Source: Tieghemiomyces parasiticus (Eukaryota; Kickxellomycota; Dimargaritomycetes; Dimargaritales; Dimargaritaceae). From it: a stretch of DNA of 64,000 bases. The stretch spans positions 1-64,000 of the forward strand of contig JANBPT010000156.1 in assembly GCA_027575765.1 (NCBI GenBank), written 5' to 3'. This document shows positions 1-64,000 of this stretch, piece after piece. Below the pieces are notes generated by a model. It did not search any database. It was not told the origin of the DNA and worked only from the letters and a program-made list of their open reading frames with translations. Within the stretch, counting starts at the first letter, position 1; the number at the start of each line of letters is the position of its first letter. The position numbers and the translations under genes were made by a program.

Positions 1-2016
1 AATCGGCTGAACGATGCTTAACTGCGCAGATCTAACGGGATGCGGTGCTTACAACGTCATATGGCCGCAACTGGCATTTTTTGGGCGGTTATGATTTTAA
101 TGTTGCAAAAGAGCGAAACTAAGGCCTCTGATTGGTCGATAACTTTCAACCTCCTAACCACCCCAATCAGCTATTACACCTAGACTTGCACATAGCTGGT
201 TTCTTAGACAATGGCCTTTGTATCGTTTTCCCCAGAGAATAATCTATTTTATTCCTCTTTATCCAAATGGCTTTAGTATGTGAGGTACCTGGGAGTTGAC
301 ATTTTTTGTATTAGTTATTGCCAATATGAGATGATGTTGTGGGTGTGGTGATTGAGAACCACCACATTAGATTATCCCAAGGTAAAGTCCAGGTCTACTA
401 TTTCAGAACCAGAAATTCTGTGATAGTAGACTAGCCTATTGGTTTAGTAGTAGACTTGGGCCTAATATCAGCACATTAATAGTGTGTTGAATATGACTGG
501 TCTCACCTACTAAGAATGTGTTGGGTGGATTACCCAGATGGATGGAGGAAAGAGAGAGAGGTAGTGGTTGCATTCATGTGTTATCACTATACTCCTATGG
601 TGGGAATCACATCTACACCCTTGTCTGCACTAGCCTGCAGCCTGCTAACTTGTAGAGGAAGGGGGAGATGGGCTTGGCCCATTCCCACCACACTAGCTAA
701 GGTTAGGCTATGACAAGGAGGAAAAATGGGTTGGCTTATTATATACAGATTGAGTACATACAATTAACCTTGAGTATTCTGATAAACTAACACACCTGTA
801 AAGGATATTGTATATGTAAAGGGCTGGAGGTGTATTAGCAATGGTAATTTGAAAATCCCCTATAATAGTTGGTTGCTTATTAGCCCTTACTCTATAAGTT
901 ATCAGAGTCACATTGAGCACCACTGAAGTGGATGGATGGTCAATTGAGAGGTCAGGCTTGATGAATTCACATATATTGTACAGAGATAAAATGCTGGATA
1001 TGGTTTTTACTGATGTCTGGCTGTTTTGAAGGGAATATAAATAATAAAAACTATGTCAGTAATGTTGAGCTGCATTATCTTCATGCTTGATTTAGTGTCA
1101 ATTTGGAAAACAAGTGCTGCTTATGTAGAGAGAACCTTGGCCAATTATTTTTGCTACCATTGGTATTTAAAACACCCCTAAGTCTAAGCCTTTGTGTAGG
1201 GTTTTGGCTGTGGCAGTGATGAATTCTGTGGCATAAAACCTTGGCTAATCTTTGTCCCCTAACTTAAACGACAAACTTTGAGTTGTGGAAGGTAGGAACC
1301 CGAGAGGGTGATTGGTAAAGATACTTAAAATAAGTAAAAGTAGTGGTACTTTTGATGAAGTTTTTCTCTCACCAGCTTATATAGCCGATGGAGCTTGTGG
1401 GCGTGGCTTGAGTCGTTGGTAAGAGTCGTACAAGGTGGGGGGGGCGGGTAGCGTTTGCCTTGGTTGAAAGGAAAAAGAAGAAGGTGAAGTTAAAATTTTA
1501 ATGAATAGGAGTAAGTACTGGCAAGGTTAGCTTGGCGGATATAACAACTGGCGGCTCACCATCAGGGATTAGGCGGCTTGTGTGGGCGGCGGTGGTATGT
1601 AGTGCGTGTGTGGGATGCCTGGGTGGCTTGCCGTAAAGGGCTTCCTTGGCTATCACAGTACTTAGCATATACCATGGTCGTGTAGGTTATTAGCTGAATA
1701 GAACTTGGTAGGCAGCCTCCAGGAAGGCCAACAAGGCCCTGTAGGTCGTCACCATATTTCCTCTAAGGAGCAGGGTTGCTAAGCACCTGGGCGCCTAATA
1801 GACCATATCGATATGGAGCACCCCTCTTCCGCTTTATACTCCCCCCTATGGACCCTGACTTTGTTCCATAGCTAGCGCCCTCCAACTAAGTTATAAACTT
1901 ATTACATCATCCTAGCGTTAAAGGCCAATGCAAGCCTAAGCAGGGAATATATTATGGAAAAATAATAATTGGTGTCGCGGTAAAAATAACATGGCAATCT
2001 CGACTTTACACACACT
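1..2016. other. AT-rich gene-free stretch
   Basis: No reading frame longer than about 70 codons and no recognisable protein is present. The sequence is AT-rich compared with the gene that follows. It may hold the 3' flank of the O-GlcNAc transferase-like gene, which ends at 2017 on the minus strand. No tRNA, transposon or repeat could be supported. Confidence 0.6.
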
Positions 2017-5000
2017 TTACAATGCCTCCCGGCTGGCACAAAACCTGGCACTAGTCGCTCCGTCGTCTTCATCTTGCACCCAGATCGACCCACGGGTCCC
2101 ACCACTGGCCACGGGGCCGGCGGTCCCGGAGGCTCGTTGGGCTCGGTCATCGACAGCGGCCTGACGTGCCTCGGGGGTGACCAACGCAGGGTCGATAGCG
2201 TCCAGTTCAGCCTGGCTGTACAGTTGGTCTTCACCAGTTTCCCAGCGGCGCCACGCCTCAAGGTACCCGCGTTCCAGATTGCGAGTCCATCGTGGTGTGT
2301 CAAACAACCGGTTACTGTCACGGAACATAAAGAGGTGGCGGCGGAGGTCCATGGCTGGTCCGTGGCCTACCCGATGATATTGGGTCATGAGGGCTTGAGA
2401 GTGACGGTAGGCTTCAATGCCCGCCGGATTGGCGGAGAGGGTAGGCGGTATAGCACTACTGGCCGCCACCGTCGCGATGATGGGTGGGGGTTGGGGTCCT
2501 GACGACGGATCGGCGGTCGCGCGTGGAACATACTCGTATCGCTGGGAAGTAGCCAGTTGGACAGCGCGTTCCTCATACTCATGGTCGGTCTCCACAATCA
2601 TGGCCTCTCCAGCGCCGGTGGCCAGGGCGACGCTAGCGGCAACACGCGAACAGAGCTTGTGACGGTGCCGGGGCCAGGTCAGTAAGGGGGTCCCGGACCA
2701 CAGGATATCTACCGCGGTGGTATGGCCGTTACACTCCGGGGTGTCCAAGAATAGATCGGCAACACGGCCGCGATGAATGTGGACTTCCTTGGGCGCCACG
2801 TCCGTGAAAATAATGCGCTGCGCCACGGTAGGGTCTTGCGGGTGCCAGGTGCAGGCAGTGCGGAGGAGGTGGTCGCGGCCGGCCGCGGGGAAATTGAGCA
2901 ACCATAGGATGGAGTGCGGAACGCGGCCCAAGATCCGGAGCCAGAGGCGGAACACCACCGGATCGATCTTGTAGAGCTGATTGAAATTGGTGAAGATGAA
3001 CCAGTCGTCCGGGATAGTCGGGAACAGCTCTCGGCGCATAGCCCAACGGCGATCCTGTTCGTACAACCACCGGGCTTCGCGTTGCGGCTCCGATAGGTGC
3101 TCGGTGGGAGCCGACGGGCCTTCCCCTGGCTGCGTCGCCAAGTGGTCGTCGTCCTTTTCGCGAAACCCTTGACGATGGTCATCAACGAAATAGCTATGGG
3201 GCATATATATCATACGTTCAGTGTACACCCAGGCGTCACTGTCTTCCTCGGGATCCAGCTCGCCCTCGTCCAGTCCGGCCACCAACGAGGCGGCGGATTG
3301 GTCGGTCGCGCCACTAACTTTACCAGGGACCTGATCCCCACGGGTGGTTGTCCAGCGCTCCGCCTGGACCGTACCATGCGGGCACACGATCGGATCAGTC
3401 ACGAACCAGTCGGTCCACTGGGCACCTAGCGTGCCTGCGAACCCCATATAGCTGACCTGAACGGGGCAGGGCCGGGCAGCAAATAGCTCGTTACGCGCAC
3501 CCTTGGTGTACCCGTTGAGATTGATGAGCACGTGGATCTGATCCTGGTTGATGCGCTCTAGGATGGCCGGCATGGACCACGCCGACACATCGAGAAACAC
3601 GTCCGCTTCACGCTCAATTTTCTCGCGGTACGGGGACCCGTCGGACGCCGTGGTGGCGTAACAAATCACCTGGAACCGGGTTCGGTCGTGGAAGCCAAAC
3701 ACGGACTGCATCAGATGAGCCAGAGGATGGTTGTTGAAGTCGGATGATACATACCCCAGTCGAAGGTGGGGTGCCGGCGGCGGCGGCGGTCGGTACACGG
3801 TGGCTGGAAGCCATGGCGCGGTAAGCACGGCATGCGAGATGCGCAACCCGTTACGGTGCGAAATAAGGCGCACTTGGCGCCCGTCCAGCGGGTAGGTAAA
3901 CGTGTGGAACGGAAGAACTGTGGGCACCGGCGGGACGGGCAAAGCGGGAAACGCTGGTCGAGCGTAGGACTGCGACGGTCCGTCCGCAGATGAGTCAGTA
4001 TGGCTATGGTGTTCGCGACGGTGGTAGAGATCCAGGTACCAGCGGCGCTGCACCCATCGCAGAGTCCGTTCGAGCACCCGCACAATCCATCCGCCTTCGT
4101 TACGCACACCCGCATGGAGGTACTGCAGGATGGCACGGTCGGTGTCGGATGTGGGTTCGCCGGCCCGTTCACGCTGGAGCAGGGTATACCAGGTATTCAA
4201 TTTGAGGCGAAGCGGGACGGCATCGCTACCCGGCCCGAAGGCAGCGAGGATCCCGGCCAAGAAGGTTTCCAATGGACCGGGCGAAGCCTGGTTCGCTGGC
4301 AAAGACGAGGTAAGTAGTGTCCCACGACCCCACTGTTGTCCGTCGGCCAGCTGCTTATGCACGACGGCCACGACCTTATCCATCCACCCGAGGGCCCCGG
4401 TTTCTGTAGGGGACGCCAGGTAGATAGACTTGGCAGCCATCATGTGGTAGAGCTTGGCGGTATGTTCGTCACGGAGGTCTACCAGGGTTGGGTCGAGCGG
4501 GAGGACGTGGCTATGAGTACCGGTGCGGCCACGCCAGTCGCACACGCCACTCAGGGCATTGGCCAGACCGCAGAGGGCGTCCACGAAGTCAGGGTTCTCT
4601 TCAACGGCACGTAGGTAGTACCGCACGCTGTCCTGCACGCGGCCCATGTCTTTAACAGCATTACCCAGGTTAGCATAGGCCACATCGAACTTGGGGTTAC
4701 ATTCCACAGCCCTTTCGTACATCTTCACGGCCTCGTGAAGGTAACCCATGTCCTTGAACAGCGACCCGAGGTTGGTGTACAGGTGAGGGTGAGCCGAGTC
4801 GAGAGACAGACCGTAGGTATAAAACTGGAGCGCATAGGCCACGCCGGTTGATGCTGACGCCGAGAGCCCAGCCCCGTTGGGCCCACCCGGTAGCTGGATC
4901 CGCGTGGGCGGGGTCGGCAGATTGTTAAGATAGATGCCCAGGTTGTTGCAGGTGGACGGCGACGGATTGAGCGCCAGAGACAGGTAATGCAGCGGGAGAA

Positions 5001-7977
5001 CCACGGTGAGCGGGTGGGCAACCAGCTGGTGGTCCTGAAACAATTTAGCCAGGGTAAGCAGGATGGTCGACGTCGTCTGGTTGGCCTGCTGGGCTACGGA
5101 GGCCGGGAGGGGTTTACCACTGGGTCCGGCAAGGGCCGGAAGGACACCGTCGGTGGCCGGGAACAGGCGCCGCAAGAGCTGGGCCACGCGGGCCGGGTCG
5201 ATAAGAATTAGGGGCATGGCGTCAAAATTGTTCAAATCGGCGGGGCGATCCGACCCCACCGTAAACCCGCCACACTCGGCTCCGAACCGCACGGTAGCAC
5301 ACACGGCCTGCTCGAGGGTGGTCGGCCCGTCGTGGCCCACCGTCATTCCCGCATTCCCAGCAGGCGGATTGAGTACGACCTCGAGAGCACGGCCATACTC
5401 GGTACGGGCACCGGACACGTCGCCCAGGGCGAAGCGCAGGTTACCCTTGACGTAGAAGAGGTTCTGCAGGCGCGGGAGTTGGTGGGCCGGAACGTGGTGG
5501 GACAGGGGCAGACGTGGGTCGCCCGAGGGCTGCACTAGGTTCGACTCGACATAGTCGCACACCTGCAGGGCCTCACTATACCGAGGGCCCGTTGGACGGG
5601 TAAGATTGGTCTCCGTCGTCTCTCCCGCTACGGGCTTTGAGGTCGCCGCGGTGGAATCCTTAGCTGGCGATGACGATGCAGGACTGCACAATACGCCCAG
5701 CAGGTTCTCAACGGCGTCCCAGTACCCGGGGCGGCGCCGCACGGCCCGCCACCAGTAGGTCTCGGCCTCGGAGGCGCGGCCCATCCCACGGAGGGTGGTA
5801 CCAATATTGCTCATGGCCTCGACGTAGTTAGCGTCGAGCTCCAGGATGCGGTGGTTGTAGTGGAGGGACAGCTTGGGCTCTTTGCGCGAGAAATGCACGC
5901 AGGCCAGCAGGAGTAGGGTAGGCAGGTGCGTTGGATGGAGCTCATGCAGGGTCTGCAGGAGGGCCAGTAGCACATCGGACTGTGCGTCGGCGGCGTACAG
6001 CGTGTGGGCGTGGGCTAGGCACTGGTCGCGCACCACATCCTGTCGTGCGTCGGAGAAAGTCACGTGGGTGCCCGGGAGGTACGCCGGATGGGACACAGGT
6101 ACGGAGACCGAGGAGGTCATGGGCAGACCGGCAGCGGGCAAGGTGATTCCCAGGCCGACCTGTGAGTGGGCCTGGGGTGTTGTGGCGGAGGCGGCCGCTG
6201 CAGCGCGCGCGGACCAGGCAGCTCCGGAGGGAGGATAGCCACCAGAGTGATGGAGGTGGTGCGGGTGGGTGGCACCAGCAGCCGGGTAGGCAGAGCCCAA
6301 CGGGGCCTGGGTGACGTGTGCGTAGGGGGGTAGGGCCGCCATCTGGTGGCCCTGGGCAGCCACCGCGGCGGCCGCCATGGCGAGGCCGTAGGACGCTTGG
6401 ACGGCTGGTCCGTAACCCAGGACCGCGTCGGGCGGTACGTTGGCACCGGCAGCCAGGGCTGCGGCCAATGAGGGGTTGTACGTCGCTAGGTGGCCGCTAG
6501 CTAGGGACAAATTAGCAGCGGCCGCGGCGGCAGCACCGTGAGGATCACCCCCAGGATGGAGCGCGGGGTGCTGCAGATGACTGGCCGCCGCCGCAGCAGC
6601 AACCGCGAGGGAATTGACGTTCCCGGCTAGGTCGCCGGCTGGGGAATAAGGGTATGACAGAGCGTGGCTACCGTGGTTGCTGTTGGCAGCTGGGACCCCG
6701 TAGCCGGTGGGCGAGGAAAGGTAAGCGCCGTCAGGCCGTAGCTCCTCCTCACGGACCACACAGGTACCCGGTGGTGCCTCAAAGTAGTCGTGGTGATGGG
6801 GCTGTGGCCGGTAGGTTTTCCTTCGGGCGGCAGACCTGTACGGATCGTAATTATAGTAAGATAGGATGTTGGGCGATGGGGGTGGCAGCATCAGCGGTTG
6901 GTAGTTGGGCAACTGGTGGGCCCCGTGCTGGCCCGGATAGGCGAGGGAGTGGAAGGTAGGCAGGTACTGTCCGGCTGGAGGCTGTAGCATGGGGAGACTG
7001 GGTAGATAATTGGCGGCCGGGTTCCAATGAGGCACGGTGGGCGCGGCGGTGGTGGCGAAGTGTCCGTAGGCCGTTTCGTAGGTCTGGACGCCGTACGGAT
7101 CGTGGTAGTCGGTGGATACGACGTACCCGTACGCGGGCGCAGCGGGGGGGTGGCCGCTGTGCTCGACGTGCATGGCGGATCCTGGAGACAGGGGTGGGCG
7201 TGGCTCACCGGGGAGATCGCCGTAGGTCATAGTCACGTCCCCGCCCGATGCCGCCATGGATGCCGTACCGTTGGCCAGGGTGGTGGCGTGGACGACGGGA
7301 TTTGAAGTGGCGGTAACGATGGCGGCCCGTTTCCGAGACGTGTCAGCGTAACGGTGGGGATCCGACGACCGGTTAGCCGACCGCGAAAGGGCAGTAGGAC
7401 CCTTGCGTAGAGCCGGTAGGTAGTCGTAGCTATGGGTGCGCCGCGCCATATCAGTCGTGGGTGGCCTGTCCGCCAGGGTCATCTGGGCGACGGAGCCGTT
7501 GATGCGATCGGCGAGGGCGTGGGTCGCCGCCAGCCGGTGAGATTGGCCGGATGCGGCAGCTGCGGCAAGGGTCGCCTGCCGTTGTAGCGAGTATTGGGCC
7601 AAGGTGTGCGAGGCGCCGGCGGTCCGGGACGCCGCATTTGGCTGGTCGGGGTGCGGCACAGTGAATGCAGAGGGGGCGGTCAGGCTAGCCAGGGACGGAT
7701 AGAGCCCCGCGGCACCAGGTAGGGACTGGTGCGAGTGGGTGTGGCTTCCCAGGGGTGCTGGGGGTTGGTGGTGGACGAATGACGGTGGTGGCTGGAGTCC
7801 GGTCGCAGCAGCGGCGAATGGAAGCGGTGGTTGTTGCTGGTGGTAAGACGGGACAGCATCGTGAGCAGGCAAGGCCGGGCGGGGCTGGTAGAATGGCAGG
7901 TTCGGGTTATGGTGCGGCTGTTGGAGGACCACTGGTGGGTCCTCGCGCTTGAAGGGCTCGTGTGGGTAGTTCGTCAT
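2017..7977 (-). CDS. O-GlcNAc transferase-like protein (TPR plus glycosyltransferase family 41)
   Basis: Predicted 1986-aa protein from an ATG at 7977-7975, one exon. Residues 1 to about 630 are low complexity, rich in Pro, His, Ala, Gln and Tyr with poly-Ala runs. Residues about 630-1145 contain TPR-type helical repeats, clearest in the segment with NLGSLFKDMGYLHEA followed by a second NLGNAVKDMGR repeat. Residues about 1390-1920 are a GT41 catalytic region: LRLGYVSSDFNNHPLAHLMQ (the family's catalytic-region His is at residue 1417), INLNGYTKGARNELFAARP, NQLYKIDP (Lys near 1670, expected to contact UDP) and CNGHTTAVDILWSGTP. The known family reaction is transfer of GlcNAc, or fucose in SPINDLY types, from a nucleotide sugar to Ser/Thr of nuclear and cytosolic proteins. 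Which donor is used cannot be read here. An acidic insertion separates the two catalytic lobes. The protein is about twice the length of human OGT, mostly because of its N-terminus. Confidence 0.92.
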   Translation of the reverse strand: MTNYPHEPFKREDPPVVLQQPHHNPNLPFYQPRPALPAHDAVPSYHQQQPPLPFAAAATGLQPPPSFVHHQPPAPLGSHTHSHQSLPGAAGLYPSLASLTAPSAFTVPHPDQPNAASRTAGASHTLAQYSLQRQATLAAAAASGQSHRLAATHALADRINGSVAQMTLADRPPTTDMARRTHSYDYLPALRKGPTALSRSANRSSDPHRYADTSRKRAAIVTATSNPVVHATTLANGTASMAASGGDVTMTYGDLPGEPRPPLSPGSAMHVEHSGHPPAAPAYGYVVSTDYHDPYGVQTYETAYGHFATTAAPTVPHWNPAANYLPSLPMLQPPAGQYLPTFHSLAYPGQHGAHQLPNYQPLMLPPPSPNILSYYNYDPYRSAARRKTYRPQPHHHDYFEAPPGTCVVREEELRPDGAYLSSPTGYGVPAANSNHGSHALSYPYSPAGDLAGNVNSLAVAAAAAASHLQHPALHPGGDPHGAAAAAAANLSLASGHLATYNPSLAAALAAGANVPPDAVLGYGPAVQASYGLAMAAAAVAAQGHQMAALPPYAHVTQAPLGSAYPAAGATHPHHLHHSGGYPPSGAAWSARAAAAASATTPQAHSQVGLGITLPAAGLPMTSSVSVPVSHPAYLPGTHVTFSDARQDVVRDQCLAHAHTLYAADAQSDVLLALLQTLHELHPTHLPTLLLLACVHFSRKEPKLSLHYNHRILELDANYVEAMSNIGTTLRGMGRASEAETYWWRAVRRRPGYWDAVENLLGVLCSPASSSPAKDSTAATSKPVAGETTETNLTRPTGPRYSEALQVCDYVESNLVQPSGDPRLPLSHHVPAHQLPRLQNLFYVKGNLRFALGDVSGARTEYGRALEVVLNPPAGNAGMTVGHDGPTTLEQAVCATVRFGAECGGFTVGSDRPADLNNFDAMPLILIDPARVAQLLRRLFPATDGVLPALAGPSGKPLPASVAQQANQTTSTILLTLAKLFQDHQLVAHPLTVVLPLHYLSLALNPSPSTCNNLGIYLNNLPTPPTRIQLPGGPNGAGLSASASTGVAYALQFYTYGLSLDSAHPHLYTNLGSLFKDMGYLHEAVKMYERAVECNPKFDVAYANLGNAVKDMGRVQDSVRYYLRAVEENPDFVDALCGLANALSGVCDWRGRTGTHSHVLPLDPTLVDLRDEHTAKLYHMMAAKSIYLASPTETGALGWMDKVVAVVHKQLADGQQWGRGTLLTSSLPANQASPGPLETFLAGILAAFGPGSDAVPLRLKLNTWYTLLQRERAGEPTSDTDRAILQYLHAGVRNEGGWIVRVLERTLRWVQRRWYLDLYHRREHHSHTDSSADGPSQSYARPAFPALPVPPVPTVLPFHTFTYPLDGRQVRLISHRNGLRISHAVLTAPWLPATVYRPPPPPAPHLRLGYVSSDFNNHPLAHLMQSVFGFHDRTRFQVICYATTASDGSPYREKIEREADVFLDVSAWSMPAILERINQDQIHVLINLNGYTKGARNELFAARPCPVQVSYMGFAGTLGAQWTDWFVTDPIVCPHGTVQAERWTTTRGDQVPGKVSGATDQSAASLVAGLDEGELDPEEDSDAWVYTERMIYMPHSYFVDDHRQGFREKDDDHLATQPGEGPSAPTEHLSEPQREARWLYEQDRRWAMRRELFPTIPDDWFIFTNFNQLYKIDPVVFRLWLRILGRVPHSILWLLNFPAAGRDHLLRTACTWHPQDPTVAQRIIFTDVAPKEVHIHRGRVADLFLDTPECNGHTTAVDILWSGTPLLTWPRHRHKLCSRVAASVALATGAGEAMIVETDHEYEERAVQLATSQRYEYVPRATADPSSGPQPPPIIATVAASSAIPPTLSANPAGIEAYRHSQALMTQYHRVGHGPAMDLRRHLFMFRDSNRLFDTPRWTRNLERGYLEAWRRWETGEDQLYSQAELDAIDPALVTPEARQAAVDDRAQRASGTAGPVASGGTRGSIWVQDEDDGATSARFCASREAL

Positions 7978-10891
7978 GGCGAAGCAACCCGAGTCTTCGT
8001 TGCTGAACGGGTGGCGGGCCGTCGGCAGCGGTCAAGGAAAAAAAACCTAAACGAACGACGCGGGTCGGTCGAGAAGGGATGCGGGCAAAGAAGGGTCGCG
8101 CTGGAGGCGGGGATTGTGGCGAGCCGGGCTGCAGGGTGTGTCGCCGTCGTTGCAGAGTTGGTCGGGTGGAGGGTGGGGATGGCGTTGGTTAAAGGGCGTA
8201 ATACTACAGGATTGGTGTGGCAATGCAGTGAGACCTCGAATGGGGGGGTGCAGTAACTCGGAGGGTGGGGCCAGGAAGCTTGCGGCGTGCTTTTTTTCTT
8301 TCCTTGGCCGCTCTGGGGTAGCTTGGAGCATCTAATACCTACAGTAAGACCCGGTTCGAAGCGTGCTGGTTGGGATTCCCAAAAGAAAATCTAGAACTAT
8401 GTACACACACGAGCTCACTCGCGTTAGACTCAGCAAATGAGGTAGAAAGAAAGAAGGCGGGGGTGTGGCGCTAGTAGTGCCGCGATTGGGTTGGGCAGCG
8501 GGTCAAAGGCTTATGGGGGTAACAAGGGCCACCTGAAGCAGCGCATCCGGGACAGGGTCTACTGGATGCAGCGGCCGGGTATGGTTATAAAAGTGGCGAA
8601 GAGGCTGGAAGGACAGTGCGCGCAGGGGTGAGGTGAACGATTGGCCAGCCGAGCCGGATGTGAAGAATCACTGGAGGGCTCGGTTATACCGAAGGGGAGG
8701 GGCGGAGGGAGTTGGAATGCCGGGGAGAGCCAGGACATTAGCACAGAAAAAAAAAAAAAAACTAGACAACAGAGCAAGATAAAGCCGGCTTGCCTATTGC
8801 GTATGTGCTTGCAACGACTGGTCGAACCTGCCTCTTCTAGCCATCCATGTATGCCTTAACACCACTATACACAATGGCACGCAAGGAAGCCGCCAGCGTC
8901 CAAGCGGGGTGGGAATGGGGGCGGGAAACCGGAGTGTGCGGGCGGGGGAAGGGGCTGGACTCACGTTGACAGGCACGGGGAAACGATGACAAGTGGTGTT
9001 CCGTTACTGTTCCCGGCGGTCGGGCTATTGGGCCGCGGAGGGAAGGGTGCACCAGAACTGCCGGCCTGTGTATACACTCCTGGAAACACGGACGTGTGGG
9101 GTCTTGGTCGACCAGGGGCTGGTACGGGCCGGGGGCTGGGGACGTACGTGTGGAGAGCTGACGTGGGCCGCTTATGTATACAAGCGAACCAGCAGCGCAG
9201 CCCCTTTTTTAAACACACAGACGACCTCCACAACTTAACGACCGGAAGGTAGGCCGCCGTATACAACAATTCCAACTGTGTAATGAATCTCTTTTGCTAT
9301 GGGGGTGGGGCGCCGGTCGCACGGCAGAGGCGGCTTCAGGTATAATGCCTTTAATATTGTGTCTTGGGTGGCGACGCTGGTCGAACAAGAGGGGAGGGGG
9401 GCGTCGAGTGTGCAACAGCTGTGGTAGGGAGCCAGAAGCAATGAGGTGAGACATCCTGGGCCCGGGGCTCATGGTGGCAACCTTGTACCGGGAACGTTCA
9501 ATGTGCACCATGTATATATCGACCATGAGGGATGTCAGCAGATGCGAGCTAACCGTTGCGAAACCCAACGGATGCCATCGACTGTCAAAGCCACACTGTC
9601 AGCCGCTATGTTGCCCAGCCCAATCCTTGGCACAGATCCAGGATCTGCCCTATATTCCTCACCAGACCCCAACAACGCACGTTATCTTTCCTTCACAACA
9701 GGCTCGCGCTTCAAAATAGACACACCAGGCCATGCCGAACGGCGGAAGAGCCAGTCGACGGTCTGGCAGTCTGGGGATAACGGCGGCACCCAAGCACAGG
9801 GGTCCTCCGCTTAATCGGAATAGCTGGCAGTCGGGATTGTTCGAGTCGAGACGGCCTGGCATTCGAGCCGACTAGGACGGCAAAATTCATCATTATGCAG
9901 GGGAGGGGGTAGCCATAGTGAGCGGTTGACGGGAGGACGTTCGGCCAGCCCTTCACGGCAATAAGAGCAATTAGCGCTGCAGTCCAGCCCCTCCCCGCGT
10001 TAGTGCCGTGCTGCCGAAGTGACAGGCGTGCCTCCCGTACCACCCGTACCACCCGTACCCTAGGTCCAAATGGAGTGCGTTCCGCAGACCCCACCACTGG
10101 CAATAGTGGCTGGCTACAGGCATGCTTCCAACCAGTCAAGGCGCTACTAACGGTATCCAAAACTTGATACTATCTTGAACCACAGCAGGTGTGGGGAAGG
10201 TGAGGGGTTACCACAATACAATCCCCAGCCCCATATTACATGGAAGCAGGGGCACAAAGAGGTAGCGAAGGGGGATAGGCAGGGCCAGCAGCTGGACAAG
10301 CTGGAGAGATAGCAAGTGACGCCATGCCCCCCCCCCCCCTGGAGAGTGGATGGGTGAGTGGGAGGGGGTAAGTAATGGACGCTCATTTTGATCTGCAAGG
10401 GGAAAGTTACTACCAGCCGGATTAGCATGCTAGGCTGCACCGTCCTTGACCCCTAGCTAACGGATGGTCGACTCGGCATGATTGCCCTATCAAGCTGGGA
10501 AAGAGAGTCGATAGAAAAATTAAAATTTACGCCCCTGTAAAGCAGAACCGATTTCAATAATAGTCGACCGTGTAGTGAAAAGATGGGCAGCGGTGGAGTT
10601 TAGTCATAAAATGGGGCCATAAGGGGGGGGGGCAGTTGTCTAGAGTAATAGGTAGTAGTAGGGCTGGTGCATGATATCAAGAGTCATGACGAGTTTGGCA
10701 CCGGCGATCAGGCATAAGAAAATATAATTAATGATGGGAAGGGGGGGAGTGTGTAAACTAATGATGATTTAGGGGATAGGGGCGGGCGGCTCCCTCCTAA
10801 AGGGGTGGGCGTATGTGCTCCGATTATGACGGTGATTGAGACAGTGCGAGGATGGCGCTGATGGCGAGTTATGGGTATCACGACGAGCCAA
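7978..10891. other. Intergenic region between two minus-strand genes
   Basis: This holds the upstream region of the OGT-like gene and the downstream region of the RRM/MLLE gene. Short overlapping frames (up to about 150 codons) occur on both strands, but none has recognisable motifs or a convincing start. A run of 13 C lies at 10327-10339 and a G run near 10624. Nothing further is supportable. Confidence 0.5.
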
Positions 10892-13048
10892 CTACTGGAT
10901 ACCGAGAGCAGCATGGGCCTCGGTGACGCACTGCTGCAGCCGAATGGGATCCTTAAGGGCGTAGGCCAGGAAACGCACGTCGGTTTTGTTGTCCAGGAGC
11001 CACACGGTAACCTTAGTGGCCTCCTTGACACCCAGGCCCTTCACCAGCGGGAACAGCTTGGACCCCAGCTTCTGCTTGCGCTCGTTGCCCGACTTTTCGA
11101 ACAACTGGGTGATCAGGGCCTCGATCTCCAGGTCCTGGGTTTCAGTGCCGACCGATGCCGTCGCGGTCGAGTTCGCAGTAGGTTCCGGGGCTGCAGGCTT
11201 TGCCGGGGTGCTGGGCTGCGATGACTTTACCACCTCTTGCACGTCCAACGTTGCCGTTTCCTTCGTCATTTCCACCGTCTTGTCTAGGGGGGTCTTTGGA
11301 GGGGACGTGGCCGTGACAGGGGCAACAGAGGTCCCGCGCCCCATTTCGTCTGCAGCTTTGCCCTCAGGCTTACTGGTACTCTTACGCCGGGGCTTATTAC
11401 CAGACTTGCGATTGTTCATGGCGATGCGGGCCCGGGCCTCCTTGATCTTGAACTCAAGGTGCTTCTTCTCTTCGAGCATCCGGAGAACGTCGTCCATTTC
11501 GGCCCCAGCCAAATGCTCCACCACCGCGGGCGCGTCGTGGAGGGAGATGGCCGGGTTGATACTCATGGCGGTGGTCAGCTTGGTCTCGAGGAGTTGGCGT
11601 CGCGCTGTCGGAGTAAGGCTGTCCAGGTGGGCCCGGTCGATTTGAGGGTCACGGGGCAAGTTAGCAGGCGGCAGGGGAGGGTTAGAGGTCTTACGTGGGC
11701 CCGCACGGGTCGGCGTGGAGGCGGTCATGTTGGTGGTGACATCCCCGAGAGCAGAGATGGGGGACTGGCCGTGCGACGGGGAGGGCGGGGAGAAGGCCGA
11801 CGGGTCCGGTCCAGCCGCGGCCTTCGAAGTGGGGGTGGCGGCTTTGGGCGTGGTCGGGATGGACGTTGCCGCGGGGGCCAGAGATGAATCGTACGGGAGC
11901 AGAGCTAGCTTACGGCCCATGAGTTCCTGGCCCTGGAGGCCGGCGATGGCCTTGGTGACGTCTTCCGGATTGGCAAAAATCACAACACCCGAACCCTTGG
12001 ATGTCTTGGTCGTCTCATCAATGGTAACCTTGGCCGAGTAAATGTACCCGTAGGGCTTAAAAGTTTGGAACAGATCCTGGTGGGAGACGTGATAGTGCAG
12101 GCCCTTGACGAAGAGCTTGCAGGTGTCGGGCTGGCGATTCGCAGCTGCCGCCGGGGTGCCGATTGGCGTGGGCACGCGGGATTGCGGCTTTCGTTTGTCG
12201 CCAGGTGTGGGCGTGAGGGCCGGTAGCGGGGAAATCCCAAGACTCGGGGTGGCCGGGGACCGGGGCGATTTGACGGCCGGGCTAATACTACCGGTGGCAC
12301 GGTTTAGGTTGAGTTCGTCGCCTAAGCTAAGGCGGCCGCGGCTCGGGACGCGCGGGTTGGCTTGCGGGGTCAGCTTCCGATCCTTGGGCAAAAAGGGCCC
12401 TACCGAGATGGTCTGGTTCAGAAGTTCGGTACAGTTGAGCTCCGCGATGGCACGGTCGCCGTCTCTAGGGTCAACGAACTGCACCACGGCGAATCCGCGG
12501 CAGGCGCCCTGGTCAGTGAGCCCGACCTTGCAAGTGAAAAGTGGACCTATCGGACGGAATACCCGGAACAACTCGGCATCGGTGGTGGTCTCGGGCAGGC
12601 TCCGAACCATCAGTTTGGGCTGGCGGAGCTCGCAGCCTTTACCGTAGGGATCGACTTCCTCAGTGGGGGACAGGTACAGCAGGCTGTCGGCCAGGGCCCG
12701 CACGGGGGTACCGTGCAGAGAGGCAAACACCAGCTCAGCCTCGTCCACGGTGGCAAAGTCCACTTGGCCCCGACTCAGGTTGGCTGAACTGTCCAGCGAT
12801 ATCTGTATTCCGGTGGCCCGGTGTTCTTTAAACACCTGCTGTACCTCCTGGAGGGTTACCGAGGCCGGAAGTCCGGCGAAGAACAGGCGAGGCACGGTGA
12901 GCGGTAGACCCCGCGCCAAGGCGTCGGGAGACTCCCCGCGGGGTTGAAGTCCCAGGCTGCCAATGTCATTGGCCAAGACCTCGTCCGTCTTACGACCACC
13001 GGGCTGGCCCGAGACTTTGCGGTTGGTGGGTTTTCCCTTGGCGAGCAT
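10892..13048 (-). CDS. Rrm4-like RNA-binding protein: three RRMs and two MLLE-type modules
   Basis: Predicted 718-aa protein, ATG at 13048-13046, single exon. RRM1 is about residues 52-127 (RLFFAGLP), RRM2 about 144-217 (KLMVRSLP; RGFAVVQF as RNP1) and RRM3 about 310-387 (KLFVKGLHY; KGSGVVIF). RRM1 and RRM2 are close together; RRM3 follows a Ser/Pro-rich linker of roughly 95 residues. Residues about 476-545 and 652-718 each resemble the MLLE (PABC) fold: the first has VVEHLAGAEMDDVLRMLEEK, the second LGSKLFPLVKGLGVKEATKV followed by WLLDN. Canonical Pab1 has four RRMs and one MLLE, so this is not ordinary Pab1. The RRM spacing plus repeated C-terminal MLLEs matches Ustilago Rrm4, which carries mRNA on endosomes through MLLE-PAM2-like contacts. 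By inference this protein may do the same. The number of MLLEs (two rather than three) differs, and orthology needs a tree. Confidence 0.8.
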   Translation of the reverse strand: MLAKGKPTNRKVSGQPGGRKTDEVLANDIGSLGLQPRGESPDALARGLPLTVPRLFFAGLPASVTLQEVQQVFKEHRATGIQISLDSSANLSRGQVDFATVDEAELVFASLHGTPVRALADSLLYLSPTEEVDPYGKGCELRQPKLMVRSLPETTTDAELFRVFRPIGPLFTCKVGLTDQGACRGFAVVQFVDPRDGDRAIAELNCTELLNQTISVGPFLPKDRKLTPQANPRVPSRGRLSLGDELNLNRATGSISPAVKSPRSPATPSLGISPLPALTPTPGDKRKPQSRVPTPIGTPAAAANRQPDTCKLFVKGLHYHVSHQDLFQTFKPYGYIYSAKVTIDETTKTSKGSGVVIFANPEDVTKAIAGLQGQELMGRKLALLPYDSSLAPAATSIPTTPKAATPTSKAAAGPDPSAFSPPSPSHGQSPISALGDVTTNMTASTPTRAGPRKTSNPPLPPANLPRDPQIDRAHLDSLTPTARRQLLETKLTTAMSINPAISLHDAPAVVEHLAGAEMDDVLRMLEEKKHLEFKIKEARARIAMNNRKSGNKPRRKSTSKPEGKAADEMGRGTSVAPVTATSPPKTPLDKTVEMTKETATLDVQEVVKSSQPSTPAKPAAPEPTANSTATASVGTETQDLEIEALITQLFEKSGNERKQKLGSKLFPLVKGLGVKEATKVTVWLLDNKTDVRFLAYALKDPIRLQQCVTEAHAALGIQ

Positions 13049-14807
13049 CTCGGTACGCGGCGGCAGATGGAGGAGGCGGTGAGGCGGAGAATGAATACTG
13101 CGGAGCCCTCGTGGTCGGGCGAAGAAAAGTCAAGCGGCGACGAAAAAGGCGAGGCCTATTAGCAGACAGTGCAAAGGTGTAGAGACGAGTATGCGGGGTC
13201 TAGGGAATATGGCGATGACCTTACCAGAGTCAAATGGGTAAGGGAAAGCGGGCTATAGAGGGGCGGGGGAGGCTTCTCCACCACAAGGCTTGTTGGGCCA
13301 ATTTAGGCCCCCAGGCCTTGAAGGCTGGGACGGCCATAATCCAAAGTGGGGAGTTGATATGCTTGACATTGAGGGATGAGGTATCCCACAGTATGGTGCG
13401 GCAGCGGGCGGAGTGGGAATTTCATCGTACGGTAGCAGGTGTGCCTGTATACGGCCTTCATTCTGTCTCCAGGGTTGCACCGACGCCCCTACCACAGGAC
13501 CAATCATTGTCCAGGATGGGGGCGGACGGTGGGGAGGACCTGGGGTAACGCAGGTAGTGGTCTGGACGGAAAAAAAAGACATGGGCCAATATAGATTAAC
13601 GCTTGCCCTTCTTTGCGGCTCCATCACGTATGAGACGCGGATGTGCTGGGAGAGTGCTAAACCGGTGCGGATATGAATTCAGCACTATGGCAAGCGTATT
13701 AACCGACAGCGAAGCGAAAATGATTTAGAGCCGGAGAAAAGGTCCGTGTAATTGTGAACCGAGAAGGTGCAGGATGCTGATCATTTTAACCTCACCTGGG
13801 TCATTTTTAGCTTCTACCACCTCAAATGCTTAAAAGGGATAAGAGTACAATCGCCCTCGATCACAGCTGTCAGGGAAATCATCCTCATCGAGCGATCGAA
13901 GTCATTTTACTAAAACAGTGGCGCGCGGGCCTTCTGGATAACCTTACGATTCCCACTATGCGCAATGTTAACCTCAAGTCACCCTAGCGTACCGAATACG
14001 TAAGGTCTATCCACCCAATATCCCACTACATCTAATTGTATGAGAACGGCATTCCTTGTGAACCGGATTTTTCACGGTTTCTGGGGATTCCTATTAAGTC
14101 AAGAGCCAACTAACCGTCATTGGTATGCTCTGTCATGAAAATTGTCAAAGTGATGATAATCTAACCACTCTGACCGTCAGCGTCATTTGCGGCACTCGAA
14201 TAGTCGCCAGCTACAACCCGAACCGCTGCTTAGGACCGGGGCACGGCGGCCAGGTTCGGTAAGCCTCGTGTAACCTTGACGGTCGAGCCCCTTAATAGGA
14301 GCCATGCTTTCGTCGCTAGGCAGCCTATTGGGCCGTAGAGCTGAACCGATGTACATCTGTCGGCCTATACCTTATATTGAGACACACACACATATATATA
14401 GTACCGCGCCTTGCCCTGGCGAACCTACAACTCAGTCTGTTATCCGCTCCATTGTGTCTACAAGCCTCACTTACCTATAATCAAGCAATTACCTCCTGCC
14501 TGTTGCGTCTTCTTATCCAGCACGTCGTTTTTACTCAACGCTCATCATACGTTACATCTAATATGGACCTTTCATCCTCACGAGTGCATACCTCGTTGGT
14601 CCTTCTAAAGGCCGACTAAAGTACATTATGTCTCGCACCGGCGTCTGATCGTGTCCCCTCAGTTCCAAGTCTGCACCCCCAGCAAACCACTAAAAGTGAA
14701 CTATCATTCTCTGAAACGAAAACCTATCCGTACTTGTCTGGCATTTACTTCTAACGTCTCCTCAATGAAACGAATCAACCATTCTTAAAGAGCCCATGCC
14801 CAAGAGC
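13049..14807. other. Intergenic region upstream of the RRM/MLLE gene
   Basis: The first part is the 5' flank of the minus-strand RRM/MLLE gene. A TATA-rich stretch (cacacacacatatatata) lies at about 14384-14400, roughly 400 bp before the decayed family copy at 14.8 kb. It could be the remains of that copy's promoter. No credible gene was found. Confidence 0.45.
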
Positions 14808-14968
14808 CAACCCTTTATCTTCGGCTTTGGCTAGCAGAACCGTGGCTGGTGTCACGTCCATGTACTTTGCAAATATGTTAGAGCTCTGTTAGACCGACGA
14901 CATCAGCGCCTGTTTATCATCGTCTACACCATGCGAATGGTTACTGCCGTTGAAATGCTCAGAGCTAC
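14808..14968 (+). pseudogene. Decayed copy of the tandem small-protein family (C-terminal half)
   Basis: In the frame starting at about 14808 the translation reads FIFGFG, stop, QNRGWCHVHV, and then continues without another stop to LFIIVYTMRMVTAVEM. In copy 3 of the family the matching segments are FRFLFDGQ..GWCHTYT and GFIILSIMRMVDAIE, in the same order. The core between them (ECHRID...IALF...DLYVDHTWP) is mostly deleted. One in-frame TAG precedes the QNRGWCH segment. An ATG at 14931 opens a 63-codon frame, but only its first dozen residues match the family. The combination of an internal deletion and a stop marks this as a relic most like copy 3. Confidence 0.6.
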
Positions 14969-15386
14969 CATCGACCGGAGAGATTACTCTACAAACGGCA
15001 CCATGTCTCCCGTATCAATTGGACTAGATAAGCGTGATATTCCTGTATATAGGATTGCAAGCAAGTACGCTTATGCCAAGAAAGCTAAAGCCCTAGTTGA
15101 GAACCCACCTACTCTTAGGTAGTGAGGTTAGAAAGTCGGGTGTCGACTGGAGTCCAGTGACCACTTGAGGCCTATAGCGTTCCCACCACAGTGAGGTCAG
15201 GATATAGTGCATCCGTGATGGATTTTACACAGACGGTGCGGAGTACCATGGTATCTCAATCACCCGTTAATCCCCAGCGCCAAGACCAACCACCAACCGC
15301 AGAGTGGGTCTGGGCGACACGATTCTTGTCACTCCGTCTGACGTTAGGCCTCAATAAAAGTTCTACCCTCCCCCTATTGCTCGAAA

Positions 15387-15464
15387 ATGCCTCATTACTC
15401 TGCTAACTCCTCTTTTTCTTTTTGGCCACAAACTGCATACCTTTTTACGACCCGTTCCGGATAA
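15387..15464 (+). promoter_or_regulatory. Upstream ORF (25 codons) in the leader of family copy 1
   Basis: A short ATG-to-TAA frame lies 5' of copy 1. The leader of copy 2 has a frame of identical length at 17991-18068 with the same ATG context and stop. Six of the 25 residues differ between the two, so the peptide does not look constrained; position rather than sequence may matter. It could reduce translation of the main frame if the transcript starts upstream of it, but the transcription start is unknown. Confidence 0.4.
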
Positions 15465-15617
15465 CAGGACCGGTCACTTTACTTGACAAAGTCTAGCACG
15501 CGTAAGTTGACGGCTTACGAAACGGTGAACATCGATTCCCAGCGCCATAGTATGCTAGGTCGAAGACAGTAGTTAACTAACCGTCGCCTCAAGTCATCTG
15601 CCGTAGTATCTTGTTCA
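15424..15617 (+). repeat. Duplicated 5' leader block, copy A (partner 18028-18221)
   Basis: These 194 bases align without gaps to 18028-18221 with six differences counted by eye. Weaker similarity extends left to about 15361 and 17970. The block sits directly before family copies 1 and 2, whose coding regions have diverged much more. It contains the end of the upstream ORF, an ACGCGT hexamer, a small dyad (CGTAAG...CTTACG at 15501-15519), and the probable leader intron. Confidence 0.9.
15502..15606 (+). other. Probable 5'-leader intron of family copy 1
   Basis: A consensus donor GTAAGT begins at 15502, a branch-site-like CTAAC lies at 15577-15581, and TAG ends at 15606, a typical fungal layout (105 nt, branch to acceptor about 25 nt). 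The same three signals occur with identical spacing in copy 2 (18106-18210). Splicing would not alter the protein that starts at 15626. No transcript evidence is available. Confidence 0.45.
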
Positions 15618-15625
15618 ACCATCCA

Positions 15626-16252
15626 ATGCAGAAGTGCTCCAAGGCAAACCCCAGCGAGGCGGCGGGAGATAATAATGGTCTGCCAACATCGCCTGCCCCT
15701 CCGGACGTACCCGCAGTACATTACGTCTACTACACGCCAGCTGTACTCTCGAGTAAGATCTACGTTGGCCACGACAAGGACTCGCCCGAATACGTCATGA
15801 GTCGTCCGGGGCTCCTTAAACCGTATCAACTTGAAAGGTGTAATTCCGACGGTAGCACCCCCGAAGACTCACCAGTCATTTGGCGCAAGATATACAAAGC
15901 GCTCTCCTTCCACCTTCTCTTTGAGAGGCCGACCGATGGCACAAAGGTGGCTCTACACGACGGCCCAGCCTTCACCCGTTGGAAATTTAATTTTGTTTAC
16001 GTCTGCCAACCCTACGCCTGGTGTCGCGTGGGCCTCTCTACTAACAAGTACGAGTGCTTTCGTGTTGACAAGGACATGAAACCCGTCGGCCCACGGGTTG
16101 CCTTGTTTATACGTAAGACTTTCTCCCATGTTCGGGCCACGCTCGATCTCCATATGGACGCAACATGGCCGGACGGCTTGAAAGAATTTATCGTGCTTTC
16201 AACCTTGATGATGGTTAGAGAAATTGAAGCACGGGAGAAAAGAATTGTCTAA
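15626..16252 (+). CDS. Tandem family copy 1, possible tubby/LOR-like fold
   Basis: Predicted 208-aa protein from the ATG at 15626; the frame is open to a TTG at 15611, but ATG is the natural start. The family core runs from HYVYYTP to the end. Shared landmarks are KIYVGHDKDSPEYVMSRPG, YQLERC, a W plus aromatic segment (RWKFNF), QPYAWCR, YECFRVDKDMKPVGPRVALF, and a final LDLHMDATWPDGLKEF helix-like segment. No signal peptide or membrane segment is evident. I do not recognise the family by name. The order (paired aromatic strands, a W followed by a basic stretch, Cys/Arg strand, VAxF strand, hydrophobic C-terminal helix) recalls tubby C-terminal/LURP-one-related domains. That is inference from pattern, not a match. 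Four intact relatives follow on the same strand. Confidence 0.75.
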   Translation: MQKCSKANPSEAAGDNNGLPTSPAPPDVPAVHYVYYTPAVLSSKIYVGHDKDSPEYVMSRPGLLKPYQLERCNSDGSTPEDSPVIWRKIYKALSFHLLFERPTDGTKVALHDGPAFTRWKFNFVYVCQPYAWCRVGLSTNKYECFRVDKDMKPVGPRVALFIRKTFSHVRATLDLHMDATWPDGLKEFIVLSTLMMVREIEAREKRIV

Positions 16253-17237
16253 CCTGTCTGGTTTAGGAGTTGTGAAATGAAACTGTTGAATGAAATATAT
16301 TTAGTATTATTGACAGAAGATATACAATAAGTGAATTGGTACATTGTGTATATGTTTACCATATTATCTCTTAAACATTTATATTGAGAGTGTGACTGCG
16401 GTGGCCGAAATATCAACATTAGCAACCGGCATTTACTGCCCCGCACTGGAACTCTATTGATGACATAATCTGCCCAACTAGTATGGTACTGGCCGCAGTT
16501 CATCTGCACCCCTGTAATATAAAACTTGATTTTCTACACCATTGTAGTAACCAACAGCGCCTCCTCCAGCTACCTATGCTTCTCTGTACTCACCACACAG
16601 CCTTGAAGCCGATTAGGCTGAACTCAATCCCTTACCCCACCTCGAAAAATCCCAATCCCTCACCGAGGCCAATAGCATTATCCACCTTCTACATCATGGC
16701 TCAGGATATATTCCGTGCAAAGATATCCCTAATAAAGGTTACTGTTAGTTTCCCTTCTAATTTGGGCTCACCAATCACCTCACGGTTCCTACCGAACATA
16801 TTTGGTTTGACATAGTAAACAAATGTTGGACAGTGTGGTAAACTGTAGCCAGGGGTGATCGGCACAATTTAAAAATAAAATAACTCTGTCTCTATTGGGG
16901 CGTCCATTCGCCAGCCCATATAGCCGAATGTTTCGTGTAGACGTATTGCTGAGGCCTTTTCCATGGTATAGTTATTGGTCGAAGGCGTGCGATTAAAGGG
17001 TGGATCCGCTACGCGACGAGTTTCAGGGTAAAAAAGAATCGGTGGTATTGTTATTACGGGTTGTCTCGTATTTATGATGAATAGGGGTAAGGACGATTAA
17101 ACTAGCAAGAATGTAGATGAATCCGCGGTCGGAGCGATACTGGCCGAGTTGCTTGGTCAGCGATAACGGTCTGGGGTGTGGAGTGATCGGCGGTTGCCAC
17201 AAGTTGCCTCTTGGTTACCACAGAGAGATAAAAATTT
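16253..17237. other. Intergenic region after family copy 1
   Basis: AT-rich sequence without a credible gene. A short frame near 16483-16815 has no recognisable motif. The 401-bp dispersed repeat follows at 17238. Confidence 0.45.
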
Positions 17238-17638
17238 TAACACAATAGCCAGATCCTGCTTGTGCAATGAGACTCTGCTCCACCTAGACTAGCTCCTAGC
17301 CAATTGCAACAAGTAATTAGGAGGGGGGGTTGTTTCAGACTGGCAGCAATGTGCAGTATTGCGCCACAACCGTGTAATTGGGGCGAGACACTGGCTTTGT
17401 TTGGAAGATTCGGCAAACGGAAAGGTTCCATCCGAGAAGAGGAGGAGGGGGGGGACGAGTCGCACCGAAGCCGCAATTGCTGATGATCTGGTACCGACAA
17501 GAGGATTGTCCAAGGAACTTGCCCTAACCCTAGCTTGGCAGCACTGTACGGTCTCACTCCTGGGACCTGCCAGTACCAACCGACCTTCTCTTAGGCACAT
17601 CGGGCTGCGACTGCTAGGCGTGGACGAGCCCCTGTTAC
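17238..17638 (+). repeat. Dispersed 401-bp repeat, copy 1
   Basis: It aligns end to end with 29277-29677. By eye there are about ten substitutions, nine of them transitions, and two compensating single-base differences in G runs. Weaker similarity continues for roughly 25 bases past the right end. Because the G-run lengths differ, the middle reading frames of the two copies are not shared, which argues against a coding function. No terminal inverted repeats, target-site duplication or tRNA-like promoter could be identified. Orientation is the same in both copies. Confidence 0.92.
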
Positions 17639-17990
17639 TCGTACTAGCTATTGATGGCTTCTATTACCCGTACGACTATTGTATTGGTTAGACTCGGCAT
17701 GTAATAGAGAAAGACCCGGGAGCTAACCCTGCCGGATATGGCCAGAAGGAGAATACAAGTCAAAAGGTAATGGGAGAATGGCAGATCCCCACGCAGTAAG
17801 AGGATAAGCGGGAGGGGGAAGTAAGAAGTGAGGGTGGGTGAGTCCTCAGCAAAAATAATAATTTAGCGGAAGGCCCTATATGGTAGATTGTCGTTCACAA
17901 AATAAAGGCAGAGTATCTCTTAACGGGGGACATTGCTCCACTGTGATTTTGACCTCTATATAGGCTCGGTTCTCCCCTTTCTGCTTGAAA
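17639..17990. other. Spacer before family copy 2, with a TATA-like box
   Basis: Non-coding sequence between the dispersed repeat and the duplicated leader. CTATATAGG at about 17957-17965 is a plausible TATA element for copy 2, lying just before the upstream ORF. The equivalent position before copy 1 reads CAATAAAAG. Confidence 0.4.
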
Positions 17991-18068
17991 ATGCCTCATT
18001 ACTTTGCCAGTGCCTCTTTTTATTCTTGGCCACAAACTGCATACCTTTTTACGACCCATTCCGGATAA
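17991..18068 (+). promoter_or_regulatory. Upstream ORF (25 codons) in the leader of family copy 2
   Basis: Counterpart of 15387-15464, with the same length, start and TAA stop, and six amino-acid differences. It lies about 195 bases before the main ATG, or about 90 if the probable leader intron is removed. Confidence 0.4.
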
Positions 18069-18221
18069 CAGGGCCGGTCACTTTACTTCACAAAGTCTAG
18101 CACGCGTAAGTTGACGGCTTACGAAACGGTGAACATCGATTCCCAGCGCCATAGTATGCTAGGTCGAAAACAGTAGTTAACTAACCGTCGCCTCAAGTCA
18201 TCTGCCGTAGTACCTCGTTCA
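18028..18221 (+). repeat. Duplicated 5' leader block, copy B (partner 15424-15617)
   Basis: A gap-free match to the leader of copy 1 with six differences in 194 bases. The ACGCGT hexamer, the dyad (18105-18123) and the probable splice signals are all unchanged. Similarity stops shortly before the start codons: the ATG used in copy 1 is absent here and copy 2 begins further down. Confidence 0.9.
18106..18210 (+). other. Probable 5'-leader intron of family copy 2
   Basis: GTAAGT at 18106, CTAAC at 18181-18185 and TAG ending at 18210 repeat the layout of copy 1. Only one base differs between the two 105-nt candidates, which is unusually little for intron sequence next to diverged coding regions. 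Confidence 0.45.
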
Positions 18222-18262
18222 CCCTCCCAGTCCAGATTTTCCTCAAGTTAGACACCAATGCG

Positions 18263-18844
18263 ATGGAAGGTGGTAACAGGTCACATTCAACGCCAGTCCC
18301 GCTGGACATCCCCGCAGTACAGTACGTCTACCACAGACCGAACGCGTTCGTGAGCAAGGTCTACATTGGCCACGACAAGGACTCGCCCGAATTCCTCATG
18401 AGTCGTCCGGGGCTCCTTAAACCGTATCAACTTGAAAGATGTAATCCCGATGGCAGCGTACCGATAAACTCACCGATCGTTTGGCGCAAACTCTCCAAGG
18501 CGCTCTCCCTCAACCTTCACTTTGAGAGACTAGCTGATGACACCAAGGTGGTTCTGCGTGATGGCCCGACCTTTTCCCGTTGGCTGTTTAACTTTATTTA
18601 CGACTGCCAGCACTTCGCCTGGTGTCGTAAGAGCCTCCATAAGAAAAGGTACGAGTGCTTTCGTGTTGATAAGGACATGAAGCCCGTCGGCCCTCGGGTT
18701 GCCTTTCTTCAACGCACGCTTTACTCGTTCATTGAGGCCACGTTTGATTTACATATGGACCAAACGTGGCCTGTAGGCTTGAAAGAATTCATGCTAATGT
18801 CGACCATGGTGATGGTAAAAGAATGTGAAGGGCGTGATGGTTAG
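18263..18844 (+). CDS. Tandem family copy 2
   Basis: Predicted 193-aa protein, ATG at 18263, stop TAG. It is the closest relative of copy 1: it keeps GHDKDSPEFLMSRPGLLKPY, YECFRVDKDMKPVGPRVAF and DLHMDQTWPVGLKEF, but differs in the N-terminal 20 residues and through the middle strands. No signal peptide, membrane segment or Cys-rich pattern is seen. An ATG at 18258 is out of frame. The probable leader intron and upstream ORF precede it. Function is unknown; the possible tubby/LOR-type fold is the same inference as for copy 1. Confidence 0.75.
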   Translation: MEGGNRSHSTPVPLDIPAVQYVYHRPNAFVSKVYIGHDKDSPEFLMSRPGLLKPYQLERCNPDGSVPINSPIVWRKLSKALSLNLHFERLADDTKVVLRDGPTFSRWLFNFIYDCQHFAWCRKSLHKKRYECFRVDKDMKPVGPRVAFLQRTLYSFIEATFDLHMDQTWPVGLKEFMLMSTMVMVKECEGRDG

Positions 18845-19979
18845 CCAAAGAGGACCCAAGTCAGAGGATCGGCGATTTACTCAGGAGCAGAAATTTAGCC
18901 GAGCAGATCATGCTGAGTCAGCAGTTACTTTAGTTGAGCCTTCAAAGATACCATCCCAAGCCACCGTCAAGGCTTGACATAATCCCACGATTGACATGCC
19001 ACTTACTAGACGGTCGATGGCCACCACATAATTATACCAACAATGTAGCCATCTTATGCACGACGACAGCTGACCATTATGAATAAAGATCGACTAATCT
19101 TACAATCATCAACACCCTTGTCCTTAAATACCCATCAAGTCCCTCAACTCGCAGCTACCACAGCGAGAAAATGTCACAAGTGTCTATTTTTTGGAGCTTT
19201 GGGATGAAACAGTTGGACGAGACGCATTTCGTATTGTCGACAGGAGTAACATAACGAGTGAATTGATGCCTTGGGTTTATGTTAACCAGGTTATGTTTTA
19301 ATAATATCGATCAGAAGTGCGACCACATCCCAGCAAGTTGGATTGAAGATGATGGATTGAAGAGTAGACGCTTTTAAATGACGGAGGTCAACCACCAGGA
19401 GCCGTACTACCATTTGGCTTATTTTTATCGGCGGCTGTGGTGGATATGGACCTAGGGTGCCGGCAGCGGAGCCGGGAGGAGTGGATAGGCTTTATTGGGC
19501 AGGGAAATGGTCGTCGGAGCGGCGAGTGCTACACACTGTCGAGAAGCATCGGCGGGGTATAGTGGCTTTACGGGCAGGGATCTGTGAGGGTCAGAGGGCC
19601 CTCAGATTGGTTTAGAGTAGCCTCTTCGGCACGGGCCTGGGCTGGTAGTCGTTGGCTAGGGGGGCGTGTAGCCATGCAGTTGGGGTTGAGTTGAGCGCGC
19701 GAACATATAAGGAGTCTAGGGTATGGTGGTGCCAGGAATGCAGGTGGTTTATGAGCACCGCAGCGGGTCAGAATGTTCCACGGAGAAAGAGAGTAGAGAG
19801 TTTGAAGTCTTATGGGCAAGAGGTAATTTCCCACCGGTGCGGAGTGACACTGTCTCTTCTTTAGCTAACGTATCTGCGCCAAGACTTTCTGGAATTTCTC
19901 CGGAACCTCATGTAAGTAATGACCCCCCCCCCTGTGATTTCACCAGATATTCGTTTAGAAGGGTCGCTATATTCAGTCA
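18845..19979. other. Intergenic region after family copy 2
   Basis: No gene is supportable. Frames at about 19652-19979 are short and overlap on both strands. A run of ten C lies at 19923-19932. Confidence 0.4.
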
Positions 19980-20330
19980 CACTGCTGGTTGTATATACAG
20001 TAGTAGGATTTATGTCTACGCCATTCCCACGCCCTTGGTCAATGAGGCGGCCATGGGCACGCACCAGCAATCTACCATTGGTAGAACGTCTTCCATTTTC
20101 ATCCCCAGTTGAAGAGGTAAATTTTCCCATTGTCGATGAACGTTGTGGTTGTAATGTCAGCACTTATCCGTTGCCAGTTAGGACATGGTTGGTGTTTATA
20201 CCCACTGGGAAGTGTAGCTGGACCAGGTGCGACCTTAACGGTTAAGCAGCCAAAAGTAAAAGTGATTATCCACTCGGTTATTGGCATCGACTATGCGGTG
20301 GCGTCAGGTCCTATCCTCCGTCCTGCCAGG
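19980..20330 (+). pseudogene. Possible decayed copy of the tandem family upstream of copy 3
   Basis: Three short segments match the family in the right order but in different frames. SSRIYVYAIPTP (about 20001-20036) resembles SSKIYVGHDKDSP near the N-terminus. QLGHGWCLYP (about 20174-20203) resembles GQRYGWCHTY. VAGPGATLTV and then KVIIHSVIGI (about 20217-20290) resemble VGPSIALF and GFIILSIMRM. Frame changes and missing segments between them imply loss of function. Each match is short, so the assignment is tentative. Confidence 0.42.
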
Positions 20331-20498
20331 AGGTTATCAGTTACATAATTCGATACAAGGCCCGGCTCTTCTCAATGCTGCCACATTTCGACCTGTCGCC
20401 TTCACTGGATTACCGCCAGTCTCTAAGTGCCCCATCTTCTACCGTTTCCCGATGCTCTATTTAATTGTACCTCCCTGCCTTCTTACTTCACGCTAACC

Positions 20499-21023
20499 AT
20501 GCACTACATTTACTACAAACCTTCGCTTCTGTCGCGGACACTATTTATCGGGCCGTCGAAGGCTCGGCCTGAGTACGTCATCCGCCGCGACGGAGTCTTC
20601 TCCTATCCACAGCTCGAAAGGTATACCGCTAACGGGAACCTCGGCGGGGGCCAGTCCGTCCTCTGGTGCCAGAAAACGAAGCCATTTACGCCCCATACTC
20701 TCTTTGAGAACCCTGACAACGGTAGGGCGGTGATAGTCCACTACGAGCCCATATGCACTCTGTGGCGCTTCCGGTTTCTCTTTGATGGGCAACGTTACGG
20801 CTGGTGCCATACCTATACACAAAGTAAGGACTTCGAGTGCCATCGGATTGACAACAATGGCAACACCGTGGGCCCCAGTATTGCCCTGTTCAGGCGAAAA
20901 TCGTTATTAAGCGTTATGGCCACCATCGACTTGTATGTCGACCACACCTGGCCGTCCGGTTTGCAAGGGTTTATTATTCTTTCAATCATGCGAATGGTTG
21001 ACGCCATTGAATCGCATGCGTAA
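20499..21023 (+). CDS. Tandem family copy 3 (shorter, diverged)
   Basis: Predicted 174-aa protein from the ATG at 20499. The frame is open upstream to a GTG at 20427, but the protein from 20499 begins MHYIYYKP, exactly where the shared core starts (compare MHYIYYGP inside copy 4). The GHDKDSP motif has become GPSKARP, and GWCH replaces AWCR. The core strand reads FECHRIDNNGNTVGPSIALF and the C-terminal segment IDLYVDHTWPSGLQGF, ending MRMVDAIESHA. It lacks the N-terminal extension of the other copies. It is the nearest match to the relic at 14.8 kb. Function unknown. Confidence 0.7.
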   Translation: MHYIYYKPSLLSRTLFIGPSKARPEYVIRRDGVFSYPQLERYTANGNLGGGQSVLWCQKTKPFTPHTLFENPDNGRAVIVHYEPICTLWRFRFLFDGQRYGWCHTYTQSKDFECHRIDNNGNTVGPSIALFRRKSLLSVMATIDLYVDHTWPSGLQGFIILSIMRMVDAIESHA

Positions 21024-22141
21024 TGTTTGTATTAAAACCGATCCGCTTAGTCTAGAACTAAACGAAATATCCGTGCTTCAAGAGAGGGGAGATGGTTTTC
21101 TCGTTGCGGAAACGATTATTCTATATCTACGAAAACTGATATATACTATTAGGTTTGACATCATGGCGGAGATCGTGGTGTATGTCACGCGCTCTAAATT
21201 GGACAAGCACGACGCAATGATAGAGGCTAAGACAGGTCCGAATTAGGCTTCACCCGCCTGCCACATTACGTCTATTTGTATTTTATCAGTATTCCTGGTG
21301 TTGGTAAATGACGTGACCGAGGTAAGCTATTGCTGTCTGCAGGAATCGAGAATGCCCCGAGACGGCCCAAATCCGTTTAATTAGGTTTTCTAAGGCTGTT
21401 CTAGACTCAGGGGCCTTAAGGTACTAACCTCGTGTCTATCCCACCGATACGTGGTGCGGTCGAGAGAATGCGAACTGCCCATGGGCACGGTCCCTTCTCC
21501 GTGTTCTCGATCGACGAAAGCCTCCCATTCCGAGGCCTACCCTTGGGCCAGCTAGAGGCATTTGCCATTGTAGTCGCAGCCGAATAATCGAAACAACGAC
21601 GCAGAATAGACCCCTTCGGTTCCCGACTGTAATGTCCGTTGATCTTGACGTCAGCTGAGAGTCAGCTGGCCACTCTATCCCACTCGGCTTCCCATCACTG
21701 TCGGATTAACACGCCAACAGCTGCGCAAGAACTGGGTGGCTTGCGAGAGTGATTGTTCGCGTTATACACTCACTAACCCAACGCTCCAAGGCTGGCAACC
21801 GGGGCCCTCACTATGGGGGCCGGTATCTTCTGGCACTGCACGAGCTGCTGAGCTCTAATATATATATTTCCCGTCTCTCTTGACCGGGAATTGTCCCTAA
21901 CCCAGTTCCATCTGCTTACCTTCGCCTACCACTGCTGCCGCTGCTCTTTCCCTGTCATCTGAAGCGTCAAACATGCTGTTCAAAAAGTCCCAGTCCTGTG
22001 AGTCCGCAATCCGTCTAACGCTCCAAGCACCATCTAATGATATATATGTGTAAAACGAATCGACAATCATAACTAACTGGACCAATTTCATGGCACACAT
22101 GTATTGTATATCATCACCTCACCAATCTACCAGCCCAGAAC
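21024..22141. other. Intergenic region between family copies 3 and 4
   Basis: No intact gene. CCACATTACGTCTATTTGTA at about 21260 could encode HYVYLY and may be a trace of another family copy, but it is too short to call. TATA-like runs at about 21858-21868 (taatatatatat) and 22040-22048 (gatatatat) are candidate promoter elements for copy 4. Confidence 0.35.
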
Positions 22142-22753
22142 ATGTCAGAGTCCGACCAAGACATGGACAATGAGGACCGTGGCGTTGATCCACTAACGTC
22201 TGAGCACCCGGTCGCTCCGTCAATGCACTACATCTACTACGGACCCAAGTTGACTTCAACTAAACTCTATATTGGCCATGACAAGGACTCGCCCGAATTC
22301 GTCATGTCCATCCCGGGGTTCTTTAAATACTACCAACTCCAACGGTGCAACCCGGATGGCAGTATCCCAGAGGACTCCCCTGTACTCTGGAGCCGTCCGA
22401 TGAAGATGTTTAAATTTTATTTCGAGAACCCGGTCGACGGAACGAGAATTGACATGCGGTGCGGGAAGTGTTTCTCGCGTTGGCATTTCCAGTTTGTCTA
22501 CTGCAGCCAACCCTACGCCTGGCGTCGCACGAAATGGTCCCACAGCAAATGGGAGTGTATGCGTGTTGACAAGGATATGAAGCCGGTGGGTTCTCGCGTG
22601 GCCTACTTCACGCGCAAATGCTTCTCGCGAGTGCAGGGCACGATCGACCTCCATATGGATGAGACTTGGGTCGAGGGATTTAAGGAGTTTATACTGTACT
22701 CGGCCATGGTAATTATCCAAGAGGTCGAGTCTCGCGAGGCAGCTAGACACTAA
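22142..22753 (+). CDS. Tandem family copy 4
   Basis: Predicted 203-aa protein, ATG at 22142. An acidic N-terminal tail (SESDQDMDNED) of about 27 residues precedes MHYIYYGPKL. The conserved series follows: KLYIGHDKDSPEFVMSIPG, YQLQRCNPDG, SPVLW, QPYAWRR, WECMRVDKDMKPVGSRVAYF and IDLHMDETWVEGFKEF. WRR here replaces WCR of copies 1-2, so the Cys is not essential to the family, whereas the preceding Trp is kept in all five copies. No targeting signals were seen. Function unknown; same possible tubby/LOR-type fold. Confidence 0.75.
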   Translation: MSESDQDMDNEDRGVDPLTSEHPVAPSMHYIYYGPKLTSTKLYIGHDKDSPEFVMSIPGFFKYYQLQRCNPDGSIPEDSPVLWSRPMKMFKFYFENPVDGTRIDMRCGKCFSRWHFQFVYCSQPYAWRRTKWSHSKWECMRVDKDMKPVGSRVAYFTRKCFSRVQGTIDLHMDETWVEGFKEFILYSAMVIIQEVESREAARH

Positions 22754-24831
22754 TGGGTGCCAATTCCAATCTGGTAGTATACTGCCCCTGCAGTGTCATC
22801 AATCTATAATTCCACGCTAAATTAAATCATTTCGACTAAAGTCTTTTAGTAAGCGGTATAAAAACCTTGTCACAAAGATCGCCCAGAAATTGTGGATCGT
22901 GGCAAGTGGGCTAGTCTTTTGAGGCTACAAGATTGCGCTCTTGAATTCCCAAGCCAGCCCAACGGAACACATCATCAGCCGAGTATCGTAAGCTGATAGG
23001 TTAGGGAACCCTGATTTCTATGATCAAAAGTAAGCAATAAAAAAAAAGATGACATGGAAAGGGGGTCGATGACCTTCCTTGTACCTGTCCCTCGCGGCCT
23101 AATCAACGTGGTGATTTGCTAAAACATTCGCCATAGCCGCAGCCCGCATCGCCTGTGACAGAGGTGGGTCAGTGGATGGCTGGCGATGGTTTCAGTGGTA
23201 ATGATATTTATCATGGGTGATACGGCCGCCGTGGCGCTGCACCTTCTGATGCCCTTAGATACATCCACCACCACTGACCTTCACCACCTTTTGACGTCAA
23301 ACCGCATATTCACTGGCCACAAATCTCCCGCCCCACCGGTGTCTGCACCACCGGTGATCAAAGTAACCATGGGCATTATAAGTGGCTGTCCTGGTCGCAT
23401 TGCAACTTCTTCTTTTTTCGACAAGGTCGCTGCAAGCAAGGCAAGGAACCGAGGAGGGCCTCCCAAAATGGCGCAGCCAAGGGAGTGAAAGTGACAGTGT
23501 GGATGAGGTACATGGTAAGTGGTCCTTGATTGACATGAACGGAGTGGGAAGGAAAAAGTGAATTGTGATGGTCGACAAGCGTCAATGTGGGAGACGTAAT
23601 GACAGAGTGAGGATGATTGTTAAGAAAAGACGAAGGGATGGGCTACTCTACGCTATAGCCGCTAGCTGGAACATCTGATGAACCTAGACCATAATAAAAT
23701 TGATGGAGGGAGGGCTGCCTTCGTTGGACTGTCATGGTCATTGTAAAGAAACAAAGAGAGTCTCTAATCAAAAACCGTTTATAAAAGAACGAACTGTGAG
23801 TTAAACTAGGACTGTGTAATATCTTCTAGGTTACATGGTAAACCGCAATGCTAAAAAGTGAGATGCTGAGCTGCCATTTCTGCCTTCGAAACTAATTGTA
23901 CCGAACACAGTGATCTGGATTCTGAGTCCTGTACACAGTTGTGGCGGCTAGCGAACCCGTGAGGCGGAGTAATCGTTTTAGCCAACGGTCGATGCCCATC
24001 TGTATGCCAGACTAGTCCGCAGTGCTTAAGCCAATTGTTTCCATACCACAAATTAAGTAAATAGAACCATGGTGGGATTCTGCATGTGAGAGCAGAGCGT
24101 CAGTAAGCCCAAGGCCACCATCCTAATGAGTTCCAATCCTCTCTAACCTGGAAGAGGGGGGGGCTGGTCTGTAAGATCGGCGATGGTGTCTCTACGTTGC
24201 TGGTAGGATTTAAAACTATAACACCGGGTGGTCTAACCGATAGCTGATATCCACGCCTCCTACTATGCTAATGGTACTAGCTTCCGACTTCGCCCTTTGC
24301 CACCGTGTCTATTATTGTCCTAGTATCACGGGGTGTGGCCAGTCAAAACCTCGACCATGAAAAGATATTATATACCAGGACAAACTATACGACAACAGCA
24401 CTGCTGAGCAGCCTTACCATACCAAACCCTTTTATTCTTGATTAATTTGGCAGCACGACACAAGCTAAAAAAAATGTCGCCGTACTACTCAGCTCCGCAT
24501 CATGCCGCAGTCACTGGTGATACCCTCTCCCACGGCAGCTCGGCGCTGTGACTTCTCCACAGCTGCACGGGGCACCGCCGGTATTCCACATCTCCCCCGC
24601 CCTCATCGACAGTCCCAAAAAGGAACTTTTGCCAAGCATTTTTGGGTAGCGGCTAACTGCGAGCTATTTAACATCGGGCGTCGGAGTTCGCCTGGACCTA
24701 TCGCCTTAGTCCCTTGCCTGCTCATCGACATGAGAATTTTCCTCTTACCAATATTCACGTTTTACCGACGCCACTTTTGTCACTCGTTTTACCCATACCT
24801 CACCTGGCTAAAACTGCCCCTCCTCTCCACA
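22754..24831. other. Intergenic region between family copies 4 and 5
   Basis: No supportable gene. Frames near 23186-23588 overlap on both strands and lack motifs. TATTATATACC at about 24367-24377 is a plausible promoter element of copy 5. The frame from 24502 runs into exon 1 of copy 5 and might extend it, but its composition is that of a pyrimidine-rich leader. Confidence 0.4.
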
Positions 24832-25654
24832 ATGGAAAGCCTTTACGTTATCGGTGGTAAGTAACCAAGAGGCTGTAGATGGACCTGTTTCGCGCCGTAG
24901 ATGTAACCCGCCTGGAGCAAGCACTGAGGCACTCGGCGCACGCCCTATTAAACGCACAGATTTTATTATGTTTCAACCTTTTGCTGTCCCTACTTCATAC
25001 CGAGACACAGGCGCCAAAAAGGAGGCCAAATATGTCGGCGACACGGCACTCGATATCGACGACTCAAGCAATGCATCGCTGCTTCCACCCTCTGCTAGCA
25101 CCCCGGTCATCCGCTACCTCGTCACCCAACTCAAGCTAATCTCCTGCACTCAGAACGTCGGACCCACTGCGGACGAGACCCACTACCGTATCTGCCGCCC
25201 GGCGCTTTTCAAGCCTGTACAACTCGAGGTGGCTACCGTTCCCATTAAGGCCGAAGACGGGACCGCCACCGACCGCGTGCTGTGGCGTCAGCGGCCCAAA
25301 TGCTTCACCTTCGGTCTCCACTTTGAAAGTCCCGTCTACGGTCGTGAGGTGATTCTCGACTGCGGCAGGATGTTTAGTTTGCAACTGTATACGTTCGATT
25401 ACGACGGCCAGCTCTACGCCTGGCGCTGGGTCAGCCTGTGGACTTGGCAGTTGGAGTGTGTCCGTATGAATGATTCCTGTAATGCCGGGGCTCGTGTCGC
25501 CCTGCTGCAGCGTAAGTGGATCTTCTCCCTTGTCCGTGCGGTGATCGATCTGCACCCGGACGAGACCTGGTCTCCCGGGTTCCAGGAACTGCTGCTATTT
25601 ACCGCGATGCGAGTCGTGGAGACGTACGAGGCCCGTAAGCAGAACTGCGGTTGA
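24832..25654 (+). CDS. Tandem family copy 5, two exons, most divergent
   Basis: I propose exon 1 at 24832-24856 (beginning MESLYVI) and exon 2 at 24960-25654, about 239 aa. A GTAAGT donor at 24857 and a CAG ending at 24959 join in frame to give VIGDFIMFQPF. Without splicing the first in-frame ATG would be 24968. The family core is IRYLVTQLK, VGPTADETHY, CRPALFKPVQLE, RVLWRQ, GQLYAWRW, LECVRMNDS, ARVALLQRK and IDLHPDETWSPGFQEL. The GHDKDSP motif is lost, and the region after the Gln-Leu-Glu strand carries a short insertion. This is the only copy with an apparent coding intron. An upstream ATG at 24502 in the same frame would add 110 residues; I consider that less likely. Function unknown. Confidence 0.65.
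24857..24959 (+). other. Predicted intron of family copy 5
   Basis: 103 nt, GTAAGT donor and CACAG acceptor. Removal keeps the reading frame and fuses a short first exon to the family core. Predicted from sequence only. Confidence 0.55.
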
Positions 25655-25938
25655 CTAGTATTGTTGTTTTGCAGAGATTGCTTAAATGGCAGGGCCTTCT
25701 GATCATTATGCTTTAGCTCCCGGTAGGCTGCGGGTGAGCATGGTTTGCCTCCTGATGGGGTGTATTCCATCTCTTACTCAATTGAATAAATCATTTTACA
25801 AGGTATTTGTTTTTATAAAATAAAACATCTCCACACTTCAGTACCATATTTACGCAAACGGAGACCGTACCAACGACTTTAATTCTTACATTCAAAAGGA
25901 TCCTTTAAAAGTGGCGACACAGCCATCGTGAACGACCT

Positions 25939-27175
25939 CTACTTATGCTGCCCGGAGGTCGAGGCCGAGCCCAGCAGGGTTGGATCTTGACTGGCGTAGG
26001 TAATTTTTTCGTTGAGCGCACCGGGGGGCAAGGGCATTTGGGCGCCCTCTGCCGTGCTTCCGAACGCACCAGCCTTGAGTTCGGACTGCGGTCCCTGTTT
26101 CCGGGGACGCGCCCAGGCTACCCGAACGATGGCATCGTGGATGGTAAGCCTCCCGAAGGTCTGCTGAATGGCCTGTTCGGCGGCGGCGCGGGTAACAAAA
26201 TTGATGAAGGCGCAGCGTTTCGCGTGGGAGAGCACGACAGATTTGAGCTCGCCGTAGATGTAAAACTTTTGCTCGAGGTCCTCCTTGGTCACCTCTTCGG
26301 TGATACCCGTGAGGAACAGGGTGGTCACCGTTGGGTCGTCGGGACCTTTCAGTTGGGCCCGGTCACCCAGGCGTGCAAGGTACTTCTTGGCCACCGGGTC
26401 ATTGTTGCCATAGTATCGGTCCTTGATGTTTTGTTTGGACAACTCGTTATTCTCCTCGGGCATTTCGTGCCTGGTCGCGGCGGAGTGTCGAGGAAGCGGG
26501 GCACGCCGTCAGAAGAGGGAGGGGGAGGGTGCAGGGGCGGTAGGTTAGAATAAAAAAAACCGGTTGAGTGGACAGAGGGCCTATGACGGACAGAGCCCCT
26601 GAACGAATTCTGCTACGAGGGTGCGGCAGTCCTGGTACGTCGACTTACCGGTAGGGACACGTCTCGCCGCGGGTGCACTCGCCCTTGACGAAGAAGGAGC
26701 ACAGATGGGCACGATTCCGTTTGTAGTACGGTTCCCTCCGGGCCATCCGCTTTAAAGTCTCCCGGGCTGCCGAATCGGCTTTACTATAGTCATGGTAACT
26801 TGCTCCGTTCTCCAGCTGCTTCTCGGCATTCTGCATAAAATACTCGCGGTTCACGTCGGACTGTGGTGCGGCCTCCTTGACTTGGAGGATAGAATCGCGC
26901 ACCTGAACGGGTAGCCCAAACTCTAGGTCGAGCATGCATGTCTGGCAGGTGTTCTTGAGTTTGGCGCACGACTGACAGATTTCGGTCTTTTTGTACCGCA
27001 TGTTCTTGCCCGGACACCAGCGGAATATGGTGAAGGGCCGCGTACAGATCTTGCACTCACGGCCGTGATCCTGTTTAGTCATGCGCATGTAAGGGCTTTC
27101 ACCCAAACATGTTTCGCACAGGATGGGGAACTCAGACTGCTCCCAGCCCTGTTTGTTGGGGTCGGCCTTATTCAT
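25939..27175 (-). CDS. cwf5: Pre-mRNA-splicing factor cwf5/RBM22 (Slt11/Ecm2 family)
   Basis: Two exons on the minus strand: 27175-26649 and 26470-25939, giving 352 aa, close to the length of the fission-yeast protein. The family binds U6 snRNA and the intron in the activated spliceosome (Prp19-associated complex). Exon 1 gives the N-terminal zinc-binding region ([41 protein letters not shown]) and most of a CCCH finger ([18 protein letters not shown]). The finger's His is supplied by exon 2 (HEMPEEN...). Exon 2 also holds NIKDRYYG and an RRM (TTLFLTGI as RNP2; RCAFINF as RNP1). The frame stays open 63 codons upstream of 27175 to another ATG at 27364, but those residues have no family counterpart, so 27175 is chosen. 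Confidence 0.93.
26471..26648 (-). other. Intron of cwf5
   Basis: On the minus strand the intron begins GTAAGT at 26648 and ends CAG at 26471, 178 nt. Splicing completes an Arg codon and restores the CPYRHE sequence conserved in the family, so both junctions are well supported. Confidence 0.92.
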
Positions 27176-27729
27176 TATGTGGAAGTAGGTGTTGGGGAGG
27201 CAATGGCAAACGCGGGATGGGTAAACAAGAGGGTAGAGAAACAGAGGGGCGACGGACACGAGGTATACAGATGTGAATGGGTAATGGAAAGGTATGTAAG
27301 TGGAATGACTAATGCGCAAAGCAGAACGGAAAGAAAAGGACTGCGATAGGCATTGGTGGGCCATGTGTCCACAAAGAAGAAAAAAATGACACCACTTCCA
27401 TGTAGAGAGTAAACTTTCCTGGCTCCTTTTCTCTAACCAGTTGCTACAGCCGGCCCACGCGGGCTGTTTCCATCATACCCCACCCCTGGGAGGGGGGGCG
27501 CTGACCAAAACATACTACCCCACGGGTCTATCTCTCAGCCTAATGGGCAGAGAAGTTGTACAGCTCTTTGTAATAACGAATATCGCACATGCCTATTACG
27601 AGCAGCTCAATTTATTGGCGTTTTCATTTGTACCGAGAGGCCTCAGGCATCTTCTACCGTGGGGGTCTTCTCCAAGGGTATGGTTAGAGACAGAGAGGGG
27701 GGGGTAACTGATATCGACGTACATTCAAT
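27176..27729. other. Intergenic region between HOM2 and cwf5
   Basis: Contains the pyrimidine-rich 5' flank of cwf5 (read on the minus strand) and the 3' flank of HOM2. No separate gene is visible. Confidence 0.5.
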
Positions 27730-28860
27730 TTAATCGTCCAGAGGCTTGAGGACACCCTTGGCCACGGCCAGCTCGGCGTTTAGGATGCTACTACCGGCGG
27801 CGCCCAGGACCGTGTTATGGACGAGCAGAGTGAACTTCAGATCGAGTACGGGGCAGGGACGAATCCGGCCGACAGTGACAGAGTTACCGCCGTGGGTATC
27901 GCGGTCAAGGCGGGGCTGGGGGCGGTCGGGCCGGTCAGCGACGGTAATGGGGTGTTTCGGGGCCGACACGCACTGGAGGAGCTGGGCCTCGGAGGTATAT
28001 TCCGCTAGAACCCGGCGGACCTCAGCCACGGAGGGCGGGGGGAGCTGGGACCCATCGGCGGCGACGGCGGACCGCGCAAACTTGACCGAAACACATTCGG
28101 TGTGACCGTCAATCACGGCCACGCGGTTACACGTAGCGGACACTACGGTATTTTCAAGGTGCTGGAACCCACTCTGGTCGGGTAGAACACTGCCCAGAAT
28201 TTTGGCCACCTCGCTCTCCATCTTTTCCTCCTCGCCGTCAATCAGCGGCACCACGTTGTCCAGAATGTCGAGAGAACTCACACCGGGGTATCCGGCGCCG
28301 GACACAGCCTGCATGGTCTGGACTATCACGTGGGACATGGGGCCGAAGGCGTCCTGGAGAGCACGCAAAACAACGACGAGACCGGTGGTGGAACAGTTGG
28401 CATTAGTAACCAAGAACCCACGCTTCAGGCTGTGCCGCGCGCGCTGATGCTGCACGACCGCCAGGTGTTCCGGGTTGGCCGTGGGCACGATGAGTGGCAC
28501 GTCGGGGGCCATGCGGTGGTTCTTGGCATTCGACAGGACGGCCAGGTCGGCCTTCAAGAAAGCCGTCTCGATTTCGCCAGCTACACTGGAATCCAGGCCC
28601 GAGAAGATCACGTCGCAGTCACGGAACCGATCTGGCTCACAAGGCTGGACCACCAGGTCACCCACCACGGAGGTAAATGGGACATTGACCTTCCAACGGA
28701 CCACTTGCCCGTAGGTCTGCCCCGCCGACCGCGCCGAGGCTCCCAAAGTGTGTACCACAAAGAGCGGGTGAGACTCAAGGAGGGAAATAAAGCGCTGGCC
28801 GACGGTACCCGTGGCACCCAAGATACCGGCGCGGAGCTTGCGGGCAGGGAGGTTACTCAT
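27730..28860 (-). CDS. HOM2: Aspartate-semialdehyde dehydrogenase
   Basis: Predicted 376-aa protein, ATG at 28860-28858. The frame is open upstream, but only to a TTG, and the N-terminus from this ATG already fits the family. The enzyme makes aspartate semialdehyde from aspartyl phosphate using NADPH, the branch point to threonine, methionine and homoserine, and acts in the cytosol. Visible motifs: nucleotide-binding GILGATGTVGQRF near the N-terminus, SNAKNHRM, the active-site NANCSTTG with the catalytic Cys at residue 156, the QAVSGAGYPG loop, and RVAVIDGHTE with the probable acid/base His at about 253. It is intact and of normal length. It lies on the same strand as cwf5, with no sign of joint regulation. 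Confidence 0.96.
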   Translation of the reverse strand: MSNLPARKLRAGILGATGTVGQRFISLLESHPLFVVHTLGASARSAGQTYGQVVRWKVNVPFTSVVGDLVVQPCEPDRFRDCDVIFSGLDSSVAGEIETAFLKADLAVLSNAKNHRMAPDVPLIVPTANPEHLAVVQHQRARHSLKRGFLVTNANCSTTGLVVVLRALQDAFGPMSHVIVQTMQAVSGAGYPGVSSLDILDNVVPLIDGEEEKMESEVAKILGSVLPDQSGFQHLENTVVSATCNRVAVIDGHTECVSVKFARSAVAADGSQLPPPSVAEVRRVLAEYTSEAQLLQCVSAPKHPITVADRPDRPQPRLDRDTHGGNSVTVGRIRPCPVLDLKFTLLVHNTVLGAAGSSILNAELAVAKGVLKPLDD

Positions 28861-29276
28861 GGCGACTAGAGGGCGAATGCGGGGGGGGGGCGAGGGTTGT
28901 GCAGAGGTACTGGGTAGTTGAATAAGCAAAGAATGAACGAATGGAGTACCTTAGAATGACTGCAAGCGTAGAGACAGGTGGCAGGAGGGGAGGGTTTGGC
29001 TAGGAGGTATGCGTGGAGGGGGGGTAGGGACAACCATAGCAAATTTGGTCCCACGCCTGCGTCTCGAGCGTCCGGGGGTGGACCTGACCAGTCAGCACCA
29101 CGAGCCCGGGACAGTGACGCGATTACCCTACATGGATTAGGCGTTGGTGAGTCACCTGACACTCAGGGACATGGGGGCTAAGATAGTAGGTTTGGCAATT
29201 ATATCAAAGTGCAGATTACCCTTATATTCCACCTTGGGCCTAGCACATTCCAATAATGTTAGACAAAAGAAAGTTG
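28861..29276. other. Upstream region of HOM2
   Basis: Likely 5' flank of HOM2, with a G run at about 28880-28888. No gene is supportable here. Confidence 0.45.
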
Positions 29277-29677
29277 TAACACAATAGCCAGATCCTGCTC
29301 GTGCAATGAGACTCTGCTCCACCTAGACTAGCTCCCAGTCAATTGTAACAGGTAATTAGGAGGGGGGTTGTTTCAGACTGGCAGCAATGTGCAGTATTGC
29401 GCCACAACCGTGTAATTGGGGCGAGACACTGGCTTTGTTTGGAAGGTTCGGCCAACGGAAAGGTTCCATCCGAGAAGAGGAGGAGGGGGGGGGACGAGTC
29501 GCACCGAAGCCGCAATTGCTGATGATCTGGTACCGACAAGAGGATTGTCCAAGGAACTTGCCCTAACCCTAGCTTGACAGCGCTGTACGGTCTCACTCCT
29601 GGGACCTGCCAGTACCAACCGACCTTCTCTTAGGCACATCGGGCTGCGACTGCTAGGCGTGGACGAGCCCCTATTAC
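29277..29677 (+). repeat. Dispersed 401-bp repeat, copy 2
   Basis: Partner of 17238-17638, in the same orientation about 12 kb away. The neighbouring sequences on both sides are unrelated to those of copy 1, so the unit is a discrete repeat rather than part of a larger segmental duplication. It contains no recognised coding or transposon motif. Confidence 0.92.
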
Positions 29678-32600
29678 CTGCAATAGCCACTGAAAGCCTC
29701 TAACGGGTGAAAATATTACACATTAGCTGCACCTTCACGAGGGGTACGACTGACGCTGTCTCATCGACAATGGCACAGTGGTTTGGACTAACGATGGTAA
29801 TACTCAGGGCTTACAACTCACTTCAAAGCAAGGTGGTAAGATGTAACTCTGTAGAATATATTGGTCATCTTTGGACGATTAAGGGTATGCAATAGCTCGT
29901 TCTTGTGTAATAGCCGTGACCTAATATGCGAGTAGACTCGCATTGGTAAGCAATCGGTACTGGAGCACCCGATGATTACGGCTTCCCAGATTAGGCTACC
30001 TTAGCTGCAACAGATACCTCGACCTATTTAGCGAGTCTGGCCTATTGTCAACATCTGATAGTGGGCTAATCTTCGTCCGCCGGGCTATGTCACAGCTGAC
30101 CAGGTCACGCTTCAACTCTTCAGGGGAGTAAGGGTAAACGTGCTAGAGACACTATTAGTCTACCTTCTGCAGCCTTCTCTTGGCGACGACAGATCAGCCA
30201 CATAGGCAAGTACCCTATTGACAAGGAATTTCACCTCTCACGCCTAGGCTACAGGGAGGAAGAGGGGGTTAGGCCCGAAGGGCCGCATCATTGCCCCATC
30301 ACACATGTAGATGCCAGATACAGCATATTGTGACGCATGAGTTGGCTGCCATCATTCCAGGCTTTGGGGGCTCTGGTGTACTCCACCGGGCTCTGAAGCC
30401 AGGATTCTGGTGGTGGCCAGCCGCAGTACCGGTAGGCCGGCCAACCGCTATTAGTGTCGGGCGGCCAGCCTTGGTGGCCGCGTGCTTCTTTTTCTTTTGG
30501 GGCCCACTGGGATGGGCTGGGGAAACCCCATGGCCAACCAACCAGCAGCTGGATCGAAGCTTCCAATCGAACGTCGCACACTATCTCGAACGCCCCTCGT
30601 CGGTTGGACAGACGGGGCGGGCGTAGAGGCATGGTTTTGCTGAACGTGGCCCCGTATTCAGGGGTGAAGAGCCTGACGTCGGTGGTGGGGGGGGGGCAAG
30701 GGTCCGCTACTCGGCTGGCATCACACCCCACTCCAACGCCAAAATCAAGGCCAATAACCTCACTACTTGCCTCCACGTACTGGGGACTCGGGATGATAGC
30801 CTGGTCGATTCATGGCCGCCGCCGAATGGCGTTATGCGTGGGTCAGACCAAGGTTTCTAATATACGCGGGTCGCGGTCCGCAGAAGGTTTAGAAGGCTTC
30901 CGATAGACGGTAGGTTCTATGGCGAAGAGCAGGGGCTTGGCAGAAGAGGGGAGCAGTGGGGCGGAGAATGGTAGCTTGCCCTCTTTTTAAGTCAATAGCC
31001 CGTGGCACGATTAAGCCGGGGGGCATGTCCGGGGGAGGGACGTGCTGTCGGGCGGTGGCTATGGCGCGGCTAGCCATGGCCTCGGTCAGATAACCCCTAG
31101 GCCTCCATCGGCCAGGGAGATGGTTGGCGCCAACCAATGGGCCTGCAATGGCAGGCGGGTGGGCTGGAGCGGGGCGATCTCGTTGCGGGAATAATAATAA
31201 ATAAAAAACGGACGGTGGAAGGCGTGCGGGAAAATAGAAATAAGGAGGGGGGTGCTGTGAATGAGCAGCGGACCACCGGGCTCCTGCTGCCGAATGTTCT
31301 GCACAGAAAACACGGCCGCTGGTTACCCATTAGGCAGGATGGGTCGGCTGGGCGGGGCCGGACCCGCACACCTGGGCGATCCCTTCGCCTTGCGTCGTTT
31401 AAACCCAAGCCTCTTCTGCGCTCGCGTGCTGCCACCTGCTGCCACTCCCCACCACCTTGGCTCGCTACCCGCACCGGTGACGGAGGACCCGCCGGTGTTG
31501 TCAGTCCCTCACGTAACAGCCTGTCACATCGATGGAAAAATCCCTCATAGCCAAGCGGGGCTGGGGCTGTATAAGACTCTCACCAGGCGCCCTGCCAGTT
31601 GCCCTATTCTCTCTTTCGCTCCACCCTAGCTCTGGCCACTGCTGGTCCTCCCCTCTTTAACACGCGAAGATACACACTTCTCCTTTATCCCCGTCCACCC
31701 GCCGCGTCCTTGCCACCACCACCTCACACCACGGCTGCTTAGCCTCCCGACTCTGACCCCGCTTGTCCATTGCTCCCTTCTAGTTCGTACCCCGCACCTT
31801 CTAGTCTACCGCCCGCTCATCCCTCCCCCCTCTGTGATTCAGGATTCTCCTTCGCCCCGCCCTCCCGTCCAAGCCGTCGTACGCTGACCCATGCCTCTTA
31901 TCACCACTGCCGTCCAACCCTTCCACGTGCGGCCTTAAGGGGCTTCTCCCGACACTTCAACCGATTCCGCCGCCAAGGTCCTCCGGAGCAAGTCTATCCC
32001 GCCGTCCACCGCAGCTCTTCGCCCAGCATCCGTGCTGAGCGTGCCGAGTCCCTTACAAGCTTTTGCGTCCCATACCCCACGGCCACAGCCGTTGTTCTCA
32101 CCAAGCACTCGGCCTGTCTCGCCCTTGAAAGCACGCGACTCGTTGTTCGTCGCCGACCGGCCTTGGCTGCCAACGAACGCTACTGCAGCAGCAGCTTGCA
32201 GTCTTTTCCACGTTCACGCCCTGCAACGTTGCCCTCCGTCAACCAAGCCGCCGGCGCTTGATTGCCCAGGTAAGTATGCTGGTCGGCATCCGGCGGTATG
32301 CGTCTCCGGTGGGTAGGATATAGCTTGAACTGGCCTTCCCTTCCCAGTGCGCATGTACCCTGTGGATAGCAGGGGTGATTGCCTTTCCAGGTTTTTTGGG
32401 GCCCATAGAGGAAGCGTGCGTGATTGGCGGCAGATGCGCTTTGCGGGCGAGGTGACAGATGGAGAGTGTGGAGGCTGGTGTGCTAGATAGCAGGGATTTT
32501 CACTCTCCTTGGCTCCTCCGCCTCGCCGCCGCCTCTAAATCACCATGCTCCGTTTGGCCCTGTACCACCAGTGTGCAACCTTCTCTCTCCCGGTTGACGT

Positions 32601-33084
32601 GTGTGCTCGCGCCTCGCATTTGGTCGCCGCCTTTCGCTCGCCTTCCTTATTGTGGTCTGCTTAACCGCCCCGCCGCCATCGGTGGCGGAATGCCTATTCC
32701 TTGCATATACATATATGCAGGTGCAAGGCGCGTAGTGAAGGGGGATGGTTACTAGGATACCTATAGCTTGCTATCTTCCCCCGGGCGTGTCTTCATTTTC
32801 TTTTGTCCCCGAATCAACTTCCTTCGATGGCGGATTCCCCCTGCTACCGTGTCTCACCAGCAAAGCATTATAGCTGCCCTGCCTGACCTTGTTGCTAACC
32901 AACATCTAAATCCCTCGCCCTCCCACTCTCATTCAACCGGCTGTTGGACTTGGCATAGATCCTCATCGGGCCTTCTACCCCAGTCGGCTGCCCTGATTGC
33001 CACTCCCGACTACACCAGTACCTTTTTTCCATTACTTTTCCCAGCGGCATATCCCCTTCGTAGCTACATTTCCCCCCTCTCAGT
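29678..33084. other. Intergenic region upstream of the calcium pump gene
   Basis: No gene is convincing. A perfect 14-base palindrome, GGTTGGCGCCAACC, lies at 31122-31135 and runs into CCAATGGG. From about 31640 the plus strand becomes strongly C/T-rich, typical of a fungal promoter or leader. A GTAAGT donor-like site after CCCAG at 32270, and a CTCTCAG immediately before the ATG at 33085, allow a leader intron of about 814 nt, but this is weak. A short ATATACATATATG stretch lies at about 32705-32717. Confidence 0.4.
31122..31135. promoter_or_regulatory. 14-base palindrome with adjoining CCAAT
   Basis: GGTTGGCGCCAACC is its own reverse complement. The core TTGGCGCC resembles E2F-type cell-cycle sites, and ACCAATGGG follows at once. 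It is almost 2 kb upstream of the calcium pump gene, so its target is uncertain. Confidence 0.3.
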
Positions 33085-36000
33085 ATGGAATCCCCCACAG
33101 CCACGTCGACTACTGACACTCCCGCCAAGTCGCGCTTCCTGCGCACCGCCGACGAACTCCAGGAGCTCTTTGACGGCAAGAACGTCGACCTTCTCATCGA
33201 GTACGGCGGCGTCACCGGTCTGGCCAAGGCCCTGGATACGAGTTTAGATTACGGTCTCATCGTCCAAGGCGACCAGCCTGAAACCTCACGGCGACATAGC
33301 CAGCGGCCCACCGGCTCCGATTCCGTCTCCTCCGCCCCGATCGCGGACATACTCCCGGCCGACGCCGCCCACTACCGCGGCGATGTGATCAATACCATCC
33401 GCGCTCAGTTTGCAGAGCGCATCGCCCAGTACGGCGCTAACGTTCTACCTGCGGTCAAGATCAAAAGCTTCTGGCGGCTGGCCTGGGAGGCCATGCAGGA
33501 GAAGATCATTATCGTGCTTGCTATTGCCGCCGTCGTGTCCTTAGGCCTGGGTATATACGAGGATGTGTCGTCCGATTCGGATGGCGAGGCCAAGGTCAAC
33601 TGGGTCGAAGGCTTCGCCATCATCGTTGCCATCCTGATTGTTATCCTAGCCGGCTCCGTTAACGACTACCAGAAGGAACGTCAGTTCCAGAAACTCAATG
33701 CCAAAAAGGACGATCGCCAAATCAAAGTGCTACGTAACGGCGGCCCCCAGTTCGTGTCAGTCTACGCCGTCCAGGTAGGCGATGTGCTGGAGATCGAGCC
33801 GGGAGATATCATGTGCGCCGACGCTGTCCTCATTCGCAACACCAACGGGATGCGGTGCGACGAGAGTTCTGTGACTGGCGAATCGGACCCCATCCGTAAG
33901 CACTCCCTGGCCCTGACCGTGGACCCCGCGACGGGTCAACCCCAGCTCCACGCCGTCGAGGGCACCGACCCGCTGCTCATCTCCGGTTCCAAAGTCCTGG
34001 AGGGCCTAGGCCGCTGCCTAGTCGTGGCCGTGGGTCCGCACAGTTTCTACGGCAAGACCTTAATGAGCCTGCGCACCGAGAACCAGGAAACCCCGCTGCA
34101 GGCCAAGCTGAACCGCCTGGCCGGCCACATTTCGAAACTGGGTCTGGCCGCGGCCGTCCTCATGTTGGTCGTCCTCCTCATCCGGTACTTTGTCCATTTC
34201 GGCCAGCATCCCGAGAGCCGCGGCGGAGCCACCACCATCGTGAGCGCCATCGTGCGCATCGTCATTACCACCGTGACCATCGTGGTGGTGGCAGTACCTG
34301 AGGGTCTGCCCCTGGCGGTCACCTTGGCCCTGGCCTACGCGACCACCCGCATGGTGCGCGACAACTGCCTGGTGCGCGTACTAGCCTCCTGTGAGACCAT
34401 GGGCAATGCCACCACAATCTGCTCTGACAAGACCGGAACCCTGACCCAGAACCACATGACCGTCGTCGCCGGCACTCTTGGTGACAATTACCGATTCGCC
34501 CGTGCTATGCCTCGGAGTGAATTGAGTCTGCCGGCGTCCAATCCTGCCGCCTCCATCCTGGGCAGCAGTGCTGGTGGGAGTGGATCTGCCACTCCCAGCC
34601 GGCGCCACCGCCGCCAGGCCAACCATGGCCGCGTACATCGCTGGGTTCGCGGCCACCACGGGCACGAGGCGACCAGCACCTCCGACCCCACCGACGGCCT
34701 TACCGTCCCGGACGTCAAAATTGTCATCACCGAGGTCGACCGCGCTTCCACCCTCCAGGCCACCGCCGACGGTGAGATCAGTCCCAGTCTGCATGACCAT
34801 CTTCTGGGCGATAGGTCCGAGGACGGCCGCCTCTCGTTCGTCTCGGATCGGTCAGCGGCTTCCGGCACCCATTCCACCATGAGCGGCCGGACTGACGGAA
34901 TCTTGGATTTGTCTCATCTCCCTCATAAGGTGCCCGGCCGCGTTCTAGCTCTGATCCACGAGGCCGTTGTACTCAACTCCACCGCTTTCGAACGAGACGT
35001 TAAGGATACTACCCCCGCTGACCTTGCTAAGCCCGAGACGGACGAGGGCGTGTCAAGTGCGGTGGCCGGGGCCCTGCCGACCTCGTCACGCTGGAACCGT
35101 CTGCGCCACCGCCTTGGTCGCCAGGCCGACGGGGCCGAGGCTGTGCCGCTCGGACCCATGCCGTCACGGCCCTCCACTGCCGGCAGTCATGTCGCCGACG
35201 TACCCGGGTTCGAAGGGTCTAAAACCGAAGTGGCCCTACTGGAGTGGGCGATGCGTACAGGCGCGCCCAGTGTGCCGTCCATTCGTTCCTCAGTCGAAAC
35301 TGTTCAGGTGTGGCCTTTCAGTAGTGCCACTAAGCGCATGACAACCATCGTCAAGTACGTGCGCAAGCCTGCCGGTGGCGGTCCCGCCGATATCTTTTGG
35401 CGGCTCTATGTCAAGGGCGCCCCCGAACTGCTCCTGCCCCACTGCATCTCCCAGCTTCACGCTCCCGCGAATTACCACCGAACGCTCGGTAGCGGCCAGC
35501 TAACGCCGACTACGTCACACTCTGACACGGGTTCCATCCCACCCTCTCCGACGGCATCATTCCCACACAGCCCCGGGCCTAGTTGGTCCCCACGCAGTGT
35601 CACCCCGCAGCCTACCGAGTTGGCCGACGAGGCAAGCATCCCATTCCTTACGGTCAGTCCGCCGGCCGAGGCTAGTAGCAGCGGCGACCAGAGTGATCAG
35701 CATCGTCCCTCCTCGGCGAACCCCTCCCTGCGAGATCTGACCGCCATTTCCCCTACCCTGACTTCCGGTTCGTCCCATCCGATTGCCGTCCCGGCCCTCC
35801 ACGTGCCCTCGTCATCTACTGAAGCACCCTTTGGCGCTAGTCCCCTGGCTCCAGGTTTCAATTTGGCTATCCCTACGCCCGGTAGCAACGGGGTCAGCCG
35901 CGCCGCCTCCGAGGAATACCTGAGCGTGGACAGCGCCCAGCGCAGCCTACATGCCCTCGCCCGTGGATCCCGCTCAGCCTCCCCGTCAGGCACCTCCGAC

Positions 36001-37788
36001 CGAAGCTTTGTGTTTCCGGCCGTCGGTTCCGGCGACATTCCCACCATCCCACTCGGTGCGCACGAGGCCCAGGCCATCGAAGCCGCTATCGCTGAGTACT
36101 CTAACCGCTCCCTACGTACCATTGGCCTGGCCTACCGCGAGTTCCCCACCTACGAGGAGGCCCTCTTCGAAGCCGATACGGACGAGGCCATTACCCAAGG
36201 CCTCACTTGGTTGGGCCTTTTCGGTATTGAGGATCCGCTGCGACCCGGTGTGGTGGAGAGCGTGGCGCTGTCCCGCCAGGCCGGGGTGATGGTGCGGATG
36301 GTTACGGGTGATAATATGCTTACGGCCAAGGCCATTGCCACCCAGTGCGGTATCTATGTGCCCAATTCCGGCGGCCTCATCATGGAAGGCCCCCAGTTCC
36401 GCAAGCTCAGTCCCCTGGAGATGGACCTGGTCGTACCACGCCTCCAGGTGCTGGCGCGCAGCAGTCCCGAGGACAAGAAAACCCTCGTCAACTGGCTGCA
36501 GCGAGCCAATGAGGTGGTGGCAGTGACGGGCGACGGGACCAACGACGGACCCGCCCTCAAGTCGGCCGATATCGGGTTCAGTATGGGGATTGCCGGTACC
36601 GAGGTGGCCAAGGAGGCCTCGTCCATCATCCTCATGGACGACAATTTCGCATCGATCGTAAAGGCCACCATGTGGGGTCGCTCCGTCAACGACGCGGTCA
36701 AGAAGTTCCTGCAGTTCCAGCTCACCGTCAACATCACTGCGGTCCTACTGGCCTTTATATCCGCCGTCTCCGACAGTAACCAGGCGTCGATCCTGACCGC
36801 CGTCCAGTTGCTGTGGGTCAACCTTATCATGGACACCTTGGCTGCTCTGGCTTTGGCCACCGATCCGCCTACCATCGCCCTGTTGCAACGCCCGCCGGAT
36901 AAGCGTCACGCAGCACTCATCAGCCTGCCGATGTGGAAGATGATTATCGGCCAGGCCATCTACCAGATCGCCGTGTGCCTGGTTTTGTACTATTGCCCTG
37001 GTATCTTTAACCTACACCCGTCACTCAACAAGACGGATGACGCAATGCACCGGGCCCTCGTGTTCAACGCCTTCGTTTTTATGCAACTTTTCAACGAGAT
37101 CAACGCGCGGGTTCTGGACGACCAACTCAACGTGTTTCACCGGATCCACAAGAACTACTACTTTGGGGTCATTTTTCTACTGACCTTGGTCCTGCAGGTT
37201 ATCATCGTGGAGTTTGGCGGCGTCGCGTTCAAGACCCACCACCAGCCATGGTACCTGTGGCTGACGGCCGTCATAATCGGCGCCCTGGCCCTCCCGCTCG
37301 CTGTCGTCATCAAGGCCGTCCCAGACCGCTGGTTCGGCTGGTTGCCGGCCAGTATCACCGATATCTACCATCATCCGCAGGATCTTTCCTGGCAAAACCC
37401 CGCTCTCGCCGTGCACAACCATATCTCCGGCCACCCTCTGTCCAAGTCCCGTAATCACATCTCGTTGGACATGCACAGCCCGCTAACCCCTGGCAGCACT
37501 CCGACCGACGAAAAAGTGGCTCCCTTGCCCTCCCCCTCGGCCTCCCCGCTACACCGCCCCGTGTCACCCGCAAACGGTGGTGGTGGTGGGTTTGGGTTCC
37601 GGCGTAAACCTACAGCAACTGGTCTCACTTCCGCCGCCGTCATGATTCCTACCCTCACTCTTACCTCGGTGGCCGTTAGCAACGAGCTCGCCCGCGGACA
37701 GCCCACGCCCTTCAAGGATGATGTCTACGTGCCCGTACCGCTGAGCGAGAAGTCTCGGGCTTCGTCCGAGGCAGACCGTAAGGACTGA
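33085..37788 (+). CDS. PMC1: PMC1-type P-type Ca2+-ATPase
   Basis: Predicted 1567-aa protein, ATG at 33085 (an in-frame TAG lies 24 bases upstream), one exon. It is a type IIB calcium pump, expected in the vacuolar or plasma membrane, exporting Ca2+ from the cytosol with ATP. Ten hydrophobic segments are visible: two before the actuator domain with TGES (264), M3 and M4 with VAVPEGLPL, and six after the P domain. CSDKTGTLTQ carries the phosphorylated Asp at residue 448. KGAPELLL lies near 777 and TGDGTNDGPALK at 1148; M6 has LLWVNLIMDTLAALALATDPPT. The protein is a few hundred residues longer than yeast Pmc1. Most of the excess is two Ser/Pro/His-rich stretches in the nucleotide-binding domain (about residues 475-615 and 790-985) and a Pro/Ser-rich C-terminal tail. 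No clear calmodulin-binding helix was found. Confidence 0.95.
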   Translation: MESPTATSTTDTPAKSRFLRTADELQELFDGKNVDLLIEYGGVTGLAKALDTSLDYGLIVQGDQPETSRRHSQRPTGSDSVSSAPIADILPADAAHYRGDVINTIRAQFAERIAQYGANVLPAVKIKSFWRLAWEAMQEKIIIVLAIAAVVSLGLGIYEDVSSDSDGEAKVNWVEGFAIIVAILIVILAGSVNDYQKERQFQKLNAKKDDRQIKVLRNGGPQFVSVYAVQVGDVLEIEPGDIMCADAVLIRNTNGMRCDESSVTGESDPIRKHSLALTVDPATGQPQLHAVEGTDPLLISGSKVLEGLGRCLVVAVGPHSFYGKTLMSLRTENQETPLQAKLNRLAGHISKLGLAAAVLMLVVLLIRYFVHFGQHPESRGGATTIVSAIVRIVITTVTIVVVAVPEGLPLAVTLALAYATTRMVRDNCLVRVLASCETMGNATTICSDKTGTLTQNHMTVVAGTLGDNYRFARAMPRSELSLPASNPAASILGSSAGGSGSATPSRRHRRQANHGRVHRWVRGHHGHEATSTSDPTDGLTVPDVKIVITEVDRASTLQATADGEISPSLHDHLLGDRSEDGRLSFVSDRSAASGTHSTMSGRTDGILDLSHLPHKVPGRVLALIHEAVVLNSTAFERDVKDTTPADLAKPETDEGVSSAVAGALPTSSRWNRLRHRLGRQADGAEAVPLGPMPSRPSTAGSHVADVPGFEGSKTEVALLEWAMRTGAPSVPSIRSSVETVQVWPFSSATKRMTTIVKYVRKPAGGGPADIFWRLYVKGAPELLLPHCISQLHAPANYHRTLGSGQLTPTTSHSDTGSIPPSPTASFPHSPGPSWSPRSVTPQPTELADEASIPFLTVSPPAEASSSGDQSDQHRPSSANPSLRDLTAISPTLTSGSSHPIAVPALHVPSSSTEAPFGASPLAPGFNLAIPTPGSNGVSRAASEEYLSVDSAQRSLHALARGSRSASPSGTSDRSFVFPAVGSGDIPTIPLGAHEAQAIEAAIAEYSNRSLRTIGLAYREFPTYEEALFEADTDEAITQGLTWLGLFGIEDPLRPGVVESVALSRQAGVMVRMVTGDNMLTAKAIATQCGIYVPNSGGLIMEGPQFRKLSPLEMDLVVPRLQVLARSSPEDKKTLVNWLQRANEVVAVTGDGTNDGPALKSADIGFSMGIAGTEVAKEASSIILMDDNFASIVKATMWGRSVNDAVKKFLQFQLTVNITAVLLAFISAVSDSNQASILTAVQLLWVNLIMDTLAALALATDPPTIALLQRPPDKRHAALISLPMWKMIIGQAIYQIAVCLVLYYCPGIFNLHPSLNKTDDAMHRALVFNAFVFMQLFNEINARVLDDQLNVFHRIHKNYYFGVIFLLTLVLQVIIVEFGGVAFKTHHQPWYLWLTAVIIGALALPLAVVIKAVPDRWFGWLPASITDIYHHPQDLSWQNPALAVHNHISGHPLSKSRNHISLDMHSPLTPGSTPTDEKVAPLPSPSASPLHRPVSPANGGGGGFGFRRKPTATGLTSAAVMIPTLTLTSVAVSNELARGQPTPFKDDVYVPVPLSEKSRASSEADRKD

Positions 37789-38739
37789 GTATAGTCATGA
37801 TATGGGCCCGGGTCGGACGCCGGCTAAAAGGGGGTCAAATACTCCATGATGCACCTACTTTTTCACCAAACATGATCTGTTTTTTTCCCCATCTATTTCG
37901 GAGGCATCCTATTATTCGATATGTACCATAACCCGTTCTCCTGACTTTCTCGCAAAACACCTTACGGTATTCACCCTTTCCCAGGCTCATTCAGGCCGCT
38001 GCAGTTCCATAAGAAAACGCAGCCTATTCCTTCTCTAGCTTACGACCATATCCTGCAATTAATTGCATACCATTAATAACAACTGCGCTTATTCAGAGTA
38101 GAATATCAAAAGCCATAACGTGGTCGATGGGGGGCCCCACCGGGGGGGGGATGACGTTCTGGTCCAAGTCTACAGCCACTCACCACACTTGGCCGTCCTG
38201 TTAAGATCACCCATCTGAACCAGGCTTCCTTCACGATACAGCCGCACCTGCATGGCTGAGAAAATTGGCAGCGACCTGCCGACTTTGGCTTCGAACTCGA
38301 TTGGAACCCGGGCCCTACCCACCCTAGGAGGGGGGGGGGCTGCCGAACTGGAGCCTGCTACACGAGATAGTTGTGGTTCGGTATATTTAGTGAAACCTTG
38401 ATGTTAGAAGGATAGAGAAGATAGTCAAACCCGGACCAGGAAGATGCGACCGCATCCCTCTTGCCGTTCGTTGGGAGCGCATGTGAAACGCGGGGGATGG
38501 GAGAGAGATGGGCGATCATTACTGTCCCTCAAGGGAGATCGTGCCGGAACAACCCCAGCAACTACACCAAACGGGCCCCTATCATCCGCTAGAGCACATA
38601 TCTAAAAATCTAGCGAATTGTTAACAAATATTTATTAGGAAAGCGTGTAATCAATAGCCTTAATTACATGTATGGCGACTTTTACTAGAGATCACCGATT
38701 TTAGGCCCGTACGTCGTATCTAAAGGTATCAGACCTGAC
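37789..38739. other. Intergenic region after the calcium pump gene
   Basis: No gene. G runs of nine and ten bases lie at 38142-38150 and about 38330-38339. AATAAC and similar AT-rich sequence near 38060-38110 would suit transcript 3' ends. Confidence 0.4.
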
Positions 38740-39651
38740 TTGTCGTATAATACAACCCAACTTAGGGAACCCTCCTTCCCTTCAGTACATCTTCGACTCT
38801 CAACCTTTAACCATGCCCAGGGATTGGGGTCTCTGCCTATTTTCCCGGCCTTGCTAAGCGGGTATCGTGATAACCCTCGCTTAATATCTACATATTTTGA
38901 CCACAGTGAGGGACAGGGTGTCCGTTCTAAACCACCTACTACAAAATTCATCGTGTTAAATACACCGCCCTACCCAGCAATATGGAAGCGAGGGTTGCGT
39001 GCTAATCTCTACCATTGGGTGCTCGCAGGGTCACTGGTCAGTACATTGTATTGTGAATACATTCCCCAACGACTTGCCCCAGGTCAGCCATTGCCTGTTG
39101 GATACCGGCATCATCGGCGGCGTGGCTCCAGCAGCCGACCATGCTGCCTCATAAGGTTACCCAGCACCAGCATAGGCATACTGCGACTGCATCACGCTCA
39201 GCCCTATACTGAATGGGATTCCCCTTGCTGTTTTATCAGGTGCGGTCTGGTGTACCTAGAAGCGGGCGCCGTGTTGTTAGAAGACACGATCTCCATCAGC
39301 CAGATCGTACAGTATGGATTGCAGTCCATGGTCTTGGCTCTACGCGAACCCCCCCCCCCCGCCGGCATCTGGACCAGTACGTATACTTGCTCTGATAAGA
39401 CACAACCGGGGCATCATGTGCTGCAGCCCCTTAAGGCTCGCGTCTGTGTTTCGGGGGATGCAATATCCATTTGCGTCACTCCACAATCCCCTGATTTGCC
39501 CATTCGCTCTCCACTGTGCGGCTTCTCGTGGGTCATAGTGATGAATATCTCTACCCCTCTGAGACACAACAGTGATATCTCGGACAAGTTGAGCCACGTC
39601 CGCACAAAAACTGGTGTTTCCCAATTTCTCGCCTGCGACTTCAAAGCCTGA
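38740..39651 (+). CDS. Unrecognised 300-codon open frame
   Basis: The frame is open for 303 codons, from a TTG at 38740 to a TGA at 39649-39651. There is no ATG in the first two thirds, so a standard start is missing; it could be an exon or a relic. The translation has no recognised domain, signal peptide or membrane helix. A run of 12 C at 39349-39360 encodes prolines. A short CSDKT near residue 220 recalls P-type ATPases, but the surrounding residues do not continue the motif. A frame this long is not expected often by chance at near-even base composition, so it is listed, but whether it is expressed is unknown. Confidence 0.25.
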   Translation: MSYNTTQLREPSFPSVHLRLSTFNHAQGLGSLPIFPALLSGYRDNPRLISTYFDHSEGQGVRSKPPTTKFIVLNTPPYPAIWKRGLRANLYHWVLAGSLVSTLYCEYIPQRLAPGQPLPVGYRHHRRRGSSSRPCCLIRLPSTSIGILRLHHAQPYTEWDSPCCFIRCGLVYLEAGAVLLEDTISISQIVQYGLQSMVLALREPPPPAGIWTSTYTCSDKTQPGHHVLQPLKARVCVSGDAISICVTPQSPDLPIRSPLCGFSWVIVMNISTPLRHNSDISDKLSHVRTKTGVSQFLACDFKA

Positions 39652-41380
39652 CATGGCAGTTAGCTAGCCCAGGGATTTCCAACGATACACGCTAGTAAGC
39701 TGTTTCACTAGTAAAATAATTAAAAAAGTCTGATTTTTTTATAAATTGATATATTCATAATCTGTATGATTATAATGAAACCCTAGTCCTTCTTGTGACG
39801 ACCTACGCTCAACGAAACATTGATTAGCCGCATAGTATATCCCGTATGGCGTTACAGTTCGGCCCAATAGTCTCCAACCCGTCCCGCCAGCTAATTATGG
39901 ACCTCACAGTGGTGTCTAACGAGACTCACTGCATTCTCTGCTTCGGTCGTAATTCCCCTTTCTATACTACTGGCCTGCTTCTTTTCGCCTAAAGCTAATT
40001 TTGAGCCAAGCATTAGATATATTTCGCTAACCTATGCATAATCGATTGTACTTTAATTTCCCTATATCGGCGGCCCACATAGTCGGACTGCATGTGCGCC
40101 GTCACATTCCACTTTCCCTCCCCCTTTATCTTGTTTAGCTTAGTCGTATCGCTTTAGTAATAAATGTCTGTAAAAGTGAGAGAGCGTATGGTCTGGAATT
40201 GGTGAAGCACACAAAGCACAATAAGGGGAATGAAATGAAATCAGGAGGCATACAAGCAGATTTCGCACCGAAACCGGAAGTGATACCGATCAATTGATGA
40301 ATGGCGGCAGTTGTCATAGATAGAAACCATAGAAATAGTGCATTATACTCTCAGGAGAAACAATTAGCCATTTTTGAGAGAAAAAACGGGAGGATCCAGC
40401 TGCGATGTTTACGGTGCCAAAGTCGATAGTCAGCCCTGTCTTTTCCGATTGATTTTATTCCTGTCACAGGATATACTTGGACTCTATGTTTAGAAGTGAC
40501 GATGTGACACCAAATGCTCTCCGACGGCGAGTGCAGTTGCCTTTCATGACAATGGTAGTGTGGTGTTTGGCGTAAGGTTTTTAATAAGCTAGTTCCCGAG
40601 GCGGAAATTAAACGGATAAGACAAGTATCAGTGCGGGTAGTAAGATACAGTCAAACTGAACGAGGAGTGTGTAGAAGAATGAAAGAGAGAAAAGCCCAAA
40701 GATCGAAGAGATGCCGATTCCCTAACCCTTATGCCTAACCGCCGGTCCTTGAATCAGGCTGATCCATGAGCCTGGTCGGATGATTAATCAGAGGTGGTGG
40801 TTCGCCGTTGGTTTCGCCGCTGCTGCGTGGCTCACAATCGGCTGGAAGGTGGGTGACTCACCCGGGGTAACTGGACCATTCTTTATAGTAAACTGTTTAT
40901 GAATCGGAAAACCAGTGGGCTGAAGCAGTCATGACCATGTCTTGCATGCATTTACTTCTCCGATCTCATTGCGTGTGATGTATCTAGGCTCCCCATTGAG
41001 AGAGTGAATCGTTAAAATTTTTCCGGAGCGGGCCATGTACACCCCTAGCCCAGGTGGCATAGCAAGAAATAGTTATAGTGGGGCCGGTCGTGAGACGTGG
41101 CCGATAGGTTCCCTATTTGATAATGTAATAGAGGTTAAGAGTACCAGGTAACAATCTCCCCCTCCCAACTACAAGGACGATCTATTAAAACCCAGGTATA
41201 TCGCCCACCTTATTACATCGTCTGTTGTGAATCTATCGCTTTCCACTGCGGATTATATCGTATTTCCATCCCCATCCCTGTGCTTGTAGCGTGGCTGTTG
41301 CCGTCTAAGTACGTTTTTACCTGGTCCGCCTATACGCCTCAGGCCTACATTGTCCTGCCCACCCCTTGTACTTTGCAGCC
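39652..41380. other. Upstream region of the NRPS gene
   Basis: AT-rich and without a gene. CTATTAAAACC at about 41182-41192 is a TATA-like candidate. GTACGT at 41309 and TTTGCAG ending at 41378, two bases before the ATG, could bound a 70-nt leader intron, but no good branch site is seen. Confidence 0.4.
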
Positions 41381-44300
41381 ATGTTGACTACTCACGACCC
41401 TCATCGTCCCTCTCCTGCTAATAATGGAGCCAGCCCGCCCCCGACCACCGTCGTTCCTCTGACCAAGTCCACATGCCCCGAACCGGGATACGACCAAGTC
41501 TCGGCAGGGACACCTCTGCAAACCGACTTCGATACCGCCACGCTATGTCAGGTGGCCTGGGGTATCCTCCTGACCCGCTACACCAGATCGGAAGTGGTTG
41601 TTTACGGCCACGCCCAAGGTTCAGGTCCATCCTTTGACCCCAAAGTTACGACCAAGAACCTCGCCGTGCGTACTTTACGTCTCGACCCCAACACCAAACT
41701 CGCTTCGGTCTTTGGAACCTCCGTTTCTACCCCTGACCACCCTTTGCGTCACCATGAATGGTCCCTGCCGGCCGACTTTAAAGGCCAGCTCGCTAGTGTC
41801 ATGGTTACGTACACCCTCCCCTTGGCCACCCAGTCCTTGGTGGATAGTTCATCGGCGCTCGACCTCAACCTCCAATCCAGCGGGGACCTCAAGGAAGACG
41901 CCCTCAATACTTTGGCAGAAATGACCCAAGCCACCATTGTCGTCTCCTGTCAGGTGGTCGCAGGCATCCTTGTGGCCCGCTTAGCCTTTGCCCGCACGCA
42001 GGTGGCTAAGGTGGCAGTAGAAGAGCTTGGAGAGCAATTCTGTACAGTGGCTCGTTCCTTGGTTGAAGCAGGAAGAATTCCCGATATGGCGACCACTTTA
42101 ACCATCGCCGATGTGGCCTGGGTAGATGGCATCGAGCGCAAGCGCCTCCTGCAGTTCGCCGGCACCATCAGTCACCCTGACGCAGCCAATACCCCGGTCC
42201 ACCTCCTAGTCGGTGAATGGGCGAGCAGGACTCCCGACGGTATCGCTCTGGACCACGAGGGCCGCACCGTCACCTACGCCGAGTTTGACCGGATGACCTC
42301 AGCCCTGGCCCAGATGCTAGCCCGCGACCATGGCGCCCAGCCCGAGGTCCGTATCGCCCTCCTCCTGCCCAAGTCCATCGAGTTTGTTATAGCCCTGTTC
42401 GCTGTACTCAAGTCTGGCGCCGCCTACGTGCCCATTGACCCGGAGTACCCCGAAGAGCGTATCCGCTACATCATCCAAGATAGCGCGGCTACGCTAATCC
42501 TGACTACTTCTACAACCCAGGCTCTTCTAGGGGACTTCACGTGTCCCACGCTGCAAGTCGACGACCAGACTCAATCTATTGCAGCCACGAATGGGGCCGG
42601 TGCACCGTCTGTTGCCCATCGCCCACAGTCCACTGACTTGGCCTACATTGTGTACACCTCGGGTACCACAGGGCAACCCAAGGGTGTTATGGTCGAGCAC
42701 GGCAATCTGGCTAATTTTGCTACCGATCTGACCTATGCAGACGACTATGGACCTGGCAAGCGTGACCTACTAGTCCTCTCACTGGGCTTCGACGGTATCC
42801 TATGGAGTCTCCTCAGGACTCTTTGCCAAGGTGGGGCAGTGGTCATTCCCGGTGCCGACTTACTGGCTGACCTTCAGAGTGTGCACTCGGCTATCGTCAC
42901 GCCGTCGTTTGCCACCCGCTTGAACCCTGGTCAGTATCCGCAGCTAGCGTTTCTGGTCTTGGCCGGTGAGCACGTCACTGCTGACCTCCATGCCAAATGG
43001 CGTGGCCACTGCAAGTTGGTCAACGTCTACGGTCCCACCGAAACTACGGTGACGTCCAATACCCTAGTTCTCGCTGCTCCTAACTACATCTCGGTCGGTC
43101 CGCCCAGTGCTAACTACTTATGCTACATTGTGGACGACAGCATGCGGTTAGTGCCCGTGGGTGCCCCGGGCCAGCTTCTGATCGGTGGTTTGAGCGTTGC
43201 CCGTGGTTACTGCAACCTGTCGGACCTCACCGCCCAGAAGTTCATTGCTAATCCGTTCGGTCCCGGTCGCGTGTATTTGACGGGTGACCGAGCCCGTTGG
43301 CTGTCCAATGGCCACGTCGACCTGCTGGGTCGCATGGACCACCAGATCAAACTCCGGGGCTTCCGTATCGAACTCGAGGAGGTCGAGGCTGCCGCCACCA
43401 GCTTTCCCGCCGTTCAGCTCGCCGTGGCTTCAGTTCAAAGTAACTGTCTGGCCCTGTTTGTGGAACCCCAGTCGGTGGACACCGTGGCCTTGCTTGACCA
43501 CCTCCGCAGCCGTTTGGCCAGGTTTATGGTACCCGATCAAGTCATCCCGGTGGCCCGCCTCTCGCTGACCGCTAACGGTAAGGTCGACCGCAAGGCCTTA
43601 CCGACCGCTACTGAGTCCCTCCCGGAGATCGTCCCCGCTCAATCCCAAAGCCTCACTGACTTGGAACTGCGCCTGCGTGAGGCCTGGGCCCAGATCCTGC
43701 AGCTCCCTGGTGACCATATTAGGGCAACTGACGACTTCTTTCGTATCGGTGGCGACTCCATCTCGGCTATCCTGCTCGTATCAAAATGCCGGCAGCTCGG
43801 GTATAAGGCCACTGTGCCACTCATCTACGAATGCCGCCAGCTCCGCGCCTTGGCTGCCCGACTGACCCCGCTGGCCACGGCGGCCTCCGAGGAAAATCAG
43901 CACCAGGTCCAGGGCTGTGCCGACCTGACCCCGATTCAGCGCTGGTTCTATGGTCTGCCGTTCCGCAACCCCCACCACTTCAACCAGTCCTTCACCCTGC
44001 GTGTGGATCAGTCGGTTACCCTCGGGCAGATTGGCCGCGCTCTTGTCCACCTGGCAAACCACCATGATATCCTACGTGCTCGGTTCCATCTAAACGACGA
44101 AGGTGCTTGGAGGCAGTACATTCCAACTACCGAGGCCATCCCCGGCAATATCCCTGTGACCGAGGCCACTGTAAACGAGGTGGATTATGCCGACTTCATT
44201 TTGAAGGTCCAGTCTAGCCTGCACCTCACGAACGGCCCTGTCATGGCAGCCTGCCTGATCCACACTGGCGCAGAGTCCGAGCCAGCCCGTCTGTTCTTGA

Positions 44301-47300
44301 CCATCCACCACGCCCTGGTTGACCTGGTCTCCTGGCGCGTCCTGATCGAGGACCTGCAGACCCTGCTCACCGGGGGTCAGCTGCCGCCCAAGACCCTGTC
44401 CTTCCAGACCTGGTGCAGCCAGTTGGATGACTACGCCCGGACCCTCACTGCCGATGCCTGGCCCGTGCAGAGCATGACGGTGGATAACCGCCAACTCCTG
44501 CCTCCCCCAGAGGTCCTTGACCCAGTGCCCACCGCGGCCCGCCTGTCCATATCCCACGAATTCGACCAGGAGTTCACCACCCGGCTCCTGCTGCAGTTGG
44601 CGCCACAATGGCGTGTCACCCCGCGCGACTTGCTCCTGGCCACCTTTGCCCGGGCCTACTGCCAGGCGTTGGGTACCACCCAGGTCTCCTTTGTCATGGA
44701 GGGCCACGGCCGGGAGCCCTGGTCGGACGCCATGGATGTGAGTCGCACCGTAGGCTGGTTCACCGCCCTGTACCCCTTGGTCCTGGACGTACCCCTGGGC
44801 AGCTCGGTCCTGGCCACTCTGCATCACACCAAGGAGGCGATGCAGCAGATCCCCGTGCGTGGTTTCCCCTACAGCCTACTCCGCCACATGCCGGGGGTGG
44901 ACCCAGCTGAGCGTGCCAAGCTCCTGGCCAAAACCCCCGAGCACTTCGACGTCCAATTCAACTACTTCGGTCGGTTCGGCAATGCGGGCGCAGGTGGCGC
45001 AGACAGTGGTGCGGTTAGTATCGAGTGGGATGACCGCTTCGGCCTGCACGACTTTGCCCCCGACGAACACGTCATCTTCGACATCAACCCCATGCCCCTC
45101 GTCAACCAGGACCGGCTGCGCCTGGTCATGGAGTACAATCCGCGGGTGTATGGGACCCAATGGGCTGAGCAACTGATCAACCTGTGGCGTCAAGACCTCG
45201 AGCACCTGGCTGCCACCCCAACGGCTTCCGTCCAGCCGCTTCTCACTCGATTCGATGCGCCGCTACTCCAGCCCACCGCCCAGGAATTCGACACCCTTCT
45301 GGCCGACCTGGAGGAACGCGGCATGGCTGCTTCCGACGTAGCGGATATCCTTCCCTGTACCCCCATGCAAGGCGGTCTGCTCGTTGCTACGCTGCAAGAT
45401 CCATCGGCCTACTTGGTCCAGGCCGCCATTTCCCTGTCTGGCGAAGTAGTCCTCAGCCGGATCCAGCAAGCTTGGGTAAACTTAACACAGCGCCACAGCG
45501 TCCTACGCACCGTCTTCATTCCGACCGTCGCACCGCGTGGCAACGGACTTGCCCAGGTCGTTCTACACCGCGCACCGCTGGCCTGGAGTCTAGCCGAGGC
45601 ACCCCTGCCTTCTCTGACCGACTTTTTCAACGAGAACCGTGCCCTGGGCTTCGACATGACCAGGCCCATGGCCCGGGTTGATGTGTTTCCTAGCAAGCTT
45701 TCCAATGAATACCTGCTGGTCCTGGCCATCCACCACGCCCTGGTCGACGGCTGGTCGATCCCGCTGCTGCTGCGTGACCTGGGCCAGCTGTACGCCTCTC
45801 CGGACATGCCAGGCCAACTGGCCTCACCTTCATTTAGCACTGTGGTCGAACAGGTGGCCAACCAGGACCAAGACGAGGCGCGTGCGTTCTGGGCTGAGTA
45901 TTTGCGCGGTGTTCAGCCCACGCCAGCACCCATGCTTAGTACGGAGCTCATGGGTGAACATGGCTTTGCCGAGTACCACTGTACCCTCAACGTCGATAAG
46001 TCACACTTACACAACGCCGCCCAGCAATTCGGCGTGACCCTCTCGACCCTCCTCAAGGCCGCCTACGCCCTCGTCTTGGCCCAGTACCTGAACCGGGACA
46101 ACCTCGTCATTGGCTTTGTGGTGTCAGGTCGTAACCTGGACGTGGCGGATATTGACACCGTCGTCGGTCCCTGCCTCAACACCGTCCCGTTGCGGTTCCG
46201 CCTGACGGACCAACCCGTCGGCCAATGGCTCCAGCAGCTCCAGGCCGACGCTACCGAGATGATCCCCTTCGAGCACACCAGCCTTGCCAAGGTCAAGGCC
46301 TGGTGCAGTCCAATCATGGCCTCCCCTCTATTTCATGTGCTCGGTGGCTTCGAGAACTTCCCCCAGGGTTCACACCAGGCCGGGGACATTCACGTAGAAC
46401 TGGTACGGGTGCACGAGTTTACCGAGTACCCGCTCACCCTTGATTTCGTCGATGGGCCGCATGCCGTCGGCGTCAAGTGCTTCTACGGGCGCATGTTTTG
46501 CAGTGAGGCCAGCATTATTCAACTGGTACAGCAGGTCAGCTCCGTGCTAGCCAAGCTCACGAGAGCGACTGCGGATACCACGGTCACCCAGGTTTCCCAT
46601 TCGCTTCCTAATCCGACCCAGAGCTGTCCAGGGCGACTGATTACGGCGGACGGAGTCCAGCTGCCTCTCGCTGTCCTAGACCACTACCTGGCCAAACAAG
46701 GACTGCCCGCGCCCTATTCCGTCAGCATCCACGGCGGTCGCATCGTAACTCGTGTCTCAGCACCCGAGACTGCGCGTGAGTCATTCCGACCTCTACTGGC
46801 CGGTGTGAACCTCCCTGCCGACCTTGTGCCTGCCGCTTTTATCTCGCTTGAGGCTTACCCGCACTTGTCCGGTGCCAGTGAGGGTTCCGTTGCTCGGCTA
46901 GGTGAGGCATACCTCAGTGTGTCGGACACCGAGAACCAGGGGTCGTCCTTAGACACAGTGGGTAGGTGGCTCGCCGTGACCTGTACCGACCTGCTCCTGG
47001 GCACCGGAGATGGGATGCCTGATGGTGAAAGTATCTGGGTGTCTTTACTGGCTAGACCCGTTCTGTTCCTCCAGCTGGAGCACCGCATCAGCCAACGTTT
47101 CGGGGTCACTCTTGACACGCGGAACGTCCTGGCCTGCGATGATTTGGCTTCCTTGACACTGGTGATCCAACGTTCCAGCCCTTCACTATCGCCTATTCGT
47201 ACGCCAGAAGTCCCATCGAACGAGCCCAAGTCTGAGTTGATCCGCCCGATGAAGGCGACACCTTACCAGGCCCAGGTGTGGCTCGCCTGTCAACTCTCGC

Positions 47301-50300
47301 AGGACCCTGGTCAGTTCTACCACCAAGCCAAGCTTAGCATTCCCCGCCAGCTCACCCATTCGGACGTCCAGTGGGTCCTCAACCGGTTCCTAAGCCAAGT
47401 TGACTGGCTGCGCACCGTGGTCCGTAAGGAGGAAGGCCAGCTCGTAGCCTGTCTACTCTCTCCGAAGCGACTGTCGTCAGCTACCCAGGCCACCGTCGGT
47501 TCCCAGTCCCTGCGTAGGGATGGCCTCGAAGCAGCTGGTAAAGTCCTGGTCAGCATGGATATGTTGGCCGTTCTCTACCATCCGGAATCACCCAGTCTTG
47601 TGGTCCGTATGCACCAGATCTTGGCACCTGAAATGTTATTCCATCTGCTTACCGAGGAGCTGCAACTGGCCTTCAGAGCGAAACATGACTGCAAGGTGTT
47701 CAACGTTAGCCCCTCGCTCGCCATGGGACACACAACTACCGTCGGCCGACTTCCATCGGATAGGTCGATCCGTGCTTACTGGACGGAAACAATGGCCGAA
47801 GCCTCTGCGGATCTGAAACTACTGATCGACCGTCCTCGCGCCCGCGTGCCCACGTTTAACTCAGCCTGCCTTCGGTTAGGCCTGGACCAGGGAGTCATCA
47901 GCGGATTTTCTTGCCTCACTGACGTTAACCCTGTCGCACCGCTTAGGCATTGGACGGCCATGGTGGGGTCCTATCTTGGAAGGATCTGTGGTACTGACAA
48001 CGTCCTGGTCGATGTGCTACTAAACCACGGCGTATGTCGTAGAGAAACTTATACTGTTTCCCTAGGTCACCTGGCTTGTCCGGTGCGAGTCCCAGGTGCG
48101 GCAAGTGCGTCCAGTCTAGATGACCTTAGCGCTGCCCTTTCGCAACAGCTGCAGCGCTCCGTGGACCACTTGACCCCAGACTACGACCCGTACGCTGGTC
48201 TTCCCCGCCCGCCGGCCCACCCGCTCTGGCATCCAGTCCGTGTGGGTATCGCAGTCGACCTTGTTGAATGGGATGCTGAGGCCCAGTCCTACCCTGCCCT
48301 CTGGCATGACATCATCTTCCGAATCAGTCTTTCCGGTCCCAGCCCCGGCATGACCCTCCAGTACAACCCGGACCTTTTCGATTCGGCCACCGTCGAACGC
48401 CTGGGGGCCAACCTGCTCTACTATTGTCAGGTCGCTGTCACCAGCTCCCTGCCTCTGACCGCAGTCCCTTTAGTATGTCCGGCGGAGGAGCACCTTCTAC
48501 TAGAAAAGTTTGGCCGGAGTCCCAGCGAGTACGACCCTTCTGATTTCAGCACTAGTGTCATCACCATAATCCGCGACAGCGTCCAGCGCAGCCCTCACAC
48601 GGTGGCCCTCGAGTCCCAGTTGGAGACTGTGAACTACACTGAAATGGACGCCCGAGTCAACAGTTTGGCGTGGGCCCTTCAGCACCACGGAATCCGAGTG
48701 CAGGACCGGGTGGCAGTAATGGTAGAGAGCCGTTCAGCCACCGTCATGGCCATGCTGGCCCTCTGGCTACTCCGGGCCGTCTACGTCTCTGTCGACCGTT
48801 CCCTACCCGAAGAGCGGCAGCGCTACATGGTTGAGACTGCCCAGTGTACCCACGTCCTGAACCTAACCGACGCCGACGTGAGCTGGACGGAGGCCCTACC
48901 CGGGCTGACCCTTCTATGGTCCAATGTTAATTCCAACCCGGAACCTTTCCCCCACGATCTCCAGCCCGAAGACCTGGCCTATATTATCTTTACTTCGGGG
49001 ACAACTGGGCAACCCAAGGGCGTAATGGTCCAGCACGCCAGTCTGACCAACCTCCTACTGGCACCTGCGGCGGTTGTCAGCCCCGCATCCGGGTCACGCT
49101 TCCTTCAAGCGATGGCGGTGGGCTTTGATGGGTTTATCCTGACGGCATTGTCCCCATTATCCAACTCGTCTACGGTGGTCTTCAGCGACGGTGACATTCC
49201 GACTGCTTTGGCAACGGTTGAGACGGCCTTGCTGACGCCCACCGTGTTGGGAGCACTCAACCCCCACCGCTATCCCAATCTCACCCGGATCAGCTGTGCT
49301 GGCGAAGCGCTGCCCGCCGAAGTGGCCACGATATGGGGATCGCAATGCGAAGTGTGGAATATGTACGGTCCTGCTGAAGTAACTGTGTGCAGCCACAGCG
49401 GGCTTGTTCAGCCAAGTGGACCCCTCACCATTGGGCGGCCCATCGCTGGTAGCGAATGCTACATTGTAGACGGGTACGACCAGCTCGTGCCTATAGGCAT
49501 GGTCGGCGAGATCTGTGTCGGTGGTCTGGGGGTCAGCACCGGCTACGTTAACCGCCCTGACCTCAACACGATCAAGTTTGTCAGCCTGCCTTACTCCGCA
49601 GGCCCCATCTACCGCACTGGTGACCTTGGTCGCTGGCTGCCTAACGGTGAAGTGGAGTGTCTGGGTCGCCGTGACGACCAGGTCAAGCTGCGCGGATTCC
49701 GTATCGAACTGGCCGAGGTGCGAGGAGCCCTCCTCAGCCTGGATGGGGTAGCGGAAGCGTATGTCCTCGTCAATGAGCGTAGCCTGGTTGCTTTTGTGTG
49801 CCCGAGCAGGTTGGACGAGACGTCGGTATTAGCGTCACTCCGTGAGGCTTTGCCAACCTATATGGTACCCAGTCACGTTCTTGGCCTCGACCACATCCCA
49901 GTAACTGTCAACGGCAAGGTCGATCAACGGGCCCTGATATCGCTGTTTTCCGAACACGCACGGACGTCCCTGTCGACAGGAGGTCACGAACCAGGCGCGC
50001 TGGCCCAATCCGATGAGGCGCAGGTTTTATGGGCCGCGGTGGCCGATACGTTAGGTTTGGCCCACATCCCGGTGGCCAACCACCTTCCGTTCTTGAAGCT
50101 TGGGGGTGATTCAATCTCAGCCATCCAGGTCTCAGCGCGGTGCCGACAGTTAGGCTACCGGCTCCCCGTTCCCATACTGCTTAAGAGCCAGCCTCTTTCC
50201 ACTGCGGCAGCCGCAATGGAACGCCTTGTCCGGTCCACGACTTCTGAGTTGGTACCTATTCCTTACGGAGTTTCGTTCCCTTTGACCCCGATCCAGCACT

Positions 50301-53300
50301 GGTTCTTTGCCCAGGAGTTCCGTAACCTTAGCCACTTCAACCAGTCGTTCTTGCTCGAGCTCTCTCGCCCTGTCTCCCGTGACACGCTTGGCCGGGCCTT
50401 GCTCCGTGTGGTCAATCACCACGCTGTGCTGCGCAGTCAGTTCCGCCGTGACCCTACTGGAAAATGGTCCCAAACGATTCCGTATCCCTTTACCACCCTG
50501 TCCAGCCAGGTCCACGAGGTTACCTGTGTCGAATCCGAGCTATCCCAATGCTGTTACCGAGTGCAGCAGTCCATAGACATTCACCAGGGCCACAACGTCG
50601 CCGCCGCACTGGTCCACCTGGCTGCTCCCGAAGACGGCCGTCGTTCATCATCAACCCTGCTCTTCCTGACCATACACCACCTGGTCGTGGACCTCGTGTC
50701 CTGGTCCATCCTCCTGGAAGACCTGACTTTACTGCTAGACGGCCTTACACCCCTGCCGCCCTCCTTACCCTTCGCCAACTGGGCCTCGGAGCTCGACCGC
50801 TGGCGTCGGGAACGAAGTGTGGCCCACTTGGTCCCAGAGCCCGTTTTGGTCTGCCCGTCGCCACTCTCGCTTTGTGCACTGACAGAACTACCGGCCAACA
50901 CGGCTGGGAATGAGGTCACCCACACCGTTCAGATTCCAACTGATGTTGCTGAGGCACTTATCCAGGTCGCCGGGAATTCATTCCGCCTCGACGAGCTCCT
51001 CCTGGCCGCCCTCTGTGGGGCGTTGGCCGTGGTGACCCACTCTCCCACCACTACCGTGCATACGGAATCCCACGGCCGCCACCCCTGGCACGAGGGCATG
51101 GATCTGAGTCGCACGGTGGGCTGGTTTACCACTATCCTGCCCGTCACGGTGACTAATGCTTCGTCGGCTAGTTTGAGCGATCATCTCCGCCAAATTAAGC
51201 ACACCCGGCGGAGTCTACGATACCACGGCCTAGAAACCGACTGGCCGAAGGCACCACTTGATCCAAGCTCTCAGACGACTGCCGCCTACAACCCTATGGA
51301 GGTCGTGTTTAACTTCCTGGGCCGAACAACCGACGACCGTGCCCTCACCTGCCATGGGAAGGCGCCCTGGATCGTCCGCCACGATCTCCTCCCTCTAATC
51401 CCCATCGGTGGTGATGAGGAGCTGCGCCCGCAGGTACTGGAGGTCCTCGGACGGCAAACCAGTACCGGCCTAGAACTAACAGTCAACTACTGCCCGCAGG
51501 TCGTCCCAACGGCTGCCGTGGCGGCCCTGGGTGACGAGGTACGCAAGTATTTGGCTAAAATAGCGACCCTGAACCTTGCTGGTCTGTGGGTGCCGTCAGA
51601 CTTCCCTTTGCTCGAGGCCAGTCAGGGTGACATGGCCAAGATCGTCGCCGATCTCCCCACCCTGGGATTCACCGTTGCCGAGGTGGAGAATTTGTACCCC
51701 ATGACGCCCATGCAGCAGGGACTCTGGACGGCCACCGCCAAGGACCCCACCGAATACCTTCTCCAGTTCGCCATGACCATCGACGGTGTCAGCGACAGCG
51801 ACGTCCTCCTCCACGCCCTCGAGGCAGTCGTTGCCCGCCACGCCATCCTGCGCACCGTCTTTCTCACCTCCTTCAGCAACGCCCGGAGCAATGGCATCCA
51901 GGTGGTGACAAGGCGGCCTCGATTCGGCTGGCGAGCAATTGGGTGCTGGTCAGAAGCTGGCGTACAGGACGAGGAGGATTACCTATGCAGTGACAAGGCC
52001 CTGGGCTTCACCCTAGACCAACCGCTACTCCGCTGCTGTGTTGCACCGGCCACCCAGGCTAGCACTCGCTTAATCATGACGATTCACCACGCGCTGATCG
52101 ATGGGTGGTCGTTTGGCATCTTTACACAGGAACTGCGCCACTTCCTCTCGCCTGGCCCGTCGGCCAGTTTATCTCCCGCGGTAGAATTTTCCGCTTACGT
52201 GGAGCACATCGGGAACCTGGATGATACGGAGGCACGGACCGTTTGGGAGGACTACTTGCGAGGTATCGAGCAACCGACGACGCTGCTTTTGCCGAAAGCA
52301 CCCACGCCATCGTCAATGAAAACCGAGTACCATATTGTGATCTACAATGATGCGGCCCACCTCCAAACCCTGGTTCAAGACTGCGGGCTGACCGTGTACA
52401 CTCTGCTCAAGGCCGCCTGGGCCTACCTCCTCCACCGCTACACCGGCCTATCCGACATCGTGTTTGGCAATACAGTGTCGGGTCGTGCCCTGGACTTGCT
52501 TGGTGTCGACGGCGTTGTAGGTTGCCTGATCAACACCGTACCGTGTCGTGTATCAATAGGAACGGACATGAAACTTAAGGACTTTCTCCAGGGCATCAAC
52601 GCGCAAAGCCAACGACTGGTCGCCGTGGAGCACTGCCATCTTGCTGATCTGAACCGCTGGGTGGCGGGCGACCTTCGAGTCACTGACATGTTCAACACGA
52701 TGCTGGTCTATGAAAACTACCCCAATACTGGCATAGACAGCGACGATCAGGCAGTGACGTTTTCAGACCTTAAGGCAGTCGAATCTACTGAGTATGCGCT
52801 GACGGGAATGGCACAGATCGAGCACGGCCAGCTGACAGCCGTTCTCAACTGGAGCACGAGTGACTTTGCCCAGCCCTACATTGAGGCATTAGGTCGTCAC
52901 TTACGGTCTACTCTACGTCAGATGGCGGATATTCTTCAGCAGAACAGCGGCTCGTCTACTTTGGCTGACCTGAACCTGCCCTCCCCAGCTGACCTCCAGG
53001 ACCTTACGATTGACATGGCGCGTCCTACTAAGCCTATCGACTTCCACATTTGCGTTCCCGCACTGTTCACTAAGCAAGCTGAACGAACCCCTGACCACCC
53101 TGCCGTCGAATATGACGACCCAGCCTCGGGTACCATCAGCTGGACCTACCGGGAGCTCCTGGAGAAGTCCAGGATCATCGCCCGCCATCTCCTCGCCCAG
53201 GAAGTCCAGCGAGAAGATCCGGTTGGCTTACTCATTGACCGTCTGCCTAGTACGGCTGCCGCTATGTTGGGCGTACACTTGGCAGGTGCTACCTTTGTGC

Positions 53301-56300
53301 CCTTAGATGCTAACCTGCCCCTCGACCGCCTGCAGTTCATTACCCGTGACTGCGGAATCCAACGTATCCTGTACAATATTGGCGACGTGGAGAAGGTGGT
53401 AGCCATTCGCCATGGCACAGGGGTAGCCACGGACTTCATCGACACCTTACTGATTAACGACAGTAGTAAATCGACGGACCTTGGGCTTCCCATCGTCCAG
53501 CCCACCGACTTGTCCCATATCCTCTACACGTCTGGCACGACAGGGCAGCCTAAGGGTGTCCAACTGGAACACCGTGTCATGGCCAACTTCGTCCAGCAGT
53601 CGCCGGAGGTCATTGCCATCCGATCGGGAATGCGGGTGATGCAGAATATGGCCCTCACCTTCGACTGCTGCCTCGTTGAGATCCTGGCCACCGTGTGCAT
53701 CGGTTCTACGGTCGTACTGCGCAACGACCTCCTGGACACGTTGCCCAAGGTTGACGTCCTTATGGCCACACCCTCCGTCCTGGCCACTCTCGACCCGACC
53801 AAGTATCCCAACCTTCGCCATGTGATTACCGCTGGGGAGGCCCTGCCTCGTCCTCTTGCCGAGCGCTGGTCAAGTCACTGTTCCGTCACCAACATGTATG
53901 GCCCCACGGAGTGTTTTGTATGCCACGCCGTCCAGTTCAGCCCTGGCGGCCCTGTCACCATCGGCCGCCCGCTTCCCAACACTGAGTGCTACATCCTGGA
54001 CCACAAGCTACGCTCTGTACCGGTCGGCGTGCCTGGAGAGATTTTCGTCGGCGGTATCTGCGTCACCCGTGGCTATGTGAACCGCCCCGATCTTAATTCT
54101 AAGGCCCTCCTTCCCAATCCGTACAGTGGAAGAGGTTACCTGTACCGTACGGGCGATGTGGGCCGCTGGCTCCTGGACGGGACGGTGGAGTACTTTGCCC
54201 GCAGTGACGATCAGGTCAAGGTTCGTGGCCATCGTGTAGAGCCACAGGAGATCGAGGCTGTCCTGGGTCAGTACTTAGAAGTCAGCTCGGTCGCAGTGGT
54301 TATTGCATCTGGAAAACTGTATGCGTTTGTTTGTCCTGACACCATTTCTCTATCGAGCCTGAGGGCGCACGCGGTGGCTCACCTTCCGCCATACATGGTA
54401 CCTAGTGCCTTCTTCCCGCTAACTGAACTGCCGCGGAACACGAACGGCAAGACCGACAAACGTCAACTGCTTAGCCTATTGCCCTCTATGGTTAGCCACA
54501 CATCCGGCCGACTGGTGACTGCGCCGGAGAACGAGGTACAGCTCCTAATCGTCGACACCATGGCCCAGGTTCTTAACATGTCAGCCTCCCAGATCGATAT
54601 CCACGACTCCTTTTTCCAACTAGGTGGCGACTCCATCTCGGCCATCCGGCTCTCCTCACTGTGCCGTGACCATGGCATCCATGTCAGTATCGCGCAGATA
54701 TTCCAGTACGGCACCCCTGCGGCGCTTGCTGGTATCATTGACTATGATAGCTCGCCCTCGACCACGATGGCCTACCGGCCGTTTGATCTCGTTGCTTACT
54801 CTAGGGTGGTTATGGAGGAACTGACAGCTGAGGTTGCGACAAGCTTGAGGGTTGAGACTGAGGCCGTCGAGGATATCTTGCCCGTGTCCAGCCTGCAGCA
54901 GGGGTTTCTCGTCAGTACGCTCAAAGACCCCAGCGCCTACATGGTGCAGATGACTTACGATCTGACGGGCCCGCTTGACGAGGCCAAACTGCACCAGAGC
55001 TGGTCGCAGGTCGTTCGATCCTACCAAATCCTGCGTACCAAGTTCCTTGTCCCCGCCGACCAGTCGCAGCACGCCTTCCTCCAGGTGGTACTCCGTGACA
55101 CTGATTTCGAGTGGACCTACCATGGCCAGCCCCTGGCAAGCCTTGACCAGGCCGAGCACCACCACCTTGCCACCGACCGGGCGCGCGGCTTCACCCTGAC
55201 TGGTCCGCTGCTTCGCTTTGCCATCTACCGCGGTCCGGCTAATAGTCACCTGTTCTGCACCACGTTCCATCACGCCTTGCTCGACGCTTGGTCGGAAAGT
55301 ACTATTATTGCCGAATCCCTGGAGTATTACCACGGTGTGAAGACCCAACCACGGCCCCAATACCATGAATTTATCCGGCATCTGACCCATATTGACCAGG
55401 AAGGCATGGCAGCTTTCTGGAGGGATAATCTGGATGGAGTCAAGCTGCACCCCACCATACAGTTCCCCAGAGAGTCCAACGCCTCGCCAACTGAGCACGG
55501 CGAGATTCGTCACTCCGTGTCCATCAGCCTCCTCGCCACCAAACAGTTCTGCCGTGGGATGGGGCTGACCGTAAACTCCCTACTTCGCGCCGTCTGGGCC
55601 CTAACATTAGCACGGTATCTTGGCGAGAATGAGGAGGTTACGTTGGGTGTACTCGTGTCGGGTCGCAACGTGCCCGTCCCTGGCATCGAAGGTATGGTGG
55701 GTATGTGCATTAATTCTCTACCCCTACGCGTGAGAGTTGACCGCAACCATACCATCACCGATTTCCTCCGTCAAGTTAATGCTGACTCGGGGGCCCTCAC
55801 CGCGTACGAGCAATGTAGTCTAGTCGATATCAAGCGGTGGGCTAAGTTGGATGCTGATAGTGACCTGTTCAACTCTCTCCTAGTCTACGACAACTACGAG
55901 ACCACGACCTCCGCCTGTACCGACCAGATCAACTACATCCCTCGTTCCGGACAGAACTTTACAGAGTATGCGTACTCTGCCAATTTCTACGACCAGGATA
56001 ATACGTTGATGCTGAACCTGAGTTACCAGACCCGATACTGCAACCCGAGCTACGCCTACTATCTAGTCCACTTCATCGACCATTGCTTAGCTGCCATTGT
56101 CTCTGACCATACTGAACAACTTGGTAACATCCTGACCCTGCCGGCAGCAGAGCAGGCGCTTATCCGCCAGTGGTCCGACGGCATCACCATCGACTTCCCG
56201 CAGAAGGACTGGCTGGCCCACCAGTTCTTCACCCAGCATTTGGCCACTCGTGCTGATGCCATTGCCCTGGAGTCCGCCACCGACCGGTTCACCTACACCG

Positions 56301-59300
56301 AGGTGTACCACCGGGCCTGCGCCATTGCCGCTGTCCTGCATAGCCAAGGCGCTCGCTGTGGCGACCGAGTGGCACTGTTATTTACGCGCTGCCCCGAGTT
56401 TATATTCAGTTACCTTGCCGTACTCCTCCTGGGAGGTGTGTGCGTGCCCATAGACGCAAGCAACGCCCCAGACCGCCTCGCCTACATGATAGACATCCTC
56501 AGCAACCCGTGGGTGGTGACCAACTCCACCGCTAGTGTGCGGGCGGTCGAGTTAGGGGTCGCGGATGGAAGAATTGTCTACGCTGACCTTGTCGCAGAGA
56601 CTTCTATTCCAGGCCAGTCCCCCCGCTTGCCCTTTGAGCATGTCCCAAATTCTTTAGCATACATTGTGTTTACATCAGGCACCACCGGCCGGCCCAAGGG
56701 CGTCCAGGTCACCCACCGTTCCCTAGGCAACTTTATCCTGGCGGCCTGCGAGCGGTTTCAGCTGCCTTCCAATTGTCGGTTCCTGCAAACCCTGAATATC
56801 GCCTTCGACTCTCTGGCACTAGAAGTATTCTGTACCTTCCATACCGGTGGCACCTTGGTGCTTCAGGACGGTGAACTGCTCGAAGATCTGAGGCGGGTCA
56901 ACTGCTGCGCCATGGTTCCTTCCCTTCTAGCCGCCATCGACCCAGCGTCCTATTCAAACCTACAGCATATCATCATGGGAGGTGAAAGTTTGGCCCCAAC
57001 GCTGGCACATAAGTGGTCCTGTACCGCTCGTATCCACAACTCCTACGGTCCCACTGAGGTCACCGTGATGTGCCATAGCCATCTGGCCGCATCAGGCTCT
57101 ACGATAACAGTGGGTAACACACTGGCCAACGTCCAATGCCATATTCTGGACGACCAGCTGCGACCGGTCCCTGTTGGCATCACCGGTGAAATCTATATCG
57201 CCGGTGCTGGAGTGTCCAAGGGGTATTGGAAGCAGCCCGAGTTGACAGAAAAGGTGTTCCTGGATAACCCGTTTGGAGCCGGACAATTATACCGTACTGG
57301 TGACCTTGGCTGCTGGCTGACTAATGGTGAGGTGCAAGTACAGGGTCGCAAGGACTTCCAGGTCAAACTACGCGGTTTCCGTATCGAGCTGGGTGAGATC
57401 GAGAGTACGTGCCAGGCCTTCCCCGGCGTAGCCAACGCCGTGGCCCTGGTCAAAGACAAGTGTCTGGTTGTCTACATCTCACCCACTGATGTCCAGGTCG
57501 AAGCGCTGAAGGAGCACATTACGGCTAAGCTGCCTCACTACATGGTCCCGGAGGTGGTTGTGTCGATGGAGGCTCTGCCCCTGACCTCTATTGGTAAAGT
57601 CGACCGCCGGGCACTCCAGGCCCTGCATCTACCCCAAGGGCCAGACCTGGACGGCTCCAACGACCTACCGGTCTCCAAGACCTTCGTCACCCTTCGGCAC
57701 GCCCTCAGTGAGACTCTCAATGTTGACCCTGCTCGGGTGGTCCCCTCGGCCTCCTTTCTGCGTCTGGGCGGCGACTCCATCTCGGCCATCCAGTTCTCCT
57801 CACGGTGTAAGAAGTACGGCTTGAAGCTCACGGTGGCCGATATCTTGAAGCACCCGATGCTGACACGTCTAGAGCAATGTGCCGAGCCGATCCTGGATAC
57901 AAGTGAGCCCAAACCTCAGATGGAGACTTCAGGCCCTATATCCCCCACCGCCATTATGCGCCAAGTCATTCATAGAATGTGTAATGTCAACCACTTCAAC
58001 CAGTCCTTCCTACTTAGCTGTCGGAGTCCGCCCACTCTAGCCACTTTCAAGGAGGCCATCCGTGCCCTGGTGGTTCATCATGACATTCTACGCCTGCGTT
58101 TAATTATCGTGGATGGCAAGTCGAGTATGGAAGTGCTACCTCTTCCCGAGGACACCAGCACCGACGCTTTTCTGGCCCGCTTTGCCTCGGTCACCGAGGA
58201 AAGCCTACTGCTAGATGACTATGACGACTGGGTTCTCCGCACGCAGCAGTCCATCAACGTGGAGCACGGGCCAGTGCTGGCCTGCTCTTTACTCACTGTG
58301 GACGCGCAGGCCTACGTCTACCTCACCGTTCACCACCTGTGTATTGACTTTGTGTCCTGGCGCATTATGCTGGAGGACCTCGAGATACTACTGCAGGGCC
58401 AGATGCTGCAGCCCAAGACCCTTTCCTTTCGTGAGTGGGCCATGTTGGTCAACGATTACGCCCCGACTCTAGCTGACGACCTGTGGCCCGACCACGGTCC
58501 GGTTTCTTCCCTTCCGATTGACATTTTACCTGCTCCAGCCGCCCCAGTCACCTATCGCTCTGTCCAATCAGTCGGTCGGAATCTGGGGTTGGAATTGTCC
58601 CAAATTCTCTATGAGCAAGCGGCACCGCGGGTGGACGCCTCGCCGCAGGAGTTCATGGTGGCCTCGCTCGTCATGGCCCTCGCCACTACCTTCCAACTGG
58701 ACTCACTGGAAGTGCAAATGGAGGGCCATGGCCGCCAACCCTGGCGTTCGGACCTTGACGTGTCACGCACCCTCGGCTGGTTCACAGCCATCTACCCGGT
58801 CGCCTTCCATACCGGCCAGAGTGAGCACTATGCATCCCTTCCCCAAGTTCTGCGCCCGCTGGCCCACGTCAAGCAGCGCCTGCACTCCATTCCTGACAGT
58901 GGCTTCCCCTATGGCCTCCTCAAGTACTTGAAGGGAAGGAATCCTCCGCAAAGGGCCAGTGACAAGCCCCTTGCCCAGCCCACCGGGGTCGTGTTCAATT
59001 ACGCCGGCCGGTTCAATCAACTTGAAAACAGCGACGCCTTCTGGTCGCCAGCCGTCCTTAGCAACGGCTGGTCGCACGCCCTTAGCCTTGACGAGGTAGT
59101 TCAGCATGCCTTGACTGCCTCATGTGATTACGACGGGAAACATGGCCTCACCCTAATCCTCGACTACTCAACCATGATGTACCACGAGGGCACGGCCAAT
59201 ACCATCACCAACCTTTGGCTGGACAACCTCCAGCAGCTCATCCAGGCCGCCCTAGCCAGTCCCCTTCCGTGTCGCACGGCTAGCGACTATGGCCTCGCCC

Positions 59301-62300
59301 GCCTATCCGAGCCCGCATTTGGCCAGGTCGTCCATGAGATGCTGCCTAACTTGGACCTGTCCCTGGCTGACGTGGACGACCTGTACCCCTGTCTCCCGAT
59401 TCAGGAAGGACTACTGCTGGCCACGCTGAATGATCCGGCGGCCTACATGGTGTTGCTTATTTACGAGATTCAAGGGCCTCTGGACATAGTGCGACTCCAG
59501 GAGGCCTGGGCAACAACGTCTCAGCAGCACGCGATTTTCCGCACCCAGTTCTTGTTGGGATTGCCTGACACGCCATCCGCCAACTTGCAACTAGTCAGGA
59601 AGCACGCCGACGCCCGCTGGCTCGTTGCTGACTGGTCGGACCTGGACCCTGATCTAGCCCAAGCGGAGTACCTGTGGCTTGAACGGGAACAGGGCTTCGA
59701 CCTCAAGCAGATCCCCATCCGCTTCGGCCTGTTTCACCTTGCTCCGGATCACCACCGCCTGATCGTATCAGTTCACCACGCCATCCTCGACGGGTGGTCA
59801 GGGAGTCTGTTAATTAACACCTTGCTGCTCAACTACGCCGGGCAAGTAGCACCACCCGCTGGCCAAGTGAAGGACCTGGTTTCTCATGTTCAAGCCTGCA
59901 ATGCCGCCGAAGCCGAACGGTTCTGGGCGGCCCAGTTGGATGGCGTAGAGTCACCCAGCCTGTTGGTCGACCCTTACTGCGTGCCCGACTTGACTGTCAA
60001 GCCCTCTGATGCAGCATACTATGGCTCCCTGGCCCGCACCCTGGAATTAGGCGAGAAAATCGTCGACTTTTCCCAGTCGTATGGCATCACGGTATCCACG
60101 TTTTTTAGAGCCGCCGTGGCCCTCGTCCTCCACCGCCACACGGGGTCCGAGCATCCCGTCTTTGGCACGGTGGTGTCCGGCCGCAACGTGGCCGTGGCGC
60201 AAGTCGAGTCCACCATTGGGCCTTGCATCAGCACCATCCCTTGCCGTGCCCGTATCGGCCGCGCGCTCACTGTGGGTGACCTCCTTCAGACCCTCCACCA
60301 GGATGGCACGGCGGCCTACGACTTTGAACACTGCCGGCTGACCGATATCCACCGGTGGAGCGGCATGAGTCCGGAGCAACCACTGTTCAACGTCCTTCTC
60401 GTCTACCAGAACTACCCCGAAGTGCAGTCCGACATGGACCTGCCCATCCGCCTCAGTCTCCTCGACAGCCACGATCCTACCGACGTGCCCCTGACTCTCG
60501 TAGCGGCCCACCAAGGTACGCAACTCCACATCAAGGCCGGCTTTCAAACTAGGGTATTCAGCACTGACTACGTGGAACGCTTCGTGGACCACCTAGAAAC
60601 CACCATCCGCTCGCTGGTCACTACGTCGCCCTCAGATCTAGTCGCTTCCTTGAGCATGTTGGCCGAGTCTGAGCACGAGCTCCTCGCCAGCGACTGGGCC
60701 CGAAACCCCATCAAACTCCCCACCAACTCGTATGCCCACGAGGGATTCCTCTCCTGCGTCCATTCGGGGCCTAGCCGTGTAGCGATCCGTGACGGTGAGC
60801 AGGAATACACTTACAGTCAGCTCCACCTGATGGCCACCCATCTCGCCCATCGACTCCATCAGACTGGCAAGGGTGGGCCTGACCAGGTGGTTGGCATCCT
60901 GGCTGGCAACTCGGTGGAACTCATCGTCGGCCAGTTGGCGGTGTGGATGACCGGCTCGGCCTTCGTGGTCATTGCTCCAGATTACCCGGTCGAGCGGCAG
61001 CAGTTCATTCTCGCCGATGCCGCCTGTGTGGCCGTGGTAGGGCCTCCTGCCCTTTTAGCCACCTTCAAAGCCGATACGCCCACCCCCCAACTCGCAATCG
61101 ACCTGTCTAGTCTCCAAAGTGACCATGCGGTCGGTCGGATGAGCCAGGCCGAAATAGACGGCGGATCCCTAGCCTACGTGATTTACACCTCCGGCACGAC
61201 GGGCACCCCTAAGGGCGTGATGCACGAGCACGGGGCTGCAGCCAACCACCTGCAGGGTTTCATCAGGACCACCGGGATGACGGCCGATGTGGTGACGCCT
61301 ACGCTCCTCACCCCCACCTTCGACGTCTCTCTGTCGGAGATTTGGACCACCCTGTCTGTGGGCGGCTGCCTCCTGATTACCCAGGGTGACCAGAGGCGGG
61401 CTCTCCAGCAGGCCACCCGGGCGGCATGTACACCGTCCCTCGCGTCTCTGTTCGAACCCAGTGATTTCCCAGGCCTCCACAGTCTGGTGCTCACTGGCGA
61501 GCCGTCCAGCCAAGCCTTGGTCGATAAGTGGTCTACCTCTCTACGGCTCTTCAACTGGTACGGACCCACGGAGGTGGCCAATGGCTCCCATTGCGCCGAG
61601 CTGAAACCCAGCGCCACCGTCACCATCGGCCGCCCTTTCCCAAATGCGGCGGGCCTCATCCTGGACGAGCATCTGCGACCTTCCCCCGTCGGCATCATCG
61701 GTCAGCTCTACCTGGGCGGTAAGGGGTTGGCCCGCGGCTACCTGAACCGTCCTGAACTGACTGCGGAGAAGTTCATTACCTGGCCCCTAACGGGCGAACG
61801 TCTGTATCAGAGCGGGGACCTGGCCCGCTGGCTCCCTGACGGCCAGATCGAGTGTCTGGGCCGTATCGACCACCAGGTCAAGGTGCGTGGATTCCGTGTC
61901 GAGCTCGGCGAGGTGGAGGCCGTCCTCGAATCCCACCCGACGGTCACCCAGGCCTGCGTCCTGGTCCAGGATACGCACCTGGTCGGTTACGTCTGCCCTG
62001 CATTGTCTGGCGATAGCGAGGCTGTCCTCAACTGGCTTCGTAACTGCCTTCCTCACTACATGGTTCCCAGTGCCCTGGTGGGCCTGGCCGAGCTCCCCCG
62101 GACCCCGGTGGGCAAGGTTGACCGTAAGGCCCTGCCGCCTTTCCACTTCAACCGCTCACCGACGGACACTGACCTGTCCGCCCTGTCTCCCGTCGAGTCC
62201 CAACTGTTGCAGACAGTGGCTGACTGTCTGCGCCTGGACGTGAGTATCATTAGACTGGACAGCACCTTTTACCAGATCGGAGGTAACTCCTTATCTGCCA

Positions 62301-63751
62301 TCCAGGTGGTGGCCCAATGTCAGCGTAACGGTCTTCATTTTGCCATCGCTGACCTCAACCGCAACAATACCCTACGCCAGGTGGCTAGGCTTTGCGCAGC
62401 AGTCGACGAGACTTCCACCGTCAGCACCAAACCGGACCAGGAGGTTATCGGCTGCCCTCGTTTGACTCCCGCCCAGATGGCGTTCTTTTTTATGCCGTTC
62501 ACCAACCCTAACCAGGTCGCCTTGCCTGTATTATTCCAATCTGGCCGGACCTTTCCCGAGGCGCAGTGGCGAACGGCGGTCAGGCGCATGGTTGAGCTTC
62601 ACCCCATGCTCCGTAGTCTCTTCCGCCTAGACAACCAAACGAGAACTATGACCTATGACGTTGGCGAGCATCCACTACTCGATCACTACCGGTTTGAACT
62701 ACACCACGTCAAAGATTTCGCCACTGTTATGAGCACGCTACCTTCGTTACTCCTGGAATTGGATATCGAAAAGGGTCCACTCAGCACGTTCCACGTGTTT
62801 GACCTGGGTCACGAACAGTACTTTTTCCACTGCGTCCACCACCTGGCCTCGGACTACCTCTCGTACAAGGTCTTCGCCGAGGACCTGACCCGCCTGCTAA
62901 TGGACCAGCAGGTCGAACCGCCCACCGTCTCCTGCCAAGCGTGGGCCAAGTATCTGCATCAGACAGCACAGGACCTCGACCTCGACGACCTCACTGTACC
63001 ACCACCGCTCCCTGACCTCGCGGTGAGTCTGCGAGGCGAAGTGACCAAGCCTGAAAGCACTCCTGGTGGCCGGAATCCCGAATGCCTTGCCTGTCTGGAC
63101 GTATCCGCGTCGACCCTGGCCTCGGCTGCCAACCGCTTAGGCGCCACTCCCATTGAGCTGTTGGTCACGGCCCTACATATGGCCTACCAAGAGGTGTTCC
63201 ACTTCAACGTCATGGGTCTGGCCTTCATGACCCACGGCCGCCAGCCCGTTGGCGGCACCGCCTTCGACCTCTCCCGCACCATGGGCTTCTTTGCACACTA
63301 CGTTCCCGTCGTTCTTGATGCGCCACGCGCAGCCGGCTTTAGAGCCACCCTTCGCCATACGCAGGAGACGCTCGGGACAGGCATCGACGATGGAGTGAAG
63401 CTGACTCTGGTACGATACCTGCGTGACTTTACAGACCCCGCTCAACGCAGACCCTACGAAATTGACCCGTTGTTCGGGTTCAGCTACCTGGCCCCCACGG
63501 AAGCCTCAGTGCCATCTGGCGGCAACCAGCCCCTATTACGGGAGCTGACCGACGTAATGACTGAGCTGCGGGCCCACCGTGCCGATACTTCCCCTCACCC
63601 ATTTGAAGTGGCTGTTACCCATGAAGGGGACCGGCTGAATATGCTGGTCATTGGGCAGAGGGATCAGGGCATTCCCCCTATGATGCAACGCCTACTCAGT
63701 GTCTGGTCAGAAACTGTACGTCAAATGGTAGGAACTTTTGAGCCGATGTAA
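41381..63751 (+). CDS. Five-module non-ribosomal peptide synthetase
   Basis: Predicted 7456-aa protein in one exon, ATG at 41381; the frame is open upstream only to a TTG at 41366. It activates amino acids as adenylates, loads them on phosphopantetheine arms, epimerises and joins them. Order by motif: C-terminal half of a C domain; A1 (YTSGTTGQPKG at 425), T1 (Ser 793), E1 (HHALVD at 976); C1 (HHALVDG at 1451), a vestigial A/T remnant, dead C2 (HQILAPE at 2078), A2, T2 (Ser 2911), E2 (3099); C3 (3569), A3, T3 (Ser 4418); C4 (4630), A4, T4 (Ser 5466), E4 (5651); C5 (6132), A5, T5 (Ser 6970), terminal E-like domain (7153). No thioesterase, reductase or methyltransferase is present. The product is likely a pentapeptide with D residues at 1, 2 and 4. 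No tailoring or transporter gene of an obvious cluster lies within the window. No frameshift or stop interrupts it. Confidence 0.97.
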   Translation: MLTTHDPHRPSPANNGASPPPTTVVPLTKSTCPEPGYDQVSAGTPLQTDFDTATLCQVAWGILLTRYTRSEVVVYGHAQGSGPSFDPKVTTKNLAVRTLRLDPNTKLASVFGTSVSTPDHPLRHHEWSLPADFKGQLASVMVTYTLPLATQSLVDSSSALDLNLQSSGDLKEDALNTLAEMTQATIVVSCQVVAGILVARLAFARTQVAKVAVEELGEQFCTVARSLVEAGRIPDMATTLTIADVAWVDGIERKRLLQFAGTISHPDAANTPVHLLVGEWASRTPDGIALDHEGRTVTYAEFDRMTSALAQMLARDHGAQPEVRIALLLPKSIEFVIALFAVLKSGAAYVPIDPEYPEERIRYIIQDSAATLILTTSTTQALLGDFTCPTLQVDDQTQSIAATNGAGAPSVAHRPQSTDLAYIVYTSGTTGQPKGVMVEHGNLANFATDLTYADDYGPGKRDLLVLSLGFDGILWSLLRTLCQGGAVVIPGADLLADLQSVHSAIVTPSFATRLNPGQYPQLAFLVLAGEHVTADLHAKWRGHCKLVNVYGPTETTVTSNTLVLAAPNYISVGPPSANYLCYIVDDSMRLVPVGAPGQLLIGGLSVARGYCNLSDLTAQKFIANPFGPGRVYLTGDRARWLSNGHVDLLGRMDHQIKLRGFRIELEEVEAAATSFPAVQLAVASVQSNCLALFVEPQSVDTVALLDHLRSRLARFMVPDQVIPVARLSLTANGKVDRKALPTATESLPEIVPAQSQSLTDLELRLREAWAQILQLPGDHIRATDDFFRIGGDSISAILLVSKCRQLGYKATVPLIYECRQLRALAARLTPLATAASEENQHQVQGCADLTPIQRWFYGLPFRNPHHFNQSFTLRVDQSVTLGQIGRALVHLANHHDILRARFHLNDEGAWRQYIPTTEAIPGNIPVTEATVNEVDYADFILKVQSSLHLTNGPVMAACLIHTGAESEPARLFLTIHHALVDLVSWRVLIEDLQTLLTGGQLPPKTLSFQTWCSQLDDYARTLTADAWPVQSMTVDNRQLLPPPEVLDPVPTAARLSISHEFDQEFTTRLLLQLAPQWRVTPRDLLLATFARAYCQALGTTQVSFVMEGHGREPWSDAMDVSRTVGWFTALYPLVLDVPLGSSVLATLHHTKEAMQQIPVRGFPYSLLRHMPGVDPAERAKLLAKTPEHFDVQFNYFGRFGNAGAGGADSGAVSIEWDDRFGLHDFAPDEHVIFDINPMPLVNQDRLRLVMEYNPRVYGTQWAEQLINLWRQDLEHLAATPTASVQPLLTRFDAPLLQPTAQEFDTLLADLEERGMAASDVADILPCTPMQGGLLVATLQDPSAYLVQAAISLSGEVVLSRIQQAWVNLTQRHSVLRTVFIPTVAPRGNGLAQVVLHRAPLAWSLAEAPLPSLTDFFNENRALGFDMTRPMARVDVFPSKLSNEYLLVLAIHHALVDGWSIPLLLRDLGQLYASPDMPGQLASPSFSTVVEQVANQDQDEARAFWAEYLRGVQPTPAPMLSTELMGEHGFAEYHCTLNVDKSHLHNAAQQFGVTLSTLLKAAYALVLAQYLNRDNLVIGFVVSGRNLDVADIDTVVGPCLNTVPLRFRLTDQPVGQWLQQLQADATEMIPFEHTSLAKVKAWCSPIMASPLFHVLGGFENFPQGSHQAGDIHVELVRVHEFTEYPLTLDFVDGPHAVGVKCFYGRMFCSEASIIQLVQQVSSVLAKLTRATADTTVTQVSHSLPNPTQSCPGRLITADGVQLPLAVLDHYLAKQGLPAPYSVSIHGGRIVTRVSAPETARESFRPLLAGVNLPADLVPAAFISLEAYPHLSGASEGSVARLGEAYLSVSDTENQGSSLDTVGRWLAVTCTDLLLGTGDGMPDGESIWVSLLARPVLFLQLEHRISQRFGVTLDTRNVLACDDLASLTLVIQRSSPSLSPIRTPEVPSNEPKSELIRPMKATPYQAQVWLACQLSQDPGQFYHQAKLSIPRQLTHSDVQWVLNRFLSQVDWLRTVVRKEEGQLVACLLSPKRLSSATQATVGSQSLRRDGLEAAGKVLVSMDMLAVLYHPESPSLVVRMHQILAPEMLFHLLTEELQLAFRAKHDCKVFNVSPSLAMGHTTTVGRLPSDRSIRAYWTETMAEASADLKLLIDRPRARVPTFNSACLRLGLDQGVISGFSCLTDVNPVAPLRHWTAMVGSYLGRICGTDNVLVDVLLNHGVCRRETYTVSLGHLACPVRVPGAASASSLDDLSAALSQQLQRSVDHLTPDYDPYAGLPRPPAHPLWHPVRVGIAVDLVEWDAEAQSYPALWHDIIFRISLSGPSPGMTLQYNPDLFDSATVERLGANLLYYCQVAVTSSLPLTAVPLVCPAEEHLLLEKFGRSPSEYDPSDFSTSVITIIRDSVQRSPHTVALESQLETVNYTEMDARVNSLAWALQHHGIRVQDRVAVMVESRSATVMAMLALWLLRAVYVSVDRSLPEERQRYMVETAQCTHVLNLTDADVSWTEALPGLTLLWSNVNSNPEPFPHDLQPEDLAYIIFTSGTTGQPKGVMVQHASLTNLLLAPAAVVSPASGSRFLQAMAVGFDGFILTALSPLSNSSTVVFSDGDIPTALATVETALLTPTVLGALNPHRYPNLTRISCAGEALPAEVATIWGSQCEVWNMYGPAEVTVCSHSGLVQPSGPLTIGRPIAGSECYIVDGYDQLVPIGMVGEICVGGLGVSTGYVNRPDLNTIKFVSLPYSAGPIYRTGDLGRWLPNGEVECLGRRDDQVKLRGFRIELAEVRGALLSLDGVAEAYVLVNERSLVAFVCPSRLDETSVLASLREALPTYMVPSHVLGLDHIPVTVNGKVDQRALISLFSEHARTSLSTGGHEPGALAQSDEAQVLWAAVADTLGLAHIPVANHLPFLKLGGDSISAIQVSARCRQLGYRLPVPILLKSQPLSTAAAAMERLVRSTTSELVPIPYGVSFPLTPIQHWFFAQEFRNLSHFNQSFLLELSRPVSRDTLGRALLRVVNHHAVLRSQFRRDPTGKWSQTIPYPFTTLSSQVHEVTCVESELSQCCYRVQQSIDIHQGHNVAAALVHLAAPEDGRRSSSTLLFLTIHHLVVDLVSWSILLEDLTLLLDGLTPLPPSLPFANWASELDRWRRERSVAHLVPEPVLVCPSPLSLCALTELPANTAGNEVTHTVQIPTDVAEALIQVAGNSFRLDELLLAALCGALAVVTHSPTTTVHTESHGRHPWHEGMDLSRTVGWFTTILPVTVTNASSASLSDHLRQIKHTRRSLRYHGLETDWPKAPLDPSSQTTAAYNPMEVVFNFLGRTTDDRALTCHGKAPWIVRHDLLPLIPIGGDEELRPQVLEVLGRQTSTGLELTVNYCPQVVPTAAVAALGDEVRKYLAKIATLNLAGLWVPSDFPLLEASQGDMAKIVADLPTLGFTVAEVENLYPMTPMQQGLWTATAKDPTEYLLQFAMTIDGVSDSDVLLHALEAVVARHAILRTVFLTSFSNARSNGIQVVTRRPRFGWRAIGCWSEAGVQDEEDYLCSDKALGFTLDQPLLRCCVAPATQASTRLIMTIHHALIDGWSFGIFTQELRHFLSPGPSASLSPAVEFSAYVEHIGNLDDTEARTVWEDYLRGIEQPTTLLLPKAPTPSSMKTEYHIVIYNDAAHLQTLVQDCGLTVYTLLKAAWAYLLHRYTGLSDIVFGNTVSGRALDLLGVDGVVGCLINTVPCRVSIGTDMKLKDFLQGINAQSQRLVAVEHCHLADLNRWVAGDLRVTDMFNTMLVYENYPNTGIDSDDQAVTFSDLKAVESTEYALTGMAQIEHGQLTAVLNWSTSDFAQPYIEALGRHLRSTLRQMADILQQNSGSSTLADLNLPSPADLQDLTIDMARPTKPIDFHICVPALFTKQAERTPDHPAVEYDDPASGTISWTYRELLEKSRIIARHLLAQEVQREDPVGLLIDRLPSTAAAMLGVHLAGATFVPLDANLPLDRLQFITRDCGIQRILYNIGDVEKVVAIRHGTGVATDFIDTLLINDSSKSTDLGLPIVQPTDLSHILYTSGTTGQPKGVQLEHRVMANFVQQSPEVIAIRSGMRVMQNMALTFDCCLVEILATVCIGSTVVLRNDLLDTLPKVDVLMATPSVLATLDPTKYPNLRHVITAGEALPRPLAERWSSHCSVTNMYGPTECFVCHAVQFSPGGPVTIGRPLPNTECYILDHKLRSVPVGVPGEIFVGGICVTRGYVNRPDLNSKALLPNPYSGRGYLYRTGDVGRWLLDGTVEYFARSDDQVKVRGHRVEPQEIEAVLGQYLEVSSVAVVIASGKLYAFVCPDTISLSSLRAHAVAHLPPYMVPSAFFPLTELPRNTNGKTDKRQLLSLLPSMVSHTSGRLVTAPENEVQLLIVDTMAQVLNMSASQIDIHDSFFQLGGDSISAIRLSSLCRDHGIHVSIAQIFQYGTPAALAGIIDYDSSPSTTMAYRPFDLVAYSRVVMEELTAEVATSLRVETEAVEDILPVSSLQQGFLVSTLKDPSAYMVQMTYDLTGPLDEAKLHQSWSQVVRSYQILRTKFLVPADQSQHAFLQVVLRDTDFEWTYHGQPLASLDQAEHHHLATDRARGFTLTGPLLRFAIYRGPANSHLFCTTFHHALLDAWSESTIIAESLEYYHGVKTQPRPQYHEFIRHLTHIDQEGMAAFWRDNLDGVKLHPTIQFPRESNASPTEHGEIRHSVSISLLATKQFCRGMGLTVNSLLRAVWALTLARYLGENEEVTLGVLVSGRNVPVPGIEGMVGMCINSLPLRVRVDRNHTITDFLRQVNADSGALTAYEQCSLVDIKRWAKLDADSDLFNSLLVYDNYETTTSACTDQINYIPRSGQNFTEYAYSANFYDQDNTLMLNLSYQTRYCNPSYAYYLVHFIDHCLAAIVSDHTEQLGNILTLPAAEQALIRQWSDGITIDFPQKDWLAHQFFTQHLATRADAIALESATDRFTYTEVYHRACAIAAVLHSQGARCGDRVALLFTRCPEFIFSYLAVLLLGGVCVPIDASNAPDRLAYMIDILSNPWVVTNSTASVRAVELGVADGRIVYADLVAETSIPGQSPRLPFEHVPNSLAYIVFTSGTTGRPKGVQVTHRSLGNFILAACERFQLPSNCRFLQTLNIAFDSLALEVFCTFHTGGTLVLQDGELLEDLRRVNCCAMVPSLLAAIDPASYSNLQHIIMGGESLAPTLAHKWSCTARIHNSYGPTEVTVMCHSHLAASGSTITVGNTLANVQCHILDDQLRPVPVGITGEIYIAGAGVSKGYWKQPELTEKVFLDNPFGAGQLYRTGDLGCWLTNGEVQVQGRKDFQVKLRGFRIELGEIESTCQAFPGVANAVALVKDKCLVVYISPTDVQVEALKEHITAKLPHYMVPEVVVSMEALPLTSIGKVDRRALQALHLPQGPDLDGSNDLPVSKTFVTLRHALSETLNVDPARVVPSASFLRLGGDSISAIQFSSRCKKYGLKLTVADILKHPMLTRLEQCAEPILDTSEPKPQMETSGPISPTAIMRQVIHRMCNVNHFNQSFLLSCRSPPTLATFKEAIRALVVHHDILRLRLIIVDGKSSMEVLPLPEDTSTDAFLARFASVTEESLLLDDYDDWVLRTQQSINVEHGPVLACSLLTVDAQAYVYLTVHHLCIDFVSWRIMLEDLEILLQGQMLQPKTLSFREWAMLVNDYAPTLADDLWPDHGPVSSLPIDILPAPAAPVTYRSVQSVGRNLGLELSQILYEQAAPRVDASPQEFMVASLVMALATTFQLDSLEVQMEGHGRQPWRSDLDVSRTLGWFTAIYPVAFHTGQSEHYASLPQVLRPLAHVKQRLHSIPDSGFPYGLLKYLKGRNPPQRASDKPLAQPTGVVFNYAGRFNQLENSDAFWSPAVLSNGWSHALSLDEVVQHALTASCDYDGKHGLTLILDYSTMMYHEGTANTITNLWLDNLQQLIQAALASPLPCRTASDYGLARLSEPAFGQVVHEMLPNLDLSLADVDDLYPCLPIQEGLLLATLNDPAAYMVLLIYEIQGPLDIVRLQEAWATTSQQHAIFRTQFLLGLPDTPSANLQLVRKHADARWLVADWSDLDPDLAQAEYLWLEREQGFDLKQIPIRFGLFHLAPDHHRLIVSVHHAILDGWSGSLLINTLLLNYAGQVAPPAGQVKDLVSHVQACNAAEAERFWAAQLDGVESPSLLVDPYCVPDLTVKPSDAAYYGSLARTLELGEKIVDFSQSYGITVSTFFRAAVALVLHRHTGSEHPVFGTVVSGRNVAVAQVESTIGPCISTIPCRARIGRALTVGDLLQTLHQDGTAAYDFEHCRLTDIHRWSGMSPEQPLFNVLLVYQNYPEVQSDMDLPIRLSLLDSHDPTDVPLTLVAAHQGTQLHIKAGFQTRVFSTDYVERFVDHLETTIRSLVTTSPSDLVASLSMLAESEHELLASDWARNPIKLPTNSYAHEGFLSCVHSGPSRVAIRDGEQEYTYSQLHLMATHLAHRLHQTGKGGPDQVVGILAGNSVELIVGQLAVWMTGSAFVVIAPDYPVERQQFILADAACVAVVGPPALLATFKADTPTPQLAIDLSSLQSDHAVGRMSQAEIDGGSLAYVIYTSGTTGTPKGVMHEHGAAANHLQGFIRTTGMTADVVTPTLLTPTFDVSLSEIWTTLSVGGCLLITQGDQRRALQQATRAACTPSLASLFEPSDFPGLHSLVLTGEPSSQALVDKWSTSLRLFNWYGPTEVANGSHCAELKPSATVTIGRPFPNAAGLILDEHLRPSPVGIIGQLYLGGKGLARGYLNRPELTAEKFITWPLTGERLYQSGDLARWLPDGQIECLGRIDHQVKVRGFRVELGEVEAVLESHPTVTQACVLVQDTHLVGYVCPALSGDSEAVLNWLRNCLPHYMVPSALVGLAELPRTPVGKVDRKALPPFHFNRSPTDTDLSALSPVESQLLQTVADCLRLDVSIIRLDSTFYQIGGNSLSAIQVVAQCQRNGLHFAIADLNRNNTLRQVARLCAAVDETSTVSTKPDQEVIGCPRLTPAQMAFFFMPFTNPNQVALPVLFQSGRTFPEAQWRTAVRRMVELHPMLRSLFRLDNQTRTMTYDVGEHPLLDHYRFELHHVKDFATVMSTLPSLLLELDIEKGPLSTFHVFDLGHEQYFFHCVHHLASDYLSYKVFAEDLTRLLMDQQVEPPTVSCQAWAKYLHQTAQDLDLDDLTVPPPLPDLAVSLRGEVTKPESTPGGRNPECLACLDVSASTLASAANRLGATPIELLVTALHMAYQEVFHFNVMGLAFMTHGRQPVGGTAFDLSRTMGFFAHYVPVVLDAPRAAGFRATLRHTQETLGTGIDDGVKLTLVRYLRDFTDPAQRRPYEIDPLFGFSYLAPTEASVPSGGNQPLLRELTDVMTELRAHRADTSPHPFEVAVTHEGDRLNMLVIGQRDQGIPPMMQRLLSVWSETVRQMVGTFEPM
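41440..42170 (+). other. NRPS N-terminal half condensation domain
   Basis: Residues about 20-265. The segment with LCQVAWGILLTRYTRSEVVV resembles the C-terminal lobe of a C domain, where a helix precedes the VvfG strand. The N-terminal lobe and the HHxxxDG motif are absent, so it cannot condense. Truncated C domains are common at the start of fungal NRPSs. Confidence 0.6.
42190..45210 (+). other. NRPS module 1: A1-T1-E1 (loading, D-residue)
   Basis: A1 has all core motifs, including NVYGPTETT and GKVDRKAL. By alignment to the gramicidin synthetase Phe domain its ten-residue pocket code reads DGWVVAVVTK; I make no confident substrate call. T1 carries GGDSISA with the Ppant serine at 43757. 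The E domain has HHALVDLVSW, EGHGREPW (Glu at residue 1107), DVSRTVGWFT and FNYFGR, so epimerisation should be active. Confidence 0.88.
45290..46560 (+). other. NRPS C1 condensation domain (accepts a D-donor)
   Basis: It follows an E domain, has DILPCTPMQGGLL and an intact HHALVDGW at 45731, and is of normal length. It should accept the D-aminoacyl donor of module 1. Its own A partner is missing directly downstream; see the vestigial segment. Confidence 0.85.
46600..47190 (+). pseudogene. Vestigial A-T segment inside the NRPS
   Basis: Residues about 1740-1937. No adenylation core (no SGTTG, no GPTE, no TGD) is present. ADLVPAAFISLEAYPHLSG resembles the A-domain tail that normally reads YMVPsaFv.Ld.lP.t.nGKVDR, with the GKVD lysine gone. 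A T-like fold follows (a D-rich loop, then LEHRISQRFGVTLDTRNVLA), but where GGDS belongs the sequence reads LARP, so there is no serine for the phosphopantetheine arm. The reading frame is intact, so this is decay by domain loss and substitution, not by stops. Confidence 0.75.
47250..48470 (+). pseudogene. NRPS C2, inactive condensation domain
   Basis: Its fold length and TPYQAQVWLACQLS opening fit a C domain, but the catalytic HHxxxDG reads HQILAPE at 47612: the second His, the Asp and the Gly are all replaced. It should not catalyse bond formation. It sits directly before A2, where an active C would normally be. Confidence 0.8.
48530..51570 (+). other. NRPS module 2: A2-T2-E2 (D-residue)
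   Basis: A2 is complete (FTSGTTGQPKG, NMYGPAEVT, YRTGDLGRW, NGKVDQRAL); pocket code by alignment DGLLSAMVCK. T2 has LGGDSISA (Ser at 50111). E2 has HHLVVDLVSW, ESHGRHPW, DLSRTVGWFT and FNFLGR, so it retains the Glu and Arg of the E motif. Confidence 0.88.
51630..54750 (+). other. NRPS module 3: C3-A3-T3 (no E domain)
   Basis: C3 has NLYPMTPMQQGL and HHALIDGW at 52085. A3 has YTSGTTGQPKG, NMYGPTECF, YRTGDVGRW and NGKTDKRQL; pocket code by alignment DCVAIAMVCK. T3 has LGGDSISA (Ser at 54632) and is followed directly by C4, so the residue should stay L. Confidence 0.9.
54800..59260 (+). other. NRPS module 4: C4-A4-T4-E4 (D-residue)
   Basis: C4 follows a module without E and has HHALLDAW at 55268, with Ala in place of the last Gly of HHxxxDG; the His pair and Asp are kept. 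A4 has FTSGTTGRPKG, NSYGPTEVT, YRTGDLGCW and IGKVDRRAL; pocket code by alignment DSLMIGSVMK. T4 has LGGDSISA (Ser at 57776). E4 has HHLCIDFVSW, EGHGRQPW, DVSRTLGWFT and FNYAGRF. Confidence 0.88.
59290..63748 (+). other. NRPS module 5: C5-A5-T5 plus terminal E-like domain
   Basis: C5 has HHAILDGW at 59774. A5 has YTSGTTGTPKG, NWYGPTEVA, YQSGDLARW (Ser where other A domains have Thr in TGD) and VGKVDRKAL; pocket code by alignment DVSCVTWNGK. T5 reads IGGNSLSA rather than GGDSI (Ser at 62288). The last domain has HHLASDYLSY at 62837, MTHGRQPVGG in place of EGHGR, FDLSRTMGFF, and FGFSYLAP in place of FNYxGR. The protein ends there. Confidence 0.85.
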
Positions 63752-64000
63752 ACTTTCTTCGCCTTGAAATCCCTGATCCTTGCATTCTGCCTAAATTCCA
63801 TGTACTATCATCAACATGACGACAGTTCTCTACAAAAATTCGGCATCATTTTTCCAAGCCTCTTAAAAATACTACGCTTAATAAAATATCGGAATGGCAT
63901 ACATGGTAATACATGATATCCTCCAGCTTGTCTGGACTCTGGACTTAAATATTAGCGATGGTGTTGGAGGCATGAAGGTCAGCTGCGTAGCTGTACTATC
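63752..64000. other. 3' flank of the NRPS gene
   Basis: AT-rich, with AATAAAAT at about 63881, a likely polyadenylation-signal region. The window ends before any further gene. Confidence 0.5.

Follow-up and report, generated by a model that had tools for sequence, protein, structure and literature searches.

An NRPS gene of Tieghemiomyces parasiticus, a mycoparasite of the Dimargaritales, raises the question of what a module devoid of catalytic features is doing inside an otherwise live enzyme. The gene lies in the window analysed here (the whole stretch of 64,000 nucleotides, contig JANBPT010000156.1, positions 1 to 64,000) and its live domains, identified by motif, appear in the order A1-T1-E1-C1-(pseudo-module)-A2-T2-E2-C2-A3-T3-C3-A4-T4-E4-C4-A5-T5-terminal E-like domain, preceded by a protein start (aa 25-300) with a weak match to half a C domain (2.8 bits; BLAST E 0.003). 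The features discussed below are the following:

41381..63751, + strand, NRPS gene, 7456 codons counted from the first ATG
45344..46573, + strand, C1 (aa 1346-1755), with live motif HHALVDG
46583..48475, + strand, pseudo-module A_C*-T*-C*, 631 aa (aa 1759-2389), frame open
46631..46888, + strand, A_C* (aa 1775-1860), the C-terminal subdomain of an A domain whose core is absent
46940..47188, + strand, T*, carrier-domain remnant (aa 1878-1960)
47057..47059, + strand, codon for Pro1917 at the position of the carrier Ser, from the alignment of T. parasiticus rows
47240..48475, + strand, C*, dead C domain (aa 1978-2389)
47612..47632, + strand, HQILAPE at the HHxxxDG position of C*, from the motif alignment
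47777..48475, + strand, C-lobe of C*, starting with the YW motif and reaching the end of C*, the sole part retained in the most reduced forms
48443..48562, + strand, end of C* and its linker to A2, which can be aligned with live C-A junctions
48524..50008, + strand, A2, with live motif SGTTGQPKG
50102..50113, + strand, GGDS motif of T2, the first live carrier after C1

The first-pass annotation had described some 630 residues between C1 and A2 in the order A tail, T and C, with all catalytic features gone and the frame open throughout, and each of these points was confirmed (631 residues at 46583-48475, no A core, Pro for the carrier Ser, HQILAPE for HHxxxDG). The fold and family check that it had proposed returned A_C, PCP and C in this order and with those folds, which makes the segment an A-T-C elongation module by descent. 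A_C* alone gave a weak result (42.1), the list of PDB matches spans segment residues 215-631 and hardly covers A_C* and T*, and the structure predicted for the pseudo-module plus A2 was poor (pLDDT 62.2, pTM 0.53) and was not used. As for the features of a working module, the window's gene lacks here an A core with SGTTG and the A10 Lys, T* lacks the phosphopantetheine Ser and C* lacks HHxxxDG; judged by sequence only, the carrier could not be loaded, as is the case in skipped modules. Since T* cannot carry and C* cannot join, the chain would have to go from T1 through C1 to T2. Module skipping would thus follow from the anatomy: live C1 would join the T1 residue to the T2 residue across the dead module, and the enzyme would work with five live A-T pairs, not six. 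The explanation that we favour, with a probability of roughly 0.58, is that of a conserved non-catalytic pseudo-module, skipped by the chemistry and kept with C* as a structural partner of A2.

A search of the T. parasiticus genome with the segment (39 candidates scored, in an assembly of 1363 contigs) found it in at least 36 places, among them at least 26 near-full-length copies (14 at 83-100% identity, five at 46-51% and seven at 29-41%), the remaining ones being three partial copies, six with the C-terminal half of C* only and one short weak match. Not one of the 36 places has a stop codon in the segment, and P0019 and P0020, from contigs of 6404 and 8712 bases other than those of these places, may be further copies. 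We aligned 25 near-full-length copies and one partial copy out of the 29 near-full-length or partial places. The second His of HHxxxDG is absent in all 25 rows (HQ in 20, HP in three, LQ in two), the Asp position is occupied by Pro in 23 and by Asp and Thr in one each, and Pro stands at the carrier Ser position in 25 of 26 rows, the other one (C1330) having Ser, without GG. The surroundings are equally regular in a set of 16 T. parasiticus proteins, namely the window's own and 15 picked for carrying the segment: C1 is present in 14 of them, with HHxxxDG intact in every case, and an A2 with live motif directly follows the segment in all 15 that reach A2. The segment is matched in one piece in 14 of the 16 and in two pieces in P0010 and P0017, while P0020 ends inside it.

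Used itself as query in two homolog searches, the segment retrieved T. parasiticus and weak bacterial matches only, with no Dimargaris among them; the nine strong hits were all T. parasiticus proteins. When C1 of a sister gene served as the query, 983 proteins were found, and 12 of the best 120 are from Dimargaris; a T. parasiticus profile detects the segment in nine of these 12, between C1 and A2 wherever both are present, and does not find it in the other three, all from D. xerosporica. Eight Dimargaris rows were aligned (two of them, P0044 and P0104, 99% identical). The second His is always replaced (by E, D or P), five rows have D at the Asp position, and all eight have Leu at the carrier Ser position, with FW.LGG still readable before it in D. 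xerosporica P0034 and P0133. The HMM score was rejected as proof in D. verticillata and D. xerosporica, where C* reached 69, 89 and 98 bits against a best live bacterial score of 88, and A_C*-T* of P0034 scored 19 bits, below the best live score of 30; since C* overlaps in score with live bacterial C domains, the score alone is insufficient, and the Dimargaris claim rests on position, dead A and the tree. In the latter (41 C domains), the 14 C* rows from four species form one clade with support 100/100, which adjoins 19 live LCL-like bacterial C domains and is separate from eight live DCL-like ones, six of them from the same fungi. An earlier tree of 68 domains placed the T. parasiticus C* in the same way. 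Dead sequences may attract one another in trees, and C47 and P0133 have long end branches in the tree of 41 domains; a single origin of all C* has good support, subject to possible long-branch error. Three D. cristalligena models (P0035, P0036 and P0037) are without parts of C*, C-lobe included. Model introns are a likely cause of the gaps in P0035 and P0036, since these two are 99-100% identical elsewhere and differ only at the missing parts. The published passages that predict 21 NRPS in D. cristalligena contain nothing on module structure (PMC7466969).

These occurrences change the idea of a fossil put forward in the first-pass annotation. Descent from a complete module stands, and a private relic is ruled out by the at least 26 T. 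parasiticus copies and the presence in Dimargaris, with purifying selection (see below) also speaking against it. The suggestion that relatives may keep the module alive found no support, there being no live version in the 16 T. parasiticus proteins nor in the 12 from Dimargaris among the best 120 of 983. A dead A precedes the segment in T. parasiticus C485, C604 and P0019 and in seven Dimargaris rows, full-length except in P0044 and P0133, where it is shortened at the front. The ten dead A rows match live A domains with a probability of 98.0 across 306 columns, and SGTTG is absent from the aligned dead domains. Such full-length but dead versions, found in T. parasiticus and three Dimargaris species, support the proposal of an ancestor with one more module. 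All three catalytic functions of a complete internal A-T-C module would have been lost, apparently ahead of the split between Dimargaris and Tieghemiomyces, and the module would have been retained since as a non-catalytic pseudo-module; with live versions absent from the relatives examined, the loss of one residue from the product, if any, would be an old event.

Most Tieghemiomyces copies have gone further, and about 370-390 A-core residues are absent between C1 and A2. Since the reliable Dimargaris models all have the dead A and most T. parasiticus copies are without it, the core was lost later, in Tieghemiomyces, once or twice: three trees require two losses (support at the deciding branch 89/93, 94/93 and 99/82), although a single loss is not rejected (p-AU 0.078). 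The gene model probably accounts for an apparent third loss, in P0104. A1-T1-E1-C1 are missing from C753 and C675, in which the N-terminal region leads into the pseudo-module. The C-lobe of C* stands directly before an A, near the protein start, in P0118 and in loci C459 and C1 (here a locus, not the domain), the two inspected out of the six C-lobe-only loci. There is thus a reduction series that goes from a dead A-T-C to A_C*-T*-C* and then to the C-lobe of C* alone. The deletion of the A core shows that the remainder was kept, not the reason for it.

The segment is under purifying selection, weaker than that on live domains. Among the 14 close T. parasiticus copies its dN/dS is 0.413 (bootstrap 0.358-0.485), compared with 0.266 for C1, 0.277 for E1 and 0.259-0.280 for A2 in the same copies, and within it the values are 0.235 for A_C*, 0.529 for T*, 0.302 for the N-lobe of C* and 0.481 for its C-lobe. 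Could the segment be a jobless remnant in drift, whose frame stays open because any stop would destroy the enzyme and whose copies are held alike by gene conversion? The excess over the live neighbours goes in this direction, as does the low synonymous divergence of the E1-C1-segment block (0.08-0.28, against 0.34-0.76 for A1 and A2), which fits recent homogenisation or shuffling, and T* could be close to drifting, given a dN/dS of about 1 in two smaller groups (usable pairs 2/3 and 1/1). We nevertheless regard drift of the whole segment as quite unlikely, because a value whose upper bound is 0.485 is far from 1, A_C* is as low as 0.235, the segment falls to 0.33 against three more distant genes and the element has been retained in two genera. 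It is harder still to credit an artefact, in which the segment would be an intron or the product of short-read assembly chimeras among near-identical NRPS genes. NCBI/JGI models do excise pieces of it (P0010 and P0017 are split, and P0035 differs from P0036 and P0104 from P0044) and the assembly runs to 1363 contigs, but the frame is open in all 36 places with dN/dS below 1, the copies lie on different contigs with up to 70% sequence difference, and a second genus has the element as well. For the window's gene an intron appears ruled out by the open frame, the dN/dS below 1 and the 14 of 16 proteins that match in one piece.

A dead module might also have been recruited as a protein-binding platform, in the manner of the X domain (for P450s) or of the dimer-making C1 of VibF. 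This is unlikely, given that nothing but the C-lobe beside A survives in the most reduced forms and that the annotated genes around it in the window include no evident partner. Alternatively, the segment itself might have gained a new activity, catalytic or binding. This would fit the first His, retained in all eight Dimargaris rows and in 23 of the 25 from T. parasiticus, and W457, R467, P500 and other residues, invariant across the 25 rows. Such an activity is, however, very improbable, as the second His position varies by clade among Q, P, E and D and the Asp position among P, D, T, S and N, with no shared new catalytic set apparent.

The retention of the same dead module in sister genes and related fungi suggests that it was kept for shape, not chemistry, which is the core of the conserved, skipped pseudo-module that we prefer. 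We infer that C* would be the structural half of a C-A platform needed by A2, with A_C* and T* forming a folded bridge that ties C1 to C*, and with the A core dispensable and deleted in most Tieghemiomyces copies. With eight rows representing the clades, the majority-residue share at the C*-A2 junction (residues 601-660) is 0.69-0.71, among the highest, and windows 21-40, 81-100 and 221-240 also reach 0.68-0.72. The A2T2 of SidC is described as highly unstable without its C domain (PMC10192304), and this instability, the C-lobe kept in reduced forms and the conserved junction all fit such a platform. The annotation's idea of a spacer that lets C1 reach A2-T2 survives as part of this explanation, but the reduction series points to contact between C* and A2, not to length. 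Against a platform, the C-lobe of C* is less constrained (0.481) than its N-lobe (0.302) and A_C* (0.235). The segment is also less constrained than live C1 while constraint on A_C* is strong, three of the 12 Dimargaris proteins are without the element and C* has gaps in the three D. cristalligena models. More tentatively, and at somewhat less than even odds, the pseudo-module may be an architectural unit, inherited from before the split, that organises the assembly line and lets C1 serve a carrier one module beyond the next, in which case the reduction series would show which parts of a module matter for more than catalysis.

Judging by titles and abstract openings, the literature searched has no account of a module that is dead in A, T and C alike and retained in two genera, nor of such a module in Dimargaritales. 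Among the closest known cases is module 2 of the siderophore NRPS SidD/Nps6, a working enzyme in which the A is described as inactive and lacking about 290 N-terminal residues (PMC10192304). The likeness lies in the N-terminally truncated A, the pseudo-module keeping A_C* and no A core; however, the T2 of SidD/Nps6 is reported in the same source to be still loaded, by A1, whereas T* without Ser and C* without HHxxxDG leave our entire module dead. In ferrichrome synthetases, A2 of S. pombe sib1 and A3 of O. olearius fso1 are described as lacking several core motifs, similar to the full-length dead A of C485, C604 and Dimargaris, although the passages on these enzymes call only the A degenerate and not the adjoining T and C (PMC2644324). 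VibF C1 is described as a catalytically inactive C that dimerises VibF, the dimer being dispensable for function (PMC8795117), and is a dead C with a structural effect; the pseudo-module differs in the accompanying T* and A_C*. The X domain of glycopeptide synthetases is presented as an inactive C fold nearest to LCL-type C, with motif HRxxxDD, or HRxxxDG in a legend of the same paper (PMC8949500, PMC11546977). C* shares with it an altered HHxxxDG and closeness to bacterial LCL-like C domains, but has HQILAPE in place of HRxxxDD/DG and is internal, before a live A, whereas the X domain belongs to a terminal module.

The reductions described here are a natural deletion experiment on the non-catalytic roles of an NRPS module. 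They raise the questions of whether an A needs an adjacent C fold and whether a C can serve a carrier outside the next module, both of which bear on the frequent failure of engineered module deletions. For product prediction in these fungi, live modules should be counted, not module borders. In the myxochromide S synthetase a module is reportedly present yet unused, so that the chain moves from the preceding module to the following one, and the T of the skipped module is said to be mutated; the pseudo-module differs from this in being dead in three domains and in two genera. Known so far are a dead A, T or C singly, while here all three are found together, in two genera and about thirty paralogues.

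The NRPS family is a mosaic, with synonymous divergence distributed unevenly along the gene (window 42629-50008 compared with the sister genes L013-L030 of T. parasiticus). Among the 14 close copies from the same genome, dS reaches 0.45-0.76 in A1 and 0.34-0.76 in A2, and just 0.08-0.29 in E1, C1 and the pseudo-module. E1 is equally similar inside the group (dS 0.17) and when the group is compared with three distant genes (dS 0.19). This pattern looks like the outcome of either swapping of A domains or homogenisation of the E1-C1 block, and chimeric assembly may also be its source.

The carrier position of the carrier-domain remnant (T*) varies among the T. parasiticus copies. One of them (C1330, locus L026) has Ser there, within VLAKSTLL and without the GG motif; in the closely related C627 and C489 the residue is Pro.

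The D. cristalligena proteins P0035/P0036 and P0104/P0044 form pairs from two sources, 99-100% identical and differing solely by excised pieces, several of which fall within the inactive A domain ahead of T* and within the dead C domain. The dead parts have probably been spliced out of these models by gene callers. In D. xerosporica, P0032 carries ca. 437 residues (aa 1500-1937) lying between T and C domains that are both live, which matched none of the domain profiles used on the Dimargaris proteins and are perhaps a further decayed domain.

The two ends of the window NRPS are as follows:
41381-42208 (aa 25-300), C-like N-terminal region ahead of A1
62450-63736 (aa 7048-7476), C-terminal E-like domain, motif HHLASDYLSY

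The former shows only a weak match, with the C-terminal half of the C domain; the latter sits on a long branch in the tree of 68 domains, and Pfam lists no thioesterase in the protein's second half. Four neighbouring genes look like housekeeping-type genes:
2017-7977 (-), glycosyltransferase 41 with TPR repeats
10892-13048 (-), RRM/MLLE protein
27730-28929 (-), semialdehyde dehydrogenase
33085-37788 (+), P-type cation ATPase

A Condensation search of the T. parasiticus genome assembly (G000) gave 283 candidates, of which 77 were scored and all 77 passed the cut-off. The NRPS family of T. parasiticus is very large for a single fungus.
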